A stretch of 64,000 bases of DNA from Nitrospira tepida (GTDB taxonomy: Bacteria > Nitrospirota > Nitrospiria > Nitrospirales > Nitrospiraceae): positions 248,001 to 312,000 of the forward strand of contig NZ_OX365700.1 in the NCBI RefSeq assembly GCF_947241125.1, in the 5' to 3' direction. Below the pieces are notes generated by a model. The model searched no databases, was not told the DNA's origin, and saw only the letters and a list, made by a program, of their open reading frames with translations. The position numbers and the translations under genes are program-made. This document shows, piece after piece, positions 1-64,000 of the stretch (positions are counted from its first letter, which is position 1; every line of letters begins with the position of its first letter).

Positions 1-2
1 AC

Positions 3-290
3 GCCAAGGAATATTACATGGACATGACCCGCTGCCTCTTCTGCGGGATGTGCGTCCAGGCCTGTCCGGTCGACGCGCTGGCCATGACGCGGGAATATGA
101 ATGGTCCGTCTACGACAAGCGGCACCTCTTTCTGAACAAGGAGCAGCTTCTGGCCATCGGCGACCGCAATTTTCCCATCCGAGAGAAACGGTTGGAGCTC
201 CAACATCCCAACGTCGCCTTCTTCAACGTCGCGTTTCCCGACAGTCCGCCGAGGGATGCCGCACCTCTCCGCACGAGCGGTACCGGCTGA
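3..290 (+). CDS. nuoI: NADH-quinone oxidoreductase subunit I, C-terminal part (partial)
   Basis: This is the 3' end of a ferredoxin-like complex I subunit that carries electrons through two 4Fe-4S clusters toward quinone. The gene starts before the window; codons are in frame from base 3. The visible part begins AKEYYMDMTRCLFCGMC and has one complete CxxCxxCxxxCP cluster motif, typical of the second cluster of NuoI. The YYMD and EYEWS segments are also family hallmarks. The tail after the cluster is short and polar, as usual. No other complex I gene lies directly downstream, so this is probably the last nuo gene of an upstream operon, with dabA following after a gap. The family call is secure; which complex it serves cannot be told from here. 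Confidence 0.9.
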   Translation, partial: AKEYYMDMTRCLFCGMCVQACPVDALAMTREYEWSVYDKRHLFLNKEQLLAIGDRNFPIREKRLELQHPNVAFFNVAFPDSPPRDAAPLRTSGTG

Positions 291-445
291 ACGGACCGAG
301 AGATCCTTGACCAAATCGCACCCATGGCGCTCCGCCGGCCTCTGGTCTTTCCAGCTTCACGTGAATTGCACCATCCTAATCAATCCATTACAATGAGGCC
401 GCTTCCTTCGAGACGGTCAAGATCAACGCCAACCCCGGAGGGATC

Positions 446-628
446 ATGAAAGGCTCACACTCCCATACGCACACCCACACACACAAACACTCGCACGGCC
501 ATTCGCGGCCGCACAGCCATGAACATGGCCATCGTCATGCCCACCTCCATCACCACGACCTCGGGAACGAAGCGCACGAGCACACCCATCGCGGCGAGCA
601 CGGCGAGCATACGCACCGGCATCGCTGA
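446..628 (+). CDS. Small histidine-rich, probably metal-binding peptide
   Basis: A 60-residue peptide of which 24 residues are histidine, arranged in HxH and HTH repeats across the whole length. A GGAGGG ribosome site lies at 437-442, just before the ATG. No signal peptide or membrane segment is visible, so it would be cytoplasmic. Its place between nuoI and dabA suggests a zinc or nickel store for a neighbouring metalloprotein; DabA proteins need zinc (inference). An antisense reading frame also exists, because CAY codons read as Val/Met on the other strand, but it has no comparable start signal. Low-complexity sequence could be fortuitous, so expression is unproven. Confidence 0.5.
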   Translation: MKGSHSHTHTHTHKHSHGHSRPHSHEHGHRHAHLHHHDLGNEAHEHTHRGEHGEHTHRHR

Positions 629-1018
629 GAGATAACCGGACATCGCGCCGGCGGCAATCACGGAGACGGCGGCCGCCCACACACGGCTTCCTGGACGCGC
701 GCGCCAGAGACATGGCGCGTGGGCGGGAAGGTTTTATCGGCCGGCGGTCATCGTCTTCCAGTTCGCACCGGACAGGCAGTTTGCTCCAAAACGACCGCTC
801 CATTCAGTTTTTGGATCCCCTGACATAACGCTCGCCTCGTGCACCTCCGCACGGACCGTGTATCGCTGCACCGGCTTGGCGACGGCTCCCACTCCAGTGT
901 TGCAGATCGAGAGCCCGTATTCTCGCAGTTCTAGAAGTTTTGCCGTTCAATGAGTGAATTCGGGCCCCCGGCCTTCTTCTTGCTCATGTCTCATCGCGAC
1001 AGCACTAGGAGAAGCAGG
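629..1018. other. Non-coding gap before dabA
   Basis: No convincing gene lies in these 390 bases. A short inverted repeat (GCGCCA/TGGCGC around 699-716) could form a hairpin but is not followed by a T run. The dabA promoter presumably lies in the right half; I could not assign -35 or -10 boxes with confidence. Confidence 0.5.
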
Positions 1019-4000
1019 ATGGCTCTTCAATACACCGACTCTCAACGCATGGAGCTGCGTTCCACCGTCAACTTGGCCGGCGAAGTCGTGGCACGTCTCT
1101 GGCCAATGCGGACTTTCATTTCCCGCAATCCGTTGCAGGGGCTGGAGCACCTGGACTTCGACGAGGCGGTCGACCGTGGTGAACGGCTTTTCGGCGGGTC
1201 GGGATATCTGTCCTCAGACCTCTATCGCGAAGCCTTCCGGAACGGGCGCATCCACTCGCGACATCTGGAGGAGGTTTTGCAGCCCCTCAGCTCGGATCAG
1301 CACCTTCACTTCGGGGATCGGCGGATCCACCACTTGGACGTCCTCACGGCCGCGATGGCACAAGGGATTCAGATCAGGCTGGATGGCGTTTCACAGTCTG
1401 AAACGAAGGACCGACAGGAAGATCGCGAGCAACTGGAGCGCGTCGCGCGTTGGCTGACCGTCCTGGCCTCCCAAGGCGACTTGGACGAGAGTGAAGCACG
1501 CATTGAGGGGACGATCCCCGGACCGCCCCACGATGAAACGATGGCGATGTGGTGCGATCGGACGCTCGGGACCGAGGTGAACGATCGGATCAATCGGCAC
1601 ATGATCAAATGGTGCGCCGCCTTCTGCGACGAAGGCGAGGCGGCCTGGCCGATGCCGCATCGCGAGCGGACATTCTTCCGGGCCTGGAAGGCAGCGGCTC
1701 CCTACGACCTGGGATTGGCCTGGCAGGGGATCCAGGCGAGCGCAGAGAAGATTCGAGCGTTGCCTGATCGCCCGGAAGACGCCCTGCTTCAATCCCTGGA
1801 GATGCTGAACGTCAAGCCCGCTGCCTGGCAGGAGTACTTGTCGTTGCACATTGCAGCTTTGCCGGGGTGGGCCGGCTTCATCAAGTGGCGGTCGGAGCAG
1901 ACCGCCTATCCTTGGCAGGAAGCCTATCGCATTGACCTCATCCAGTACCTGGCTGTCCGGCTGTTCTACGAACGGGAGTTCGCGGCGGCGTCGTGTCGCA
2001 AGGCCTTGGGTTGCGGGGGCGATGTGCAAACTGTTCACGCTTATGCCGAGCGCTATCCGCACGCGCTATGGGCGAGACGGGCGCTGGTGGCCGGGCGGCT
2101 GCCGAAGGGGGCGGCTTCTGAGGCGGCGCGGCTCCGGTGGTGGGGTCAGCGATCGGGTGCCGGCGCATGGGAACAGTTCGGGCGGCGCTGGTATGGCAAG
2201 TTGCAGTTGATGCGGGAAGCGGAGCGGAGATTGGAAGAGGCCCGCGCGCTGATCCGGTTGGCCGCCGTCCTCGGTATGGACCCGGCGCTGATCACGGAGA
2301 CCGCGCAGAGCGAGCTCTCCATGCTCCTGGGATGGCTCCGTTCGTTGTCGCCCCGCCTGCAGGCGCTCAAGTGGCTTGAAGCCTGTGAGCGGGGGCATCA
2401 GTACGAGAGCCTGCGCAAACTGACGTCTTCGCCGGCGGGGCGGACCGACGGCTCGGCGGGCCAGCCGGTGCGCGCGAGGCCGCTGGCGCAGTTCGTCTTC
2501 TGCATTGATGTCCGATCCGAAGTGTTCCGCCGGCACCTGGAGCAGCGCGGCGGGTATGAGACGTTCGGATTCGCCGGATTCTTCGGGGTCCCCGTGATCT
2601 ACCGCTCACTGGATGAATCGCCCGATGCGGAACTCTGCCCGGTGTTGATCAAACCCAAGCACGTGGTCAGAGAGGTGCCGAGAACCTATCAAGGCGGAGC
2701 CGCAGAGCGGCGGCGATCAATGGCAGCGCTCGCGAAATTGGGCCAGGGGCTGCTGCATGATCTGAAGCACAATGTGATCACCCCCTACGTGATGGTCGAG
2801 GCGATCGGATGGTTCTTCGCCTGGCCGTTGCTCGGCCGGACGCTCTTCCCGCGTTGGTATCACCGGATGACGGTTCGGGCGAAGCGAGCGATCATGCCGC
2901 CCGTGTCAACGACCATGACCGTCGATAAGCTCACGACCGACGAGGCCTATGAAATGATCGCCGCGGAGCAGCGGATGCGCATCATGCGCTGGCTGCGCGT
3001 CCGGTATCCGGCTCAAAGCAGCGCCCTCTCGCCCGGAGCTTTGGAGGGAATCAGACAGCAGGTCCTGAGGATGGACGAAGGCCTGGAGGGTGAGGCGAAG
3101 GCGCTTCAAGGCATCGTCGAGACCGGGAACCTCGCCTCCCTCGAGGATTTGCGACGAGAGTGCCGGCTGACCGCTCGCGATACATCGGCCCGCGTGAATC
3201 ACCTGACGCGCACCGGATTCACGGAAAAGGAACAGGCTTACTATGTCGAGACGGCGCTTCGTCTCATGGGCCTCACATCCAACTTCGGGCGGCTCGTGTT
3301 TATGTGCGCCCATGGCAGTAGCTCGCAGAACAATCCCTACGAGTCGGCGCTCGACTGCGGCGCTTGCGGCGGGAGTCAAGGTCTTCCCAACGCTCGTGCG
3401 TTTGCCACGATCGCCAACCGGCCCAAGGTGCGCGAGCTGTTGGCCCAACGCGGAATTGCGATTCCGTCGGACACGCATTTCATCGCCGCCCTTCACGACA
3501 CCACGACCGACGAGGTAAGCGTGGCCGATCTGGAAGACGTGCCGTCCACCCACCGGAAGGAATTGGCGCAGGTGCTGGAGGATGTCGCGGCGGCGGGAGA
3601 CGATGCGACGGCAGAGCGGCACACGAGCCTGACGGTCTCAGTGCCGGCGGAATCCGCCGCAAAGGCCGCGAGAGCGGTCCGCCAACGGAGCGTTGATTGG
3701 TCACAAGTGCGTCCGGAGTGGGGGCTGGCCCGTAACAGCCTCTTCATCGTCGCGAGGCGCGAGCTGACCCGAGGAACCGACCTGGAGGGGCGCTCCTTCC
3801 TGCATTCTTACGAGCACGGTTCGGACGAGGACGGCAAGCTGCTTGAATTCATCATGACGGCCCCGCTCATCGTCGCCCAATGGATCAACATGGAGTATTA
3901 CTTTTCGACGGTCGCCCCCGAAATTTACGGCAGCGGCAGCAAGGTCTATCACAATGTGACTGGCCGTATCGGCGTCATGGCTGGTAACCACAGCGACCTG

Positions 4001-4276
4001 CGCATGGGGCTTCCGGTACAGAGCCTGATGGCCGGGCGGCGCCCGTATCATGATCCGCTGCGTCTGACCGCGATCATCGAGGCGCCACGCGAGCGGATCA
4101 CGGCCATCATCGAGCGGCAGCCGCTTGTGGAGCGGTTGGTTCGGAACCGATGGATCACACTGATTGCCCTCGATCCCGCGGAGAGGCGGTTTTATCGGCT
4201 TGCCGCAGGCGCCAACTGGACGCTGATGCGCGAGGAAGCCGATCGGTCGTTGGAGCCGGTCGGCGTTTGGACCTAG
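1019..4276 (+). CDS. dabA: DabA/MpsB-type inorganic carbon protein (DUF2309, UPF0753)
   Basis: Large soluble subunit of the DAB/Mps inorganic carbon uptake systems. It is related to beta-carbonic anhydrases and is thought to trap CO2 as bicarbonate when coupled to a NuoL-like membrane partner. The expected zinc ligands are visible: Cys495 and Asp497 in a CIDVRSE segment, His765 in CAHGSSS, and Cys780 in DCGACGG. The H-to-C spacing of 15 residues matches that recalled for characterised DabA. I chose the start at 1019 because AGGAG at 1007-1011 is correctly spaced; an in-frame ATG at 950 would add 23 atypical residues. No DabB (NuoL-like) gene is directly beside it. The stop codon is inside the CTAG that flanks a mobile element. 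At about 1085 residues it is longer than many DabA proteins. Confidence 0.92.
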   Translation: MALQYTDSQRMELRSTVNLAGEVVARLWPMRTFISRNPLQGLEHLDFDEAVDRGERLFGGSGYLSSDLYREAFRNGRIHSRHLEEVLQPLSSDQHLHFGDRRIHHLDVLTAAMAQGIQIRLDGVSQSETKDRQEDREQLERVARWLTVLASQGDLDESEARIEGTIPGPPHDETMAMWCDRTLGTEVNDRINRHMIKWCAAFCDEGEAAWPMPHRERTFFRAWKAAAPYDLGLAWQGIQASAEKIRALPDRPEDALLQSLEMLNVKPAAWQEYLSLHIAALPGWAGFIKWRSEQTAYPWQEAYRIDLIQYLAVRLFYEREFAAASCRKALGCGGDVQTVHAYAERYPHALWARRALVAGRLPKGAASEAARLRWWGQRSGAGAWEQFGRRWYGKLQLMREAERRLEEARALIRLAAVLGMDPALITETAQSELSMLLGWLRSLSPRLQALKWLEACERGHQYESLRKLTSSPAGRTDGSAGQPVRARPLAQFVFCIDVRSEVFRRHLEQRGGYETFGFAGFFGVPVIYRSLDESPDAELCPVLIKPKHVVREVPRTYQGGAAERRRSMAALAKLGQGLLHDLKHNVITPYVMVEAIGWFFAWPLLGRTLFPRWYHRMTVRAKRAIMPPVSTTMTVDKLTTDEAYEMIAAEQRMRIMRWLRVRYPAQSSALSPGALEGIRQQVLRMDEGLEGEAKALQGIVETGNLASLEDLRRECRLTARDTSARVNHLTRTGFTEKEQAYYVETALRLMGLTSNFGRLVFMCAHGSSSQNNPYESALDCGACGGSQGLPNARAFATIANRPKVRELLAQRGIAIPSDTHFIAALHDTTTDEVSVADLEDVPSTHRKELAQVLEDVAAAGDDATAERHTSLTVSVPAESAAKAARAVRQRSVDWSQVRPEWGLARNSLFIVARRELTRGTDLEGRSFLHSYEHGSDEDGKLLEFIMTAPLIVAQWINMEYYFSTVAPEIYGSGSKVYHNVTGRIGVMAGNHSDLRMGLPVQSLMAGRRPYHDPLRLTAIIEAPRERITAIIERQPLVERLVRNRWITLIALDPAERRFYRLAAGANWTLMREEADRSLEPVGVWT

Positions 4277-4486
4277 CGCGCATTATTCATGACGGTTCGT
4301 CACGAAACCGTGGAGTCGCGTTGCGAGACGGGCGCGCGGAGCCGGGAGGACCCGAGGCGCACTTGAAACAGTACGTCGAGGGTCTGAGCAACGAGCCCGC
4401 CCGCCTGCACGCTGCAAAGACCGCGTGCAGGCCGGTCGCAGCAGCGAATGCGCGGTTGCAGTAGAAGCGTTCATGAATAATGCGCG
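4277..4486. mobile_element. 210-bp MITE-like element, copy 1
   Basis: A short non-autonomous element with perfect terminal inverted repeats: CGCGCATTATTCATGA on the left and its reverse complement at the right end. It is flanked on both sides by CTAG (4273-4276 and 4487-4490), a candidate 4-bp target duplication. Internal inverted repeats are present (ACGGTT...AACCGT near the left end, CCTGCACGC...GCGTGCAGG near 4409-4435). A second 210-bp copy, about 90% identical over the left 80 bases, lies at 46469-47823. The small open frame on the minus strand inside it is probably not a gene. The left boundary directly follows the dabA stop. Confidence 0.85.
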
Positions 4487-4523
4487 CTAGAGGTTCGGCT
4501 CCGACGCAGCGCGGGAGGAAGCG

Positions 4524-5921
4524 ATGCTCACCTTGGAACCCCGGAAGCAGCGGCCTTACTGGGCGATTCCCTTTTCGTCCTACCAGCAGGTCACGGACTT
4601 TCTCCGCGAAATCGAGACGGCCCGCATCCTGAAGGGCCAGCCGTCCGACGGCACGGTCAGCCTGGGGACTCTCGCGCGATGCCTGCACGAGCTTGGCCGT
4701 CCGGACCTGCGGTACCGCACGATTCACGTGACCGGAACCAACGGAAAAACCACCGTCTGCCGCATGATCGCGGCCCTCCTTCAAGCCACCGGCATGAGAG
4801 TGGGAGTCTACACGAGTCCTCACGTGACGCACTTTCGCGAGCGCATGGCCGTCAACGGTTGCCCGATCAGCGAGGAGGAACTGGTGGACGCCTGCAACCA
4901 TGTCAAAGCGTATATGGATTGGAAAGGGGTGCAACTCGGATCGTTCGAGTTTCTGACGGCCGCCGCATTTTTCGCATTTCATGCGGCTCAGGTGGAGTAT
5001 GCCGTGGTTGAGGTGGGGATCGGCGGGGGGCAGGATGCCACCAACGTCATTGCACCGGAGGTCTCCGTCGTTACGAACGTGGACTATGATCATATGGACC
5101 TGCTCGGCGAGACGCTGGAGCAGATCGCCGGGGAGAAGGCCGGCGTGATCAAGCCGATGACTCCCGTCGTCTGCGGACCCATGGCGGACGGCCCGCGGAG
5201 GATCATCGGCTCGCGCGCGGTCGAACTGCAGGCTCCGGTGTTGCTGATCGGTCAACATTATGAGGCCACCGGCTTTGCTCGCAACGGCTTCGGCGGCACC
5301 TGCTCCCTGCGGGTCGGCCAGAAGGTCTGGGATCGGATCGCACTCAATTCCCCGGCCGATTTCATGGCGACCAACGCCGCCTTGGCCCTGGCTGTCTACC
5401 AGGTGTTGCACCGGCGCGGATTGGTTCGCGACATCACGGATTCAGAACTCGGCACTCTCTTCAAAGACATGGACCTCGGGGCCTGCTGTGAGGTGTTCCA
5501 CAGCGCGCCCGCCGTGTTGGTCAACGGCGCGCAGAATACGCCGGCCGCGGCCGCGCTGACCTCCGTCCTCCGCCACGCCTTCGAAGGCCGCCGGATGGTC
5601 TTCGTGCTCTCGCTCGGCTCCAAGAAGGAGTATGCAAAAATGATCAAGTTGCTGGCCGGAGCGGGCGCCGAACGGGCCGTATTTACCCGCTGGCCGTACG
5701 AGGGCTCCGTCGAGCCGGAGGTGCTCGCCTCGTTATGGCGCGCGAACACTCACGCCGCGGCGGAGATTGTCGAGGATCCGGCCGCGGCGTTCGATCGGGC
5801 GGTTGAGGCGGCGGGTTCCTTCGGCGTCGTCGTGGTGACCGGCTCCGTCCAAATCGCCGGTCTTGGTCGGACGCTCGCCGAACAATCTCCGCGCGGTACA
5901 GCGAAACTGAGCCTGCGGTAA
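4524..5921 (+). CDS. folC: Bifunctional dihydrofolate / folylpolyglutamate synthase
   Basis: Cytoplasmic Mur-ligase-family enzyme that adds glutamate to dihydropteroate or tetrahydrofolate using ATP. The ATP-binding loop TGTNGKTT is at residues 70-77. The family segments YTSPHVTHFRERM, EVGIGGGQDATN and the DHM motif (NVDYDHMDLLG) follow in the right order, with the C-terminal ligase domain after about residue 290. A GGAGG box lies 6 bases before the ATG. The length of 465 residues is normal, although the first 30 residues are longer than in many FolC. In the C-terminal domain NGAQNTPAA replaces the more usual DGAHNPA, a small divergence. It is separated from dabA only by the 210-bp element. 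Confidence 0.85.
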   Translation: MLTLEPRKQRPYWAIPFSSYQQVTDFLREIETARILKGQPSDGTVSLGTLARCLHELGRPDLRYRTIHVTGTNGKTTVCRMIAALLQATGMRVGVYTSPHVTHFRERMAVNGCPISEEELVDACNHVKAYMDWKGVQLGSFEFLTAAAFFAFHAAQVEYAVVEVGIGGGQDATNVIAPEVSVVTNVDYDHMDLLGETLEQIAGEKAGVIKPMTPVVCGPMADGPRRIIGSRAVELQAPVLLIGQHYEATGFARNGFGGTCSLRVGQKVWDRIALNSPADFMATNAALALAVYQVLHRRGLVRDITDSELGTLFKDMDLGACCEVFHSAPAVLVNGAQNTPAAAALTSVLRHAFEGRRMVFVLSLGSKKEYAKMIKLLAGAGAERAVFTRWPYEGSVEPEVLASLWRANTHAAAEIVEDPAAAFDRAVEAAGSFGVVVVTGSVQIAGLGRTLAEQSPRGTAKLSLR

Positions 5922-6168
5922 TCGGTCGCCCTGCGCGAGCATGGGCGCACGGCACTACGTGACGGTCGTGTATCCTCGCACGGGACGTCTCGGAGAAGGG
6001 AAAGGTCACCTCCCGATTCGTTTCGCAGAGCCTGGTTTTTCAGGCAGTTACCTCGTCTCATTGAACTCTGTGCCTGTCGCTTTTCTGGAATCCGATTTGC
6101 AGATCCACTCGGTTGAGTGAAGGGAAACGGATGGTCCGATCGCCCTTGCTGCATATGGGAGGTTCAGA

Positions 6169-7185
6169 ATGGCCAAGCACGTTGTGACGATGATCCCCGG
6201 AGAAGGCACCGGACCGGAGATTTGCGAGGCGGTGCGGATGGTGATCGACGCGAGCGGCGTCGACATCAAGTGGGAATATGAAGATATCGGTCTCGACTGT
6301 CTCGAAAAGCACGGCACGTTGTTGCCGGACAAAACCATTCAAAGCATCGCCAAAAACAAGGTGGCCCTCAAAGGCCCCACGACGACGCCGATCGGCACGG
6401 GACACAAGAGCGCGAACGTCACGTTGCGCAAGGTTTTCGATCTGTATGCGAACGTGCGGCCGGTGCGGTTGATCCCCGCGCTGAAGCGGCCTTGGGAGAA
6501 GCTGGACATCATCAACTTCCGGGAGAACACCGAGGACTCCTACGCCGCCATCGAACACATGGTGTCGGACGAAGTCGCGCAGTGTCTGAAAGTCATCACC
6601 TGGCCCGGCTCCTACCGCATCGCCGATTTCGCGTTGAAGTGGGCGAGGGACAACGGCCGTAAAAAGGTCTATTGCGTGCACAAAGCCAATATCATGAAGA
6701 TGACGGACGGCCTGTTCCTCGAAGCCTTCCGTGCGGCAGCCAAGAAGTATCCGGACATCGACACCGGCGACATTATCGTGGACAACTGCTCGATGCAGCT
6801 CGTGCGCAATCCCGGCCAGTTCGACTGTCTGGTCCTGCCGAACCTGTACGGCGACATCTTGACGGACCTCTGCGCCGGCCTAATGGGCGGCCTCGGGTTC
6901 GCGCCGGGCGCGAATGTTGGCGACAATTGCGCCATCTTCGAGGCCGTGCACGGTTCGGCGCCGAAATACGCCGGCATGAAGAAGGTCAATCCCTCCGCGG
7001 TGTTGATCTCCGGCGTCATGATGCTCCGTTGGCTCAACGAAAAGGCGGCGGCCGATCGGATCGAGAAGGCGATGTATCAAGTGCTGGACGAGGGGAAGAC
7101 GGTGACCTACGACGTGGGCGGAACCGCCAAGACTGACGAATATGCCCAGGCGATCATCGACAAGATGAATGCCGGACGGAAATAA
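6169..7185 (+). CDS. icd: Isocitrate dehydrogenase, short catalytic subunit
   Basis: Member of the isocitrate/isopropylmalate dehydrogenase family. It would interconvert isocitrate and 2-oxoglutarate, working in the carboxylating direction if the cell uses a reductive TCA cycle. Isocitrate specificity is suggested by GHKSANVTLRK and by ENTEDSYAAIEH. The YCVHKANIMKMTDGLF stretch carries the catalytic Lys region, and VHGSAPKYAG the cofactor-binding loop. The 338-residue length ends right after the catalytic core. Longer Thermus/Rickettsia-type enzymes carry an extra C-terminal domain, which here appears as the next gene, 13 bases downstream. Cofactor preference (NAD or NADP) was not determined. 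It could be confused with LeuB, but the ENTED signature argues against that. Confidence 0.87.
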   Translation: MAKHVVTMIPGEGTGPEICEAVRMVIDASGVDIKWEYEDIGLDCLEKHGTLLPDKTIQSIAKNKVALKGPTTTPIGTGHKSANVTLRKVFDLYANVRPVRLIPALKRPWEKLDIINFRENTEDSYAAIEHMVSDEVAQCLKVITWPGSYRIADFALKWARDNGRKKVYCVHKANIMKMTDGLFLEAFRAAAKKYPDIDTGDIIVDNCSMQLVRNPGQFDCLVLPNLYGDILTDLCAGLMGGLGFAPGANVGDNCAIFEAVHGSAPKYAGMKKVNPSAVLISGVMMLRWLNEKAAADRIEKAMYQVLDEGKTVTYDVGGTAKTDEYAQAIIDKMNAGRK

Positions 7186-7198
7186 GGGAGAGGACCCA

Positions 7199-7555
7199 AT
7201 GCCGACGTTTACCCAAGAAGCGATTGCAACGAAGAAAAAGAAGAGGATCGACCTGGTCGGGGTGGACCTTTACATCATCACCGATCAGGGCATTCCGAAA
7301 TTCACCGACGGGGAGTTCGGTCCTTTCAAGTGCGAATTCATCTCGAACCGCGGCACGAAAGTGTGGCCGGGATTCGTCAGCCCCGATCTGTTGATGGTGA
7401 ACTGGTATCGCTGTCGGTTCATGGCGACACGAGAGGTGCAGGACCGCGAGGTCAACGAGTTTCTGGATACGCTGACCCGGAAGGGGTGGTGGTGGTCCGC
7501 CGCCCAGAAGCTGTGGAATTACGATGGTGAGGCCGGGTTCAGCAAAGCCTATTGA
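7199..7555 (+). CDS. Separate isocitrate dehydrogenase C-terminal-domain protein
   Basis: A 118-residue protein that resembles the extra C-terminal domain of long (about 480-500 residue) isocitrate dehydrogenases of the Thermus and Rickettsia type. Features recalled from that domain are all present in order: LVGVDLYI, a FISNRGTKVWP segment, a YRCRF segment, a helical stretch, and the end motif DGEAGFSKA. It lies 13 bases after the catalytic gene with an AGGGAGAGG ribosome site at 7185-7193, so the two should be co-translated. I chose the ATG at 7199 over one 30 bases upstream inside the preceding gene. I infer that it binds the catalytic subunit and acts as a detached domain. The family match is from memory of the domain, not a search. 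Confidence 0.7.
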   Translation: MPTFTQEAIATKKKKRIDLVGVDLYIITDQGIPKFTDGEFGPFKCEFISNRGTKVWPGFVSPDLLMVNWYRCRFMATREVQDREVNEFLDTLTRKGWWWSAAQKLWNYDGEAGFSKAY

Positions 7556-7645
7556 AGCCGAGCATGAGCAGGGCCGTTCCTGCGACCGGCTGTCGAGCGA
7601 TTCCGATGAAGTGCGGTCGGTGCGATCACGGAAGGAGGGAAGTGC

Positions 7646-8200
7646 ATGAATCCCAATGATGGGCCTGGCCCGACACGAGATGGAACAGGGGAGCCCGGAG
7701 CGGTGTCGTTGGACGAGTTCATCGTGGATCGTTTCCTGACCGCAGTGCAGGACAAGCATCGCAAGGCCCATCGACATCCCGCCCACGCCCATGAGCGGCC
7801 TGAGTCGCGCCCGACTCGCAACAAGGCCGATATCGAATATGCGGTCATGTTGGCCATTCTGGATTTTTACACGGAGTGGATGCAGGCCGCTTGCTCCCAT
7901 GTCCATGTCCAGTTGTCTGAGGACGTGATCACGGTAACGGTGACCAGGGCCAGGCTGGCGCCGGCCGAGCAGCGGCTGGCGCAATCGCAGGACGGGAGGG
8001 TTCTCCTGCAACAGGTTCACGACGAGGTCTTCAAGGCCTGTCAGGATGAGTTGCGAAGGCGGCTCGAACGCGTCGTCAAGGCAAGCGTCAAGGAAACCGT
8101 CGCTTCGCTCGACGCCGCCACCGGCCGAAGCGAGATCACGATCACGCTCGGAGAGCCAGCCGCGAACCCCGCCTCAGGCCTCAGTCAGCCATCCGGCTGA
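7646..8200 (+). CDS. DUF2294 / MpsC-like protein
   Basis: A 184-residue soluble protein. Its C-terminal half (about 65-180) matches the DUF2294 family: an ITVTVTRARLAPAEQRLA segment, then a long amphipathic helix with DGRVLLQQVHDEVF, then a short strand pair ending in ITITLGE. In Staphylococcus this family is MpsC, third component of the MpsABC membrane-potential and bicarbonate system whose MpsB is a DabA homologue. That makes the presence of dabA 3.4 kb upstream meaningful. The N-terminal 60 residues are polar and contain a His-rich patch. GGAGGGAA precedes the start. It converges with, and overlaps by 16 bases, the minus-strand NuoB-like gene. Function in this organism is inferred. Confidence 0.72.
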   Translation: MNPNDGPGPTRDGTGEPGAVSLDEFIVDRFLTAVQDKHRKAHRHPAHAHERPESRPTRNKADIEYAVMLAILDFYTEWMQAACSHVHVQLSEDVITVTVTRARLAPAEQRLAQSQDGRVLLQQVHDEVFKACQDELRRRLERVVKASVKETVASLDAATGRSEITITLGEPAANPASGLSQPSG

Positions 8201-8712
8201 CCAGGCCCGCCCTTTTCTCTCAGCCTCGTCAGGCTTGCCAGGATCTCGGCCGGCTTTGGCGGACAGCCGGCGATCCGGACATCGACGGGGATATGACGAT
8301 CCACCGGGCCGGTCACGGCGTAACTTCCGGCGAAAATCCCGCAATTGATGGCACAGTCGCCCAGCGCAATCACGATCTTGGGATCGGGAGTCTGTGTGTA
8401 CACATCCTTGAGCGGTTTCGCCATGTTCACGGTCACGGGCCCTGTGACGACCAGCGCGTCGGCATGGCGCGGCGAGGCCACAATATGGATGCCGAATCGC
8501 TCTGCGTCGTAAACCGGATTCATCAGCGCGTTCATCTCCATCTCACAGGCGTTGCAGGAGCCGGTGTCCACCTCGCGAATTGCAAGCGACCGGCGAAACG
8601 GGGCCGCCTTGGCTTTCGTTTCCGGGCTCGCTGGTTTGGGGGAAGCTTCGGCAGGAGGATGTTCGCCGGTCACGACCCCGGTCTTGAGACTCTTCTTGAG
8701 GATGCGGAACAT
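8185..8712 (-). CDS. NuoB/HyfI-like Fe-S subunit of an Ehr-like complex
   Basis: Small electron-transfer subunit homologous to NuoB and to the small subunit of group 4 hydrogenases. The ligands of the proximal 4Fe-4S cluster are present: Cys53 and Cys56 in GSCNACEMEM, one in GDCAINCG and one in AGCPPKP. SPRHADALVVTG and IPVDV are further hallmarks of the family. The first 40 residues are a Pro/Ala-rich extension absent from minimal homologues. It is the last gene of a seven-gene minus-strand run (17187 to 8185) with the order of hyf operons. The partner large subunit lacks nickel ligands, so the cluster probably passes electrons from a ferredoxin-like donor rather than from H2. Confidence 0.87.
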   Translation of the reverse strand: MFRILKKSLKTGVVTGEHPPAEASPKPASPETKAKAAPFRRSLAIREVDTGSCNACEMEMNALMNPVYDAERFGIHIVASPRHADALVVTGPVTVNMAKPLKDVYTQTPDPKIVIALGDCAINCGIFAGSYAVTGPVDRHIPVDVRIAGCPPKPAEILASLTRLREKGGPGQPDG

Positions 8713-8803
8713 GATGCCTCCGTGGGAAGTGAGGAGTAAGGAGTGAGAAGTGAGATGCGAGGGCTCGCTTCGTCTCCTTCGTCTTACGTCTGCCGTTTCA
8801 CGG

Positions 8804-10396
8804 CTACAGGTCCGTTCCTGAATAGGACAGGTTGAAACTCTTATTGATCAGGGGAAAGTCCGGGATGATATTCCCCAGCACCGCCCACTGGATCGCGGGC
8901 CAATTGACGAAGGACGGGTCCCGCACCTTGCACCGGTGGATCCGGCCCTGCTCGCCGGCCATTACAAAATAGAGAATCTCTCCCCGCCACCCCTCCACCG
9001 CGGAGATCGCCCATAGACCTGGTTCCGGCATACGCCCGGCCTCGGCGACGATTGGACCCTGAGGCAGATGAGCGCGGATCTCTCCGATGAGCCGGATGGA
9101 CTCATGGATTTCGTCCATGCGTACTCTCAGCCTGGCGCGCACGTCGCCGTATCGGTATCGCGCCACGTTCACGGGCAACTCGTCGTAGGCGGCAAAGGGA
9201 CGGTCCCGCCGGACGTCTTGGTCGAGCCCAGACGCCCGTCCGACGACACCCACCACCGCGTGGTCCCAGGCAATACGTTCGGGCAGCACGCCGGTGGTTT
9301 CGAGCCGGTCGGTCAGAGAAGCATTTGCGAAGATGATCGCTTCCAGTTCGGAAAAATCCTGTTCGATCCGCGCCACCTCGGCGGCGATCTCGTCGAGTTG
9401 TCGGGCGGTGATGTCGCGAGCGAGCCCTCCGACGGTCATGACCCCGCGAAGAAACCGAGAGCCGGTCATCCGCTCGTTGAGTTGCATGATCCGCTCCTTC
9501 ATCCGGCCGCCGTGCGCATGGGCGAGGGCATAGGCCGTGTCGTTGCAGATCGCGCCGACGTCGCCGAGATGGTTGTGAAGCCGTTCCAGTTCGAGAAAGA
9601 GCGAGCGAAGGTACCGGGCTCGCGGCGGTACTGTGATCCCCGCCATCTGCTCGACGGCCTGGCAATAGGCCAGACTGTGTCCCACCGTGCTGTCGCCCGA
9701 GATCCGCTCGGCCAGCGGGACCGCGGCTGACAGGGTCTGTTGTTCGAAGAGCTTTTCCACCCCGCGATGTTTCCAAAAATGGCGCAGCTCCAGTTGCATG
9801 ATCGGCTCGCCTGCCACGGAAAACCGGAAATGGCCCGGCTCGATGATCCCGGCGTGAATCGGTCCGACCGGGACCTGGAAGACCCCCTCCCCTTCAATCT
9901 GGAGAAACCGGTATTCGCCCTGTTGCCGGCCGAGGACCGTATCCCAGCGGAAATCTTTCTTGAGCGGATGGACGCCCTTCGGCCAATGTTCATGCCGGAC
10001 CAGACGGCGGAGGTCAGGATGGCCAACGGGAATCAGTCCGAACATGTCACGGATCTCACGTTCGTACCACTGAGCCGCATGGATATGAGGTGTGATCGAT
10101 CGGAACAGGCGTTCCTTGTCCAGCAGATCTGTACAGAGCAATAACCAATCCTTGCGTTCCTGGAGGGTGAAGAGATAGAGGAACTCATAACGGGTTTCCC
10201 GTGGACGATGGTCCACGGCCCAGAGGAGCGACAGGCTGCCCCGCAAATCCGGCTTCGTGTGAAGATAATGCGCGACGAGTGGAATATGGTCAGTTGTGAC
10301 CCGCAGAAATGGTATGCCGTGCACCACTGATGTATCAACAACCGCAGCCGCAAATTCCTGTCTGAGCAACTCTGCTGCTGTCGCCGCATCGGCCAT
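8804..10396 (-). CDS. Fused NuoC-NuoD / HyfG-like large subunit lacking NiFe ligands
   Basis: A 530-residue fusion. Residues 1-165 are NuoC-like (30-kDa subunit, QWYEREIRDMFGL motif) and the rest is NuoD/hydrogenase large-subunit-like. In group 4 hydrogenases the nickel site needs CGxC near the N-terminus of the large-subunit domain and DPCxxC at its end. Here the corresponding positions read SGDS (233-236) and DPSFVNW (from 493), so all four cysteines are missing. This fits the energy-converting hydrogenase-related (Ehr) group, not a hydrogenase. The start follows the previous gene's TGA directly (TGATATGATG); I chose the second ATG for spacing to GAGG. The real substrate is unknown. Confidence 0.88.
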   Translation of the reverse strand: MADAATAAELLRQEFAAAVVDTSVVHGIPFLRVTTDHIPLVAHYLHTKPDLRGSLSLLWAVDHRPRETRYEFLYLFTLQERKDWLLLCTDLLDKERLFRSITPHIHAAQWYEREIRDMFGLIPVGHPDLRRLVRHEHWPKGVHPLKKDFRWDTVLGRQQGEYRFLQIEGEGVFQVPVGPIHAGIIEPGHFRFSVAGEPIMQLELRHFWKHRGVEKLFEQQTLSAAVPLAERISGDSTVGHSLAYCQAVEQMAGITVPPRARYLRSLFLELERLHNHLGDVGAICNDTAYALAHAHGGRMKERIMQLNERMTGSRFLRGVMTVGGLARDITARQLDEIAAEVARIEQDFSELEAIIFANASLTDRLETTGVLPERIAWDHAVVGVVGRASGLDQDVRRDRPFAAYDELPVNVARYRYGDVRARLRVRMDEIHESIRLIGEIRAHLPQGPIVAEAGRMPEPGLWAISAVEGWRGEILYFVMAGEQGRIHRCKVRDPSFVNWPAIQWAVLGNIIPDFPLINKSFNLSYSGTDL

Positions 10397-10400
10397 CATA

Positions 10401-11945
10401 TCACCTCGCCAGAAGCACATTGACCGCCCGATCCATCAATCCGCGCACCGGTTCCGGAAGCGCCAACCCAAACCCCACTAACGCAGCACCGGTCACGATC
10501 AGTGGGACATGCCCCACGTCCCATCGCTCGCCGGATTGCACGCCGTCCGGAGGGTTTCTCCATACCATCGAAGCTAGGCGATAGGTGAAGCCTCCGAACA
10601 GCGCCACTGCGAACAGGAGAAACAGTGTGACAATGGCAAGGCTGCGCACGTCGTGCGCCACGATGATCGTGAGGAATCGTCCAAGGTGCAGAGTGTCGGA
10701 GGAAAAACTTTGGGTCGCCAATGCCGACACGATCATGACTTCGCTGAGAAACATGGAAAACGGGGGCATCCCTACCAGCGCCAGGCCCGCGACCACAATG
10801 GCTATCGCCGTCACCGGCTGGACTTTCGCCAGCCCCCGCACCTCCATAATTTCGCGGGTACCGAACCGGCGGTGCACATTGCCCGCTGAGAAGAAGGCCA
10901 GCGATTTGGCCAGGGCATGGTTCAGGAGATGAAACAGGCCGCCGAATGTGCCGGCTACTCCTCCCACCCCAAACCCTGCCATCGCAATTCCCATGTGCTC
11001 AATACTGGAATAGGCGAACAAGCGCTTGTAGTCGCGCTGGATCAGAATAAAGAGCGCAGCCACCACAAACGAGAGCAGCCCGAGAAAGATCAGCAAATTG
11101 CCCGTGTAGTGCTCGGGCAGCGCGTGATCGGCAATGGCCTTGCTGCGGAGCAAGGCATAGACCGCCACCGTCTCCAACACTCCGGCCAACATCGCGACCA
11201 CCGGCGCGGGTGCTTCGCTGTAAGCGTCCGGCAACCAACTGTGCATCGGCACGAGTCCAACCTTAGTCCCATAACCGACGAGCATGAAAATGAATGCCAG
11301 TTTAAGCACATGCGGATCCAATTGGTGTGCTACTTCCAGCAGCGTGGTCACGTTCAGCGCTGCACTGACATCCCCCAGCACGCGCACGGATGAGTAATAG
11401 GTCAGGACCGTGCCAAACAGAGCTAACGCGATGCCCACAGAGCAGAGAATCAGGTATTTCCATCCGGCCTCGAATCCTTCGCGTTTGCGAAAAAACGAAA
11501 TCAGAAAGGCGGTCGCTAATGTGGTCCCTTCCATCGCAGCCCAGAGGATGCCGAGGTTGTTGGCCATGGTCGCGGCGATCATGGCGAAGAGAAACAAATG
11601 AAACAGAAAAAAGAACTGGCTCACCCGCCGTAGCGTGATCGTGCCCCGATTCAGATAATCATCGAGATAAGTCCAGGTGTACAGTGAGCAGAGAAACCCG
11701 ATGGCGGTGATGATAAGAAGAATGAACGCCGAGAGGGCGTCGAGATAGACGAACCCCCAGAGCGACGTGAACGAGCCCTGTGTCAATACCTGTTGCACGA
11801 TGGCCAGTTCTGAAATCAACAGGGCTGCCATGGTGGCCAGATTCAGCCCATGGAGCACATGGGTCTGCCTGGTGGTTAAACTGAGGACCGCGCCCATCAA
11901 TGGTGTTCCGAGGATGATCGCCACGGGCGCCACGATTGTTCCCAT
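10401..11945 (-). CDS. HyfF/NuoN-like proton-channel subunit, second copy
   Basis: A 514-residue polytopic membrane protein of the Mrp-antiporter/NuoL-M-N family. The proton-path signature is clear: a broken helix with GTKVGLVPMHSWLPDAYSEA (Lys and His in the membrane), and a second helix with KRLFAYSSIEHMG. About 13-14 membrane segments can be counted. It overlaps its upstream paralogue by 3 bases (TGATG), which shows translational coupling. It is clearly related to the preceding subunit at 11945-13426, indicating a gene duplication within the complex. It should translocate ions driven by electron transfer in the peripheral arm. Confidence 0.87.
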   Translation of the reverse strand: MGTIVAPVAIILGTPLMGAVLSLTTRQTHVLHGLNLATMAALLISELAIVQQVLTQGSFTSLWGFVYLDALSAFILLIITAIGFLCSLYTWTYLDDYLNRGTITLRRVSQFFFLFHLFLFAMIAATMANNLGILWAAMEGTTLATAFLISFFRKREGFEAGWKYLILCSVGIALALFGTVLTYYSSVRVLGDVSAALNVTTLLEVAHQLDPHVLKLAFIFMLVGYGTKVGLVPMHSWLPDAYSEAPAPVVAMLAGVLETVAVYALLRSKAIADHALPEHYTGNLLIFLGLLSFVVAALFILIQRDYKRLFAYSSIEHMGIAMAGFGVGGVAGTFGGLFHLLNHALAKSLAFFSAGNVHRRFGTREIMEVRGLAKVQPVTAIAIVVAGLALVGMPPFSMFLSEVMIVSALATQSFSSDTLHLGRFLTIIVAHDVRSLAIVTLFLLFAVALFGGFTYRLASMVWRNPPDGVQSGERWDVGHVPLIVTGAALVGFGLALPEPVRGLMDRAVNVLLAR

Positions 11946-13426
11946 CACGGCATCTCCGTCGTCGGACTGAACAGTTTCACGATCGCGTCGAGCAACAGAG
12001 TCAGTCTCGGAGGGACATGGAGTCCGATCATTCCCAATGCCCCCACGTTGAGAGCCACCGCCGCGCTGGCAAAAAGACGGCAGTGCTTGCCGAGCGGGCT
12101 TCCTGGCTCAATCGGTCCTCCTAACGCCATGCGAAACACCTGATACAGCAAGGTCGCAAATGCCAGGGCCAAGAGAAGCAGGAACAGGCCGGCAACCTCC
12201 GGCTTCACGGCATAGGCCCCTACCGCGATCAACAACTCGCTGGTGAACAGGCCAAAGGGCGGCATTCCAGCCAACGCTAGACCGGCCACGAGGACGGCCG
12301 TCCCTGCGAGCGGCATATGGACCAGCAAACCGCTGACCCGATCAAGCAATCGATGCTGGTATCCGAGGAGCACTAACCCGGCACCGTAAAACGCGGTGGA
12401 TTTCGCCAGGGCGTGGTTCAGCAAATGCCAGGCGCCAGCAAAGACCCCGGCGCCCCCGATGCCGAACCCCAGCAAGGCGATCCCGATGTGTTCGATGCTG
12501 GAATAGGCGAACAGCCGTTTGAAGTCCCGCTGGACCAGAAGAAAAGTTCCTGCGACCGTCAACGACAGCAACCCCAATGCCACCACGAGAGTGCCGGCAA
12601 AGTCCGGTCCCACTGTTCGATCCGTGATGACCTTGAACCTCAGGATGGCATAGACCGCCACGGTCAACATACTTGCGGACAACATTGCGCTCACCGGCGT
12701 CGGAGCCTCCGCATGCGCGTCTGGCAACCAAGTATGCATCGGTGCGACGCCGGCCTTCGTTCCATAACCGATCAAGGCAAAGACGAAGGCAATCTTGATG
12801 GCTGCTGGGTTCAACCGTTCGGCTGTTTGGTAAAGCTGAGACCAACGCAACGCCTCGCCCGTGACGCCCAATACCTGTTCGGATGAATAATAAATGAGGA
12901 CGGTGCCGAACAGGGCCAGCGCAATGCCGACTGAACTCAGAATCACATACTTCCAGCCGGCTTCGAGTGCCGCTTTGCTCCGCTCAAAGCCGATCAACAA
13001 GGCGGCAGAGAGCGTTGATCCTTCGATCGCGATCCACATAATGGCAATATTGTCCTGATTGACCGCGGTCAACATGGCAGCCAGGTAGAGATCAAAGAGG
13101 CAGAAGAACTGAGAGTAGCGCTGCACCGCGAGGTGGCCCCGGGTCATTTCTTCCCCCATGTACCCCACCGCGTAGAGGGTGCCCGTACCGCCCACCACGC
13201 CTAAAATCAGATCCATCCACGCGCTCAGCGCGTCGGCTTGTAATATGACGCTGACTGACAGGCCGTCTGCGGCAACAACTCGCTCTATCACCAGCAGGGC
13301 GCTCGCCAGCATCGCCCCCGCTTGAACGCAGTGCAAGGCTTCGATGGCCCTGCGCTCTTTCAGGAGTAGGCTGCCCAGTCCGGCCAAAATAGGCACGGCG
13401 ACCAGAACGATCAGAGGCCATTCCAT
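11945..13426 (-). CDS. HyfF/NuoN-like proton-channel subunit, first copy
   Basis: A 493-residue antiporter-like membrane subunit homologous to HyfF and NuoN/NuoM. The key motif GTKAGVAPMHTWLPDAHAEAPTP and the downstream KRLFAYSSIEHIG are intact, as is the conserved glutamate in the early MWIAIEGSTLSAAL helix. It shares most of its architecture with the next gene; two such subunits plus the NuoL-like HyfB give three antiporter-type modules, as in complex I. It lies 6 bases after the HyfE-like gene. The start ATG is close to the stop of that gene, with weak Shine-Dalgarno sequence (AGGAGT) inside it. Confidence 0.87.
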   Translation of the reverse strand: MEWPLIVLVAVPILAGLGSLLLKERRAIEALHCVQAGAMLASALLVIERVVAADGLSVSVILQADALSAWMDLILGVVGGTGTLYAVGYMGEEMTRGHLAVQRYSQFFCLFDLYLAAMLTAVNQDNIAIMWIAIEGSTLSAALLIGFERSKAALEAGWKYVILSSVGIALALFGTVLIYYSSEQVLGVTGEALRWSQLYQTAERLNPAAIKIAFVFALIGYGTKAGVAPMHTWLPDAHAEAPTPVSAMLSASMLTVAVYAILRFKVITDRTVGPDFAGTLVVALGLLSLTVAGTFLLVQRDFKRLFAYSSIEHIGIALLGFGIGGAGVFAGAWHLLNHALAKSTAFYGAGLVLLGYQHRLLDRVSGLLVHMPLAGTAVLVAGLALAGMPPFGLFTSELLIAVGAYAVKPEVAGLFLLLLALAFATLLYQVFRMALGGPIEPGSPLGKHCRLFASAAVALNVGALGMIGLHVPPRLTLLLDAIVKLFSPTTEMP

Positions 13427-13432
13427 GAACGA

Positions 13433-14101
13433 CTACTCCTTTAGGATCGTCAGCTTGCTCGTGTCCACGCTGTCGAAGGCGTCCTGCAAGCGGTGCGTGT
13501 AGATCCCAATGATGAGGGCGCCGACCAACACGTCAAAGAACACGCCCAGCTCCACGATCAGCGGCATCCCATAGGCGGCGGCTGTGGCCCCCAGGAAGAG
13601 GCCGTTTTCCATCACGAGAAACCCAATCACCTGCGTCACCGCCTTTTTGCGGGCGATCATCGTGAAGAAGCCGATCAACATGATGGCGAGCGCGATCGCT
13701 AGGGAATCCCGTGTCAAGAGGAAGCCGAGGGGAATGATCGGCTGGGTAATATAGAAGGCGAGCATGACCAGTCCTCCGCAAATCAGAAGTCCGGCCGGTA
13801 CGTTCACATTCATCACCAACTCCCGTGTGACGTTCAGACGCTCGATCACCTGCTTGAGGATTCTCGGGATCACGACGGCCTTGATGACGACCGTGAGCGC
13901 CGCCGCCACATAGATATGATGGATGCCCGTGAGGTATGCGACCAGGCCGGCCGTCAGAGCCAGAAAGACGGACTGCAAGGCGAACAAATCCACACAAGCC
14001 GAGAGACGACGCTGCGCCACGATCGCAAAGCAGGTCAGCAGCAGCATAGCCGATCCTAAGTCTACCAATTGAGATCCTATGTGGGGGGGCAGCAACGACA
14101 A
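13433..14101 (-). CDS. HyfE-like membrane subunit (NuoK-related)
   Basis: A 222-residue membrane protein with about six to seven hydrophobic segments, matching hydrogenase-4 component E, whose C-terminal half resembles NuoK/MnhC. The segments NGLFLGATAAAYGMPLIVELGV and GALIIGIYTHRL near the end are typical. The start is a TTG one base after the HyfC stop, with AGGA just before it. An ATG start is not available at a sensible place, so this start is likely but not certain. It would form part of the membrane arm between the NuoH-like and NuoN-like subunits. Confidence 0.82.
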   Translation of the reverse strand: MSLLPPHIGSQLVDLGSAMLLLTCFAIVAQRRLSACVDLFALQSVFLALTAGLVAYLTGIHHIYVAAALTVVIKAVVIPRILKQVIERLNVTRELVMNVNVPAGLLICGGLVMLAFYITQPIIPLGFLLTRDSLAIALAIMLIGFFTMIARKKAVTQVIGFLVMENGLFLGATAAAYGMPLIVELGVFFDVLVGALIIGIYTHRLQDAFDSVDTSKLTILKE

Positions 14102-14102
14102 G

Positions 14103-15053
14103 TTATCCTCGCAGCACGTAGAAGAAGATCATCCCGAGAAGGGCCAGAATGAAGGCGACCCCTAGAAAGTCGGTGACTCGGAACAACCGAAGCTTGGCGA
14201 ACATGCATTCGATCACGCCGATCAGCGCGGCTAGTCCCGAGACTTTCGCCAGGTAGGCCATCAGCCCGACGCCCAGCGCCAGCGGTTCCATGCTCGTCGC
14301 GATCCCCCAGGGCGCAAAGATGTTCGCGATCAACGTGAGAAACACCAGCAACTTGAGGCCTGCGGCCCATTCCACGAGCGCCAGATAGCGCCCGGAGTAT
14401 TCAAGGATCATCGCTTCGTGGATCATGGTCAGTTCAAGATGTGTCGCCGGATTGTCCACCGGCACGCGACCGGTTTCAGCGATGGCCACGATGAACAGGG
14501 CGGCAAGGGCCATCAAATGCGGCGAGGGATCAGTCACAATGCCCTCAAGCAGAGCGGTCTTGTGCACGATGGTGCTTAAATTGGTCGATCCGGCGGTCAG
14601 CGCGATGGCGAAGATGGACATGATCATGGCCGGCTCGGTGAGGGAGGCGACGATCGCCTCCCGGCTGCTCCCCATGCCCCCGAAGGCCGAGCCGGCGTCG
14701 AGCCCAGCCAGGATCAGAAAAAACGTTCCGAACGCCAGCAGATAGACCAGGGCAATGATGTTGCCGGCGAAGTTAGGAGGGACCTTCGACGTAAAAACCG
14801 GCACGAGCAGGCCGGCGAGAAGGGTTGAGGCAAACAAGAGGTACGGCGTGGTCGTGAAGATCCATGATGTTGTCGTCGAGACGACCGGCTGTTTGCGAAA
14901 CAGCTTGGCCAGGTCAGAGTATGGCTGGAAGACGCTCGCGCCCTTGCGCAATTGAAGCCGCGCCTTTACCTTCCGGATCAACCCGACGATGAATGGTGAG
15001 ACGGCCAGTAAGACGATCGCCTGCGACACCGTGAGGAGTATGGCCTGCAGCAT
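14103..15053 (-). CDS. HyfC/NuoH-like membrane subunit
   Basis: A 316-residue protein with eight or so membrane helices, homologous to NuoH and HyfC, the subunit that joins the Fe-S arm to the ion-pumping arm. Recognisable segments are GLIRKVKARLQLRKGASVFQ-type sequence after the first helix, the acidic loop SAFGGMGSSREA, and ETGRVPVDNPATHLELTMIHEA with the conserved Glu/Asp residues of the quinone-chamber region in complex I. It begins 106 bases after the NuoL-like gene and ends one base before the HyfE-like gene. Confidence 0.9.
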   Translation of the reverse strand: MLQAILLTVSQAIVLLAVSPFIVGLIRKVKARLQLRKGASVFQPYSDLAKLFRKQPVVSTTTSWIFTTTPYLLFASTLLAGLLVPVFTSKVPPNFAGNIIALVYLLAFGTFFLILAGLDAGSAFGGMGSSREAIVASLTEPAMIMSIFAIALTAGSTNLSTIVHKTALLEGIVTDPSPHLMALAALFIVAIAETGRVPVDNPATHLELTMIHEAMILEYSGRYLALVEWAAGLKLLVFLTLIANIFAPWGIATSMEPLALGVGLMAYLAKVSGLAALIGVIECMFAKLRLFRVTDFLGVAFILALLGMIFFYVLRG

Positions 15054-15159
15054 ATGTGGTCCTGTCTGGTCGGGGCCGAGTGCTAAGGCTGACGAAATGC
15101 GCTCAGCCCATCCTTTACTTCGTTTCAGCCCTCAGTCCGTAGTCCTCGTGACTCACTTC

Positions 15160-17187
15160 TTAGACCGCGAAGAGTAAAAGCAGCACCAGCGTCACAAAGA
15201 TGTAGGTCAAATAGAGATGGAGACTTCCGGCCTGGATCACGCGCAACCGGTCGGCCATGGTCGAGAAGAACATCACGACCGGGTCATAGAGATACTTTTG
15301 AAAGACCGGCTCGATGTGGAATTCGAACCGCCGTCGCTTGGCGAAATACCGAGACTCTTCGAGCAGCTCCGTCTCCAGCTTGACGGTCGGCTGATAGATG
15401 GTGCTGAACACCCGCTTGATCGGTTGGACGAAGCCGGTGGCCGTGTACTCGAGGCGTGGGCTCAGGTTGATCCCGCAGCCCCATGTCTTGTAAGCGCGTG
15501 CCTTGACGAGACCGCCGAACACGACCACCAAGAGGAGGCCGAGCAGCGAGAGCCCGAATAATCCCAGCGCGATTGCCGGCGAGGAGAGGCTAGAAAATTC
15601 GACGTTCCCCGGTGCGAGCGCCCAGCCATCCAGCGCCACGACCTTTCCTGCGATCGAGACTCCTGTGAACGGGGCGCCCACTCGATCCAGCATGGGCACC
15701 ACGAGCATTGGCAACAGTCCCAGCAACAGGCACATGGCAGCCAACAAGCCCATGCCGACGCGCATGGGCATCGGAACCTCTTCTGCATGTCTGGCATGGG
15801 CGCTCCGTGGCAGGGCGAGAAAAGACATGCCGAAGGCTTTCGCAAAACAGGCGAGGGCCAACACGCCGGTCAAGGCCAGCATCGCTGCAGTGAGTGGGAG
15901 CATGAGCTTGAGGAGGAGTGCGGGAATGTGAAAGCTCAGGAAGAGGCTTTGGAAGACGAGCCATTCGCTGACGAATCCGTTCGTCGGTGGCAGGGCGGAA
16001 ATCGAAACAGCGCCGACGAGGAAGAAGAAGCCGGTCCAGGGCATGCGACGGAGCAAGCCGCCGTATTCCTCCATATTGCGGGTATGGGTGGCGTACAGCA
16101 GCGAGCCGGCGCCGAGAAAGAGCAGGGCCTTGAACAGGGCGTGGTTGATGGTGTGGTAGAGACCAGCCAGGAGTCCCAGGGCCGCGAACTCATGGAGTCC
16201 GTAGGTGCGGAAGATCATGCCAGCCCCGATGCCGAGCAGGATGATGCCGATGTTTTCCACGCTGTGAAACGCAAGGAGGCTTTTCAGGTCATGTTCCATC
16301 AGCGCATACATCACGCCTAACAGTGCCGATACGGCACCAACCACGAGAACGGTGAAACCCCACCACCAGGGGAACTCCCCGCCGAGAAAATCGAAATAGA
16401 CCCGGACCAGGCCATAGATGGCGGTTTTAATCATGACACCGGACATCAGCGCCGAAATATGCGAGGGAGCGGCCGGGTGGGCATAGGGTAGCCAGACATG
16501 CAACGGCACGATGCCCGCCTTAGCGCCGAATCCGATCAAGGCTACAAGAAACACGAGAGTCCTCATCCCTTCCGGGAGCGGATGCTGCGGATGACGGAAC
16601 GTCTCGAAAGCGAAGGAACCGGATTCCTGGAAAAAGATCAGAAAGGCAAGCACGATGAAGGCAGTGCCCACATGCGCCATGATCAGGTAGAACAATCCGG
16701 CGTAGCGGACATCAGCCTGCTCATGTTCCGTGACCACCAGGAAATAGGAGAGCAGCGACATCAGCTCCCAGAGGATCAGGAAAAAGAAGCCGTTGTCCGC
16801 CATGACGACGAGCGTCATGGAGAGCAAGAACCCATTGTAGAGCGAGCCCATGATGGCAACGGACGATCTGCCGAAGAATTCCGTCACGTAGCCCATCGCA
16901 AAGATGGAGGCAGCCAGGCCGGCTAAGGAGATGGTAAGGACGAAGAACGACGCGAGCGGGTCGAGACGGATCGCAAAGCTCAGCAGGGGAATGGTGGAGT
17001 CGACCGAAGCGGTCCAGGGTTTCGGCGTCAGGAGGCCGGCAATCCCAAGGAGGATCCCTGCCCCGCCCGCCGACCCGGCAAGGCCGTGCGCGAGCAGGTT
17101 CTGCAATCGCGGCTTCCCGGGGAAACAGAGTGGAAGCATCAGCCCGGCGAGGTAACCGGCAAGGAGCAGGAGGAACAGATTCAACAT
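15160..17187 (-). CDS. HyfB/NuoL-like proton-pumping subunit
   Basis: A 675-residue membrane protein, first gene of the Ehr-like run. It has the antiporter fold with GFGAKAGIVPLHVWLPYAHPAAPSH and LKSLLAFHSVENIG motifs and the HALFKALLFLGAGS helix. The C-terminal region (about 560-675) contains a long polar stretch and a last hydrophobic segment, as in HyfB. It could alternatively serve as the DabB-type partner of DabA, which is also NuoL-like, but its position with HyfC/E/F/G/I homologues favours the Ehr-like complex. The upstream 200 bases hold no gene and may contain the promoter. Confidence 0.9.
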   Translation of the reverse strand: MLNLFLLLLAGYLAGLMLPLCFPGKPRLQNLLAHGLAGSAGGAGILLGIAGLLTPKPWTASVDSTIPLLSFAIRLDPLASFFVLTISLAGLAASIFAMGYVTEFFGRSSVAIMGSLYNGFLLSMTLVVMADNGFFFLILWELMSLLSYFLVVTEHEQADVRYAGLFYLIMAHVGTAFIVLAFLIFFQESGSFAFETFRHPQHPLPEGMRTLVFLVALIGFGAKAGIVPLHVWLPYAHPAAPSHISALMSGVMIKTAIYGLVRVYFDFLGGEFPWWWGFTVLVVGAVSALLGVMYALMEHDLKSLLAFHSVENIGIILLGIGAGMIFRTYGLHEFAALGLLAGLYHTINHALFKALLFLGAGSLLYATHTRNMEEYGGLLRRMPWTGFFFLVGAVSISALPPTNGFVSEWLVFQSLFLSFHIPALLLKLMLPLTAAMLALTGVLALACFAKAFGMSFLALPRSAHARHAEEVPMPMRVGMGLLAAMCLLLGLLPMLVVPMLDRVGAPFTGVSIAGKVVALDGWALAPGNVEFSSLSSPAIALGLFGLSLLGLLLVVVFGGLVKARAYKTWGCGINLSPRLEYTATGFVQPIKRVFSTIYQPTVKLETELLEESRYFAKRRRFEFHIEPVFQKYLYDPVVMFFSTMADRLRVIQAGSLHLYLTYIFVTLVLLLLFAV

Positions 17188-17399
17188 GTGCTCTCGATCA
17201 TCACGAGAGCCGTCCTTGGCCGATCAGCGTCGGGACGATCTGGCACCAGCCGCAACGGGGTAAACGAGGTACTGGGGGTAAGGGGCGATAATCGGAATAG
17301 TGGGGTTAAGCGTTCCGTACCTGTTACCCCACTATCCATTTTTCTCTCTCTCCCATCCTGCCCCATACCCTGCTATCCCCTTATCCCGCTAGCCCTTGA

Positions 17400-18329
17400 T
17401 CAGTGCTGCTGCTTTTGGATCATCGGCTCGATTTCTTTCTGTGTTTCCTCGGGCACGTTGTAGCGGATGTACGCGTGATCGAGCACCTCGTTGGCGTAGA
17501 GCCGCCCGGTCGGGGCCGGGACCGCGATATGGGCCTCCACTGTCCCCTTCGGGCCGATGGTGACGGTTCGCTCGATCGAGCTCCGGACATAGGGATGCCA
17601 GACGACGAGCTTATAGGTGCCCGGCGGCACATCGGTTAGGGTGAACCGGCCCTGCTCGTCCGTCTTGGCAAAGTACGGATTGGTGACGGCCAGGCCCCAG
17701 CTCTCCATGTACGCGTGGAAGCCGCATTGCATGACGAAGATCCGGCGGTTCTTGGTGAGATTGACCAATTGCTTCATTGGCGTCCCGGCCATGTGTCTGT
17801 GGTACAGCGCGGCATCGCTGCGATCCTTGAAGTTGCGCGGGTGCTGCGGATTCATCGGCAGCGGCACGTTGAACAACACGCGTGGACCCAGATGCGAGGT
17901 TTCATAGGCTTGAATGTCGTGCATGACGGGGTCCATGTTGACCACTGTCACCGGCTGATCGTCCCGCACGACGGTGGTGAACGGGAGGAAGAGGCAGTCT
18001 TTCGCTTCGATCTGCGGCACCCCTCCCTCGGCGAACGGTTTGCCCTTGTCGATCCCGTCCAGATAGACCACCACCTCGCGAAATTCGCCCGCCGGCCCGA
18101 CCTGGAACGGTTGCAGGATGCGCCAGCCCTGCCCGTCAGAAATGCGCCCGCAGTAGAATGGGTCCGGCAACGTCGTGAGGTTGTACCCTTTCGGTTTGGG
18201 GACTTGGCCGTCAAGCGTGATCGTCCCCACCACTCGTCCGCCATCCGTGACCGCGGTTTCTTCATAAGACCAGGCGGGCGAGCCTATTCCCGTCATGATT
18301 GCGATCATTGCGCTCACAAAATATCGCAT
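17400..18329 (-). CDS. Exported cupredoxin-like protein with carboxypeptidase-regulatory-type domain
   Basis: A 309-residue exported protein. A cleavable signal peptide ends around AWSYEE (residues 1-22). Candidate type 1 copper ligands are visible: a His in MDPVMHDIQ and a C-x2-H-x2-M group in MQCGFHAYMES. Between residues 210 and 270 there is a small beta-sandwich with TDEQGRFTLTDVPPGTYKLVVWHP, typical of carboxypeptidase regulatory-like domains. AGGAGAGG precedes the ATG. It lies between the POR-epsilon-like gene and the HyfB-like gene on the same strand, so it may be co-expressed with the Ehr-like complex as a periplasmic electron carrier; that link is inference. Copper binding is not proven. 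Confidence 0.7.
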   Translation of the reverse strand: MRYFVSAMIAIMTGIGSPAWSYEETAVTDGGRVVGTITLDGQVPKPKGYNLTTLPDPFYCGRISDGQGWRILQPFQVGPAGEFREVVVYLDGIDKGKPFAEGGVPQIEAKDCLFLPFTTVVRDDQPVTVVNMDPVMHDIQAYETSHLGPRVLFNVPLPMNPQHPRNFKDRSDAALYHRHMAGTPMKQLVNLTKNRRIFVMQCGFHAYMESWGLAVTNPYFAKTDEQGRFTLTDVPPGTYKLVVWHPYVRSSIERTVTIGPKGTVEAHIAVPAPTGRLYANEVLDHAYIRYNVPEETQKEIEPMIQKQQH

Positions 18330-18380
18330 GGCATTCCTCTCCTCATGAAAGTAGATTAAAAGGCATGAGCCCCGCTGAGA

Positions 18381-18959
18381 TCACGAAGGTCGCGTTCGTT
18401 TTTGCCGGTTGACCGAATCCACGATGCGCTGAATCGTGCTGGCTGTTAAGTCACGAATCGTGAGATGGGCCTCGTCGTCTCCGTTGAAGGTGCAGAGTGC
18501 AATCGTAAAGCAATCGGTGCCGCCGCGGATGATTTTCAGCGCGATATTGGACTGGTGGCAATGCACACCGACGAAGAGGCAGACATCGATCTTGTTTTTC
18601 CAGATCGTGAGATTGGGATGATTCGGGTTGATTTCTTTTTCCGCGATGATCTTCGGGTACTTCGGGCGATAATCCGCCATCGGGATCAGCTTCGCCGGTA
18701 CGGCTTCGGCCAAGGCTTTGACCACTCTGGATTCGCGCTCGGCTTGCTCATTCCAGGCCCAGAGGACCAACGGACCCGGGAAGATCGTCGGATTCTTGGC
18801 CATGATCAGCCTCCGGGCCGCCTCGTCGATAGCGAGCTGTTCAGGGACACGTTTTCCCATCACGAGCCCTTCTCCTTTCGACGGCCCGATGACCCCCCTA
18901 TTCGAGACGGAAGGCGGAAGATATCCTTCGGGTCCAATCGTCATTTCATACGGCCTCAT
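18381..18959 (-). CDS. CdhB / ferredoxin-oxidoreductase epsilon-like subunit, copy A
   Basis: A 192-residue soluble protein. It resembles proteins annotated as CO dehydrogenase beta (CdhB-type) family, which accompany five-subunit 2-oxoacid:ferredoxin oxidoreductases in Nitrospira and Hydrogenobacter. Conserved parts are NPTIFPGPLVLWAWN, MADYRPKYPKI and NPNHPNLTIWKNKI followed by a hydrophobic strand and HCHQSNIALKIIRGGTDC. A paralogue is encoded at 21446-22135. I chose the ATG at 18959 because GGAG lies 8 bases before it. It overlaps nothing and directly follows the oxidoreductase-like gene. CdhB-like proteins adopt a nucleotide-binding fold, but the function in these complexes is not established. 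Confidence 0.65.
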   Translation of the reverse strand: MRPYEMTIGPEGYLPPSVSNRGVIGPSKGEGLVMGKRVPEQLAIDEAARRLIMAKNPTIFPGPLVLWAWNEQAERESRVVKALAEAVPAKLIPMADYRPKYPKIIAEKEINPNHPNLTIWKNKIDVCLFVGVHCHQSNIALKIIRGGTDCFTIALCTFNGDDEAHLTIRDLTASTIQRIVDSVNRQKRTRPS

Positions 18960-18984
18960 TTCGCGCACTCCTTTCCGTGAGCCT

Positions 18985-20454
18985 TCACAAGGCACCCAAT
19001 CCTTCGCGAAGGAAAATATCCATCGCCGTCAACGGCTTCCCAACCAGCGGAGTCAGCACTGTGTACTCGAATGAGAAGCCTGCACGCAGCCGGTCCCAGT
19101 AACCCTTGGTGTGACCCTCCTCGACGAGGACGATCCGACTGACGCTCCTGGCAAATGACTCGATCTCCTCATGCGACAACGGCATGATGCGCGAGGGGTA
19201 GAGACCGGCGACCTTCAGTCCGAAACTTTGGCATAGCGCCACGGCATCTCGTACCACGCCCTGCGCCGCTCCCCAGGCGACAAACCCCACATCCGCCATG
19301 ACAGTTCTCTCTCGTTGGGATGTCGCGTCAGTCCATTGAGGCCTTGTGTGGATGGCAGGATTCGGGTCAATGCTTTTCCGCCTGCCAATCATCTCGACCA
19401 AGGTATGAATGTCCAGACTCTGATGGCGTAGAGCGAGTGTGTCTTCGAGCAATACCCCGACTCCGTCACTGCGACCACTGCGGATCAACTCGTGGCCTGC
19501 GATCAATAGTCTCACGGTGTCGGAGAGATCGGAGGCGATGAAGACCTCGGGGGCCTTGAAGTCACGGAAGCACGACGCGACCGCGGCATCGTTCCCCCGG
19601 AGCAGAGCCATGACCTGCCCCTGTGGCCCTCGGTACGCTTGCACGCCTGGATGGCTATCGCTTTCAAGAACAGACACCATCGCCCCGGCGATGCCTAGGT
19701 GTTTGGAGGTCCACTGGGTGGGAGAAGCGATGAGGTCTGCATCGCAGGCGCTCCGGCATTCGCAAGAACTTACGGCGAATCCCAGCAATATGGCTCGCTC
19801 CGGCGTCAACATCAGCCGGCTTTGCTCGTGAGAGCCGCCGGGGAGAGGAAGCGAATAGATATCCCGCTTTTCGATCGCGTGGAGGCCAAAGTCCAATCCT
19901 GCCTCAAATGACCGGGGCGCCGCCAGCGATGGGGCGAGACGGCGGAGTGGGGTTTCGGGGATTCCAAGCAGTGACAACAGTGCCGCGAGCGCCGCGAGTC
20001 CTTTGCTGGGCAGTCCCTCACTGTACGGGGCGCAGAGCTCGGTCAGCGGGAGAGCATACACAATGACTCCTGCAGGGATGAGCGGAGATGGGCGATGTGC
20101 CCCGGGCGGTTCCCACAGGAGCACACTGCCTGGCTGGATCCCGATCCGCGGGAGTTCCTGAGTGTGACCATCAAGATCTATGAGCCCATCACAGCCATGT
20201 CCCATTGAATAGAAAGTTCGCGACGCGATGCGAAGGTGCAGGACACAGTCCGTGACATCGCCGCTCAGCATCCCGCGTTGCGCCATCACCGCAAAGCCCC
20301 GCCCGGTCAGAAATTGGGTGATGGGCATCAATTCCTTGAAGAGCACGGCCGCGCTGGGTCCCATGATCTTCAGGACGAAATCGAACTCTTGATGGGGACG
20401 AGGAGGAAGCCAGGCTGTAAACGGAGCCATATCAAGAGGGGTCGTGCTAGACAC
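18985..20454 (-). CDS. Divergent 2-oxoacid:ferredoxin oxidoreductase gamma/alpha-like protein
   Basis: A 489-residue protein. Its C-terminal 110 residues (VMADVGFVAWGAAQGVVRDAV, GLYPSRIMPLSHEEI, IVLVEEGHTKGYWDRLR) look like domain II of KorA/PorA alpha subunits. The N-terminal 130 residues resemble the gamma domain (GFAVMAQRGMLSGDVTDCVLHLRI). The central part, which in functional enzymes helps bind thiamine diphosphate, is poorly conserved, and no beta subunit gene is near. It may therefore be a non-catalytic relative that has kept a structural or ferredoxin-transfer role. It overlaps by 8 bases the small gene upstream and is followed by an epsilon-like gene, so it sits in an operon. Confidence 0.6.
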   Translation of the reverse strand: MSSTTPLDMAPFTAWLPPRPHQEFDFVLKIMGPSAAVLFKELMPITQFLTGRGFAVMAQRGMLSGDVTDCVLHLRIASRTFYSMGHGCDGLIDLDGHTQELPRIGIQPGSVLLWEPPGAHRPSPLIPAGVIVYALPLTELCAPYSEGLPSKGLAALAALLSLLGIPETPLRRLAPSLAAPRSFEAGLDFGLHAIEKRDIYSLPLPGGSHEQSRLMLTPERAILLGFAVSSCECRSACDADLIASPTQWTSKHLGIAGAMVSVLESDSHPGVQAYRGPQGQVMALLRGNDAAVASCFRDFKAPEVFIASDLSDTVRLLIAGHELIRSGRSDGVGVLLEDTLALRHQSLDIHTLVEMIGRRKSIDPNPAIHTRPQWTDATSQRERTVMADVGFVAWGAAQGVVRDAVALCQSFGLKVAGLYPSRIMPLSHEEIESFARSVSRIVLVEEGHTKGYWDRLRAGFSFEYTVLTPLVGKPLTAMDIFLREGLGAL

Positions 20455-20725
20455 GGTAGATGTTCCATCCCTTTCTTAGGGCCAAGACGTTCATCCAACG
20501 CACGGGATACCCGTTGAGGAAGAGATGATCGTACAGCGCAGATAAGAAGATACGCCCGCCATCTGGAAAGACCGCGCGACCGCTCCAGTCTTTGACCCCA
20601 CGGCGAAGCGCCGTTCTCAGCCCGGGATGGGTTGTCACAATCGTGTCCGTGGTCGGGTCAACCCAGATAAGGGCCGTCGCTCCCCTCGGGTACTGCACGA
20701 CCACTGTGTCGGCATTCGGTGGCAT
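20447..20725 (-). CDS. Small conserved-looking hypothetical protein
   Basis: A 92-residue soluble protein that I do not recognise. It contains a WVDPTTDTIV segment and a Trp- and Arg-rich C-terminus, and no membrane or signal segment. It overlaps the start of the oxidoreductase-like gene by 8 bases, which supports translation as part of the same operon. No strong ribosome site is visible. Confidence 0.5.
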   Translation of the reverse strand: MPPNADTVVVQYPRGATALIWVDPTTDTIVTTHPGLRTALRRGVKDWSGRAVFPDGGRIFLSALYDHLFLNGYPVRWMNVLALRKGWNIYRV

Positions 20726-20802
20726 GACTCAGATCGGATCTGCCTGTCTGCGAGCCTTGTTCCTTGGCCGTTAGTTTCTATGTCAATTCAGTGAGGCCTC
20801 TG

Positions 20803-21081
20803 CTATCCAGACTGCAACGCGACATCATTCGGTCGGGCGTAAATGGAGTCGGCCTCTAGAAAACCTGCGTGCCCATGGTGATAGGTGACTTCCACGAAGT
20901 CCCCATCTCGAAGGTCGGCAAGCTCGACCTGTGCGATGCCTCTCGCGATGAGGGTCTGGTTGCCAAGCAGCGCGCGGGCGCGGATCGCGGTTCCTCCTGG
21001 CAACACGGTCGTCACAAGAATCCACCGGGTGCCGCGCGCATCACGATCGACTCGATCAAAATGGCCCCAGAGCACCGGCAT
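20803..21081 (-). CDS. Hypothetical small beta-rich protein
   Basis: A 92-residue protein. The run GTAIRARALLGNQTLIA...VELADLRDGDFVEVTYHHG resembles the short beta-barrel repeats of DUF5666-type proteins, where DLRxGDxVEV is typical. No signal peptide is visible. It stands 10 bases after the helical-repeat gene and 77 before the next small gene, within the same minus-strand cluster. Family assignment is tentative. Confidence 0.5.
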   Translation of the reverse strand: MPVLWGHFDRVDRDARGTRWILVTTVLPGGTAIRARALLGNQTLIARGIAQVELADLRDGDFVEVTYHHGHAGFLEADSIYARPNDVALQSG

Positions 21082-21091
21082 ATCCTCATAC

Positions 21092-21433
21092 TCACATGTC
21101 GGTACGCAGAGAACGGCCAGCCCGATGGCGGCAACGAGCCATTCCTTCTCGCGCTCGGAGATTGTTGGGGTCGCAGCTCAACACCGCTTTCCAGTTGAAC
21201 CAGGCCTCCTCATGGAGTCCCATTTCTTCGAGCAGCGTCGCCATTTCATATCTGGTCACGATATCCGCCGGGCATACGTCAAGGAGATTCTGCAATCGAC
21301 TGAGTCGGCCGATCCATGATTCGGCTGGCTGGTGTTCCCTGAGTGGACCAGGTCGTGGATCGGGTTGAGGTGGCCGACCTGCATTCGCCGCCATTTTCGT
21401 TCCTCTACGTTTCTTGACTCTTCCGTTCGACAC
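21092..21433 (-). CDS. TPR-like helical repeat protein
   Basis: A 113-residue protein. Residues 45-105 form at least one and a half tetratricopeptide-like units (RYEMATLLEEMGLHEEAWFNWKAVL, then CDPNNLRAREGMARC). The first 40 residues are basic and Pro-rich; a second ATG at residue 14 could be the true start. It lies 12 bases after the epsilon-like copy B gene, so it is probably translated from the same mRNA. Role unknown; TPR proteins usually mediate assembly. Confidence 0.55.
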   Translation of the reverse strand: MSNGRVKKRRGTKMAANAGRPPQPDPRPGPLREHQPAESWIGRLSRLQNLLDVCPADIVTRYEMATLLEEMGLHEEAWFNWKAVLSCDPNNLRAREGMARCRHRAGRSLRTDM

Positions 21434-21445
21434 CGTATCGACACG

Positions 21446-22135
21446 CTACAGTGGCCATGGGCGAACCTGCTCGATCCCACGATTCATCCGGGCCTGCGTG
21501 CCCGTCAGTCGGACCGTTTTGCCATCCTTCGGCATGGCGATCCCGAGTTCTGTGCGGACGCTCCGGAAGATGTCGATGATGTGGTTCATCCGTGTCACAT
21601 CCAGGTCTTGCACGCTCAGCATGGCGTCTTCATGAATGTCGTGGCAGAACGCAATCGTCAGGCAATTGGTTCCGGCCCGCACCATTCGCAATGCGAGGTT
21701 GGCATAGTGACAATGGATGCCGATGAACAGGGCCACTTCGATCTTATTGTGCCAAATCGTCAGATTGGGATGATTGGGATTGATCCCCTCCTCCGGGTCG
21801 ATCTTGGGATATTTCGGGCGATAGTCCGGCATGGGAATGATCATGACGTTGGGAATTTCCGACGCAAGCCTCAAGAGCGCCTGTCCTTTGGCGATCCATT
21901 CCGGATGCCAAGCCCACAAATAGAGCGGCCCCGGGAAGATCGTCGGATTCGCTCGCGTAAATAGTTGGCGAGCCGCCTCGGCAATCACCTCATCTTCGGG
22001 GGCGTGCCAGCCATATAACAGCCCGAATCCGGATTCTGGATGGGTCACGCCGAGTTCTATAGCCGATGGCGGATGGAATCCGGCCGGACCGACATCAATC
22101 ACGCGTTCATGCCCTATGGCATTCAACGGGCTCAT
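21446..22135 (-). CDS. CdhB / ferredoxin-oxidoreductase epsilon-like subunit, copy B
   Basis: A 229-residue paralogue of the protein at 18381-18959. It shares NPTIFPGPLYLWAW, MPDYRPKYPKI, NPNHPNLTIWHNKI and HCHYANLALRMVRAGTNC. It has an additional C-terminal tail (VRLTGTQARMNRGIEQVRPWPL). The ATG at 22135 has GAGG upstream and gives an N-terminus like that of copy A (GPxGxxPPS); an earlier in-frame ATG at 22186 is less likely. Two epsilon-like subunits without catalytic beta subunits nearby suggest that they serve enzymes encoded elsewhere or a different complex. Confidence 0.65.
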   Translation of the reverse strand: MSPLNAIGHERVIDVGPAGFHPPSAIELGVTHPESGFGLLYGWHAPEDEVIAEAARQLFTRANPTIFPGPLYLWAWHPEWIAKGQALLRLASEIPNVMIIPMPDYRPKYPKIDPEEGINPNHPNLTIWHNKIEVALFIGIHCHYANLALRMVRAGTNCLTIAFCHDIHEDAMLSVQDLDVTRMNHIIDIFRSVRTELGIAMPKDGKTVRLTGTQARMNRGIEQVRPWPL

Positions 22136-22490
22136 GCGAGGTTCCTCTCTGTTCCACTGCAAGGGAGGTCTGATTAAACGGGCCATCGACTCCGTTGGCG
22201 CCGTCCCGAGGCCTATTCGCGGTGAACAAGGATTTCCCGGACTGTGGATGCAGCAACGATTGCCGGCCTGGAATTGCGTCTACGGGTGATGGGTAGTGAG
22301 TGTCCTCTCGCCTTAAGATCGAAAGGGTTCGCAGATCGCGCAATATGGCGTAGGCGACGCCTCCCAGAATCAGCGCGACGAAAAGATTCAGATCCCAGCC
22401 CCACAGCATGGTCCCGACCACTGCCGTGGTGGCCGCGATATAGGCGACAACTTCCAGAAACCCGAACTGCTGTTCGCGGATCGAGGGCAT
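22107..22490 (-). CDS. Hypothetical protein with two membrane segments
   Basis: A protein of 127 residues with two hydrophobic helices in the N-terminal third (LEVVAYIAATTAVVGTMLWG and a VALILGGVAYAIL stretch) and a polar C-terminal half. Its 3' end overlaps the start of the epsilon-like copy B gene by 29 bases. The start is uncertain: a TTG at 22514 is also in frame. The C-terminal part may be read-through without function. Not recognised. Confidence 0.4.
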   Translation of the reverse strand: MPSIREQQFGFLEVVAYIAATTAVVGTMLWGWDLNLFVALILGGVAYAILRDLRTLSILRREDTHYPSPVDAIPGRQSLLHPQSGKSLFTANRPRDGANGVDGPFNQTSLAVEQRGTSHEPVECHRA

Positions 22491-22551
22491 CTGTTTTACG
22501 CTCACCTTCTTCAAGCTCTTCCATCATATTGAGGATTGGGGATCACTTGCC

Positions 22552-22758
22552 TTACGCTTTCTTCGATGTTGCTGTGCCAAGATCTCGCGTGAGCACAACG
22601 GCCTCTTTGCGAAGTATCATGAGCCGCTCATGACAGCACCGACAGACCATGCCTCCCGCCGGCGAATCAAACATCAGGACCATGGACGCTCTCCGGCAAC
22701 GTGGACACCGAACCGGCCTCCCATGCGGTGCGGCCTCATAAGATTGATCGAGCCTCAT
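22552..22758 (-). CDS. Small zinc-ribbon protein
   Basis: A 68-residue protein with two CxxC pairs (RCPRCRR and CRCCHE, 20 residues apart), the pattern of a small zinc ribbon. The ATG at 22758 is preceded by GAGG at good spacing; a GTG four codons upstream is possible. It lies 17 bases after the lipoprotein gene. Similar two-knuckle proteins occur at 27542, 28869, 29063 and 63563. Function unknown. Confidence 0.55.
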   Translation of the reverse strand: MRLDQSYEAAPHGRPVRCPRCRRASMVLMFDSPAGGMVCRCCHERLMILRKEAVVLTRDLGTATSKKA

Positions 22759-22775
22759 TGAGCGCCTCACATGCC

Positions 22776-23399
22776 TTACGCATGGGCCTTCACTTTCTTT
22801 CCGCCAGCCTTTTCGATGGCCTTTTGGATCTCCCCTGAAACTGCGGAGGCTTTCTCTTTCAAGGCCTTAGCCTGCGCGTCCGCACCCAGATAGTCCCCTT
22901 TCTCAATAAGCTGATGGACGGCGCTAAGATTCGCCTCTAACCCGCTGATGTCCTCCTTAAGCGCTTCAACTGCTGCCTTATCCTTTCCGGTCGGCGCTTC
23001 GGCCATGAGTTCCTTGGCCGAAGCCACAACTTGCTGTGCTTCTTTCTCCCTCTCTTTGGCCGCTGCTTGTGCCGCTTCTTTGTTTTGCGTCGCCTTGGTT
23101 GCTATGGCCGCGCCGGACTCAACGACCTTCAGCAACAGCTTGTCGGCTTCTGCATAGGATCGGAAGACAGAGAGGGCGGTTTCTTGTTTGGCCAATTCTT
23201 CCTTTGCGAGAGCGAATTGCTGTTCGAGAGTGGCCAAGTCCTCTTTCGCGTATTCTGTCGCACCGGCCGCCTTGGCCGCATCAACGGCTTTTTGAGCAGC
23301 CTCCAATTGCTCTATGGGGGGTTGCGCGCAGCCTGTCACAGCGACCATCGCTATAGCGGTTAAGCCAGCCGTCATGCCATGTCGGATGTTCAGTTTCAT
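22776..23399 (-). CDS. Lipoprotein with coiled-coil / DUF4398-like body
   Basis: A 207-residue predicted lipoprotein. The signal ends in a lipobox VTGC, so Cys22 or so would be lipidated. The mature part is almost entirely alpha-helical and Ala/Lys/Glu-rich (QLEAAQKAVDAAKAAGATEYAKEDL...), like DUF4398-type envelope proteins that sit near OmpA-like or TolC-like partners. I chose the ATG at 23399 because GGGAGGAC lies about 8 bases upstream. The long upstream in-frame extension has no signal peptide. It is the first gene of the minus-strand cluster after a 700-base gap. Confidence 0.75.
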   Translation of the reverse strand: MKLNIRHGMTAGLTAIAMVAVTGCAQPPIEQLEAAQKAVDAAKAAGATEYAKEDLATLEQQFALAKEELAKQETALSVFRSYAEADKLLLKVVESGAAIATKATQNKEAAQAAAKEREKEAQQVVASAKELMAEAPTGKDKAAVEALKEDISGLEANLSAVHQLIEKGDYLGADAQAKALKEKASAVSGEIQKAIEKAGGKKVKAHA

Positions 23400-24115
23400 A
23401 ACCATGTCCTCCCGACCACTTCTCGAAAAGCCTCCTGACACAAGAACCATTGCATGCGGGATGCCGCAGATGAACCATGCAGCGATGACGATCCATGGCA
23501 ATATAAATTGAGGGCTTAGAGTCGGCTTTATGAGCTGCAATGAGTCGAATCGATCAGTGCGTAATCGAGACGTGCACGATTTGCAGATGCTGAGTCGATG
23601 CGGATGATGGGAGATGGTATTTCTTGCTGGACGGGGAACGATCCCTGCGTCACGCAACCGATTGGGGACAGTCAGCCGCGCAAGATTCACGAATCAAATA
23701 GAGAGATGGGATTTGGAGACGCATTCTGCGATCATCTTGTGACCAATTCATCTTCTAGGCGGTGGGATTGGGCCACTCCTATGCCCTGGTTCCTTCGTCG
23801 CGTGGTAATCCCGCGTGCCTTCGGCACTCTGTGCTCAACCTAATAAGTACGACGGGCCAACCGAATGGCGGGAAATGAGTAAAGAGGATTCTTCCTGCAG
23901 AAGTTGCACGCTTTCATGAACTGCGTGTAAATGCGAAGCATCGCTGGCCTCCCCTTTCAGATGGTGCGTTCACTCCTTTTTACTGTCCTTCCGCAACAAT
24001 ATTGAAACATTAGGTCACTGGGTCTCTCCGCAGTTGTTCAAGCGGGCATGGCCTATGCTGAGTCAATGGGCAGCAGGAAGTCGCTCGTTATGAACATTCA
24101 CGACAGGAGACGTAC
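23400..24115. other. Intergenic region between divergent genes
   Basis: No convincing gene is seen in about 715 bases. The flanking genes diverge (lipoprotein to the left, hypothetical protein to the right), so promoters for both should lie here. Short open frames are present on both strands but lack ribosome sites and recognisable composition. Confidence 0.5.
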
Positions 24116-24484
24116 ATGGAACGATCCATAAGTCCCGCAGGTTCGACCAAGAGGACCTATAAACTGCACGGCATACTGGTGAGTGTCGATGTCACGCATC
24201 AGGTCATCGTGATCCAACCTTCTGAGCACGATGGAAAACGGGTTCGCCGCCTGATCATCACTCCAGAGAGCGAAATTCTAGCCGGTACGGAACACAAGGC
24301 TCTTGCTGATCTCCTCGTGGATATCGGAGAGTGGGTCAGCGCGCACTACGTCAAAGAGGACAATCGGACGGTTCTGAGGAAACTCCACGTCCCTCGCGGC
24401 ATGACCCCAAGTCCGCCGACTCCGTTGCCGAAAGGCAGCGTCTCCATGCCAACTGGGAGCGAGGCGTTACCGAAAGCGTCGTGA
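24116..24484 (+). CDS. Hypothetical small beta-rich protein
   Basis: A 122-residue protein. Residues 15-95 look like a beta-barrel (YKLHGILVSVDVTHQVIVIQP..., LADLLVDIGEWVSAHYVKED), of DUF5666-like appearance, followed by a Pro/Ser-rich tail. CAGGAGACGTAC precedes the ATG at good spacing, supporting the start. No signal peptide. It stands alone, convergent with the NtrC-type regulator gene. Family unknown. Confidence 0.6.
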   Translation: MERSISPAGSTKRTYKLHGILVSVDVTHQVIVIQPSEHDGKRVRRLIITPESEILAGTEHKALADLLVDIGEWVSAHYVKEDNRTVLRKLHVPRGMTPSPPTPLPKGSVSMPTGSEALPKAS

Positions 24485-24672
24485 AGAGCCACGATGCGGT
24501 GGCCCAGGTGGTCGGATGACAGTGATGGAACCCTGACAGGGGCGTCGGGATCAAACTCTTCGCTCAGCCTAGAAAGAGGCCCTCCCACGAACGAGTCCAT
24601 CACGCCAAGCTCAGCGGCACGGTCTGAGAGAAGAGTGAAAACAGGACAAAGAGAAGATGTCTGGTTCGAAGG

Positions 24673-26031
24673 TTAGTCTCTGATCCCGTATTCCTTGATC
24701 TTGTACTGCAAGGCCCTCAAGCTGATCCCCAGGAGCTTGGCGGCCTTCTCCCGGTGGTTGGTCACCTCCGCCAAGGTCCGTCGGATCACGTCGCGCTCGA
24801 TCTGTTCCAGCGAGGTCCCGAGCGTCACCACCATGGTGCGAACGTCCTCCCGGCTGGCCTGGATCTCCTCGGGCAGGTGTTCCGGTCGGATCACGCTGTC
24901 CTTCACCGTAACCACCAACCGCTCCATGAGGTTCCGGAGCTGGCGGATGTTCCCGGGCCAGGCATACAACCGCAGCAATCGCATCGCCTCCCGCGACACC
25001 TCTTTAGGAGCGCGGTGATGCTGGGCCGAAAACTCCGCCAGAAAACGTTCCGCGAGAAGCGGGATATCGTCCGCCCGGTCACGAAGCGGGGGGAGGCGGA
25101 TCGGCACGACATTGAGGCGATAATAGAGGTCCTCGCGAAAGCCGCCTTGCTTGACGGCTTCTTCGAGATTGCGGTTCGTGGCGGCCACGATCCGCGTGTC
25201 CACGGTGATCAATTTGGTCCCGCCCAGCCGGCGGAACTCTTTGGTTTCCAACACGCGCAGGAAATCGACCTGCGACTTCAGGGAGAGCTCCCCCACTTCG
25301 TCCAGGAGCAATGTGCCGCCGTCCGCCAGCTCGAACCGCCCCATCTTGGTGGTCATGGCGCCGGTGAACGCGCCTTTCTCGTATCCGAACAACTCGCTCT
25401 CAAAGAGGTTCTCGGGCAACGCGCCGCAGTTCATGGTGATGAAGGGTCCGTCGGCCCTGCGGCTCTTGTGATGGATGGCCCGCGCGACGAGTTCCTTGCC
25501 GGTTCCGCTTTCGCCGGTGAGCAGGACGGTGACATCGCTGTCCGCCACCATCTCCACCAGCGAATAGACCCGTTGCATGGGCTCGCTCTCGCCCACCATC
25601 TGGTCGAAGCGGATTCTCGCTTCGAGACGGTCGCGGAGTTGCCGGTTCTCGCTCGCCAGCGCCTGGCGCTCCAGCGCCTTGGCGACCGCGACGGGAAATC
25701 GCTCGCGATCGATGGGTTTGGTGAGGTAGTCGTAGGCGCCCCCGCGCATCGCCTCGACCGCCGTATCGATCGATCCGTAGGCGGTCATCACCACGACTTC
25801 CGTCTGCGGCCACTGCTCTTTGAGCCGTTGGAGAAAGGCCATGCCCCCGATGCCGGGCATCTTCAGATCGGTGATGACCAATTCCACGGACGAAGCCGTT
25901 AACTGCTCCAGCGCTTCTTCTGCTGTTCCTACGCCTCGCACCTCATACCCCTTCTTTTCGAGCATCGTCACCAGGGCCCCGCGAATGTTGATCTCGTCGT
26001 CCACGACGAGGATGCGCGCGGCCGGCTTCAT
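24673..26031 (-). CDS. NtrC-family sigma-54-dependent response regulator
   Basis: A 452-residue transcription activator. Domains in order are a receiver domain (1-120) with phospho-acceptor Asp in VITDLKMPGIGG and Lys in YLTKPIDRE; an AAA+ domain (about 145-380) with Walker A GESGTGKE, the sigma-54-contacting GAFTGA loop and Walker B LLLDEVGEL; and a Fis-type helix-turn-helix at the end (HREKAAKLLGISLRALQYKIKEYG). All key motifs are intact, so it should activate sigma-54 promoters after phosphorylation. It overlaps the kinase gene upstream by 4 bases (ATGA). Its targets are not evident; I found no clear -24/-12 element in the flanks. Confidence 0.95.
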   Translation of the reverse strand: MKPAARILVVDDEINIRGALVTMLEKKGYEVRGVGTAEEALEQLTASSVELVITDLKMPGIGGMAFLQRLKEQWPQTEVVVMTAYGSIDTAVEAMRGGAYDYLTKPIDRERFPVAVAKALERQALASENRQLRDRLEARIRFDQMVGESEPMQRVYSLVEMVADSDVTVLLTGESGTGKELVARAIHHKSRRADGPFITMNCGALPENLFESELFGYEKGAFTGAMTTKMGRFELADGGTLLLDEVGELSLKSQVDFLRVLETKEFRRLGGTKLITVDTRIVAATNRNLEEAVKQGGFREDLYYRLNVVPIRLPPLRDRADDIPLLAERFLAEFSAQHHRAPKEVSREAMRLLRLYAWPGNIRQLRNLMERLVVTVKDSVIRPEHLPEEIQASREDVRTMVVTLGTSLEQIERDVIRRTLAEVTNHREKAAKLLGISLRALQYKIKEYGIRD

Positions 26032-27437
26032 GATGCGAGCGAGACCGGTTGAGCGATGGGTTGGGGTTGCCGCGCTGCCGCGGGGAAGGTCATGACGACG
26101 GTCGTGCCGCTCCCCGGCGCGCTGGACACCTGAATGGTGCCGCCGTGGTCCTGCATGATGCGATAGGCGATGGCGAGGCCGAGTCCGGTGCCGCCGGGCT
26201 TGGTGGTGTAGAACGGTTCGAACACCCGAGACAGCTCCTGTTTCGTGATGCCGATTCCGGTATCCGTGACCGAAAGGGCCACCCAGCGCTTGCCGTCCGA
26301 GTCCTGTGCTCGCGCGCCGATGCGGCAGAGCCCGCCGTTCGGCATGGCGTGCAGGGCGTTCACCACGATGTTCAGCAGGACCTGGCTGATGGCCGTTTCA
26401 TCCCCCATCACACAGGGAACCGGTTGTTCCACGTCGAGTTCGAGCCGGACCTTTCGCTCCTCGGCCTCGAATTGCATGAGGGCCGCGACATGCTCGATCA
26501 GCGCCGTCATATCAACCTCGTGCAGGTCCAACGACCCCGGATGGGCGAACTTCATGAAGTTGTCGAGAATCACCGACAGCCGGCGGCATTCGGCATTGAG
26601 GACATGCAGATACCGCGCGCCCTGGCCTCCTGCCATTCCGCTGTCCCGAAGCTCTTCCTCCAGCAAGTGCAGGTTCAGATCCATGGCGCTCAAGGGATTC
26701 CGCAGCTCATGGGCCACCCCCGCCGAGAGGGTATGCAGGGCCGCCAACTTCTCCGCGACGCGGACCCGTTGTTCCAGGGCGAGCCAGTCCGTAATGTCCT
26801 GGGCCTGCAGGATCACGCCGGCCCGTTCCCCGCCGTCTCCCGTCAGCTCCGCCGTGCTCACGCGGATGGTGCGAGCCTGGCGATCGGCGCTGTCATAGGG
26901 CAGGTCCTTCTGGCTCATGTGCCGATGGCGGCGGAGCGCGCTATCGAGCACCTCGCGGATCGTCTCGCCCTCCGCAAACGCCGTTTCGTAGGCATTGCCC
27001 AGCAAGTCCGCCGAGGCGCGTTTCAGCACCGCCTCGGCCGTGGGATTCACCGCGGTGATGACCCCGTCACGGTTGATCGTCAGGATGCCGGTCGGAATGC
27101 TTTGAAGGATGTTCCTGGCCAAACCCTTCACCTCCTCAAGGGTGCGTCTCGTGCTGTCGTAATGCAGCCAGGTAATGACCGCCGCGATCCCGATCGCGCT
27201 GACGAGGAACATGAGCAGGGTGACCATGATCAAATCGCGGCGCGACTGCCACAAGGCGGGGAACAATTCACGAGGGAGAGGGCGATCATCGCCGAACCCC
27301 TGCAGCAGGAGCTTGTCGTGCTCCAAGCTGAGGAGCAGGATCACCGAGACGACGATGGCCAGGATGAGCACGACCGAGGCGATGAGCCGGTAGGGAATCC
27401 CGCGGATAAACGTGGTTATAGGGGCAGGCCGAAACAT
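26028..27437 (-). CDS. Membrane PAS-domain sensor histidine kinase
   Basis: A 469-residue sensor kinase paired with the NtrC-type regulator. It has two membrane segments (about 17-37 and 70-90) bracketing a short periplasmic loop, a PAS domain (about 105-215, NILQSIPTGILTINRDG), a HisKA dimerisation helix with the H-box AGVAHELRNPLSAMDL, and an ATPase domain with NIVVNALHAMPNGG, DTGIGI and GTGLGLAI boxes. It lies upstream of and overlaps the regulator by 4 bases. The stimulus is unknown; the small external loop suggests membrane or internal PAS sensing. Confidence 0.93.
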   Translation of the reverse strand: MFRPAPITTFIRGIPYRLIASVVLILAIVVSVILLLSLEHDKLLLQGFGDDRPLPRELFPALWQSRRDLIMVTLLMFLVSAIGIAAVITWLHYDSTRRTLEEVKGLARNILQSIPTGILTINRDGVITAVNPTAEAVLKRASADLLGNAYETAFAEGETIREVLDSALRRHRHMSQKDLPYDSADRQARTIRVSTAELTGDGGERAGVILQAQDITDWLALEQRVRVAEKLAALHTLSAGVAHELRNPLSAMDLNLHLLEEELRDSGMAGGQGARYLHVLNAECRRLSVILDNFMKFAHPGSLDLHEVDMTALIEHVAALMQFEAEERKVRLELDVEQPVPCVMGDETAISQVLLNIVVNALHAMPNGGLCRIGARAQDSDGKRWVALSVTDTGIGITKQELSRVFEPFYTTKPGGTGLGLAIAYRIMQDHGGTIQVSSAPGSGTTVVMTFPAAARQPQPIAQPVSLAS

Positions 27438-27541
27438 CGATAGTCGGACCTTGAGATTATGCTAACACGCTCGAACGGGGCTGTACACCCGGAAGGTCTG
27501 CGATCGATGCGCTGATCGGGCCGGTCGCACAGGCAACCGGA

Positions 27542-27730
27542 TCACGTGCGGGGAGTGGTCCTGTGTCTGGCAACGCCACGGCGGCGAAGTAACTGGGCAA
27601 AGCAGTCCTGGCAAAGTTCCTGCGAACTGAGCTCGTCGAAAACGAGCGAACGGGAACGCCGCGCGCATCGATCGCAAACGATGAATCCTGCCGATGTGCC
27701 ATCCTGTGCAGCGGGTAAACTGCCGGTCAT
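27542..27730 (-). CDS. Small zinc-ribbon protein
   Basis: A 62-residue protein with two CxxC pairs (VCDRCARR and LCQDCFAQ) separated by about 17 residues. An AGGAGGCG ribosome site lies well placed before the ATG. It resembles the neighbouring two-knuckle proteins at 28869 and 29063. It may bind one zinc. Function unknown. Confidence 0.55.
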   Translation of the reverse strand: MTGSLPAAQDGTSAGFIVCDRCARRSRSLVFDELSSQELCQDCFAQLLRRRGVARHRTTPRT

Positions 27731-27794
27731 GATCTTACGCCTCCTTGTGTCATGTCTGTCACGCTGTCATTCGTTCCTGGCTCGGAATGTCAAG

Positions 27795-28304
27795 CTATGC
27801 GTCGCGGTCACCTTCGATGGTCGCCCACTCTTCAATGGCCTCATCCAAAGAGCCTCGTCGAATCTGAATCATGGCCAACCGTTGTCTGAAGATATGTTCA
27901 TATCGCGTCAGGCGCTGGATGTTCCGGATGATGCGATCCCGGGCGATCGATCCGGTGATCTGACCCACTCTCTCGCCCCAGCGTTGCAGCCGCAGCGTGG
28001 ACGAACTCCTGGCGCAGACAGCCAGGCCCCGTTCAATGCTGTCAGCAGCCAGATCGGCCTTGCGGTCATACTCGTAAATGGTGGCGAGCAGCAAGTATCC
28101 GCGAAGCCAACAGGGGCTGGCCTGGACCGTCGCTTCAAGAACGGCCGCGGCTTCTTCCGTATCGGCCGTCGCGATCCGTTCCATCACCGCGTCGAGCACC
28201 TCCTGCAACGTCCGATTGGTCTCATCCCCGACGAGGCAGTCGAGCGTCCGGTTCATCCCGCGCAGTCTTGTCGCCAGATCGATGCGAGTCCAGTCGCTGA
28301 GCAT
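27795..28304 (-). CDS. Helical-repeat (TPR-like) hypothetical protein
   Basis: About 169 residues, wholly helical in appearance, with TPR-like spacing in PCWLRGYLLLATIYEYDRKADLAADSIERGL and a final IRRGSLDEAIEEWATIEGD unit. AGAGG lies just before two adjacent ATGs; I used the second. The longer upstream frame is probably not translated. No signal peptide. It lies in a group of small genes on the minus strand with alternating zinc-ribbon proteins. Confidence 0.5.
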   Translation of the reverse strand: MLSDWTRIDLATRLRGMNRTLDCLVGDETNRTLQEVLDAVMERIATADTEEAAAVLEATVQASPCWLRGYLLLATIYEYDRKADLAADSIERGLAVCARSSSTLRLQRWGERVGQITGSIARDRIIRNIQRLTRYEHIFRQRLAMIQIRRGSLDEAIEEWATIEGDRDA

Positions 28305-28521
28305 CATGGCCTCTGCTGCGTGTGGATTCGACAAAGCAATACCAATGCCGAACCTACGGGCATCACAGTCATACCGCTGAGCGTTGGATGGTTGCCGGCA
28401 TCCAGTGGGGTTTGGAAGAGAAAGGAACCGTAGCCGTCTCGTCTGACGGGGAAGAGTCTGCAAAAATTGCTGGCAGTGGCGGGGACGGCATTCAGGGGTC
28501 TGACGGGGCTGCTCATTCTGG

Positions 28522-28863
28522 TTAACAAGCGGTGTGTGAAACGCGCTGCCACCGACGGCGCTGACGGACGGATTGGCCCGGGCGTGGTTTACATTTACAT
28601 CCAGAGTGATGCCACCTCAACCGGATCAGTTCTCTCCACAGAAGCGCCACAGGATCGTTCGGATAGACATCCAGGATGCGACGGCATTCCTGAGCCGCGT
28701 CGGCATGCCGGCCGTTGGCGGCTAACAAGAAAATCAGATAATGGGACAGTTGGCGACTGTCTGGGTAGCGAGCAATCAGCCCACGCAGCGAGGCCTCTTC
28801 TTTCTCAATTCGCACTCGATAGGCAGGAATAGACCGAAGCAGTGAGTGGAAGGCCTTGTCCAT
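28522..28863 (-). CDS. TPR-like hypothetical protein
   Basis: A 113-residue protein with a tetratricopeptide-like middle (LSHYLIFLLAANGRHADAAQECRRILDVYPNDPVALLW) and a basic, Arg-rich tail. It is 5 bases downstream of the zinc-ribbon gene at 28869-29060, suggesting one transcript. The ribosome site is weak. The last 30 residues are of odd composition and may reflect a lost stop codon. Function unknown. Confidence 0.5.
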   Translation of the reverse strand: MDKAFHSLLRSIPAYRVRIEKEEASLRGLIARYPDSRQLSHYLIFLLAANGRHADAAQECRRILDVYPNDPVALLWRELIRLRWHHSGCKCKPRPGQSVRQRRRWQRVSHTAC

Positions 28864-28868
28864 GTATG

Positions 28869-29060
28869 CTAGGCCCGTTCCATATCACAGTAACATGACC
28901 GGGCTCGCTCTTGTTGCTCGCGTTCCATGCAACGCGGACAGAGCAACAACCGATTATCCTCGTCGAAGAAAAGTTGAGGGGATAGATGATGACAACGCTC
29001 GCATGGATGATCGGGGGGCTCTAGCTCGATATTTTCAAGTGAAATCATGGGGGACTCCAT
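28869..29060 (-). CDS. Small zinc-ribbon protein
   Basis: About 63 residues with CERCHH and LCPRCMER pairs, a two-knuckle zinc-ribbon pattern, and an acidic N-terminus. An alternative ATG four codons downstream has GGAGT before it. It follows the next zinc-ribbon gene without a gap (TGATTATG), so the two are probably co-translated. Confidence 0.5.
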   Translation of the reverse strand: MESPMISLENIELEPPDHPCERCHHLSPQLFFDEDNRLLLCPRCMEREQQERARSCYCDMERA

Positions 29061-29062
29061 AA

Positions 29063-29245
29063 TCACCGGCTCTCAGGCCATCGTTGGTTGCGCCCAGCAC
29101 CTCCCATTGCCCTCGATCTGGCCGCCGGCGGCCCACTCGGCGGCAGCGGCGGAACGCATTGGGCGCAATACCATTGTTCGGTGTTCTTGTCCCACAGGGC
29201 GCTGGTCAATGCCTTGCGGCAGCAGGCACAGGTGAGTGGTTTCAT
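29063..29245 (-). CDS. Small zinc-ribbon protein
   Basis: A 60-residue protein with CACCRK and WYCAQCVP pairs about 20 residues apart, then a Pro/Arg-rich tail. GGTCGGAAAAG precedes the ATG. It is the first of a chain of three or four small minus-strand genes. Function unknown. Confidence 0.5.
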   Translation of the reverse strand: MKPLTCACCRKALTSALWDKNTEQWYCAQCVPPLPPSGPPAARSRAMGGAGRNQRWPESR

Positions 29246-29471
29246 CTTTTCCGACCCCTGTGACGGCCATCCTCCGTGACCGTAGAGACGATCTCCGCAA
29301 CGAGCTTGAGCAACAGACGTGCCGGAGACTGCATCGCAAGAGGGTTGCGAGCACTTTCAATACATTGTGCAGGTGTGGGCAGGCTGCAAGAAGAAGCCAG
29401 GAGAGGCAGAACAGAAGGGGGATGCAAAGATTGCACGTCGGGGGTGGGGAGCCAGTGGCGCGATGGAACCG

Positions 29472-32400
29472 TCAGTCCCGGACGGATGCGGCCTGCATCG
29501 GCCGGCCCTGTTCCGCCATCCGCTTGTAGAGCGCGGGAATGATCAGCAGCGTCAGGATCGTCGAGGTCATCAGTCCGCCGATCACGACCGTGGCAAGCGG
29601 GCGCTGCACTTCCGCGCCCATCGTCGTGGCCAAGGCCATGGGGAGAAAGCCGAGGCTGGCGACCAATGCTGTCATGAGGACAGGGCGCAGCCGATCCTGC
29701 GCCCCCTGCCGGACGGCCTCCTCCGTGTGAAGGCCCTGCGACTCCAGTTGGCGAATGCGGCTGACCAGCACAACGCCGTTGAGGACGGCAATGCCGAATA
29801 GGGCGATGAAACCGATTGCGGCAGAAATGCTGAACGGGAGGCCACGAAGGGCCAGGGCCGCGATCCCTCCTGACAGCGCCAAAGGAACGTTGAAAAAGAT
29901 CAGCAGCGCGGGCTTCATGGCGCCGAAAATGACGGAGAGGACGGCCAGGATCAGCGCCAAGGTGACTGGCACCACCAGGGCCAAGCGGATTGAAGCCTCT
30001 TCCAGATGTTCGAACTGCCCGCCCCAGGTCATGTAGTAGCCGGTCGGCAAAGCGACGGTCCGACCGACCACGCGCTGGGCTTCGGCAACAAAGTGTCCGA
30101 GATCGCGCCCGCGGATGTTGCATTCGATCACGATGCGCCGTTGCACGGCCTCGCGGCTGATTTGCGCCGGTCCGCTGTCCATGCGGATGGCAGCGACTCG
30201 GGAGAGCGGCACCAGTTCGCCATGCGCGGTGGGAATAAGCAGGGTCCCCAGGGCGGCTGGGCTTGCGGAGGCATGTTCAGGCAGCCGCACGACCAGCTCA
30301 AAGCGTCGCGCCCCTTGCACGACGGTTCCGACCACGCGGCCGACGCGCGTCGTTTCAACGAGCGTTAACACTTCGTCGGCGGTCAGGCCATATCGCGCGA
30401 TCTGGTCGCGGTCGATGAGGACGCGCATCAGCGGGAGGCCGGCGACCTGCTCGACCTTGATGTCCTGCGCCCCCTGGACGGTCTCAAGCGCGCGCGCCAC
30501 CGCATCGGCCTTCTGGCGGAGCATGTCCAGGTCCTGGCCGAAAATCTTGACGGCCAGGTCAGAGCGTGTCCCGGCGATCAACTCGTTGAATCGCATTTCG
30601 ATCGGCTGCGTAAAGCCCAGCCCGACGCCCGGCACGGTCTCGACCAAGGCGCGCTTCATCGCCGCGATCAAATCTTCCCGCGTGGCAGCGGTGAACCATT
30701 CTCGTCGAGGCTTCAGGATCACGAAGACATCGGACAGTTCTACGCCCATGACGTCGGTGGCGACCTCCGGGCTGCCCGTTCTGGTCACGACCTGCACCAC
30801 CTCGGGGAACCGGCGCAAGACCTTCTCGATCTGGAGCGAGGTGGCCACTGATTCTGTGAGCGAGACGCTCGGCAGGCGCCAGACCTGAATTGCCATGTCC
30901 CCTTCATCCAACCGTGGGACGAACTCGATCCCGAGCGCGGCGCCGACCGCGAGACTAGCCGCGAACACGCCGGCGGCCAAAGCGGTCACAAGAAGCGGGC
31001 GCGCGAGCGACCAGGTGAGGCAGGGGTCGTAGATCCGGCGGATACAATGGAGCAGCCTGGTCTCTGACCGAGTTCTCATGCCCCGTGCAAACCACGAGGC
31101 GAGCACCGGCGTCACCGTGACGGCGAGCACCAACGATCCGGCCAGGGCCAGGATAACCGTCAACGCCATCGGTTGGAACATCTTCCCTTCGATTCCCGCT
31201 AAACTCAGAATCGGCAGATAAACCAGGATGATAATTCCCACCGCGAAGGTGATCGGCCGCAACACTTCGCGACCGGCCTCGTAAATCACGCGGATCCGCT
31301 CCTCCGCCGTCGTCACAGGTTTCTCCCCCAAGCGACGGAGGATGTTGTCGATCATGACGACCGATCCATCCACCAACAGGCCGAAATCGATCGCCCCGAG
31401 GCTCATGAGGTTGCCGGACAGGCCAGCCTGGACCATGCCGGTGAAGGCGAGGAGCATCGAGAGTGGAATGGCCGAGGCGACGATCAGGCCGGCGCGGAGA
31501 TCGCCCAGGAACAAAAACAACACGGCGACAACCAGAAGACCGCCCTCGAGGAGGTTATTACGCACCGTCCGGATGACCTGCGATACGAACAGGGTCCGGT
31601 CGTAATAGGGTTCGATGGTGATGCCGGCGGGCAGCGAGTCTTGAATGGCTTTGACCCGTTCCTTCACCTGCTCCACCACCTGCTGCGCGTTGGCTCCGGC
31701 CAACATCTGCACCATGCCGATGACGGTCTCGCCTTCACCGTTCGCCGTCGCCGCCCCGATCCGTAAGGCCGGACCTGCCTTCACCTCGGCGACATCCTTC
31801 ACGACGATGGGCACCCCGCCCGGCCCATGGTCCACCACGATCTTGGCCAGGTCGGCGACGGTCGTGGCCAGGGCCTCTCCCCTGATGAGCACCTGTTCGC
31901 GCTGGTGCTCGATATACCCCCCTCCCGCAATCGCATTGTTCCGCTCCAGCGCCTCGAAGACCTGGCGCAGCGACAACCGATAGGCCAGCAGCTTTGCGGG
32001 ATCGACCAACACGTGGAATTGCTGCGTCTCCCCACCCCAGATGTTCACCTCGACCACTCCCGGCACGGCGCGCAGCCGCATGCCGATGTCCCATTCGAGG
32101 AGCGTCCGCAAAGCCATCTGGCCATAGCCGGGACCTTTGAGTGTGAATTGGAAGACCTCGCCCAGTCCCGTCGTCAGCGGCCCGATGATCGGACGGCCGT
32201 ATTCGGGCGGAATGCGCTCGATCGCCCGGGACAGCCGTTCGCTCACCAGTTGCCTGGCGCGGTAGATATCGGTGGGGTCTTCGAAGATGGCCGTCACGGC
32301 GGAGAGCCCGTAGCGAGATACCGACCGCAGTTCGCGCAATCCCGGAAGCCCGCTGAGTTGACTCTCGATGGGAAACGTCACGAACTGTTCGACTTCCACG

Positions 32401-32570
32401 GGGCCGAGCGCCGGTGCCTTGGTGAGGACCTGGACCTGAATGGGCGTGAGATCCGGCACCGCGTCGATGGAGAGATGCTTAAGGGACCAGGTGCCGGCGG
32501 CGATGACGAGAAGTATCGCTACCAGGGTGAAAAATCGATAGCGGAGAGAGAGCTCGAGCAACCGATCCAT
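29472..32570 (-). CDS. czcA: CzcA-type heavy-metal RND efflux pump
   Basis: A 1032-residue inner-membrane pump, the proton-driven part of a tripartite divalent-metal exporter. Twelve membrane helices with two large periplasmic loops fit the RND fold. The fourth helix reads IDFGLLVDGSVVMIDN, close to the DFGxxxDGxxxxxEN signature of Zn/Co/Cd/Ni (HME1/HME3) pumps and unlike the Cu/Ag type; the last acidic residue is Asp rather than Glu. It lies 5 bases after the adaptor gene. The substrate is likely Zn, Co, Cd or Ni, but which cannot be told from sequence alone. Confidence 0.9.
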   Translation of the reverse strand: MDRLLELSLRYRFFTLVAILLVIAAGTWSLKHLSIDAVPDLTPIQVQVLTKAPALGPVEVEQFVTFPIESQLSGLPGLRELRSVSRYGLSAVTAIFEDPTDIYRARQLVSERLSRAIERIPPEYGRPIIGPLTTGLGEVFQFTLKGPGYGQMALRTLLEWDIGMRLRAVPGVVEVNIWGGETQQFHVLVDPAKLLAYRLSLRQVFEALERNNAIAGGGYIEHQREQVLIRGEALATTVADLAKIVVDHGPGGVPIVVKDVAEVKAGPALRIGAATANGEGETVIGMVQMLAGANAQQVVEQVKERVKAIQDSLPAGITIEPYYDRTLFVSQVIRTVRNNLLEGGLLVVAVLFLFLGDLRAGLIVASAIPLSMLLAFTGMVQAGLSGNLMSLGAIDFGLLVDGSVVMIDNILRRLGEKPVTTAEERIRVIYEAGREVLRPITFAVGIIILVYLPILSLAGIEGKMFQPMALTVILALAGSLVLAVTVTPVLASWFARGMRTRSETRLLHCIRRIYDPCLTWSLARPLLVTALAAGVFAASLAVGAALGIEFVPRLDEGDMAIQVWRLPSVSLTESVATSLQIEKVLRRFPEVVQVVTRTGSPEVATDVMGVELSDVFVILKPRREWFTAATREDLIAAMKRALVETVPGVGLGFTQPIEMRFNELIAGTRSDLAVKIFGQDLDMLRQKADAVARALETVQGAQDIKVEQVAGLPLMRVLIDRDQIARYGLTADEVLTLVETTRVGRVVGTVVQGARRFELVVRLPEHASASPAALGTLLIPTAHGELVPLSRVAAIRMDSGPAQISREAVQRRIVIECNIRGRDLGHFVAEAQRVVGRTVALPTGYYMTWGGQFEHLEEASIRLALVVPVTLALILAVLSVIFGAMKPALLIFFNVPLALSGGIAALALRGLPFSISAAIGFIALFGIAVLNGVVLVSRIRQLESQGLHTEEAVRQGAQDRLRPVLMTALVASLGFLPMALATTMGAEVQRPLATVVIGGLMTSTILTLLIIPALYKRMAEQGRPMQAASVRD

Positions 32571-32575
32571 CTTAC

Positions 32576-33757
32576 TTAGCCCTCTCCTCCCGAGTCGATA
32601 TGCTCCCTGAGGAGCACGTTCTTCAGATCGAAGACGCCGTCGCTGACGACCCGGTCGCCCTCGGAGACCCCGTGGAGGATTTCCACCCAGCCGTCTCCTT
32701 CGCGGCCAGTCTGTACGGGGGCAAAGGCATAGCCCTGTTCCCGCTGCACGAACACCCCGCGGTCGTTCCCCACCATCGTGACGACGGATGCGGGAACGGC
32801 GAGGGTCGGCAAGCCGCCGAAGGATAGGCGCACGTCCACATATTCGTGCGGCTTCAGCCGGCCCTCCCGGTTCGCGACCTCGAAGCGAATGCGGATGGTG
32901 CGGGTTTTTTCGTCCGCCACCGGCGAGAGGTAGGTCAACGGAGCTGCCAACGGCTCGGCGCCCTTGGGCACAATCGTGCCCTGGTCGCCGACCTTGAATC
33001 GCCGCGCCTGCTCGATCGGCAAGTTGGCAAAGACCCAGACCCGGCTGGGATCCACCACCTCGAACAATTCCTGGCCCGGCGCCACCCCTTGGCCCAGTAC
33101 GATGTTCTGCGCCACCACCGTCCCCGCGATCGGCGCCGTAAGGGTGTAGCGATGGCTCTGTTCGTGAGTCCCTTGCTCCAACTCTGTGAGTTCTCGCTCG
33201 GTCAACCCCATATTCATCAGCTTCTCGCGGATGTGCTGGTACCGGGCCTTGGTCTCGAGGTGACGCCCACGCTCCTCGACGAACCGTCGTTCGGTGATGA
33301 TCTGATCCGCCCGGAGCCGCTCGCTTCGCCGGAAGCTGTTCTCGGCCACGTCGGCTTGCGCCTTGGCCACGAGGTATTCTTCGACCAACTGGTCGAGTTG
33401 GAGGCTCCCGATCGCGACGAGCGGTTGCCCGGCGCGGACGCGATCGCCCAATTGGGCGTAGACCCGCACCGCCTGTCCTTCGATCTTTGAGGTCACCTTG
33501 GCGACCTGCTTGAGGTCCAATGAAACCTCGCCGGGCGCCGTGACGATCTCCGGTACCCTTCGGGCTGCGACCGGCTCGGTCCGTATGCGCCCCTGCATCG
33601 CCGCGGGCGGTTGGATCATCCGGAGTAACGGTGTGTCCGCCGTGATATGTTCCGGCGGCGCCGAAGGCTTTTCCGACTCATGATCGCCGCATCCGACCAG
33701 CAGCGCCGCGAGCGCGACCACCAGGGGCCAACGGGACCTTTTCATGCCGTGGGTCAT
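32576..33757 (-). CDS. czcB: CzcB-type periplasmic adaptor (lipoprotein)
   Basis: A 393-residue membrane-fusion protein linking the pump to the outer-membrane channel. It has a short signal with lipobox LLVGC. Then come the barrel/lipoyl halves (GQAVRVYAQLGDRVRAGQPLV and APIAGTVVAQNIVLGQGVAPG) flanking a helical hairpin, and C-terminal beta domains. I chose the ATG at 33757 because GAGGAAGG is well placed and a signal peptide follows directly; an upstream ATG at 33838 overlapping the TolC-like stop is possible but would bury the signal. No His-rich N-terminal metal-binding extension is present. Confidence 0.87.
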   Translation of the reverse strand: MTHGMKRSRWPLVVALAALLVGCGDHESEKPSAPPEHITADTPLLRMIQPPAAMQGRIRTEPVAARRVPEIVTAPGEVSLDLKQVAKVTSKIEGQAVRVYAQLGDRVRAGQPLVAIGSLQLDQLVEEYLVAKAQADVAENSFRRSERLRADQIITERRFVEERGRHLETKARYQHIREKLMNMGLTERELTELEQGTHEQSHRYTLTAPIAGTVVAQNIVLGQGVAPGQELFEVVDPSRVWVFANLPIEQARRFKVGDQGTIVPKGAEPLAAPLTYLSPVADEKTRTIRIRFEVANREGRLKPHEYVDVRLSFGGLPTLAVPASVVTMVGNDRGVFVQREQGYAFAPVQTGREGDGWVEILHGVSEGDRVVSDGVFDLKNVLLREHIDSGGEG

Positions 33758-33834
33758 GACGGCCTTCCTCACTGTCCTGTCCAGGCTCCTGTTCCTGCCC
33801 TGTCCGCCATCGCGCGGTCCTTGCGTCAGTCCCG

Positions 33835-35088
33835 TCATAACATCCCGCCGCTCGCCCGTTCGAGACGCGCGAGGGCCACCGAGAGATCCATGCGAACCTG
33901 CGCGTACTCCAGGAGGGTTTGCCGGTGCACGCGCTGTGCGTCCAGTACCTCCAGGAGGCTGGCCGCTCCCTGTTGAAAACTGATTCGCGCGATGCGCAGG
34001 GTCTCTTCGGCCTGTTTGAGCAGGCCTTGCTCGAACAGGTCGATCTGGCCCTTGGCGGTACGGACTTCCTGCGCGTGCTGGGTCAGGGCTTGGATCAGTT
34101 CGTTCTGCATCCGGTCACGTTCCGCCTGCAGACGATGTTTTCCGGCGAGGGCTGTTTGGATCTCCCCTTGCCGGCGGTACCAGAGCGGGATCGGCAGGCT
34201 GAGCCCGCCCGTCACCGATTCATCGCCGGCCTCCCGGTGGTACTGGCCCTGCACGCTGACGGTGGGCATGCGCGACTCTTTCTCGTAGATCAGGGTCTGG
34301 TCCGCTTGGTCGACCAGCCGGCTCAAGCGGCGCAAGGTCGGGTGGTCCTCTAAGGTCCGTTCGGTCAAGGCTTCAAGACGGATCTCCTGCTTTAGCGGCT
34401 CGAAATCTCCCTCGACGGCGAAGGCGTGGCCGAGCGCTCCGGCGGTTTTCGTGTTCAGGGCCACGCGCGCAGTCAGCACGGCGCTCTGTGCCCTGGCTGC
34501 GTCCTTCGTGGCCTTCTGCACTTCGACCGTGGCCTTCATGAGATCGAATTTCGTTGCGTCTCCTGCGGCAACACGGGCGGTCGCGGTCCGCGATACTTCT
34601 TTCACCATGGCCAGGTTCTGGGCGGAGAGATCCGCGTCCCGCTGGGCCAGCAGCAACTGATAGAAGGCGACCTTGATCTCGGCGATGAGATTGAGCTTGG
34701 CTTCTTCCAACCCGGCAGTGGCTCCCGCTACCCCCGCATCCGCGGCGCGCTGCCGCGCCTCGCGCTTGGCCGGCCACTCCAGCGGTTGTTCCACCGTAAC
34801 GGTGCGCTCGGTGATGCTGACGCCGGTACTGGGGTCTCGAATCGACCCGCGGCCGGCCGATCCCGTCACGGAGGGGTTGGGATAGGCTCCCGCCGTCATC
34901 CTCTGTCCACGGCTCTGTTCAATCGAGGCCTTGGCACCGGTGATGACCGGACTGCGCTCGAGCGCCAGAGCGATGATGGTGTTCAGGTTGTACGGCGCCG
35001 GGCCTGGCTCGGCAGCCCGGGTTTCCTTCCACAGGAGCATGGAGCCGAACAATAGGAGCCACGGCGCCATGATGAGTCGAACCACCAT
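33835..35088 (-). CDS. czcC: CzcC-type outer-membrane efflux channel (TolC family)
   Basis: A 417-residue outer-membrane protein with an N-terminal signal peptide (ends near TRAAEPG). The mature part has the repeated long helices of the TolC fold: two similar halves, each with a LxEAKxNLxAEIKVAFYQLL-like helix and a beta-strand region (GSAGRGSIRDPSTG in the first). It is the first of the three pump genes, following the His-rich exported protein at 35237-35710. Confidence 0.88.
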   Translation of the reverse strand: MVVRLIMAPWLLLFGSMLLWKETRAAEPGPAPYNLNTIIALALERSPVITGAKASIEQSRGQRMTAGAYPNPSVTGSAGRGSIRDPSTGVSITERTVTVEQPLEWPAKREARQRAADAGVAGATAGLEEAKLNLIAEIKVAFYQLLLAQRDADLSAQNLAMVKEVSRTATARVAAGDATKFDLMKATVEVQKATKDAARAQSAVLTARVALNTKTAGALGHAFAVEGDFEPLKQEIRLEALTERTLEDHPTLRRLSRLVDQADQTLIYEKESRMPTVSVQGQYHREAGDESVTGGLSLPIPLWYRRQGEIQTALAGKHRLQAERDRMQNELIQALTQHAQEVRTAKGQIDLFEQGLLKQAEETLRIARISFQQGAASLLEVLDAQRVHRQTLLEYAQVRMDLSVALARLERASGGML

Positions 35089-35236
35089 GGGATTCCTCCT
35101 TCCTTCTCATGAAGCGAAGCCTTGCGGAGGAACCAATGTCCCGACGCGCCGCATGTGACCGCTCGGATCGAGGCTGCTCCGATCGCGTCGCAGCGGTCAG
35201 CCCGCTTCACATGAACGACTTGTGACGAGAATTGGT

Positions 35237-35710
35237 TCAGGAAAGAGAAGCGGGTGGTGCTCGAAGGGGGAGCGATGACGAAAGAAGCAGAACGGTCGGG
35301 GTGATTGAGAAAGCCGAATCGACTCGTGAGAGGCTGAGGAGAGTCGGTGGAGGAGCCTCTTCACCGGAGGGAACGAGGAGAACCTTATCGATGGCTGGGC
35401 ACGGCGAAGGCGCGGCGAGCACATAATCAATTTCGGGATGATCTGACACATGCCCATGATGGCCGATGAGGTGGATCGACTGCCGGATGACACTTCGATC
35501 GGTGTCATCATAGTGTGGCTGGTGAGATTCGCACTCCAACGGCTCCGAAAACACCGTATGCATGATTGCATGGTGCACATGGCCCGGGTCTCCATGGCTG
35601 TGCTCCACCTCCGGATGCACGTGCACCCAGGGCACCATGAGCAGCCAGAGGGAAACCCATGCGAGAAGGGCTCTACGAGACCAGGTTGAACGACCACGCA
35701 TCGACGGCAT
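35237..35710 (-). CDS. Exported His-rich protein preceding the czc-like genes
   Basis: About 157 residues. A signal-like hydrophobic segment (ALLAWVSLWLLMVPW) is followed by a His-rich stretch (VHVHPEVEHSHGDPGHVHHAIMH) and HLIGHHGHVSDH. It is probably a periplasmic metal-binding protein that buffers or senses the pump's substrate. The start at 35710 is chosen because the upstream frame lacks coding character; the ribosome site is weak. It heads the minus-strand metal efflux unit, back to back with a similar small exported gene on the plus strand. Confidence 0.6.
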   Translation of the reverse strand: MPSMRGRSTWSRRALLAWVSLWLLMVPWVHVHPEVEHSHGDPGHVHHAIMHTVFSEPLECESHQPHYDDTDRSVIRQSIHLIGHHGHVSDHPEIDYVLAAPSPCPAIDKVLLVPSGEEAPPPTLLSLSRVDSAFSITPTVLLLSSSLPLRAPPASLS

Positions 35711-35935
35711 CGTGGTAGCAGAATAGCACAATTCTCCCGATCCGATCTCTTTGTTCTTGGAAATGGAGACCCTGCGAACCGGTCCACGGCGGGAGATCTG
35801 ACTCCGGACCTCTGCGGCAGTAGAGCTCCTTGCGCAGCGGTGAGCCTGGCTGAGTGGACTGACCTCGCAGGGCCCGGCTTGACGCGCCTCCTGGATTTGA
35901 TAGAGGATAGCCAGAACGAATGCGCAGGTATTCCG

Positions 35936-36310
35936 ATGCATGGTCTGGTTTCGACAGTGAGAGGAATTGACGTGAAGCTGGCCGCGGTTCTGTTGGTTTT
36001 CGTGTTTTGTCAGGTCGTCGGTCTCATGTGTGCCGTCCCCCATGTCGCTCTGGCCGGCGAACACATGGCGGTCTTGGAAGAGCCGATGGGCTGCCCGATG
36101 GAGGGGACGATCATCTGTCCGCCTTCGGCGGTCTCATCACCGGAGCGCCAGGTGAAAAATGGCGCGGCCGCGGCTGTTGATCAGGCCACGATCCTGCTCA
36201 GTCCGTCCATCGATCTCACCATCCCCTCAATCCCAACGCCGTGCTCCCGGAGCAACGCCTTGTCCATTGTTCCCATCTCCATAGGTTCTTCCTCGGTCCT
36301 TCGGATCTGA
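35936..36310 (+). CDS. Small exported Cys/Met-containing protein preceding cus-like genes
   Basis: About 125 residues. An N-terminal hydrophobic segment (LAAVLLVFVFCQVVGLMCAV) ends near ALA-GEHM, a plausible signal cleavage site. The mature part contains HMAVLEEPMGCPMEGTIICPP, a possible soft-metal (Cu/Ag) site. It precedes a TolC-type gene by 96 bases and is divergent from the His-rich protein gene. The start codon is uncertain, as the ribosome site is poor. No recognised family. Confidence 0.5.
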   Translation: MHGLVSTVRGIDVKLAAVLLVFVFCQVVGLMCAVPHVALAGEHMAVLEEPMGCPMEGTIICPPSAVSSPERQVKNGAAAAVDQATILLSPSIDLTIPSIPTPCSRSNALSIVPISIGSSSVLRI

Positions 36311-36406
36311 TCCTCCGCCTCCAGTTCGTTTGCTCGCCGCTCGGCCCTGTCGGCTGAGCGGGCGTTGATCCATTCCATTTTGCCAACGCCGTCTGGAGGT
36401 GCCATC

Positions 36407-37747
36407 GTGAAACCGTCTGCCGCAGCCCCACGAGTGTGGCTCGTTGCTCTGAGCATCCTTTCAGCCGTAGTCTTCTCGCCCTGGCCTGTGCGTGGGGCGG
36501 ACGATCGAGGGGCGACCCACTCCGATGGAGACCGCCCCTTGCATCATGAGATTCGTATTGACCTTCCTGGTCTCATCGCAGACATCGACGCAACCAACCC
36601 GCAGGTTAAGGCCGCCCGACAGCGCTGGGAGGCCGCCCTCGCCGTTGTACCGCAGGTCCAAAGCCTCCCGGATCCTCGGCTCCAATTGGGATACCAACGG
36701 ATGCCCATGGTGCCTCCTGTCGTGGAGGGAGCGGTCTACGGATTTGGGCAAGACATTCCTTTTCCCGGTAAGCTCGGTCTCAGGGGGGAGGTGGCTCAAC
36801 GGGAAGCTGAACGACTGGAACAGGAGTACCGCGCCACCCGCCTCAGGCTCATCGCTTCGTTGAAGGAGGCCTACTACAACCTGCACTTCGTGCACAAGAG
36901 CATCGAGATCGTCGAGAGCAACAAAGCGCTCCTGATGCAGTTCGAGAAGACCGCGAAGGCACGGTACAGCGTTGGACAGGCTGCGCAGCAGGATGTGTTT
37001 CGAGCGCAGGTCGAGATCTCGCGCGTGCTCGATCGGCTGGCGGTGCTCGATCAACAGAAAGAAAGCCTGCATGCGGCGATCAATCGTCTGATCAATCGGC
37101 CCCCCTCCGACCCGCTTGGGACGCCGGAAGAAATTCGGACGACCATCCTGACGATCCCGCTGCACGAACTCAACCGGCGCGCCGAAGCGTTCTCCCCGGC
37201 ATTGCTGGCCACGGCCAAAGGTATTGACCGTTCTGAACGGTCCGTCTCGCTGGCCAGGCGCCAATACTATCCGGATTTCGACATCACGGCGCTGGGCCTC
37301 CGGAACGACCGGATCAACGACAACGGGTACCAAGTGATCGTCGGGATCAAGATCCCGCTCTTTTACGAGAGCAAGCAAAAGCAAGGGGTGCGAGAGGCTT
37401 TGGCTGGCCTGGAGGGAGCGCGCGAGGAATTTGCCGCGACGCGCCAAGAGGTGCTGTTTCAAGTCAAAGACGGCTTCGTGCAGGCGCAGCGAGCGGAACG
37501 GCTGATCACCATCCTGCGCGATGCCATCATTCCCCAGGCCACACTTGGCCTCCAGGCCGCGCAAGCAGGGTACGCAGTTGGAAAAGTCGATTTTCTCACG
37601 CTGCTGAACAGTCTCCTCACACTCCAGGATAGCCAACTGGAGCTACACGGCGAAATGGTGAACCACGAGCGCGCACTGGCCCGGCTCGAAGCGGTGACGG
37701 GGGGCTCGCTTGAAGGGCCGATGGCCGAAAGGAAGCCGGGATCATGA
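36407..37747 (+). CDS. CusC-type outer-membrane efflux channel (TolC family)
   Basis: A 446-residue TolC-family protein with a signal peptide ending near VRGADDRG. I chose the GTG at 36407 because GGAGG lies at 36395-36399 with ideal spacing; the ATG at 36365 has none. The two TolC repeats are clear (LRLIASLKEAYYNLHFVHKS and EVLFQVKDGFVQAQRAERL). It overlaps the adaptor gene by 4 bases (ATGA), so it is translationally coupled to it. It belongs to the Cu/Ag-type pump. Confidence 0.88.
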   Translation: MKPSAAAPRVWLVALSILSAVVFSPWPVRGADDRGATHSDGDRPLHHEIRIDLPGLIADIDATNPQVKAARQRWEAALAVVPQVQSLPDPRLQLGYQRMPMVPPVVEGAVYGFGQDIPFPGKLGLRGEVAQREAERLEQEYRATRLRLIASLKEAYYNLHFVHKSIEIVESNKALLMQFEKTAKARYSVGQAAQQDVFRAQVEISRVLDRLAVLDQQKESLHAAINRLINRPPSDPLGTPEEIRTTILTIPLHELNRRAEAFSPALLATAKGIDRSERSVSLARRQYYPDFDITALGLRNDRINDNGYQVIVGIKIPLFYESKQKQGVREALAGLEGAREEFAATRQEVLFQVKDGFVQAQRAERLITILRDAIIPQATLGLQAAQAGYAVGKVDFLTLLNSLLTLQDSQLELHGEMVNHERALARLEAVTGGSLEGPMAERKPGS

Positions 37748-38991
37748 ACCGCCGCCGCGTCACGCCGCTGGTGCTGGTCCTCCTGCTACTGGTGATCGGG
37801 ATGAGCTGGGTCTGGCTGTGGCCAAGAATCTTCCCGCCGGCGGGTTCCATGCAAGACTCGATGACCAACATGCCGGGGATGCCGATGCCGGAGCCACGGC
37901 CCGGACAGAGGTCCGAGGACGGGGCGACGAGCCCCATGCCCCAGTCCTCAGCACCCAGTTCCGAACATCCCGGCGTGGTGACGATCCCGCTCGAACGTCT
38001 ACAGATGATCGGGGTGAAGTACGAGCCGGTGGCGCGCCGTCGCCTGGAAAAGACCATTCGCACCGTCGGGCGGGTGGCGGTGGATGAACGGCGCCTCGCC
38101 AAAGTCACGATCAAGTTTCACGGCTGGATCGAAGAACTCTATGTGAGCGCACTTGGAGATCACGTGAAGAAAGGGCAACGGCTCTTTACGATCTACAGCC
38201 CCGATCTGGTCGCGAGTCAGGAAGAATATCTCCTCGCCGTGCGGGGACAGAAACAGTTGGGGAGCAGCGAGTTTCCGGAAGTCGCGCAGGGCTCCAAGGA
38301 TTTGCTTGAGGCCGCCAAGCGTCGTTTCCAGTTATGGGATATCACGGAGGACCATATCCGAGAGCTGGAGCAAACCGGTAAGGTTTTGAAAACGCTCCCG
38401 ATCCATTCACCCATCACCGGCACAGTCATCAAGAAGGAGGCGCTCGCCGGGGCGCATGTGGAGCCTGGCGAGGAACTTTATACCATTGCGGATCTTTCCC
38501 ATGTCTGGATCTTGGCGGACATTTACGAATACGAACTCTCTTTCGTGAAGAAAGATCAAAAGGCCGCCGTCACCCTGTCCTATGATCCAAGCGCGATCCT
38601 GACCGGCCGCGTGGGGTTCATCTATCCCACCCTGGACCCCAAAACCCGCACGGCCAAAGTGCGGTTCGAGTTGGACAACCTCGACGAGAAACTCAAGCCG
38701 GACATGTACGCCAACGTCGAGTTACGGGTCGACCTGGGCACGCGACTGGCGATTCCTCAAGAAGCCGTCATCGAATCGGGCCGGAAGCATGTCGTGTTTC
38801 TCCATCACGGCGGTGGGAAGCTCGAACCGCGTCTGATCAAAACCGGAGTCAAGACCGGCGAGTGGTCCGAAGTGCTGGAAGGCCTCAAAGAGGGCGAGCA
38901 CATTGTGACCTCGGCCAACTTCCTGATCGACAGCGAGAGCCGGCTCAAGTCCGCCGTCGAAAGCATGGGCGGCATGCCGGGGATGAAGTGA
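37744..38991 (+). CDS. cusB: CusB-type periplasmic adaptor
   Basis: A 415-residue membrane-fusion protein anchored by one N-terminal helix (VLVLLLLVIGMSWVWLW). A Met-rich segment follows (MQDSMTNMPGMPMPE), matching the methionine metal site in CusB that picks up Cu(I)/Ag(I) from a metallochaperone. The family segments IRTVGRVAVDERRLAKVTIKFHGWIEELYV and SPITGTVIKKEALAGAHV follow, and the protein ends in another Met-rich MGGMPGMK. The proximity of the CusA-type pump supports the metal specificity. Confidence 0.9.
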   Translation: MNRRRVTPLVLVLLLLVIGMSWVWLWPRIFPPAGSMQDSMTNMPGMPMPEPRPGQRSEDGATSPMPQSSAPSSEHPGVVTIPLERLQMIGVKYEPVARRRLEKTIRTVGRVAVDERRLAKVTIKFHGWIEELYVSALGDHVKKGQRLFTIYSPDLVASQEEYLLAVRGQKQLGSSEFPEVAQGSKDLLEAAKRRFQLWDITEDHIRELEQTGKVLKTLPIHSPITGTVIKKEALAGAHVEPGEELYTIADLSHVWILADIYEYELSFVKKDQKAAVTLSYDPSAILTGRVGFIYPTLDPKTRTAKVRFELDNLDEKLKPDMYANVELRVDLGTRLAIPQEAVIESGRKHVVFLHHGGGKLEPRLIKTGVKTGEWSEVLEGLKEGEHIVTSANFLIDSESRLKSAVESMGGMPGMK

Positions 38992-39099
38992 AGGAACGTC
39001 AAGCCTCATTGGTCATTCGTCAATCAGGAACGCCTCGTACTTTCCGATCGAATGACGAGTCACGGCTGACGAATGACGCGCCGAGCGTCGCGAGGCACG

Positions 39100-42000
39100 A
39101 TGGTTGAACGAATCATTGAATTCAGCGCGAGAAATCGCTTCATCGTGTTCCTGCTGGTCTTGGCCTTCTCGGCCATCGGCCTCTGGGCTTTGTGGCAGAC
39201 GCCGATCGATGCCTTGCCCGACGTCTCAGACACGCAGGTGATCGTCTACACGACCTGGCCCGGACGATCTCCGGACCTGATCGAGGACCAGATCACCTAT
39301 CCGATCGTGACGGCGCTTCTGTCCGCGCCCAAGGTGACGGTGGTCCGGGGCTTCTCGGACTTCGGCTACTCCTATGTCTATGTTCTGTTCAAGGACGGCA
39401 CCGACATCTATTGGGCGAGGAGCCGTGTGCTCGAATACATGAACCAGTTGGCGGGCCGGCTGCCGGAAGGGGTCACGCCGCAGCTCGGCCCGGATGCCAC
39501 CGGGGTCGGATGGGTGTATCAGTACGCCCTCGTCGATGAATCGGGACAACAGGACCTCGCCTCGCTGCGCAGCTTCCAGGATTGGTACCTTCGCTATTGG
39601 CTGCGCGCGGTGGAAGGGGTGGCCGAGGTCGCGAGCATCGGCGGATTCGTCCGCCAGTACCAGGTCAATCTCGATCCCACGAAAGTCCTGGCCTACCGTC
39701 TCTCTATTCCTTCCATTGTGGAAACCATCAGACAAAGCAACAACGACGTGGGCGGCCGCGTCGTGGAATTTTCGGGAATCGAATACGTGGTTCGAGGGCG
39801 AGGCTACATCAAGAAGAGCGAGGACATCGAGAAGATCGCCGTGGGCGTCAATGACAACGGCACGCCCATTCTGTTGCGGGATGTGGCGACCGTGCGGCTC
39901 GGGCCGGATATGCGGCGGGGCCTCGTCGATCTGGACGGCCAAGGCGAGGTGGTCGGAGGCATCGTCGTCATGCGGTTCGGGGAGAACGCGCTGACGGTCA
40001 TCGAACGGGTGAAGGCCAAGCTCAAGGAATTGGAACCCTCCATGCCGAAGGGCGTGAAGATCGTCAGTACGTACGATCGAAACGACCTGATTCGAGAATC
40101 GATCGCCACGGCGAATGAAAGCCTCCTGGAGGAACTGCTCGTCACTGGAGTGCTGATTGTCGCGTTCCTGCTGCATGTGCGCTCCGCAATGGTGCCCATC
40201 CTCACGCTGCCGATCGCGGTCCTGATCGCCTTCATTCCCATGTACCTTCTGCAGGTCGGCATCAACATCATGTCGCTCGGCGGGATCATCGTCGCGATCG
40301 GGGACATGGTCGATGCCGCCATCGTCATGGTGGACAACGCCCACAAGCGCTTGGAGGAATGGGAACGAAACGGCCGCAGGGGCGAGCGGGTGCAAGTCCT
40401 CATCGATTCGGCCAAGGAAGTCGGCCCGGCGATCTTTGCCTCGGTGCTCGTGATCGCCATCTCCTTCATTCCCATCTTCGCCTTGGAAGCGCAGGAAGGG
40501 AAGATGTTCAAGCCGCTGGCCTGGACGAACAATCTCGCCGTCGCCATGTGCGCGGTGCTCGCGATCACCTTGGTCCCCGCCTGCCTGCCGACATTCATCC
40601 GTGGCCGGATCTTCCCGGAACAGCGCCATCCGGTCAGCCGAAGCCTGCAAGGGATCTATGCGCCGCTCTTGCGATGGACGTTGCAACACAGGGGCACCGT
40701 CGTCCTGCTGGCCGTGGGACTCCTGCTCAGCATCGTACCGGTTTATCAACGCATGGGGTCAGAATTCATGCCGCCTCTCTACGAAGGGACGATTCTGTAC
40801 ATGCCCACGACCCTGCCTGGTCTTTCGGTCACGGAAGCCGGGCGGCTCCTCCAGATCATGGACCGGAAACTGAAATCGTTTCCTGAAGTGGAGCGAGTCT
40901 TCGGCAAGGCCGGACGGGCGGAAACGTCCACGGACCCGGCCCCGTTCAGCATGATGGAGGTGATCGTCGAATTGAAATCGAAAGAGCAATGGAGACCTGG
41001 GCTTAGCTACGAGGGGCTGGTCGATGAAATGGATCGAGCCCTCCAATTTCCCGGCGTGACCAATGCCTGGACGATGCCGATCCGGAATCGGATCGACATG
41101 CTGACGACCGGTATTCGGACACCGGTAGGAATCAAGATCTTCGGCCCGGATCTCAAGCAGATCGAACAACTGGGAGAGCTGTTGGAGATGGTGCTGAAAG
41201 AAGTCCCTGGAACCCGCAGCGTGTATGCGGAGCGGGTCTCCAGCGGCTACTATCTGGATTTCGACATCAACCGCGAGGAGATTGCCCGCTATGGCCTCAA
41301 ACTGATGGATGTGGGAAGGATCATCGAATCAGCCATCGGTGGCGAGAACATCGCTACCACGATCGAGGGACGTGAACGATATCCGATCAACGTGCGCTAT
41401 CTGCGGGAGTTGCGGGATGACCCCCAGAGGCTTCAGCGTGTCCTCGTCGATACGCCAACCGGCGCCCAAGTGCCGTTGGCCCAACTGGCGACCCTGCGAT
41501 TCGTCAACGGCCCTCCGATGATCCGGGATGAAAACGGGATGCTCGCGGGCTATGTCTTTCTGGACATGGCCGACCGCGACGTGGGCGGCTATGTGGAGGA
41601 TCTCAAGCGGACGGTGGCGGCCAAAGTGCAACTTCCGCCGGGCTATACGATCGTCTGGTCCGGGCAATATGAGTTCATGGAGCGGGCGAAGGAGCGATTG
41701 AAACTCGTGATCCCGCTGACGCTCATCATCATCTTCGTTGCGTTCTACTTCACGTTCCGCTCGGTCGCTGAGACGTTCATGGTCATGGTCGGCGTGCCGC
41801 TCTCGTTGGTCGGCGCCGTCTGGTACCTGACGATACTGGGCTACAACATCAGCATTGCCGTGTGGGTAGGACTCATTACCGTAGTGGGGACGGCCGCGGA
41901 AACGAGCGCCGTCATGCTGGCCTACCTGGACGAGGCCTGCGCGCGGCGCAAAGCGGCGGGCGGGCTCAAGACGTTGCAGGACGTGATTGACACAGTCCAG

Positions 42001-42237
42001 TCGGGCGCTGTGGAACGCATCAGGCCGATGGCGATGATCGGGTTCGTCGACGTGATCGGTTTGTTTCCGGTGATGTGGGCCACGGGTACGGGAGCGGATG
42101 TCATGAAACGGATCGCCGCGCCACAGGTTGGTGGGGTCTTTTCCGCGATGATCCTCACGCTGTTCGTCATCCCGCCCGTCTACGTGATATGGCGCTGGTG
42201 GAAGGAACGTCAGGCTCGGCACGAGACAAAGACATGA
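39100..42237 (+). CDS. cusA: CusA-type Cu/Ag RND efflux pump
   Basis: A 1045-residue RND pump. The fourth membrane helix region reads NIMSLGGIIVAIGDMVDAAIVMVDNAHKRLE, the HME4 signature of copper/silver pumps. Met residues in the porter domain (EFMPPLYEG, ILYMPTT) match the CusA methionine relay. Start: an ATG at 39100 with GAGG a few bases before; an upstream ATG at 39073 is in frame but adds nine residues of non-family sequence. It follows the adaptor by about 100 bases containing a short inverted repeat. Confidence 0.92.
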   Translation: MVERIIEFSARNRFIVFLLVLAFSAIGLWALWQTPIDALPDVSDTQVIVYTTWPGRSPDLIEDQITYPIVTALLSAPKVTVVRGFSDFGYSYVYVLFKDGTDIYWARSRVLEYMNQLAGRLPEGVTPQLGPDATGVGWVYQYALVDESGQQDLASLRSFQDWYLRYWLRAVEGVAEVASIGGFVRQYQVNLDPTKVLAYRLSIPSIVETIRQSNNDVGGRVVEFSGIEYVVRGRGYIKKSEDIEKIAVGVNDNGTPILLRDVATVRLGPDMRRGLVDLDGQGEVVGGIVVMRFGENALTVIERVKAKLKELEPSMPKGVKIVSTYDRNDLIRESIATANESLLEELLVTGVLIVAFLLHVRSAMVPILTLPIAVLIAFIPMYLLQVGINIMSLGGIIVAIGDMVDAAIVMVDNAHKRLEEWERNGRRGERVQVLIDSAKEVGPAIFASVLVIAISFIPIFALEAQEGKMFKPLAWTNNLAVAMCAVLAITLVPACLPTFIRGRIFPEQRHPVSRSLQGIYAPLLRWTLQHRGTVVLLAVGLLLSIVPVYQRMGSEFMPPLYEGTILYMPTTLPGLSVTEAGRLLQIMDRKLKSFPEVERVFGKAGRAETSTDPAPFSMMEVIVELKSKEQWRPGLSYEGLVDEMDRALQFPGVTNAWTMPIRNRIDMLTTGIRTPVGIKIFGPDLKQIEQLGELLEMVLKEVPGTRSVYAERVSSGYYLDFDINREEIARYGLKLMDVGRIIESAIGGENIATTIEGRERYPINVRYLRELRDDPQRLQRVLVDTPTGAQVPLAQLATLRFVNGPPMIRDENGMLAGYVFLDMADRDVGGYVEDLKRTVAAKVQLPPGYTIVWSGQYEFMERAKERLKLVIPLTLIIIFVAFYFTFRSVAETFMVMVGVPLSLVGAVWYLTILGYNISIAVWVGLITVVGTAAETSAVMLAYLDEACARRKAAGGLKTLQDVIDTVQSGAVERIRPMAMIGFVDVIGLFPVMWATGTGADVMKRIAAPQVGGVFSAMILTLFVIPPVYVIWRWWKERQARHETKT

Positions 42238-42344
42238 ATCCGACGACGTTCGATTCGGATGCAATTGAATCCCTGTGGAACTACCCATGAACGCTGTCTG
42301 CACGCGACGGATTACCTACGGCGAACAGTCGAAAGGAGAGCGTT

Positions 42345-42896
42345 ATGAACTGGACAAGCCATACTGCCGCGTTCGTGGCCGTTATGGGACTCTCGTGGGA
42401 ATTGTCTGGATGCATGGTCCCGCCGCTGATGCATCGAGGCGGGATTATGATCGATAGCTGGGCTGACGTAAAGGCCCATGACGCCATGGTTTCAGGAATT
42501 CTCGCCGCATTCAATCGGGCTGAAACGGCCCTGCAGGCCGGCAATGCAGATGGGCTGATGGACCTTTACTCGGAGGACTATCATTATCACGACTTGACGA
42601 AGAGCGATTTGCGGGCGATTTGGGAGGAGTTACTGGCTCATCATCGGGACTTCAGAAGCAACCATATTCTCTCGCGCATTGCCGTGGTGCCTGCTGCGTC
42701 TCCCGCTGCGGAGCTCACCTGTACGGGAAGTCTGTGGGCCGTCTCGAAGGAGACGGGGCAACAGGTCAACATCGACAGTTGGTACGGAGAAATACATTAC
42801 ATGGTCAATGAGAAAGGCGCGTGGAGGGTTCGCGGACATCGCGGAGAAGGCCCGAAAACACGCGGGTTCGGTGCAGCCCCGCACCCGTTCTTCTAG
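42345..42896 (+). CDS. Lipoprotein with NTF2/SnoaL-like domain
   Basis: A 183-residue predicted lipoprotein with lipobox LSGC. The mature part looks like an NTF2/SnoaL-like cone fold (AFNRAETALQAGNADGLMDLYSEDYHYHDL, then alternating strands with GEIHYMVNEKGAWRVRGH). GGAGAGC precedes the start. It follows the Cu/Ag pump genes on the same strand and may be part of that unit. Function unknown. Confidence 0.65.
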   Translation: MNWTSHTAAFVAVMGLSWELSGCMVPPLMHRGGIMIDSWADVKAHDAMVSGILAAFNRAETALQAGNADGLMDLYSEDYHYHDLTKSDLRAIWEELLAHHRDFRSNHILSRIAVVPAASPAAELTCTGSLWAVSKETGQQVNIDSWYGEIHYMVNEKGAWRVRGHRGEGPKTRGFGAAPHPFF

Positions 42897-43009
42897 TCTC
42901 TGTCTTTTCGCATGGCACGATTCCTGAGATGAACACGTGCATGGCCACTAGCCAGAATCTTTCACAGATGCAGCGCACTCCCGCGCTGCCAACAAAAGGA
43001 GGGCGAATA

Positions 43010-43359
43010 ATGATGAACGGTCGATGGGGTTCGATGGTCGATGTGATCGGGTTGGCCCTTATGTTGCAAGGCTGTGCGGAGATCTCGACACAACGCATGA
43101 TCAATGCGAACGATCATGTGGGCCTCGCGATTATTACGCCCAGCAGGCGCAGGAATTGAGGGACAGGCCGAAAGGTTGGGAGATGACGGCCGAATGTTAT
43201 GAGAAGCATTCGGAGCCGCATGGGAAAGCCGAACCAATGCAACGCACCGCGCATTGTGGGGCCATTGCTCAGAACTACATGAACGCGGAGGACGAAGCGG
43301 ACGAGTTGGCGCGGGAGCACCGAGCGATGCGGCCTCGCGCGAGCCATATCAAAAACTGA
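43010..43359 (+). pseudogene. Frameshifted small lipoprotein gene
   Basis: The gene starts with AAAGGAGGG at 42996-43003 and ATG at 43010, and encodes a lipobox (LQGC) and the segment MINANDHVGLA. The reading frame then shifts by one base near 43129. In the new frame the protein continues DYYAQQAQELRDR... to a stop at 43359. The intact paralogue at 43651-44034 has MIERNDHPGLATWYEQEAARLR at the equivalent place, which confirms that both halves were one gene; adding a single G to the GCGATTATTAC run would restore it. The damage may be real or a sequencing error. Confidence 0.75.
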
Positions 43360-43361
43360 GT

Positions 43362-43496
43362 TGGACGATTGTGCCCATGTACTATCAGTCGCGGGACCGC
43401 TGGATCGACGTGATGCGGCATGCGATCGCGCTCAACGCCTCCTTTTTCAACACGCACCGCATGGTGCAACAATATGCGGCCAATGCCTATGTGTGA
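43362..43496 (+). pseudogene. C-terminal remnant of alpha-glucan (glycogen) phosphorylase
   Basis: These 44 codons read WTIVPMYYQSRDRWIDVMRHA... through FFNTHRMVQQY to AY and a stop. This matches the C-terminal end of GlgP-type phosphorylases (a VP-x-YY segment, then NTHRMVxxY). No start codon or upstream body is present: the fragment begins 2 bases after the stop of the frameshifted lipoprotein. It is probably a leftover of a recombination between a glgP gene and this locus. Confidence 0.7.
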
Positions 43497-43650
43497 TGGG
43501 GAACACGAGCCAAGGGTTGTATGAATGTACATGTGCCGCCGCATCAGAGCTGAGGTGCGGCTTGTGGGTTGGCGGCGGCGCCGATCTCAACTGATTGGTG
43601 CAGCAGAGGTCGCCTGATGGCCGATGGGTTTCCGTCGGAGGTCACCGAGT

Positions 43651-44034
43651 TTAGGGAATAGCCTTCTCCTGCTGACGATGTAACTTCGCTAAGGTCTCCG
43701 CCTCCTCCGCAGCCTGCGCGTAGTACTTGATGAAGACATGACAATGATCGATCAGTTCCCACTTGGTCGTTTTGGGAGAGGGCTGGTAGGACGGCTTTGC
43801 ATACTCGGCGACCATCTGCTGCATTTCTTCGACTTTCCCACGGAGGCGCGCGGCTTCCTGCTCGTACCAGGTTGCCAGCCCGGGGTGATCGTTGCGCTCG
43901 ATCATTTCGCGCGGAGGCGCGGTGGAGCAAGCCGTGGCCGCGACCAGGAGAATCATTCCGATCCATCCCAGACAACGGTGAATGCGGAGATGCCGGCTTC
44001 GCGTGCGAGTGGGGAATGCCGGAGTGAAGGTCAT
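43651..44034 (-). CDS. Small lipoprotein, paralogue of the frameshifted gene
   Basis: A 127-residue predicted lipoprotein (signal ILLVAATAC, mature start C-STAPP). The body has MIERNDHPGLATWYEQEAARLRGK and a helical end (YYAQAAEEAETLAKLHRQQEKA). It is related to the broken gene on the opposite strand 300 bases away. The start at 44034 is chosen because it gives a compact signal peptide. It lies just downstream of the NarL-type regulator gene. Function unknown. Confidence 0.65.
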   Translation of the reverse strand: MTFTPAFPTRTRSRHLRIHRCLGWIGMILLVAATACSTAPPREMIERNDHPGLATWYEQEAARLRGKVEEMQQMVAEYAKPSYQPSPKTTKWELIDHCHVFIKYYAQAAEEAETLAKLHRQQEKAIP

Positions 44035-44044
44035 CAGCCAGGCC

Positions 44045-44728
44045 TTACGGACGCGGCTCCAGCTCGATGAGCCCTTTTCTGATCGCGAGGATCGCGGCCT
44101 GCGTGCGGTCATAGACCTGCAGCTTGTGGAAGATGTTGCGGACGTGGTTCTTCACGGTCTTCTCGCTGAGGTCGAGCGCGTTGGCGATTTCCTTGTTGGT
44201 CTTGCCGTCCGCCACCAGCCGCAGCACGGTGATCTCCCGTTCCGTGAGGTCGTGCTCCACCCAGGCCGGCTTCTTCCCCTTCTTCTGGGCCATGAGAGAG
44301 AATTCCGCAAGGATCTTGCTCGCGACGGAGGGGTGAATCAGCGATTCCCCTCGGTAGATCGCTCGAATTGCAGCCACGATCTGGGAGGAGTCGCTGTCCT
44401 TCAGCAGGTATCCGGTCGCGCCGGCCCGCACGAGATCGAAGATATACTGCTGCTCCTCGTACATCGTCAGCGCGACAATGCCGATGTGGGGAAACTCCCG
44501 CTTGATCTGCCGGGTCGCCTCGACGCCGCCCATCCGCGGCATGCTCACGTCCATCAGCACCACGTCCGGCATGAGCGTCCGGGTTTTCTCGACCGCTTCC
44601 TGGCCGTCCTGCGCCTCCCCCACGACATGGATGTCCTCCTTGGTCTTGAGGATGGCCGCGAGCCCTTCCCGCACGACCCGATGATCATCCGCGATCAGGA
44701 CCTTAATCTTTTCCGTCGTCTTTTCCAT
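44045..44728 (-). CDS. NarL/LuxR-family response regulator
   Basis: A 227-residue DNA-binding regulator. Receiver domain (1-125): acidic pocket DDH, phospho-Asp in PDVVLMDVSMPRMGG, Thr in VALTMYEE, Lys in YLLKDSD. LuxR helix-turn-helix (about 160-222): LTEREITVLRLVADGKTNKEIANALDLSEKTVKNHVRNIFHKL. It overlaps the kinase gene by 26 bases, so the pair is coupled. The partner kinase has an unusual Rossmann input domain. Confidence 0.93.
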   Translation of the reverse strand: MEKTTEKIKVLIADDHRVVREGLAAILKTKEDIHVVGEAQDGQEAVEKTRTLMPDVVLMDVSMPRMGGVEATRQIKREFPHIGIVALTMYEEQQYIFDLVRAGATGYLLKDSDSSQIVAAIRAIYRGESLIHPSVASKILAEFSLMAQKKGKKPAWVEHDLTEREITVLRLVADGKTNKEIANALDLSEKTVKNHVRNIFHKLQVYDRTQAAILAIRKGLIELEPRP

Positions 44729-45878
44729 CGCTCACGGCCTCCTTCGGAACCATGGGGACGTCGATCACGATCTTCGTGCCTTGCCCCGGCTTCGAGGTGA
44801 TGCTCGCCTCCCCGCCGACGAGGCGCGCGCGCTCCAGAATACCACGAAGCCCGAAATGATCCCACTTCTCCGGATCGCGCGAGACCGCCTCCACGTCGAA
44901 CCCGATGCCGTCGTCCGTGATCGTGACGGTCAGACGGTCGGGGTCGATGCGCAGGTGCACATCGGCCTGTTGGGCCTTGGCGTGCTTCTCGACGTTGCTG
45001 AGCGCCTCCTGCACGATGCGGAACAAGAAAATCTTCGTTCGCGGAAACAGGGCCATTTCGTCGCCCGACACCGAGAACCCTGTCTTGATGTGGGTTTGGG
45101 TTTCATAGGACTTGAGATAGTTCGTCAGCGCCGGGATCAGCTCCATCTTGTCGTAGTGGAGAGGGCGCAGGTTGAAGATCACCTGGCGGGCCTCCTGGAT
45201 CGCGAGCTTGAGCTGGTCCTTGGTCTCGCGCAGGGTCTCTTCGCAGGCGGCCGGATCCTTCCGCGCCAGCTCTTGGCACAACTCCAATCGGAAGTTGACG
45301 CCGGCCAGGCTCTGCACGAGCCCGTCGTGGATTTCGCAGGCGATGCGGGTCCGCTCCTCGCTCACGGCGGTGGCCGCCTCCTTCACGTACAGCCGGTAGA
45401 GCGATTGGTATTGGGCGAGGGTTCTCTCGATCTCGGCGGTGGTCCTGATGCGGGCCTCGATCAGTTGCCACATGAACTTGGCGCTGGCCCCGCCGAGGAC
45501 CGTGACGCCCATGCGATGAAAATCCTGCAAGGTCGCCTCGACCGTGGGATCGCCCGTCACGTCGATGATCAGCTCGACGCGCTTCATGGCGAGCAGCTTG
45601 CGGAAGTCGCGCGTCACGGGGATCTTCAATCGCCGCGCGAGCTCGAGACCCACGGCGTTGGGGTTCACCTCCGCGATCCCGATGATCTTGACCAGCGGGT
45701 CCGGCGCGAGGATTTCCATGAGGGCCGTCCCTCCCCGTCCGGCGCCGAGAATGGCGACGTGCGTGGCGGCCTGCCGAGGGCGAAACTCGCGCCGCCGACG
45801 CGGTGAGGGCGGGCGCGTCCGCTTCGGCGCGGATCTTCGGCGCCTGGCGCTCCGAACTCCGGTTTTCATGGTCTTCAT
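44703..45878 (-). CDS. NarX/DegS-type histidine kinase with N-terminal Rossmann domain
   Basis: A 391-residue soluble kinase with no membrane helix. The first 40 residues are very Arg-rich. Residues 40-150 form a Rossmann-like NAD(P)-binding unit: GAGRGGTALMEIL (GxGxxG), IIGIAEVNPNAVGLELA, and ELIIDVTGDPTVEATL, resembling the nucleotide domains of dehydrogenases. The HisKA_3 dimerisation helix follows (EERTRIACEIHDGLVQSLAG with the phospho-His), then the ATPase domain (EALSNVEKHAKA, TDDGIGFD, GLRGILERARLVGG). It may sense redox state through NAD(P)(H) (inference). The start at the ATG 45878 is uncertain because a TTG at 45899 is also in frame. Confidence 0.82.
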   Translation of the reverse strand: MKTMKTGVRSARRRRSAPKRTRPPSPRRRREFRPRQAATHVAILGAGRGGTALMEILAPDPLVKIIGIAEVNPNAVGLELARRLKIPVTRDFRKLLAMKRVELIIDVTGDPTVEATLQDFHRMGVTVLGGASAKFMWQLIEARIRTTAEIERTLAQYQSLYRLYVKEAATAVSEERTRIACEIHDGLVQSLAGVNFRLELCQELARKDPAACEETLRETKDQLKLAIQEARQVIFNLRPLHYDKMELIPALTNYLKSYETQTHIKTGFSVSGDEMALFPRTKIFLFRIVQEALSNVEKHAKAQQADVHLRIDPDRLTVTITDDGIGFDVEAVSRDPEKWDHFGLRGILERARLVGGEASITSKPGQGTKIVIDVPMVPKEAVSDGKDDGKD

Positions 45879-45969
45879 CGGTCGCGCGGTTCTGGCCAAG
45901 TGTCCTGCATCGCAGCAGGGGCCTGTACCCTACCGCAGATCGAGGGGGAACTGATAGGGCGGCGACCGG

Positions 45970-46434
45970 CTAGCGTTCGCGGCGCTCGCGGGCCAACGAC
46001 TTCAGCTCGTCCATGAACTGGTCGATGTCTTTGAAGTCGCGGTAGACCGAGGCGAACCGCACGTAGGCCACTTGATCCAGCTCGCGAAGCGCCTCCATGA
46101 CCTCTTCGCCGATGGTCCGGCTGGCGACTTCCGTCTCGCCGAGCTCTTGAATGCGCTTTTCGATGTGGTCGGCCACCGCTTCGATGGTGGCCATGCTGAT
46201 GGGGCGTTTTTCGCAGGCGCGCTTCAGGCCGGCGATGATCTTGCCGCGATCAAACGGCTCGCGGCGCCCGTCCTTTTTGACGACGAGCGGGAGGGTCTCT
46301 TCGACCCGTTCGTAGGTGGTGTACCGGCGCTTGCAGCCCAAACACTCGCGGCGCCGGCGAATCAGCTCGCCTTCCTTGGCCATCCGCGAATCAACGACCT
46401 TGTCTTCAAGCGCGTCGCAGAACGGGCACTTCAC
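45970..46434 (-). CDS. nrdR: Transcriptional repressor NrdR
   Basis: A 154-residue regulator of ribonucleotide reductase genes. The zinc-ribbon ([15 protein letters not shown]... and [13 protein letters not shown]) is followed by the ATP-cone domain ([24 protein letters not shown], then [11 protein letters not shown]). The length and order are normal. Only a MITE and an IS110 element separate it from glyA, which lies upstream on the same strand, so the two were probably adjacent originally. Confidence 0.96.
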
Positions 46435-46563
46435 CGAGCGTGCCTCGTCTCAGGGTTCGAAGCGTTAACGCGCATTATACATGACGGTTCGTCACGAAAC
46501 CGCGAAGTCGCGTGGCGAGACTGGCGCGCGGAGCCGGGAAGACCTGAGCAACTGTCTTGAATG

Positions 46564-49086
<2,523 letters not shown>

Positions 49087-49188
49087 GCGGGCCTCGATGT
49101 GTGAGTCGTGGGAATTGGCGTGGTTCGGGTTGTTTCTGTTTCGATTCCGTTCTACCTGACCGGCTGCGGTCCGCGGCTGTCGTAGTAG

Positions 49189-49671
49189 CTAGGATGTCGC
49201 CTGGGCGGCTTCCGCCGGCGCCTCTTCCTGCTGCTTCACGACATGCACGGCGACCGCGGCGGTCACCTCCCGCGGCAGCTTGATCGCCACCGTGTGTGTG
49301 CCCAGTTCCTTGATCGGATGGGCCAATTGAACCTTGCGGCGATCGACCGTAAAGCCTTGGGCGGCCAATCCGTCGGCGATGTCCTTGTTCGTGACCGATC
49401 CGAACAGCTTGTCGTCCTTGCCGACCTGGACCGGGATCGTCAGCGACACGGCCGAGATCTTCTTGGCGTGGGCTTCGATTTCCAGCCGTTCCTTCTGGGC
49501 CCGCTCGGCCGCCACCCGCTTGGCGTGCTCGAATTCCTTCACGTTCCTGGTGCTGGCCTCCACCGCCTTGCGGCGGGGCAACAGAAAATTCCGCGCAAAC
49601 CCGTCGGTGACATCCAGGACGTCGCCGAGATTGCCGATGCCTTCCAATGTCTCCTGCAAAATGACCTTCAT
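49189..49671 (-). CDS. rplI: 50S ribosomal protein bL9
   Basis: A 160-residue ribosomal protein. The N-terminal domain begins MKVILQETLEGIGNLGDVLDV, then GFARNFLLPRRKAV, followed by the connecting helix and C-terminal RNA-binding domain (DKLFGSVTNKDIADGLAAQG). The start at 49671 has AAGGAG upstream; the extra 18 residues of a longer frame are not family sequence. An Ala/Glu-rich tail (QQEEAPAEAAQATS) extends the usual C-terminus by about ten residues. Confidence 0.95.
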   Translation of the reverse strand: MKVILQETLEGIGNLGDVLDVTDGFARNFLLPRRKAVEASTRNVKEFEHAKRVAAERAQKERLEIEAHAKKISAVSLTIPVQVGKDDKLFGSVTNKDIADGLAAQGFTVDRRKVQLAHPIKELGTHTVAIKLPREVTAAVAVHVVKQQEEAPAEAAQATS

Positions 49672-49944
49672 AGCCCCTGCTCCTTGACTGGTGAAAAGAC
49701 CGTTCACCATACAGGCCACCGGCACCGAAAGTCAACGAGATTGCGGGGATGCGTTGCAGGCCATCACGCATGCGAAGGACCGGGACGGTCCTGGCTGGAT
49801 GGCGGGGTAGCGCACCAACTGACTCACGATTTCAGCTCCAGGCCGGCCGAACGATGGCTGGACGACCGGAGGCACAATTCAGTATGGTGCACTGCCCACG
49901 GGCGGCCGGAGCCGGCGTCACAGGTGGGTAAAGGGTAACGGACC

Positions 49945-51435
49945 ATGTCGATCCTGACCTCTATTGAACAAAGTGCCGCCAAGCTGAAAGCCTGGCGCCA
50001 TTCACCGGATGCCGCCCGCTTCGATGCACCGATCGAGGCGCTCCACTTCCAGCGGCAAGCGACCGTCGGCACGCTCCACCTGTACCGAGCGGATCTGCCG
50101 CCCGGCGCGACCTTACTCGACGATGTGCCGGTCACCATTGTCTTGCCGGAGGGGATGGAGCCGACCGAAGGGCTGGTGCTGGCACAGGAAGGGTCGCAGG
50201 CGCTGATCCAGATCGTGGACGATCTTGGAGCGCAACAGGCTTCGGCGACGATCGTGCCAGATAGCAGCGCCTTTGTCGATGCGGCGGCGCGGCGGCTGGC
50301 CGACATCCTCGCCAAGTCCGCTGCCTATACACTCGGCCCGGCCGAACGGCTGACCGGATTGCTGGAGGGTGATCCCGCGCAGGCGGCCCAAACCATGAGG
50401 GCGGCCGGGACCTCGGTCCTCACGACCCTATGGGCCGACAATCTGGCGGAACGGCGCAGCCGCCTGGCGACGCTGCTGGTCGAGTTGGTCCGGGCCAACA
50501 AGCGCGTCCTGCTGATCAGCCCCGACCATCGAATGTCGGACGACATGACGGCAAGCCTGGCCAAGAGTCTCAAAGCGGCCGGCCTCACCTATAAGACCTA
50601 TCTCACCAGGTACGAGGTGGCGGTTGAGCGGGAGCGGCTGGGCATCCAACTGACGGAGCTGGGGTTCGAGGCGCAGATGCATCAATTCTTTGCGAAGTCA
50701 CGGGCGGACAAGGCGGCCCTGCGCCGCAAGTACGAACGGTTCCGGGAGCTGACGCCAATCCTGGCCTACAAGGCGCAGAAGCAGCAGGAACTGGACGAGG
50801 TCCGGTTGCTCGAATGGCGCTTGATGACGCAGTTGACGGAATGCCGGACCAAGATCGCCGAGATCGATCAGATCGTCGCCCAGTATGAAGCCCTGCCGAT
50901 CTGGAAGCGCCTCGCGATGCAGTCGGTGGGCAAGAACGTGGAGTCGTTGGCCGAGTACCGGCAGATCTATGACCAGCAGACTGTTGGCTTAAAGAAGGAA
51001 TTGGACATCGCGAAGGCGCGCATCGATGAGCTGGCGCCGGAGGCGGCGGTCCCGCGCGACATGCGGCCGGAGTATGAGGAGCTCAAGGAAGAGGTCGTCC
51101 GGCTGGGCGGCACCAAGAAGATCCGCGAGCTGCTCGCAGCCGAAGAGGGCACGAACCGGCAGGCCTTCGTCCAGAACAAGCGGATCGTGGCCACGACAGC
51201 CGGGCGCGTCCTCAGCGATCCCCTGTTCGCGCGGGTGCGGTTCGACGTGCTGGTCGTAGACGAGGCGCCGCAGATCCCTGCGGCGTTCGTTCTGGGCGCG
51301 GCGGCCATCACGCGCGATCGCATCGTGCTCAGCGGCGAACTTCGCGACTTTGCCCTCACCGGCGCCTGGGACCTGAATCGCGAACTGTCGCTCGTCCGGC
51401 CGGATCGAGCGAGCAGCGCGGCGGTGGGACATTGA
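49945..51435 (+). CDS. SF1 helicase-like protein without a Walker A motif
   Basis: A 496-residue protein. After an N-terminal region of about 130 residues, the segment STLLVELVRANKRVLLISPD-like (VLTTLWADNLAERRSRLATLLVELVRANKRVLLIS) aligns with the start of the AAA_11/DNA2-NAM7 helicase domain, but the GxxGxGKT loop is missing. A long coiled-coil insertion (about 235-400) follows, then a Walker B FDVLVVDEAPQIP and the ITRDRIVLSGEL region. The protein ends before a second helicase domain, so it is unlikely to be an active helicase and may bind or regulate. It is not obviously truncated by damage: start and stop are clean. Confidence 0.55.
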   Translation: MSILTSIEQSAAKLKAWRHSPDAARFDAPIEALHFQRQATVGTLHLYRADLPPGATLLDDVPVTIVLPEGMEPTEGLVLAQEGSQALIQIVDDLGAQQASATIVPDSSAFVDAAARRLADILAKSAAYTLGPAERLTGLLEGDPAQAAQTMRAAGTSVLTTLWADNLAERRSRLATLLVELVRANKRVLLISPDHRMSDDMTASLAKSLKAAGLTYKTYLTRYEVAVERERLGIQLTELGFEAQMHQFFAKSRADKAALRRKYERFRELTPILAYKAQKQQELDEVRLLEWRLMTQLTECRTKIAEIDQIVAQYEALPIWKRLAMQSVGKNVESLAEYRQIYDQQTVGLKKELDIAKARIDELAPEAAVPRDMRPEYEELKEEVVRLGGTKKIRELLAAEEGTNRQAFVQNKRIVATTAGRVLSDPLFARVRFDVLVVDEAPQIPAAFVLGAAAITRDRIVLSGELRDFALTGAWDLNRELSLVRPDRASSAAVGH

Positions 51436-51683
51436 GGGTCGGGAAAAAGCCAAGACCAGAGGCCTCGTCACCTTGACGGAACCTCCACCCCTTCGCCATA
51501 ATCAGGCCGCATCATCGATTCGGATCAAGAATCGTGAGGATGGTGCATTCGTCAGGCACGCTCAAAATGGCCTTCAACGAGGCCGCAGGGAGCCCGGCGA
51601 CCGAGGCGTACTGGAGGTTGGTATGTCGAGGCAGATGGACGACTGAGAACGACGCGGGAGAGCATTTTCAGCAGCCTGTAAGT

Positions 51684-51770
51684 GCCGAAGTGGCGGAACT
51701 GGCAGACGCACTAGATTCAGGGTCTAGCGCCCTCCGGGGTGTCCGGGTTCAAATCCCGGCTTCGGCACCA
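51684..51770 (+). tRNA. tRNA-Leu (CAG anticodon)
   Basis: The acceptor stem is GCCGAAG paired with CTTCGGC, followed by discriminator A and an encoded CCA end. The anticodon stem CTAGA/TCTAG encloses TTCAGGG, giving anticodon CAG. A long variable arm (GCGCCCTCCGGGGTGT region) is typical of Leu tRNAs, and the TpsiC loop reads GGTTCAAATCC. A tyrosine integrase gene begins 73 bases downstream on the opposite strand, so this tRNA is a likely integration site. Confidence 0.97.
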
Positions 51771-51843
51771 AATCCATTTTCCACTTGGTTTCTCAAGCAA
51801 TTCCACATCCGATCTCTCCAAAATCTAACCGATCTCTAACGCC

Positions 51844-52992
51844 TCATCCGTGGAGGACCGTTTCAAGAGCTGCGGCTGCCGCCTCTTGCATCGAAGGCTG
51901 AACGTGCGCGTACACGTCCAGCGTGATCGACGTATCCTTGTGTCCCAAGCGTTCCGAGACCACTTTGAGCGGCGTTCCCTGATTGAAGAGGAGCGTCGCG
52001 CAGGTATGGCGGAGGCCGTGAAACTTGATCTTCTTCACTCCGGCCTGCTTGAGGATCATCTGATACTCTCGTTGCCCGAGGTTGTTCATCTGAAGCGGCT
52101 GTCCAAACGCTTTCGCAAACATCAGTCCGTGATCCTTGTAGGCGGTCCCGAGTTCCAGCCGTCCTTTCGCCTGCTCAACCTTGTGTTTCCGAAGCAACGC
52201 GATCGTTCCCGGACTGAGTTGAATCGTCCGAGGCTGCCCATTCTTTGGCGGACCAAAGATCGGCTCTGGTCCTGGTTTGACCAATTGGCGGACAATTGAC
52301 AGCATCCCGGTCTGAACATCCAAATCGGACCATTTCAGCCCGCACAACTCTGCCTTCCTTGCCCCGCTGTCTAGGGCCAGCGCGTAGAACGCCGCGGCTT
52401 GCGTTCCGGCTTCCTTGGCGACATCCAGAAACCGTTTTGCTTCCTGTTCATCCCAACAGTGCTCCATCACCTCTTTGCGGTCATGCTTGGCCCGAGGCTT
52501 TCCAATGACCAAATCGGCGACGTTGCGGGGAACTAGGTCCTGTTTGGTGGCAGCTTTGAGGGCGCTATAGAGAATGGCGTGATGCACCTGAAGGGTCGCT
52601 TTCTTGAGCGGTGAATGATCGTAATACTGCTGTAAGTGACTGGCTCGAAGGTCCGCGAGGCGGATATTCCCGATCTTCGGCTTGAGATGGTTCGTCACGA
52701 CGGAGGAATAGGTCTCATAGGTCCTCTGCCGTTTATGGGGCGGCTTGATCGCCATCTGTAGCCACTCGTCGAGCCACTGACCAAGCGTCAACTTGGACGG
52801 TTCGATCACCTGGCCCGTGTTCACCTTCTGCAACAACTCGGTCAGCTTGTTCTCTGCGGCTTGCTTGGTCCCCCGAAACGTGACCCACTTCTGCTTGCGC
52901 TTGAGCAATCCGGTCTTGGGGTCGATTCTTCGCCCCAGATCCAACACCAGGTAATAGCTTCCATCGTGCCGCTGCGTGATGTGCCCCCTCAT
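51844..52992 (-). CDS. Tyrosine recombinase / phage-type integrase
   Basis: A 382-residue site-specific integrase pointing toward the adjacent tRNA-Leu. It has an N-terminal Arm-binding part (about 1-65, LDLGRRIDPKTGLLKRKQKW), a SAM-like core-binding domain (about 65-165), and a catalytic domain with the conserved Arg in DSGARKAELCGL, HxxR in KFHGLRHTCATLL, the second His in ERLGHKDTS, and the nucleophile Tyr in LDVYAHV. The gene is preceded by GTAGGAGG overlapping the stop of the small gene upstream. It would integrate a genomic island at the tRNA 3' end. Confidence 0.95.
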   Translation of the reverse strand: MRGHITQRHDGSYYLVLDLGRRIDPKTGLLKRKQKWVTFRGTKQAAENKLTELLQKVNTGQVIEPSKLTLGQWLDEWLQMAIKPPHKRQRTYETYSSVVTNHLKPKIGNIRLADLRASHLQQYYDHSPLKKATLQVHHAILYSALKAATKQDLVPRNVADLVIGKPRAKHDRKEVMEHCWDEQEAKRFLDVAKEAGTQAAAFYALALDSGARKAELCGLKWSDLDVQTGMLSIVRQLVKPGPEPIFGPPKNGQPRTIQLSPGTIALLRKHKVEQAKGRLELGTAYKDHGLMFAKAFGQPLQMNNLGQREYQMILKQAGVKKIKFHGLRHTCATLLFNQGTPLKVVSERLGHKDTSITLDVYAHVQPSMQEAAAAALETVLHG

Positions 52993-53004
52993 CGTGGTTT
53001 CCTC

Positions 53005-53166
53005 CTACTTCCTCAGTCCGGAGGCGATGATCGTTTCCGCACAGGCCGGATCATTCCTCACATCCTCCGGCCAGATCCATCCGAATGCCGTGGTCCAGAC
53101 CGCTCCCACGTTCCGTGCCCGCATCGCCTCTAGCGCCTGCTGTTGCTTCCAATTCAGAGTGTTCAT
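53005..53166 (-). CDS. Very small protein (53 aa) before the integrase
   Basis: A 53-residue protein (begins MNTLNWKQQQALEAMRARN, ends IIASGLRK). GGGAGAG precedes the ATG at 53166, and its stop is directly followed by the integrase ribosome site, so the two genes are coupled. It is helical at the start, then Trp-rich. It could be an excisionase-like or accessory peptide of the element, but no helix-turn-helix is certain. Confidence 0.45.
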   Translation of the reverse strand: MNTLNWKQQQALEAMRARNVGAVWTTAFGWIWPEDVRNDPACAETIIASGLRK

Positions 53167-53193
53167 CTCACTCTCCCGCGCAGTTGACCTGGC

Positions 53194-53491
53194 TCAGTAA
53201 TCTTCCGGGCGCATGATCGTCCATCCGTTCACTTCGTTTTCAATCAGCCAGAGACCCGGCGGGACCTGCCAGATGTCGCCCTTGTAGGACGCCAGGCGGA
53301 TTTTTGTTTTGAGCATGGCTGCCAGCTCGGCCAGATACCCGGATGGATATTGGCCGTTGAGCTGGTCAAGGAGCACTTCGGCGGACCCTGTGAACGTGAT
53401 CCCCGCCTTGGCGGCGGCCACTGGCAAGAGGAACGGTTCAAGGTCGGCCCAGAGCCCGCTCGTCATCCGGTTGACCGGCATGTCCCTGAAC
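53194..53491 (-). pseudogene. 3' part of a gene interrupted by IS21 copy 1 (DUF6573-like)
   Basis: This frame (MPVNRMTSGLWADLEPF...IMRPEDY) is the downstream half of a gene whose first part lies on the other side of the IS21 element (55740-55865). When the 7-bp target duplication is collapsed, the reading frame joins exactly: ...CGVRFR-DMPVNRM..., giving an intact protein of about 138 residues. The joined N-terminus (GEPISRYRDQEALSDGAIVDIS) resembles DUF6573-type proteins of plasmids and islands. The 3' part has an internal ATG but probably no own start signal. Confidence 0.75.
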
Positions 53492-53547
53492 TGTCAAGGG
53501 TCACCCAAATTTCCCCAGTTATGGTCATCGAAAACTCCCCACCCTGG

Positions 53548-54330
53548 TTACGTGGTCGTGGCGGCTTCTTCGACGCGCACCAAACCGGCTTTAAGTTTCT
53601 CCTTGAGCCGGTACGAATGACCACGGATATTGATGGTGATGGCGTGGTGCAGGACCCGATCCAGGATCGCGGTCGCCAGCACCCGGTCCCCGAAGACCTC
53701 CCCCCAGGCCCCGAAACTCTGGTTACTGGTGAGAATCATCGGCCCCTTCTCGTAGCGACGCGAGATGAGTTGGAAAAACAAGTTGGCCCCGGTGCGGTCA
53801 ATGGGCAGATAGCCGATCTCATCGATGATCAGTAACCGCGGGATCGTGTAGAGCTTCAGCTTGTCCTCCAGCCGATTCTCCGTCAGGGCTCGAGTCAGTG
53901 TGGCGATCATGGCGGCGGCCGTCGTGAACAACACCCGATAGCCTCGCTCGATCGCTTTGAGCCCCAGCCCGATGGCCAGGTGGCTTTTGCCGACCCCGGG
54001 CGGCCCCAAGATCACGAGATTCTCGCCGTGCTCGATGAAGTGGCAGGTGGCCACTTGCTGGATCTGCTTCTTATCCAGCGACGGCTGGTAGGCGAAGTCG
54101 AAGACCTCCAGACTCTTCACAAACGGAAACCGCGCGAGACTGGTGCGCATCGTAATGTTCTTCTCCGCTTTGGCGGTCACTTCTTCACTGAGGACCTGAT
54201 CGAGGAAGTCCGCATACGACAGGTCCTTGGCCGCCGCCTCCTGTAAGAGGGCGTCGAGCCGCTCGCGGCTCTTCAGGAGCCGCAGCCGCGTCAGCTGTTC
54301 ACGGAGCCGTTCCAGTTGCGCCGGGTTCAT
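53548..54330 (-). CDS. istB: IS21 ATP-binding helper protein IstB, copy 1
   Basis: A 260-residue AAA+ helper that assembles on target DNA and recruits the IstA transposase. Walker A is GPPGVGKSH; Walker B is RLLIIDEIGYLP; the sensor region reads ILTSNQSFGAWGEVFGD. An N-terminal helical region binds IstA in this family. The start codon overlaps the istA stop (ATGA at 54327-54330). Confidence 0.95.
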   Translation of the reverse strand: MNPAQLERLREQLTRLRLLKSRERLDALLQEAAAKDLSYADFLDQVLSEEVTAKAEKNITMRTSLARFPFVKSLEVFDFAYQPSLDKKQIQQVATCHFIEHGENLVILGPPGVGKSHLAIGLGLKAIERGYRVLFTTAAAMIATLTRALTENRLEDKLKLYTIPRLLIIDEIGYLPIDRTGANLFFQLISRRYEKGPMILTSNQSFGAWGEVFGDRVLATAILDRVLHHAITINIRGHSYRLKEKLKAGLVRVEEAATTT

Positions 54331-55595
54331 GGCTGCACCTCGTGCGCCGCCGCGCTCCCGCACACCGCCTCGTAGCACGCCAGATCCCGCACTTCGACCT
54401 CCGGGACCGCACCGGGGTGAGTGGCCAGTTCGCTCAGGGTTGACCGGCGCTGGCGCGCAATGCGGGCACTGGCGCCGGGGCCGTGCTCCGGCAGAATGCG
54501 GAATTGGTGGCGGCCGGGTAACACGGGATGGGTGGCCACCTCGCGGTCGCGATGGAAGATATGGATGGTGTCGCCCCGCCGTTGCGCCTCAACCCGTTGC
54601 CCAATCAGGCGGAAGGGCACGGAATACCGATTCGTGTCGAAGCTGACCAGATAGTCTTCAGCCACGATCCGCGAGACCCGCGCCTCCTGCTGGAAGCCGC
54701 GCTGGCCCGCCAGTGGCACGAGGTGCTCGCGTTCTCGCTCAAACCGCGCGATCGGTCGCTCATGAGTCGTGCCGTGCAGGCGCTGGTCGGCGATCGTCAC
54801 GTTCCATTCGTCGAGCTGGGCCTGGAAGTCCACCACGTCGACAAACGTCCGCCCGGGCAGAAAGTTCCGCTTCACATACTTCACGCCCGATTCCACTTTG
54901 CCTTTGGTCTGCGCCCGGTAGGGCCGACACACGCGGGGCTCAAAGCCCCAATAGTCGGCAAAGGCTTTGAACGTGGGATTCCAGAGGCGTCGGCCGGTCT
55001 CATCCGCATAGCACACGGTGCGCGGACGATCATAGAGATGCTCGCGGGTGTGCCCGCCGAAATGGGCAAAGGCCCGTTCATGGGCCTCCAGAAATTGCGC
55101 CAGGCGCTCATCGGCACACGCGTGATAGAAGCCGCGGCGACTGAACCCTAAGGTGAGCACGAACACGTGCACCACGACGGGACCGGTGCGGAAGGGCACG
55201 GTGGCCTGGCCCCAATCAATCTGACTTTGCTGCCCCGGCGGGGTCTCAAAGCGGAGGAGGGCCCGCTCCGCTTGCAGCTGGACCTCGCGCAGCGGCGCCA
55301 CACACCGCTTCACCGTCTCATAACTGCCGGTGTAGCTCCGGCTCGCCCGCAGTTCCTGGTAGAGAATCCGCGCCGAGTACCCCACCTGCGGGGCGCGGGT
55401 CCGCACAAAGTCGGCATGGGCGGTGAGCAGCGTCTCCGCCACCGCTGCCCGGCGATAGGGGTGCCACGTCGTCTGCCGCAGACTGCGCCGGACCGTCTTG
55501 CGATCCAGATCCAACCGCCGCCCAATCGCTGAAATGGACACCCGCTCCTCGTGAAACAACCGTCGAATCTCCGCCCATCGCTCCTGATCCACCAT
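54327..55595 (-). CDS. istA: IS21 transposase IstA, copy 1
   Basis: A 422-residue DDE transposase. The N-terminal helix-turn-helix reads IRRLFHEERVSISAIGRRLDLDRKTVRRSL. The integrase-core fold contains QIDWGQATV (first Asp) and the RAQTKGKVESGVKYVKRNFLPG region with the catalytic Glu. GGGGAGG precedes the ATG at 55595 and this start fits the family; a frame reaching 55664 is unlikely. Confidence 0.94.
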   Translation of the reverse strand: MVDQERWAEIRRLFHEERVSISAIGRRLDLDRKTVRRSLRQTTWHPYRRAAVAETLLTAHADFVRTRAPQVGYSARILYQELRASRSYTGSYETVKRCVAPLREVQLQAERALLRFETPPGQQSQIDWGQATVPFRTGPVVVHVFVLTLGFSRRGFYHACADERLAQFLEAHERAFAHFGGHTREHLYDRPRTVCYADETGRRLWNPTFKAFADYWGFEPRVCRPYRAQTKGKVESGVKYVKRNFLPGRTFVDVVDFQAQLDEWNVTIADQRLHGTTHERPIARFEREREHLVPLAGQRGFQQEARVSRIVAEDYLVSFDTNRYSVPFRLIGQRVEAQRRGDTIHIFHRDREVATHPVLPGRHQFRILPEHGPGASARIARQRRSTLSELATHPGAVPEVEVRDLACYEAVCGSAAAHEVQP

Positions 55596-55739
55596 GCATG
55601 CCTCCCCAGATTGGTCCCCCTGGGCACGCATGATCGCCGACGCTCCCGTCTCGTCAAGTCCCATCTCCCTCCTCCTTCAGTTAGGAGGGTGGGGAAAATT
55701 CAATGACCACACCTGGGGATTATTGGATGACCGCTGACA

Positions 55740-55865
55740 CCTGAACCTCACACCACAGGATGAAATGTCCACGATCGCACCGTCCGACAGCGCCTCCTGA
55801 TCCCTGTACCGGCTGATCGGCTCTCCGAAGAGTTCAGTCAGTTGGTCCTGATTCGGTTTGCTCAT
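55740..55865 (-). pseudogene. 5' part of a gene interrupted by IS21 copy 1 (DUF6573-like)
   Basis: This is the start of the gene split by the element, beginning MSKPNQDQLTELFGEP at 55865 with an AAAGGAGGAG ribosome site, and running into the insertion after CGVRFR. The 3' part is at 53194-53491. It lies downstream of several small genes transcribed in the same direction, so it was the fifth gene of that unit. Confidence 0.75.
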
Positions 55866-55884
55866 GCCTCCTCCTTTCAGTTGC

Positions 55885-56064
55885 TCAGCCTTCCTCCCGA
55901 TCCTTCCAGACGCGACCGGCGTTCCGTCTCGCTTCCAGATAGGCTTCATGAAGGACGAGGGCGACACCGACCACCAGCACGATTCCGCCCGCCAGGTACC
56001 CCACGAGGAGCATCTGGTCTGCCGCTTGTTTCACCGCATCCACGAATGGCAAGGCTCCGTTCAT
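55885..56064 (-). CDS. Small single-pass membrane protein
   Basis: A 59-residue protein with one hydrophobic helix (residues 18-40, QMLLVGYLAGGIVLVVGVAL) and a basic/acidic C-terminus (RRNAGRVWKDREEG). An AAAGGAGG ribosome site lies inside the previous gene's end, and its ATG overlaps that gene's TGA. Function unknown; typical of small genes on integrative elements. Confidence 0.6.
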   Translation of the reverse strand: MNGALPFVDAVKQAADQMLLVGYLAGGIVLVVGVALVLHEAYLEARRNAGRVWKDREEG

Positions 56065-56237
56065 CGTCGGCCTCCTTTCTTCTGTCCATCAGCGACCCCA
56101 AGGGCCAGGAGCGCCAGCAGCATGCAGAGCGCCTGAAAATCGCGCGCTGAGAGCCTCGCCTTCACTTGCGCCAACGCTCGATACAGTTCGCTCTCGCACG
56201 TTCGCTGCACCCCTCGTCGTCTCAACGTGTGACTCAT
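56061..56237 (-). CDS. Small protein with a C-terminal hydrophobic stretch
   Basis: A 58-residue protein (begins MSHTLRRRGVQRTCESEL) with a Leu/Ala-rich segment near the end (ALCMLLALLALGV). It overlaps the next gene by 4 bases (ATGA), which strongly supports translation. GGGGGTGAAG lies before the start. Not recognised. Confidence 0.55.
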   Translation of the reverse strand: MSHTLRRRGVQRTCESELYRALAQVKARLSARDFQALCMLLALLALGVADGQKKGGRR

Positions 56238-56248
56238 CGCTTCACCCC

Positions 56249-56602
56249 CTAGTTAATGAGCCATTCCACCGAATGATCCTCGTTCAAGATCGCCGCATGG
56301 ACGCTCGCGAAGAGTAATCCCCCCGGGCGGCGACGGCTGCCGGTCCTGAATTCCATCGTGATCTGCCCCGTCAGCCTGGACAGCCGATCCGCCGTCTGTC
56401 GATCGGTCCGAAATCGGAGCACTCGCCGTTCCGCGTCCCAGGTGGCCTTGTAGGTCCCGTTCAACTGCGCCCCCAAGTCGGAGAGGAAACGGACCCCATA
56501 ACGCCCGGTCTGGATTGTTCCGTTCATCGTTTCAGTCGCCACGCCCTTGACCCCGTTGACGTACAAGGTTTCCCGTTTCGGTTTCCGTTTCGTGGTCTTC
56601 AT
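56249..56602 (-). CDS. Hypothetical protein
   Basis: A 117-residue soluble protein with a very basic N-terminus (MKTTKRKPKRETLYVNGVKG) and a beta-rich body (YKATWDAERRVLRFRTDRQTADRLSRLTGQITMEF). GGGGAGAGAA precedes the ATG. It lies between two small genes on the same strand. I do not recognise it. Confidence 0.55.
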   Translation of the reverse strand: MKTTKRKPKRETLYVNGVKGVATETMNGTIQTGRYGVRFLSDLGAQLNGTYKATWDAERRVLRFRTDRQTADRLSRLTGQITMEFRTGSRRRPGGLLFASVHAAILNEDHSVEWLIN

Positions 56603-56628
56603 TTCTCTCCCCCCCTTGGGTTGTCCTC

Positions 56629-56784
56629 TCACCCGCCTTTCTTCGCGGGCTTGGGACCCTCGTTGAATTCCCGCTCCAGCACATGCCGGATGAAACCGCT
56701 GTACGTGTAGCCCTTGGCCCGCATCGCATCCAGGCGCTTCTTCACCGACTCCGGCACCATGATGAGAATCCGCACCAGCTTCAT
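56629..56784 (-). CDS. Small ribbon-helix-helix-like protein
   Basis: A 51-residue protein (VRILIMVPESVKKRLDAMRAKGYTYSGFIRHVLERE) with the strand-helix-helix pattern of CopG/Arc repressors. An AAAGGAGGTG ribosome site lies directly before the ATG. Its promoter region holds a perfect 12-bp inverted repeat (56803-56834), and a second RHH-like gene diverges from the other side. It is the first gene of the small-gene unit running to 53194. Confidence 0.65.
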   Translation of the reverse strand: MKLVRILIMVPESVKKRLDAMRAKGYTYSGFIRHVLEREFNEGPKPAKKGG

Positions 56785-56802
56785 ACGCACCTCCTTTGTG
56801 AT

Positions 56803-56834
56803 AACTACATAATATGATAACTTATTATGTAGTT
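56803..56834. promoter_or_regulatory. Candidate operator palindrome between divergent RHH genes
   Basis: AACTACATAATA and its exact reverse complement TATTATGTAGTT are separated by 8 bases. The repeat extends outward imperfectly (TGATA...TATCA). Related half-site sequence (CATAAGTTGTTATC) is found near 56861. The AT-rich palindrome stands out from the GC-rich surroundings and lies between two divergent ribbon-helix-helix genes, so it is a likely binding site for one or both. Confidence 0.65.
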
Positions 56835-56891
56835 AGTTATCAAGCTAGGTGGTTTGACGACATAAGTTGTTATCAGGTAAGGTTTTCCGCC

Positions 56892-57071
56892 ATGCCTACC
56901 CCCAAGCCCTCCTCAGATCGGAAGATGTTCGGGATTCGCCTACCTGATTCCCTGATGAAAGAAATCAAGCACCTGGCCGTCGATGAGGGAAAACCGATGA
57001 ATGAACTCGTTGAGGAAGGGCTAAGGGATTTGATGAAGAAGTACCGGGAAAAGCGGCGCGAGAGCCGCTGA
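56892..57071 (+). CDS. CopG/Arc-like ribbon-helix-helix protein
   Basis: A 59-residue protein: KMFGIRLPDSLMKEIKHLAVDEGKPMNELVEEGLRDLMKKYREK fits the strand-helix-helix fold, with FGIRLP as the DNA-binding strand. AAGG precedes the start at about 10 bases. It diverges from the gene at 56629-56784 and probably shares its operator. It could be an autoregulator of this island. Confidence 0.75.
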   Translation: MPTPKPSSDRKMFGIRLPDSLMKEIKHLAVDEGKPMNELVEEGLRDLMKKYREKRRESR

Positions 57072-57113
57072 GGAGTTAGAGAAGAAGGGGCTGCTGCCGA
57101 AGGGAAAGTAGGG

Positions 57114-57776
57114 ATGGACTGGAATACGTTCGTCACCACCCTCACAGCTACCGGTTTTGCTTCCGCTGCCTTTGTATTTCTCGCCAAGTTCTTATCGAAG
57201 CATCTCTTGTCCATGGATCTCGAACGTTTCAAGGCCGACCTGAAATCGATTAATGAGAAAGAACTGGAGCGGCTTCGGGCGGACCTTCGAATCGCCGCCT
57301 TCCAGCAGGAAACCACCTTTGCAAAACTCCATGAGAAGCGGGCGGAGGCTATTGCCGAGTTGTATGCCAAGTTGGTTGATGCCCATTCTGCTATTAGGAT
57401 CGCCTTAATATATGGGAAGGGTGGACAGCCTGATTACTATCGGGAGGCACTGTCTAAATTCAGGGCGTTCGAAGATTATTTCGAGCCTCGTAAAATCTAC
57501 TTTCCAGACGGTTTGTGCGACCTAATAGAACAGTTGGTTATTAAGTTGGGACTTCTTCAACGCTTCGCAGGAGAGAGAGCACCGGACGACTTAACACAAG
57601 GGATACAGGACCCAAAAGGTTTTGGGGCCAAAATATTAGAGCTGGACGAGCCGGTTAAACAGATTCGACATGAAATAGAACATTCTTTTCGAAACATCCT
57701 TGGCATCACAGAACACCAGCCGGTGGCCAAGCTGGCGGAATTGGAAAAACGGGGGATCTTGCCGAAGGGACGATAG
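57114..57776 (+). CDS. Hypothetical membrane-anchored helical protein
   Basis: A 220-residue protein. An N-terminal hydrophobic helix (FASAAFVFLAKFL, residues 15-30) is followed by a coiled-coil rich in Glu/Lys/Leu (about 35-85) and a helical domain. The end reads LAELEKRGILPKGR; remnants of the same ending occur at 57074-57112 and 58094-58132. AGTAGGG precedes the start. Function unknown; the layout is common in island-encoded defence or membrane-stress proteins, but I cannot assign it. Confidence 0.6.
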   Translation: MDWNTFVTTLTATGFASAAFVFLAKFLSKHLLSMDLERFKADLKSINEKELERLRADLRIAAFQQETTFAKLHEKRAEAIAELYAKLVDAHSAIRIALIYGKGGQPDYYREALSKFRAFEDYFEPRKIYFPDGLCDLIEQLVIKLGLLQRFAGERAPDDLTQGIQDPKGFGAKILELDEPVKQIRHEIEHSFRNILGITEHQPVAKLAELEKRGILPKGR

Positions 57777-57784
57777 GAGGAGCC

Positions 57785-58057
57785 ATGCCGTTGCAAAAAG
57801 ATACTCAGTACGAGAAAGCGGTTCTGGAATACCATAACCATCCAGACGGGCGTAGCGACGAGGAATTCAGGCGCTGGGAGTTGGCAGAATCCCAGAAGAC
57901 AAAGGATATGTCTCATGGCTATGAGCTTGCCCGTAAACGACTTGAGGATCAGAAGTGTATTGAGCCGAGAAGCGGCCGATACTACTTGGCCGAGATGGGC
58001 CGAACAAGACTCGAAGAATTGAAGGCCATCGATCAAGACCCGAATCTGAGAACCTGA
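57785..58057 (+). CDS. Hypothetical small protein, possibly winged-helix
   Basis: A 90-residue soluble protein. Residues 45-85 (LARKRLEDQKCIEPRSGRYYLAEMGRTRLEEL) resemble the recognition helix and wing of small winged-helix proteins. AGGAGGAGCC precedes the start. It follows the preceding gene by 8 bases and is likely co-translated. Confidence 0.6.
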   Translation: MPLQKDTQYEKAVLEYHNHPDGRSDEEFRRWELAESQKTKDMSHGYELARKRLEDQKCIEPRSGRYYLAEMGRTRLEELKAIDQDPNLRT

Positions 58058-58183
58058 GGAAGGCAGGACCTCCGCCCGGCGGAAGCGTAGCTGGTGGAGC
58101 TGGAGTGGTGGGGGATCTTGCCGAAGGTGTAGTAGGAACGAACTGCGCCTCACTTGAGCCCAATGAAGGGGAAGGAACAGCCT

Positions 58184-58645
58184 ATGGCAGAGGAAATGCG
58201 CACACCAGATGAATTCGGTCCCTACCTCAACGCGGCCTTTATCTGTGAAAAGGTCTTACGAGAGCAGGACGGGGTCATGTCAGCGATCCGTATCATCGAC
58301 CGAGTCACGCATGCGGCACCCGGCCCTGATGTGATGGAGCCATTTCCTTATCGTTTTGCGTTGGTCCTGAATTTCAAGTCGGGTGAGGCGCTCGGGACCT
58401 ATCAAATCAGTATTCAGCCCATAAAGCCGAACAATGAGAAGTTGCAAGCGGCTGTATATCCTGTGAACTTTGAGTCACCAGGAGACAGAGGAGTAGGGAT
58501 CTGCGCTGACATGCAGATACTGTTCGATGTGCCGGGGCTCTGGTGGTTTGATATCTATCTGTCAGGAGAGGGAAGGGTGCGGCGCGTCTCGCGCATCCCG
58601 TTCAGGATTATTTACCTGCCCCAGCCTGTGAAAATGAGTGGCTAA
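58184..58645 (+). CDS. Hypothetical protein, DUF6941-like
   Basis: A 153-residue beta-rich protein: NAAFICEKVLREQDGVMSAIRIIDRVTH, then strands including FALVLNFKSGEALGTYQISI and VPGLWWFDIYLSGEG. This order resembles DUF6941, a family often found on mobile elements. I chose the ATG at 58184 with AAGGAAC upstream. Its 3' end overlaps by 38 bases the convergent gene at 58608. Confidence 0.6.
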   Translation: MAEEMRTPDEFGPYLNAAFICEKVLREQDGVMSAIRIIDRVTHAAPGPDVMEPFPYRFALVLNFKSGEALGTYQISIQPIKPNNEKLQAAVYPVNFESPGDRGVGICADMQILFDVPGLWWFDIYLSGEGRVRRVSRIPFRIIYLPQPVKMSG

Positions 58646-58982
58646 CGCGAAAGTAGATGGTTGGTGCCAGGATCATCGGTTCCGTGTGGATGACCGTATT
58701 CCCTGAGGCACTTGAGTTGAACTCGGCAGGAAGACCTTTCTCGATTAACAGTGCGTAGACGCTATCCCGAAATTGATCCTCGCTGAGTAACTGCTCCCCT
58801 TTTTCAATGAGGAGTGCGTCAACCTGGTTGGCGATTTCGATGGCTTTATGATCTCCGGAGTCAAGGATGTCCTGCAGGTTGCCCACAAGCCACTCCTCCA
58901 ACTCGGAAGCTGATCGCTCCCTGCTGAGGTACTGGATAATCTCCTGAGTTAAGGCTGAGGTTTGGAGGAGTTCAGAAATCAT
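58608..58982 (-). CDS. Hypothetical helical protein
   Basis: A 124-residue protein, largely helical (MISELLQTSALTQEIIQYLSRERSASELEEWLVG), with the repeated phrase ALLIEKG at two places. AGGAGGC lies 5 bases before the ATG. It converges with the DUF6941-like gene. Not recognised. Confidence 0.55.
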   Translation of the reverse strand: MISELLQTSALTQEIIQYLSRERSASELEEWLVGNLQDILDSGDHKAIEIANQVDALLIEKGEQLLSEDQFRDSVYALLIEKGLPAEFNSSASGNTVIHTEPMILAPTIYFRVSHSFSQAGAGK

Positions 58983-58983
58983 A

Positions 58984-59301
58984 ATGCCTCCTGAAAGAGT
59001 AAAGCGCGTCCCGCCAGAGACTATACGGACCACTTTCAACAACAGTCAATATCCGAGCATGATCGCCAGGGGGCTTCTTGTGCCCCAAATAATCAAGGAC
59101 AGAGTACTGCAAAATCCGAGCCTTCGCGGGCAACCTGAGGGAACCCGGAGCCAGATTATACGATACCTTGATCTTGGCGGGCAGTGGGTCGTCGAGATTC
59201 ACCAATACCTACGGCCAGATGGATCGCTTGGGGCGAGCAGGAAACCTGATCCTAAGCGACTTCGAATCGCCGGAACCATTCTCATCTCAACAGAGAAATA
59301 G
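58984..59301 (+). CDS. Possible CDS or fragment with conserved-looking C-terminus
   Basis: The frame encodes MIARGLLVPQIIKDRVLQNPSL, then GQWVVEIHQYLRPDGSLGASRKPDPKRL, which looks like a real conserved protein end. No good ribosome site is found before any ATG, and a minus-strand frame overlaps it, so it may be a 5'-truncated gene. If intact it would be about 80-105 residues. Confidence 0.45.
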   Translation: MPPERVKRVPPETIRTTFNNSQYPSMIARGLLVPQIIKDRVLQNPSLRGQPEGTRSQIIRYLDLGGQWVVEIHQYLRPDGSLGASRKPDPKRLRIAGTILISTEK

Positions 59302-59868
59302 GAGCATTGTTCACTGTGGATTTTTGCCCACACTGGTCAAATCTTGTCACGTGAGACCACTTGTCTCTACCGCGGAACATGATCATATCGCAGTGATGAC
59401 TGGACACTCGACTGCATTCTCGTGATCGGGGACTCTGTTGATCGGAGAACTCCATCGCTAAAGCATACCTTCGTGTTCAGAAGACCCCACACGCAGAGCT
59501 GAGAGAAACGAGCAAAACGGATACTTCCAAAAAATCCTCGCCCCCCCGCTCAGCCCTTCTGATGGGCTCTTCCCAGGCCCGCAGGATCTTCGCGCCAGGG
59601 CCGCCGGCACGAGGCCCGTCACTCGCGGCCCTCTCCTCCAAAGAAAACCCTCACTTCGCCGATTGTCATGGTTGGGGCGACGGTCGGATTGACGACCTCA
59701 CCCGCTGTCGGTCAACAAGACGCCATAGCCCTGTGATGGGAAAGAGGGCAGGACCTCCGCCCCGCGGAAGGCCCCGCCCTGTGCGGAAGTCGCGGGCCTG
59801 CCACGAGAATCAGAGAACCGGCCAGGCCGGCGCAGCCGACGATCGGGCTCAGCCCGATCTGCTTGGCG
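59302..59868. other. Non-coding stretch, with the likely 5' side of a BACON-like gene at its end
   Basis: Most of this region has no coding character. Its last 40 bases read in frame PTIGLSPICLA, which continues, after the target duplication, into the BACON-like domain interrupted by IS21 copy 2. No start codon for that gene can be set, so the gene may be truncated here too. Confidence 0.45.
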
Positions 59869-59932
59869 TTCAGCGGTGTCAAGGGTCACCCAAATTTCCC
59901 CAGTTATGGTCATCGAAAACTCCCCACCCTGG

Positions 59933-60715
59933 TTACGTGGTCGTGGCGGCTTCTTCGACGCGCACCAAACCGGCTTTAAGTTTCTCCTTGAGCCGGTACG
60001 AATGACCACGGATATTGATGGTGATGGCGTGGTGCAGGACCCGATCCAGGATCGCGGTCGCCAGCACCCGGTCCCCGAAGACCTCCCCCCAGGCCCCGAA
60101 ACTCTGGTTACTGGTGAGAATCATCGGCCCCTTCTCGTAGCGACGCGAGATGAGTTGGAAAAACAAGTTGGCCCCGGTGCGGTCAATGGGCAGATAGCCG
60201 ATCTCATCGATGATCAGTAACCGCGGGATCGTGTAGAGCTTCAGCTTGTCCTCCAGCCGATTCTCCGTCAGGGCTCGAGTCAGTGTGGCGATCATGGCGG
60301 CGGCCGTCGTGAACAACACCCGATAGCCTCGCTCGATCGCTTTGAGCCCCAGCCCGATGGCCAGGTGGCTTTTGCCGACCCCGGGCGGCCCCAAGATCAC
60401 GAGATTCTCGCCGTGCTCGATGAAGTGGCAGGTGGCCACTTGCTGGATCTGCTTCTTATCCAGCGACGGCTGGTAGGCGAAGTCGAAGACCTCCAGACTC
60501 TTCACAAACGGAAACCGCGCGAGACTGGTGCGCATCGTAATGTTCTTCTCCGCTTTGGCGGTCACTTCTTCACTGAGGACCTGATCGAGGAAGTCCGCAT
60601 ACGACAGGTCCTTGGCCGCCGCCTCCTGTAAGAGGGCGTCGAGCCGCTCGCGGCTCTTCAGGAGCCGCAGCCGCGTCAGCTGTTCACGGAGCCGTTCCAG
60701 TTGCGCCGGGTTCAT
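59933..60715 (-). CDS. istB: IS21 ATP-binding helper protein IstB, copy 2
   Basis: Identical in translation to the copy at 53548-54330, with intact Walker A (GPPGVGKSH) and Walker B (IIDEIGYLP). The start overlaps the istA stop by ATGA. Both copies should be functional. Confidence 0.95.
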   Translation of the reverse strand: MNPAQLERLREQLTRLRLLKSRERLDALLQEAAAKDLSYADFLDQVLSEEVTAKAEKNITMRTSLARFPFVKSLEVFDFAYQPSLDKKQIQQVATCHFIEHGENLVILGPPGVGKSHLAIGLGLKAIERGYRVLFTTAAAMIATLTRALTENRLEDKLKLYTIPRLLIIDEIGYLPIDRTGANLFFQLISRRYEKGPMILTSNQSFGAWGEVFGDRVLATAILDRVLHHAITINIRGHSYRLKEKLKAGLVRVEEAATTT

Positions 60716-61980
60716 GGCTGCACCTCGTGCGCCGCCGCGCTCCCGCACACCGCCTCGTAGCACGCCAGATCCCGCACTTCGACCTCCGGGACCGCACCGG
60801 GGTGAGTGGCCAGTTCGCTCAGGGTTGACCGGCGCTGGCGCGCAATGCGGGCACTGGCGCCGGGGCCGTGCTCCGGCAGAATGCGGAATTGGTGGCGGCC
60901 GGGTAACACGGGATGGGTGGCCACCTCGCGGTCGCGATGGAAGATATGGATGGTGTCGCCCCGCCGTTGCGCCTCAACCCGTTGCCCAATCAGGCGGAAG
61001 GGCACGGAATACCGATTCGTGTCGAAGCTGACCAGATAGTCTTCAGCCACGATCCGCGAGACCCGCGCCTCCTGCTGGAAGCCGCGCTGGCCCGCCAGTG
61101 GCACGAGGTGCTCGCGTTCTCGCTCAAACCGCGCGATCGGTCGCTCATGAGTCGTGCCGTGCAGGCGCTGGTCGGCGATCGTCACGTTCCATTCGTCGAG
61201 CTGGGCCTGGAAGTCCACCACGTCGACAAACGTCCGCCCGGGCAGAAAGTTCCGCTTCACATACTTCACGCCCGATTCCACTTTGCCTTTGGTCTGCGCC
61301 CGGTAGGGCCGACACACGCGGGGCTCAAAGCCCCAATAGTCGGCAAAGGCTTTGAACGTGGGATTCCAGAGGCGTCGGCCGGTCTCATCCGCATAGCACA
61401 CGGTGCGCGGACGATCATAGAGATGCTCGCGGGTGTGCCCGCCGAAATGGGCAAAGGCCCGTTCATGGGCCTCCAGAAATTGCGCCAGGCGCTCATCGGC
61501 ACACGCGTGATAGAAGCCGCGGCGACTGAACCCTAAGGTGAGCACGAACACGTGCACCACGACGGGACCGGTGCGGAAGGGCACGGTGGCCTGGCCCCAA
61601 TCAATCTGACTTTGCTGCCCCGGCGGGGTCTCAAAGCGGAGGAGGGCCCGCTCCGCTTGCAGCTGGACCTCGCGCAGCGGCGCCACACACCGCTTCACCG
61701 TCTCATAACTGCCGGTGTAGCTCCGGCTCGCCCGCAGTTCCTGGTAGAGAATCCGCGCCGAGTACCCCACCTGCGGGGCGCGGGTCCGCACAAAGTCGGC
61801 ATGGGCGGTGAGCAGCGTCTCCGCCACCGCTGCCCGGCGATAGGGGTGCCACGTCGTCTGCCGCAGACTGCGCCGGACCGTCTTGCGATCCAGATCCAAC
61901 CGCCGCCCAATCGCTGAAATGGACACCCGCTCCTCGTGAAACAACCGTCGAATCTCCGCCCATCGCTCCTGATCCACCAT
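60712..61980 (-). CDS. istA: IS21 transposase IstA, copy 2
   Basis: Identical in translation to the copy at 54327-55595, with the same GGGGAGG ribosome site and ATG. It has a helix-turn-helix N-terminus and a DDE core. It appears intact. Confidence 0.94.
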   Translation of the reverse strand: MVDQERWAEIRRLFHEERVSISAIGRRLDLDRKTVRRSLRQTTWHPYRRAAVAETLLTAHADFVRTRAPQVGYSARILYQELRASRSYTGSYETVKRCVAPLREVQLQAERALLRFETPPGQQSQIDWGQATVPFRTGPVVVHVFVLTLGFSRRGFYHACADERLAQFLEAHERAFAHFGGHTREHLYDRPRTVCYADETGRRLWNPTFKAFADYWGFEPRVCRPYRAQTKGKVESGVKYVKRNFLPGRTFVDVVDFQAQLDEWNVTIADQRLHGTTHERPIARFEREREHLVPLAGQRGFQQEARVSRIVAEDYLVSFDTNRYSVPFRLIGQRVEAQRRGDTIHIFHRDREVATHPVLPGRHQFRILPEHGPGASARIARQRRSTLSELATHPGAVPEVEVRDLACYEAVCGSAAAHEVQP

Positions 61981-62124
61981 GCATGCCTCCCCAGATTGGT
62001 CCCCCTGGGCACGCATGATCGCCGACGCTCCCGTCTCGTCAAGTCCCATCTCCCTCCTCCTTCAGTTAGGAGGGTGGGGAAAATTCAATGACCACACCTG
62101 GGGATTATTGGATGACCGCTGACA

Positions 62125-62349
62125 TTCAGCGGGACCACCGGCGGAAGTAACCCCGCATCCAAGACCATCACAGTCACGAACCCGGGGACCGGGACCCTCA
62201 CCTGGGCCGTCGTGGACAATGCGAACTGGCTCACCGCCACGCAATGCGGCAGCACCATCACGGCGGCCGTTAACCTCTCCAGGGTGGCAGACGGGACCTA
62301 CAATGGAGTGATCACCGTCTCGGCCGCCAGCGCAACCAATACCCCATAG
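62125..62349 (+). pseudogene. BACON-like domain fragment, interrupted by IS21 copy 2
   Basis: This frame reads FSGTTGGSNPASKTITVTN, then WAVVDNANWLTATQCGS... to VSAASATNTP and a stop. It matches a BACON or Ig-like domain of surface proteins (SxTFSGTxGG, NWLT). The upstream part continues on the left of the element (ending ICLA before TTCAGCGG). Together they encoded the C-terminus of an exported, probably surface-bound protein. The element separates the domain from any start. Confidence 0.65.
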
Positions 62350-62439
62350 GCGACTCCCGTGACTTCGACGGTACCCGCGTCTGCTTAACAACCAATAGGA
62401 TGGATCACGTTCTGGTGAAACGCAGAGCGAGGTTCGTCC

Positions 62440-62545
62440 CGTGACAAGGGCAAACCGCCTGTAAAGGCGGGACGCAAAGCTAAGAGACCTCATCGGAACC
62501 TAGAAGAGACCCGACGGTCAGTCTGGCTGCCACGCTGGCTCGATG
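62440..62545 (+). promoter_or_regulatory. Cyclic di-GMP-I (GEMM) riboswitch
   Basis: The characteristic GEMM core is present: ACAAGGGCAAACC, a GTAA tetraloop closed by GCCT/AGGC, then GGGACGCAAAGC. A second hairpin region with GACGGTCAG and GGCTGCC completes the aptamer. It lies about 90 bases upstream of the broken fibronectin-III gene, which has its own AAGGAGG site. Class I riboswitches commonly control surface or adhesion proteins. Whether it turns expression on or off cannot be read from the sequence. Confidence 0.82.
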
Positions 62546-62638
62546 GGTGACTTCGGTAACCTGCATGTGTCCTTCCCCTGCAGTTACCCAAACGAGCGTG
62601 GTAGCCAGCGCCGGATGTAACCAAGGAGGACCGGAACC

Positions 62639-62935
62639 ATGCCTCGCACAGATCACAGACCCACGCGTTTCACCTTCAGTGAGGTGTTCACACTCTCCCT
62701 GTATGGGCTCGTATTGTGGGTCTACGGCGCGCCCATCGCCATCATCAAGGGGAACGTGACCAGTTACGTGGCGAGCGGGCTACCACGGGGACTACCTACT
62801 TCTTTGTCGTCACCGCGTTCGACAACAACGGCAACGAAAGCTCGTATTCCAACGAGGTAAGCAAGAGCGTGTATTACAAAAAGCACAATCAGGGACGAGA
62901 ATCTGAAAGAGCAGTATTGGTGAGCCGAGATCGAC
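62639..62935 (+). pseudogene. Broken fibronectin type III protein gene
   Basis: The gene starts with AAGGAGGACC before ATG at 62639 and a hydrophobic segment (VFTLSLYGLVLWVYG). It then reads GNVTSYVASGL; from about 62782 the frame shifts by one base and continues TTGTTYFFVVTAFDNNGNESSYSNEV, a fibronectin-III end. The two parts fit as one domain (ASGL-TTGTTYFFVV). Only about 10 residues lie between the membrane segment and the domain remainder, so an internal deletion is also likely. Confidence 0.65.
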
Positions 62936-62952
62936 TGGAAGGAGGAAACTAC

Positions 62953-63180
62953 ATGCCGCAGCGAACCCAAATTCTGTACTTGATGCAGCTTCTGAAAGGT
63001 ATTAGCCCCCTTGGAGTGTTGGCCCTGTTTATACTGATCAATGGCATGGTCCATTTGAAGTTGCTCGGGGTCTGGAGGAACACAGCCGTTGTGGGGCTGC
63101 GATACACCATTATTCTCGGAGTTTTCTTGTTGAATCTCGTAGTCTTAGCGATTCTACTTGTACTAATGTTTCGGCAGTGA
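62953..63180 (+). CDS. Small membrane protein with two helices
   Basis: A 75-residue protein with two hydrophobic segments (ISPLGVLALFILINGMVHL and YTIILGVFLLNLVVLAILLVLMF). AGGAAGGAGGAAAC precedes the ATG at 62953. It is in the same frame as the broken fibronectin gene upstream, so in principle read-through could fuse them. Function unknown. Confidence 0.6.
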   Translation: MPQRTQILYLMQLLKGISPLGVLALFILINGMVHLKLLGVWRNTAVVGLRYTIILGVFLLNLVVLAILLVLMFRQ

Positions 63181-63336
63181 ACAACAAGACTCCAGGGGGA
63201 AAGGCTGTTCCCTGAGGCGATCGGCCAGCGCCTGAACCGTCATCGGCGCATTCCATTCGGCCCGATTGTTCACCAACACGTAGGTCTTGACCGTTCTGCG
63301 GACCGCTTCTTTATACGAGATCCACCGTCTCCTGTC
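63163..63336 (-). pseudogene. C-terminal remnant of a DUF72 protein
   Basis: On the minus strand, codons RRRWISYKEAVRRTVKTYVLVNNRAEWNAPMTVQALADRL and a stop match the C-terminal end of DUF72 (YecE-like) proteins, where TYVxxNNRxExNAPxT is typical. Upstream the frame runs into a stop at 63337-63339, and no body is present. It overlaps the end of the plus-strand membrane gene. Confidence 0.6.
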
Positions 63337-63562
63337 TCATCTGCGACAGTTCTTCGACTATCGCCGTCCTCGTCGCTGACACTATCTAGGCTCAGGGGAT
63401 AGTCTCAGATCCGCAAGTTCCCACGCGCTCGTTCGCCTTCCGATCAAATCCCCCGCTTTCGAGTTACCCTCATCGGGTCTACCAGAGTTCTTGCCAGGCC
63501 TTATCCTTGGAACATGTGCCCGCGGAGCTGGGGGGCGGTGTTGCGTAACCAGGGAGGTGTGC

Positions 63563-63790
63563 ATGAATTGTCCGCGGTGTCAGGGTCTTATGGTAGAAGA
63601 TCATTTCATCGATCTTCAGGAGTCGATGGGGCCGCACTGGGTCACGGTGATGCGCTGTATGAACTGCGGGAATGTCGTGGACCCAGGCATCGCCGTCAAT
63701 CGCCTGTGGGCGGAGACCAGCCGCACCGCGGTCGCGCGGTCTTCCAAGGACGAATCCGTGATCCCGCAGGACGCGAGACAGGCCGCCTAA
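63563..63790 (+). CDS. Small zinc-ribbon protein
   Basis: A 75-residue protein with two CxxC pairs (MNCPRCQG and RCMNCGNV, about 30 residues apart). AGGGAGGTGTGC precedes the ATG at 63563. Similar small proteins are frequent in this window. It may bind zinc; no enzymatic motif is seen. Confidence 0.65.
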   Translation: MNCPRCQGLMVEDHFIDLQESMGPHWVTVMRCMNCGNVVDPGIAVNRLWAETSRTAVARSSKDESVIPQDARQAA

Positions 63791-63857
63791 GCCTACTCGG
63801 ACCAGGGGCGCTCGCAATTTTCTACACGATGGGGGACCAGTGTCACGGAGTGCGGCC

Positions 63858-64000
63858 ATGCCATTCGATGAAGAGACCGAAATCCAGCGCAAGATCTTGC
63901 GCCTGTTGCGGGCGAAGGGCGGGTTGTGGAGCGAAGAGGAGTTCACACATATCGAGGCCGGCCCGCTTGACCTCGCTCGCCACATGGCGATCCTGGTGGA
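63858..64000 (+). CDS. Hypothetical protein, N-terminal part (partial)
   Basis: The frame starts MPFDEETEIQRKILRLLRAKGG and runs past the window's end. GGAG at 63847-63850 is well spaced. The start is helical and charged. Too short to identify. Confidence 0.5.
   Translation, partial: MPFDEETEIQRKILRLLRAKGGLWSEEEFTHIEAGPLDLARHMAILV

Follow-up and report, generated by a model that had tools for sequence, protein, structure and literature searches.

The window, by which we mean the whole 64,000-nucleotide stretch of Nitrospira tepida DNA that was analysed, carries on its minus strand a cassette of six genes in the order eps1-TPR113-sm92b-sm92a-gamma-alpha-eps2, located between a histidine kinase/sigma-54 regulator pair and the operon of an Ehr complex. 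Both regulators were identified with Pfam: a histidine kinase with PAS, HisKA and HATPase domains (26028..27437), conserved upstream of the cassette and upstream of cassette-free Ehr operons alike, and a sigma-54-dependent response regulator (24673..26031) whose sequence identity is 66-88% across almost all related loci. A coiled-coil, lipoprotein-like open reading frame (22776..23690) with no confident family was recovered by tblastn in several loci and is often found between regulator and cassette. The cassette begins with eps1 (21446..22135) and ends with eps2 (18381..18959), two PF02552 proteins (Pfam E-values of 3e-34 and 2e-38, respectively), the latter preceded by gamma-alpha (18985..20454), a degenerate fusion of the gamma and alpha subunits of 2-oxoacid:ferredoxin oxidoreductases (OFOR). 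An earlier note had pointed out these three proteins in the interval 18381-22135, which in addition holds three small conserved genes. TPR113 (21092..21433) encodes a small TPR protein (TPR_17, 8.8e-6) that is conserved and also occurs in cassette-free Ehr operons, and sm92b (20803..21081) encodes a small protein conserved in many cassettes for which no Pfam match was found. The third gene, sm92a (20447..20725), overlaps the gamma-alpha gene and is conserved together with it; it encodes a small alpha/beta protein with 19 invariant columns across 18 sequences, and its structure model (pLDDT 79) gave no convincing fold match.

Downstream of the cassette lies a gene for an exported cupredoxin-like protein with a carboxypeptidase-regulatory-like domain (17400..18329), in which H137, C202, H205 and M208 are invariant among 13 homologs and which is part of Ehr operons both with and without the cassette. 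The Ehr structural genes follow, all on the same strand and with Pfam support for the HyfB-like antiporter subunit (15160..17187), the HyfC/NuoH-like subunit (14103..15053), two HyfF-like antiporter subunits (11945..13426, present as an extra copy in some genomes, and 10401..11948) and the HyfI/NuoB-like small subunit (8185..8712). The HyfE/NuoK-like subunit (13433..14101) matches Oxidored_q2 weakly and is 77-94% conserved. The membrane part of the complex comprises three Proton_antipo_M proteins and an NADHdh (NuoH-like) protein. The HyfG/NuoCD-like large subunit (8804..10420), whose nearest solved structure is that of formate hydrogenlyase (7z0s), has no CxxC in its 538 residues and hence no [NiFe] ligands, and HyfI carries the [4Fe-4S] cysteine set C53, C56, C120 and C150. 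A motif scan found no ferredoxin-type subunit in the Ehr operons scanned. In-frame TGA codons noticed in HyfG of relatives were dismissed as an artefact, since in those checked they occupy residues 2-3 and so precede the true start. About half of Nitrospirales genomes encode Ehr, the function of which is stated as unknown (PMC12342949).

In a tree of 75 delta-type proteins, eps2 grouped with the delta subunit of POR with a support of 100/100, eps1 was nested inside the OGOR delta clade, and the eps1 and eps2 paralogs were each monophyletic at 100/100. The CO_dh-like subunit is named delta in Aquifex, and five-subunit forms of POR and OGOR are known from Aquificaceae and Nitrospira (PMC10052474, PMC8115632). 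As judged from these sequence relationships, eps1 arose from the CO_dh-like (delta) subunit of OGOR, eps2 from its POR counterpart, so that the generic "epsilon (CdhB-like)" identity previously proposed for both gives way to one paralog of each five-subunit enzyme's delta. Both proteins bear the Pfam name CO_dh, and a CODH has been reported in 'Ca. Nitrospira nitrosa' next to its hyf-like operon (PMC5596200), from which one could read the cassette as a relict of CO dehydrogenase/acetyl-CoA synthase. We reject this extremely improbable reading on the grouping of eps1 and eps2 with OGOR and POR deltas and on profile searches that found neither Ni-CODH (PF03063) nor ACS beta (PF03598) in the genome; as a candidate explanation, the reported CODH may more likely be a PF02552 paralog of the cassette.

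Almost every family member encodes one delta of the POR type and one of the OGOR type, to which two further deltas are added in most cassette carriers. In G104 and G073, eps1 is absent or a remnant. Within the window, no OFOR alpha, beta, gamma or ferredoxin subunit genes accompany eps1 or eps2. The only case in which a cassette-type delta is encoded with other OFOR subunits is provided by two related genomes, G039 and G045, where the OGOR operon has no delta gene of its own and is adjoined by an eps1-type gene, the only OGOR-type delta found there, whereas their congener G042 retains a normal OGOR operon. Because it replaced the resident delta gene in this natural exchange, the eps1-type protein probably works as an OGOR subunit. 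The cassette deltas (82 and 84.5%) are conserved like the canonical deltas (80 and 85%), as would be expected if they bound the same partners, and 46 positions are invariant over all four delta groups; the corresponding value for gamma-alpha is 48%. No solved relatives of eps2 were found by sequence.

The gamma-alpha protein (489 residues) matches the fused gamma-alpha OFOR subfamily TIGR03710 (2.5e-14), and its best solved relative by sequence is the 573-residue gamma-alpha chain of Magnetococcus OGOR (6n2n; 6e-17). Comparison of the two folds (Z 17.6, rmsd 14.6 over 403 residues) gave a full-length match in which all three OFOR domains are retained in identical order. Unlike 6n2n, gamma-alpha has a shortened active-site domain, an invariant C-x5-C in place of the substrate motif and no beta partner. 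Pfam profile searches found no POR_N domain in it, and the YPITP substrate motif is absent from its 18 orthologs, in which C231, C237, W248, H252, D309 and D312 are invariant. It can be aligned to catalytic alpha subunits only in domain II. The poor conservation of its middle part described in the earlier note holds against catalytic alpha, and does not hold within its own family, where this part is conserved to about the same degree as the remainder. No OFOR beta gene lies near the cassette. A search for a hidden beta subunit gave no match with PF12367, and PF02775 matched, beside other thiamine enzymes, only canonical OFOR beta genes. The genome has just two of these, both within complete five-subunit POR and OGOR clusters, which bears out the missing beta subunit noted before. 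Gamma-alpha is predicted to be catalytically inactive. The retained architecture and the new invariant residues could also be those of a reduced new oxidoreductase, made of gamma-alpha, eps1 and eps2 with a beta subunit borrowed from POR or OGOR and acting on a different substrate; given the lost POR_N domain and YPITP motif, the shortened active-site domain and a genome with no spare beta gene, we regard this as very unlikely.

The distribution of the cassette was surveyed in 147 Nitrospiraceae genomes. HyfG was found in 77 of them, the cassette, which is restricted to Nitrospirales, in 21, and both in 16. Since some 20 genomes share full-length orthologs in the recurring gene order, the gene set is not a chance assembly, and the neighbourhood, whose conservation the earlier note had put forward for checking, is conserved. 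The loss of catalytic features, the missing beta subunit and the loss of eps1 in some carriers might suggest the decaying remains of a duplicated POR/OGOR cluster; however, the frames are open over their full length with invariant residues in divergent genomes, and dN/dS lies at roughly 0.26-0.44 in gamma-alpha and roughly 0.05-0.27 in the deltas. A pseudogene cluster was rejected on this conservation and purifying selection, and we give it next to no credence. Of 25 regions between regulator and operon, 21 contain sigma-54-like sites, where 5.9 would be expected; within the window itself the site is poor and no strong one was found.

The association of the cassette with Ehr can be broken. Four loci in three genomes (G036, G143 and both loci of G108), one of them with a deletion scar, retain the cassette without Ehr, and the two are therefore separable. 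On the G036 branch, which may include time before the loss of Ehr, dN/dS derived from pairwise values is around 0.2 in gamma-alpha and around 0.1 in the deltas, so that the cassette may have a use independent of Ehr. The persistence of Ehr-free cassettes that appear to be under selection is in line with a regulatory or protective function, in which the cassette proteins would bind POR and OGOR to shield, store, assemble or down-regulate them, for instance under oxygen or energy stress, and would have only the sigma-54 regulon in common with Ehr. A dead gamma-alpha and delta paralogs would suit such a holding or decoy role, as would a cassette without electron carriers. On the other hand, the cassette directly precedes the Ehr structural genes in most carriers, and the order cassette-(cupredoxin)-HyfB recurs even at L108, a distant locus (30% identity) that is rearranged and has its regulators inverted. 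Co-occurrence with Ehr is also above chance (16/21 versus 61/126, Fisher p 0.02, genomes being counted regardless of relatedness). We consider a regulatory or protective function a real possibility that falls short of probable.

The reading we tentatively prefer, as quite possible though not at even likelihood, is that the cassette is a regulated OFOR-remodelling module for POR and OGOR, the pair of reductive TCA cycle carboxylases that depend on ferredoxin, and may dock them on Ehr where Ehr is present. The histidine kinase and the sigma-54 regulator would turn on the cassette along with Ehr, whereupon eps1 would replace the delta subunit of OGOR and eps2 that of POR. Gamma-alpha would act as a pseudo-enzyme, keeping the OFOR architecture while holding neither thiamine diphosphate nor substrate, and would serve as a docking chain. 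In carriers of Ehr, a complex-I-like and presumably ion-translocating complex with neither a nickel site nor a ferredoxin subunit, the remodelled enzymes may be brought to it, and ion motive force and low-potential electrons might be exchanged in one direction or the other, either directly or via the ferredoxin subunit of POR and OGOR themselves. The electron bridge between a 2-oxoacid oxidoreductase and Ehr proposed in the earlier note is supported on the oxidoreductase side, more strongly than the note could know, by one delta paralog per enzyme and a real OGOR subunit replaced in two genomes; the connection to Ehr fares less well, as no recognisable Fe-S or flavin motif was found in any cassette protein, eps1, eps2 and gamma-alpha included, 61 of 77 Ehr-bearing genomes are cassette-free, and the four Ehr-free loci retain the cassette. 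The absent or reduced eps1 of G104 and G073 and the poor sigma-54-like site in the window likewise count against the preferred reading. Neither a beta partner for the alpha-like protein nor an unconserved neighbourhood, the two outcomes it had named as contrary, was encountered. A bolder version, in which Ehr is an ion-driven electron pump docking both carboxylases through the swapped deltas and the gamma-alpha adaptor, and passes low-potential electrons on to them from the quinol pool with no need for free ferredoxin, seems to us unlikely; if true, it would amount to a membrane-coupled CO2-fixing supercomplex.

In available excerpts of two papers, the origin of the low-potential electrons that nitrite oxidisers use for the reductive TCA cycle is an open question, and 2M complex I is their candidate ferredoxin reductase (PMC3578206, PMC6606698). 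One spare delta per carboxylase, placed beside Ehr under the same regulators, offers a molecular lead joining the function of Ehr to this electron supply, and the position of the cassette may point to a connection, not suspected before, of CO2 fixation with membrane energy. A role of this kind would resemble that of 2M complex I, which the same excerpts propose to supply the cycle with low-potential electrons; it is a different complex from Ehr, and they report no OFOR-derived parts for it. The operon in the window corresponds to the Nitrospira Ehr complex, hyf-like and related to group-4 hydrogenases, with HyfBCEFGI and no nickel ligands (PMC12342949, PMC10284858, PMC5596200). It differs from published Ehr in the cassette, an optional block between regulators and structural genes of which we found no description in the papers searched on Nitrospira Ehr, a set that covers the literature incompletely. 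Eps1 and eps2 resemble five-subunit POR and OGOR (PMC10052474, PMC8115632) in being paralogs of their delta subunits; unlike the subunits of those enzymes, their genes lie away from those for alpha, beta, gamma and ferredoxin subunits, with one delta paralog of each type brought together in a single cassette beside Ehr.

On the - strand the window carries a single co-oriented gene series in which a histidine kinase, a sigma-54 regulator and a lipoprotein-like ORF are followed by eps1, TPR113, sm92b, sm92a, gamma-alpha and eps2, and then by an exported cupredoxin-like protein, HyfB, HyfC, HyfE, HyfF1, HyfF2, HyfG and HyfI. The interval flagged in the earlier note (18381-22135, -) spans eps1 through eps2 and is termed here the cassette; its sm92a and gamma-alpha genes overlap and a short gap separates gamma-alpha from eps2. 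Judging from gene position, the kinase and the regulator would jointly control the operon genes. Sigma-54-like sites were found in 21 of 25 regions between the regulator and the first operon gene (5.9 expected from shuffles keeping base composition only), the site of this window being weak. An RND efflux set (AcrB-like, HlyD-like and OEP; 29472-35088, -) lies close to the regulators. Convergent with the Ehr operon are an MpsC-family gene (PF10057, Na+-translocating membrane-potential system; 7646-8200, +), which slightly overlaps the end of HyfI, and, about 1 kb off, an isocitrate/isopropylmalate dehydrogenase family gene (6169-7185, +), possibly the rTCA isocitrate dehydrogenase. At the edge of the window a NuoI-like ferredoxin protein comes to its end (3-290, +), directly followed by a 1108-aa ORF assigned by eye as DabA-like (inorganic carbon uptake; 950-4276, +).

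Four PF02552 proteins are encoded in the genome, two of them in complete five-subunit clusters. The alpha subunit of one cluster (locus L005) contains TPSFYTGSEVIK, resembling the N. marina POR alpha peptide TPSFFTGSEVIK (PMC8115632), and on this sequence likeness L005 was taken as POR and the other cluster, L006, as OGOR. The PF02552-type subunit of such clusters is named delta in Aquifex, its function being given as unknown (PMC10052474). A maximum-likelihood tree (75 rows) placed eps1 inside OGOR delta and eps2 with POR delta; the tool issued a long-branch warning, the POR-side/OGOR-side split nevertheless reaching 100/100. In G039 and G045, two genomes from a different family within the order, the OGOR operon reads beta-gamma-ferredoxin-alpha, without delta, and an eps1-type gene (73-76% identical) adjoins alpha convergently (L139, 10105-10815; L140, 8972-9622). 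No further OGOR-type delta was found in either genome, and their congener G042 has the operon in normal order with delta present. An eps1-type gene has thus taken the place of delta at these loci, and the simplest reading, which they support, is that eps1-type proteins are able to serve OGOR as a subunit. No equivalent replacement by eps2 was found; eps2 may pair with POR.

Gamma-alpha matches TIGR03710 and resembles in sequence the gamma part and domain II of the Magnetococcus OGOR gamma-alpha chain 6n2n. Its predicted fold (single chain, pLDDT 75.8) matches 6n2n along the full length (Z 17.6, rmsd 14.6 over 403 residues, high because of domain placement in the model). Catalytic features have been lost: the Pfam active-site domain POR_N, matched genome-wide by only two canonical alpha genes, is not detected in gamma-alpha, and profile comparison with canonical alpha aligned domain II alone. 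In 18 gamma-alpha orthologs an invariant C-x5-C, with W248 and H252 downstream of it, occupies roughly the expected position of the YPITP substrate motif (placed by eye). No beta subunit free to pair with gamma-alpha was found in the genome. Pairwise dN/dS values of 0.26-0.44 among the genomes compared point to selection, and we infer a catalytically dead but maintained chain, which could act in docking.

All gamma-alpha orthologs in named genomes belong to Nitrospira or its order, and gene order in the cassette is conserved. Of 147 Nitrospiraceae genomes, 77 carry the Ehr large subunit, 21 the eps2 type (at least 80% identity, next best 58%; counts taken from tables) and 16 both (Fisher p 0.02, uncorrected for relatedness). 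The relatives are mostly metagenome-assembled, contig ends hiding some neighbourhoods; gamma-alpha and eps2 always occur together where the contig permits a check, and eps1 is absent from G104 and reduced in G073. Cassette and Ehr are separable. Cassette-free Ehr operons for the most part retain both the same regulators and the TPR gene, the cupredoxin often being present as well, and the cassette occurs without Ehr in three genomes of a single genus (G036, G108 at two loci, and G143). At one G108 locus (L069, 3280-3878) fused cupredoxin and HyfI gene fragments form a deletion scar, Ehr being gone and the cassette intact. On the G036 branch, dN/dS derived from pairwise values is ~0.22 for gamma-alpha, ~0.12 for eps2 and ~0.08 for eps1. 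That the two can be parted speaks against cassette and Ehr being a single obligate machine; we therefore tentatively favour a cassette that remodels POR and OGOR, with optional docking on Ehr, and regard a purely regulatory or protective role as nearly as likely. Where Ehr is present, the remodelled POR and OGOR may exchange electrons with it.

The exported cupredoxin-like protein (17400-18329, -), whose gene belongs to Ehr operons both with and without the cassette, has invariant H137, C202, H205 and M208. In cupredoxins such a His/Cys/His/Met set forms a type-1 copper site, with which these residues are in keeping, and the sequence suggests a periplasmic copper electron carrier tied to Ehr. 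HyfG contains no CxxC and thus, by its sequence, lacks a nickel site, HyfI retains its four cluster cysteines, and a scan of Ehr operons revealed no ferredoxin-type motif. In these subunit features the complex matches published descriptions of Nitrospira Ehr, the function of which is given there as unknown (PMC12342949, PMC10284858).
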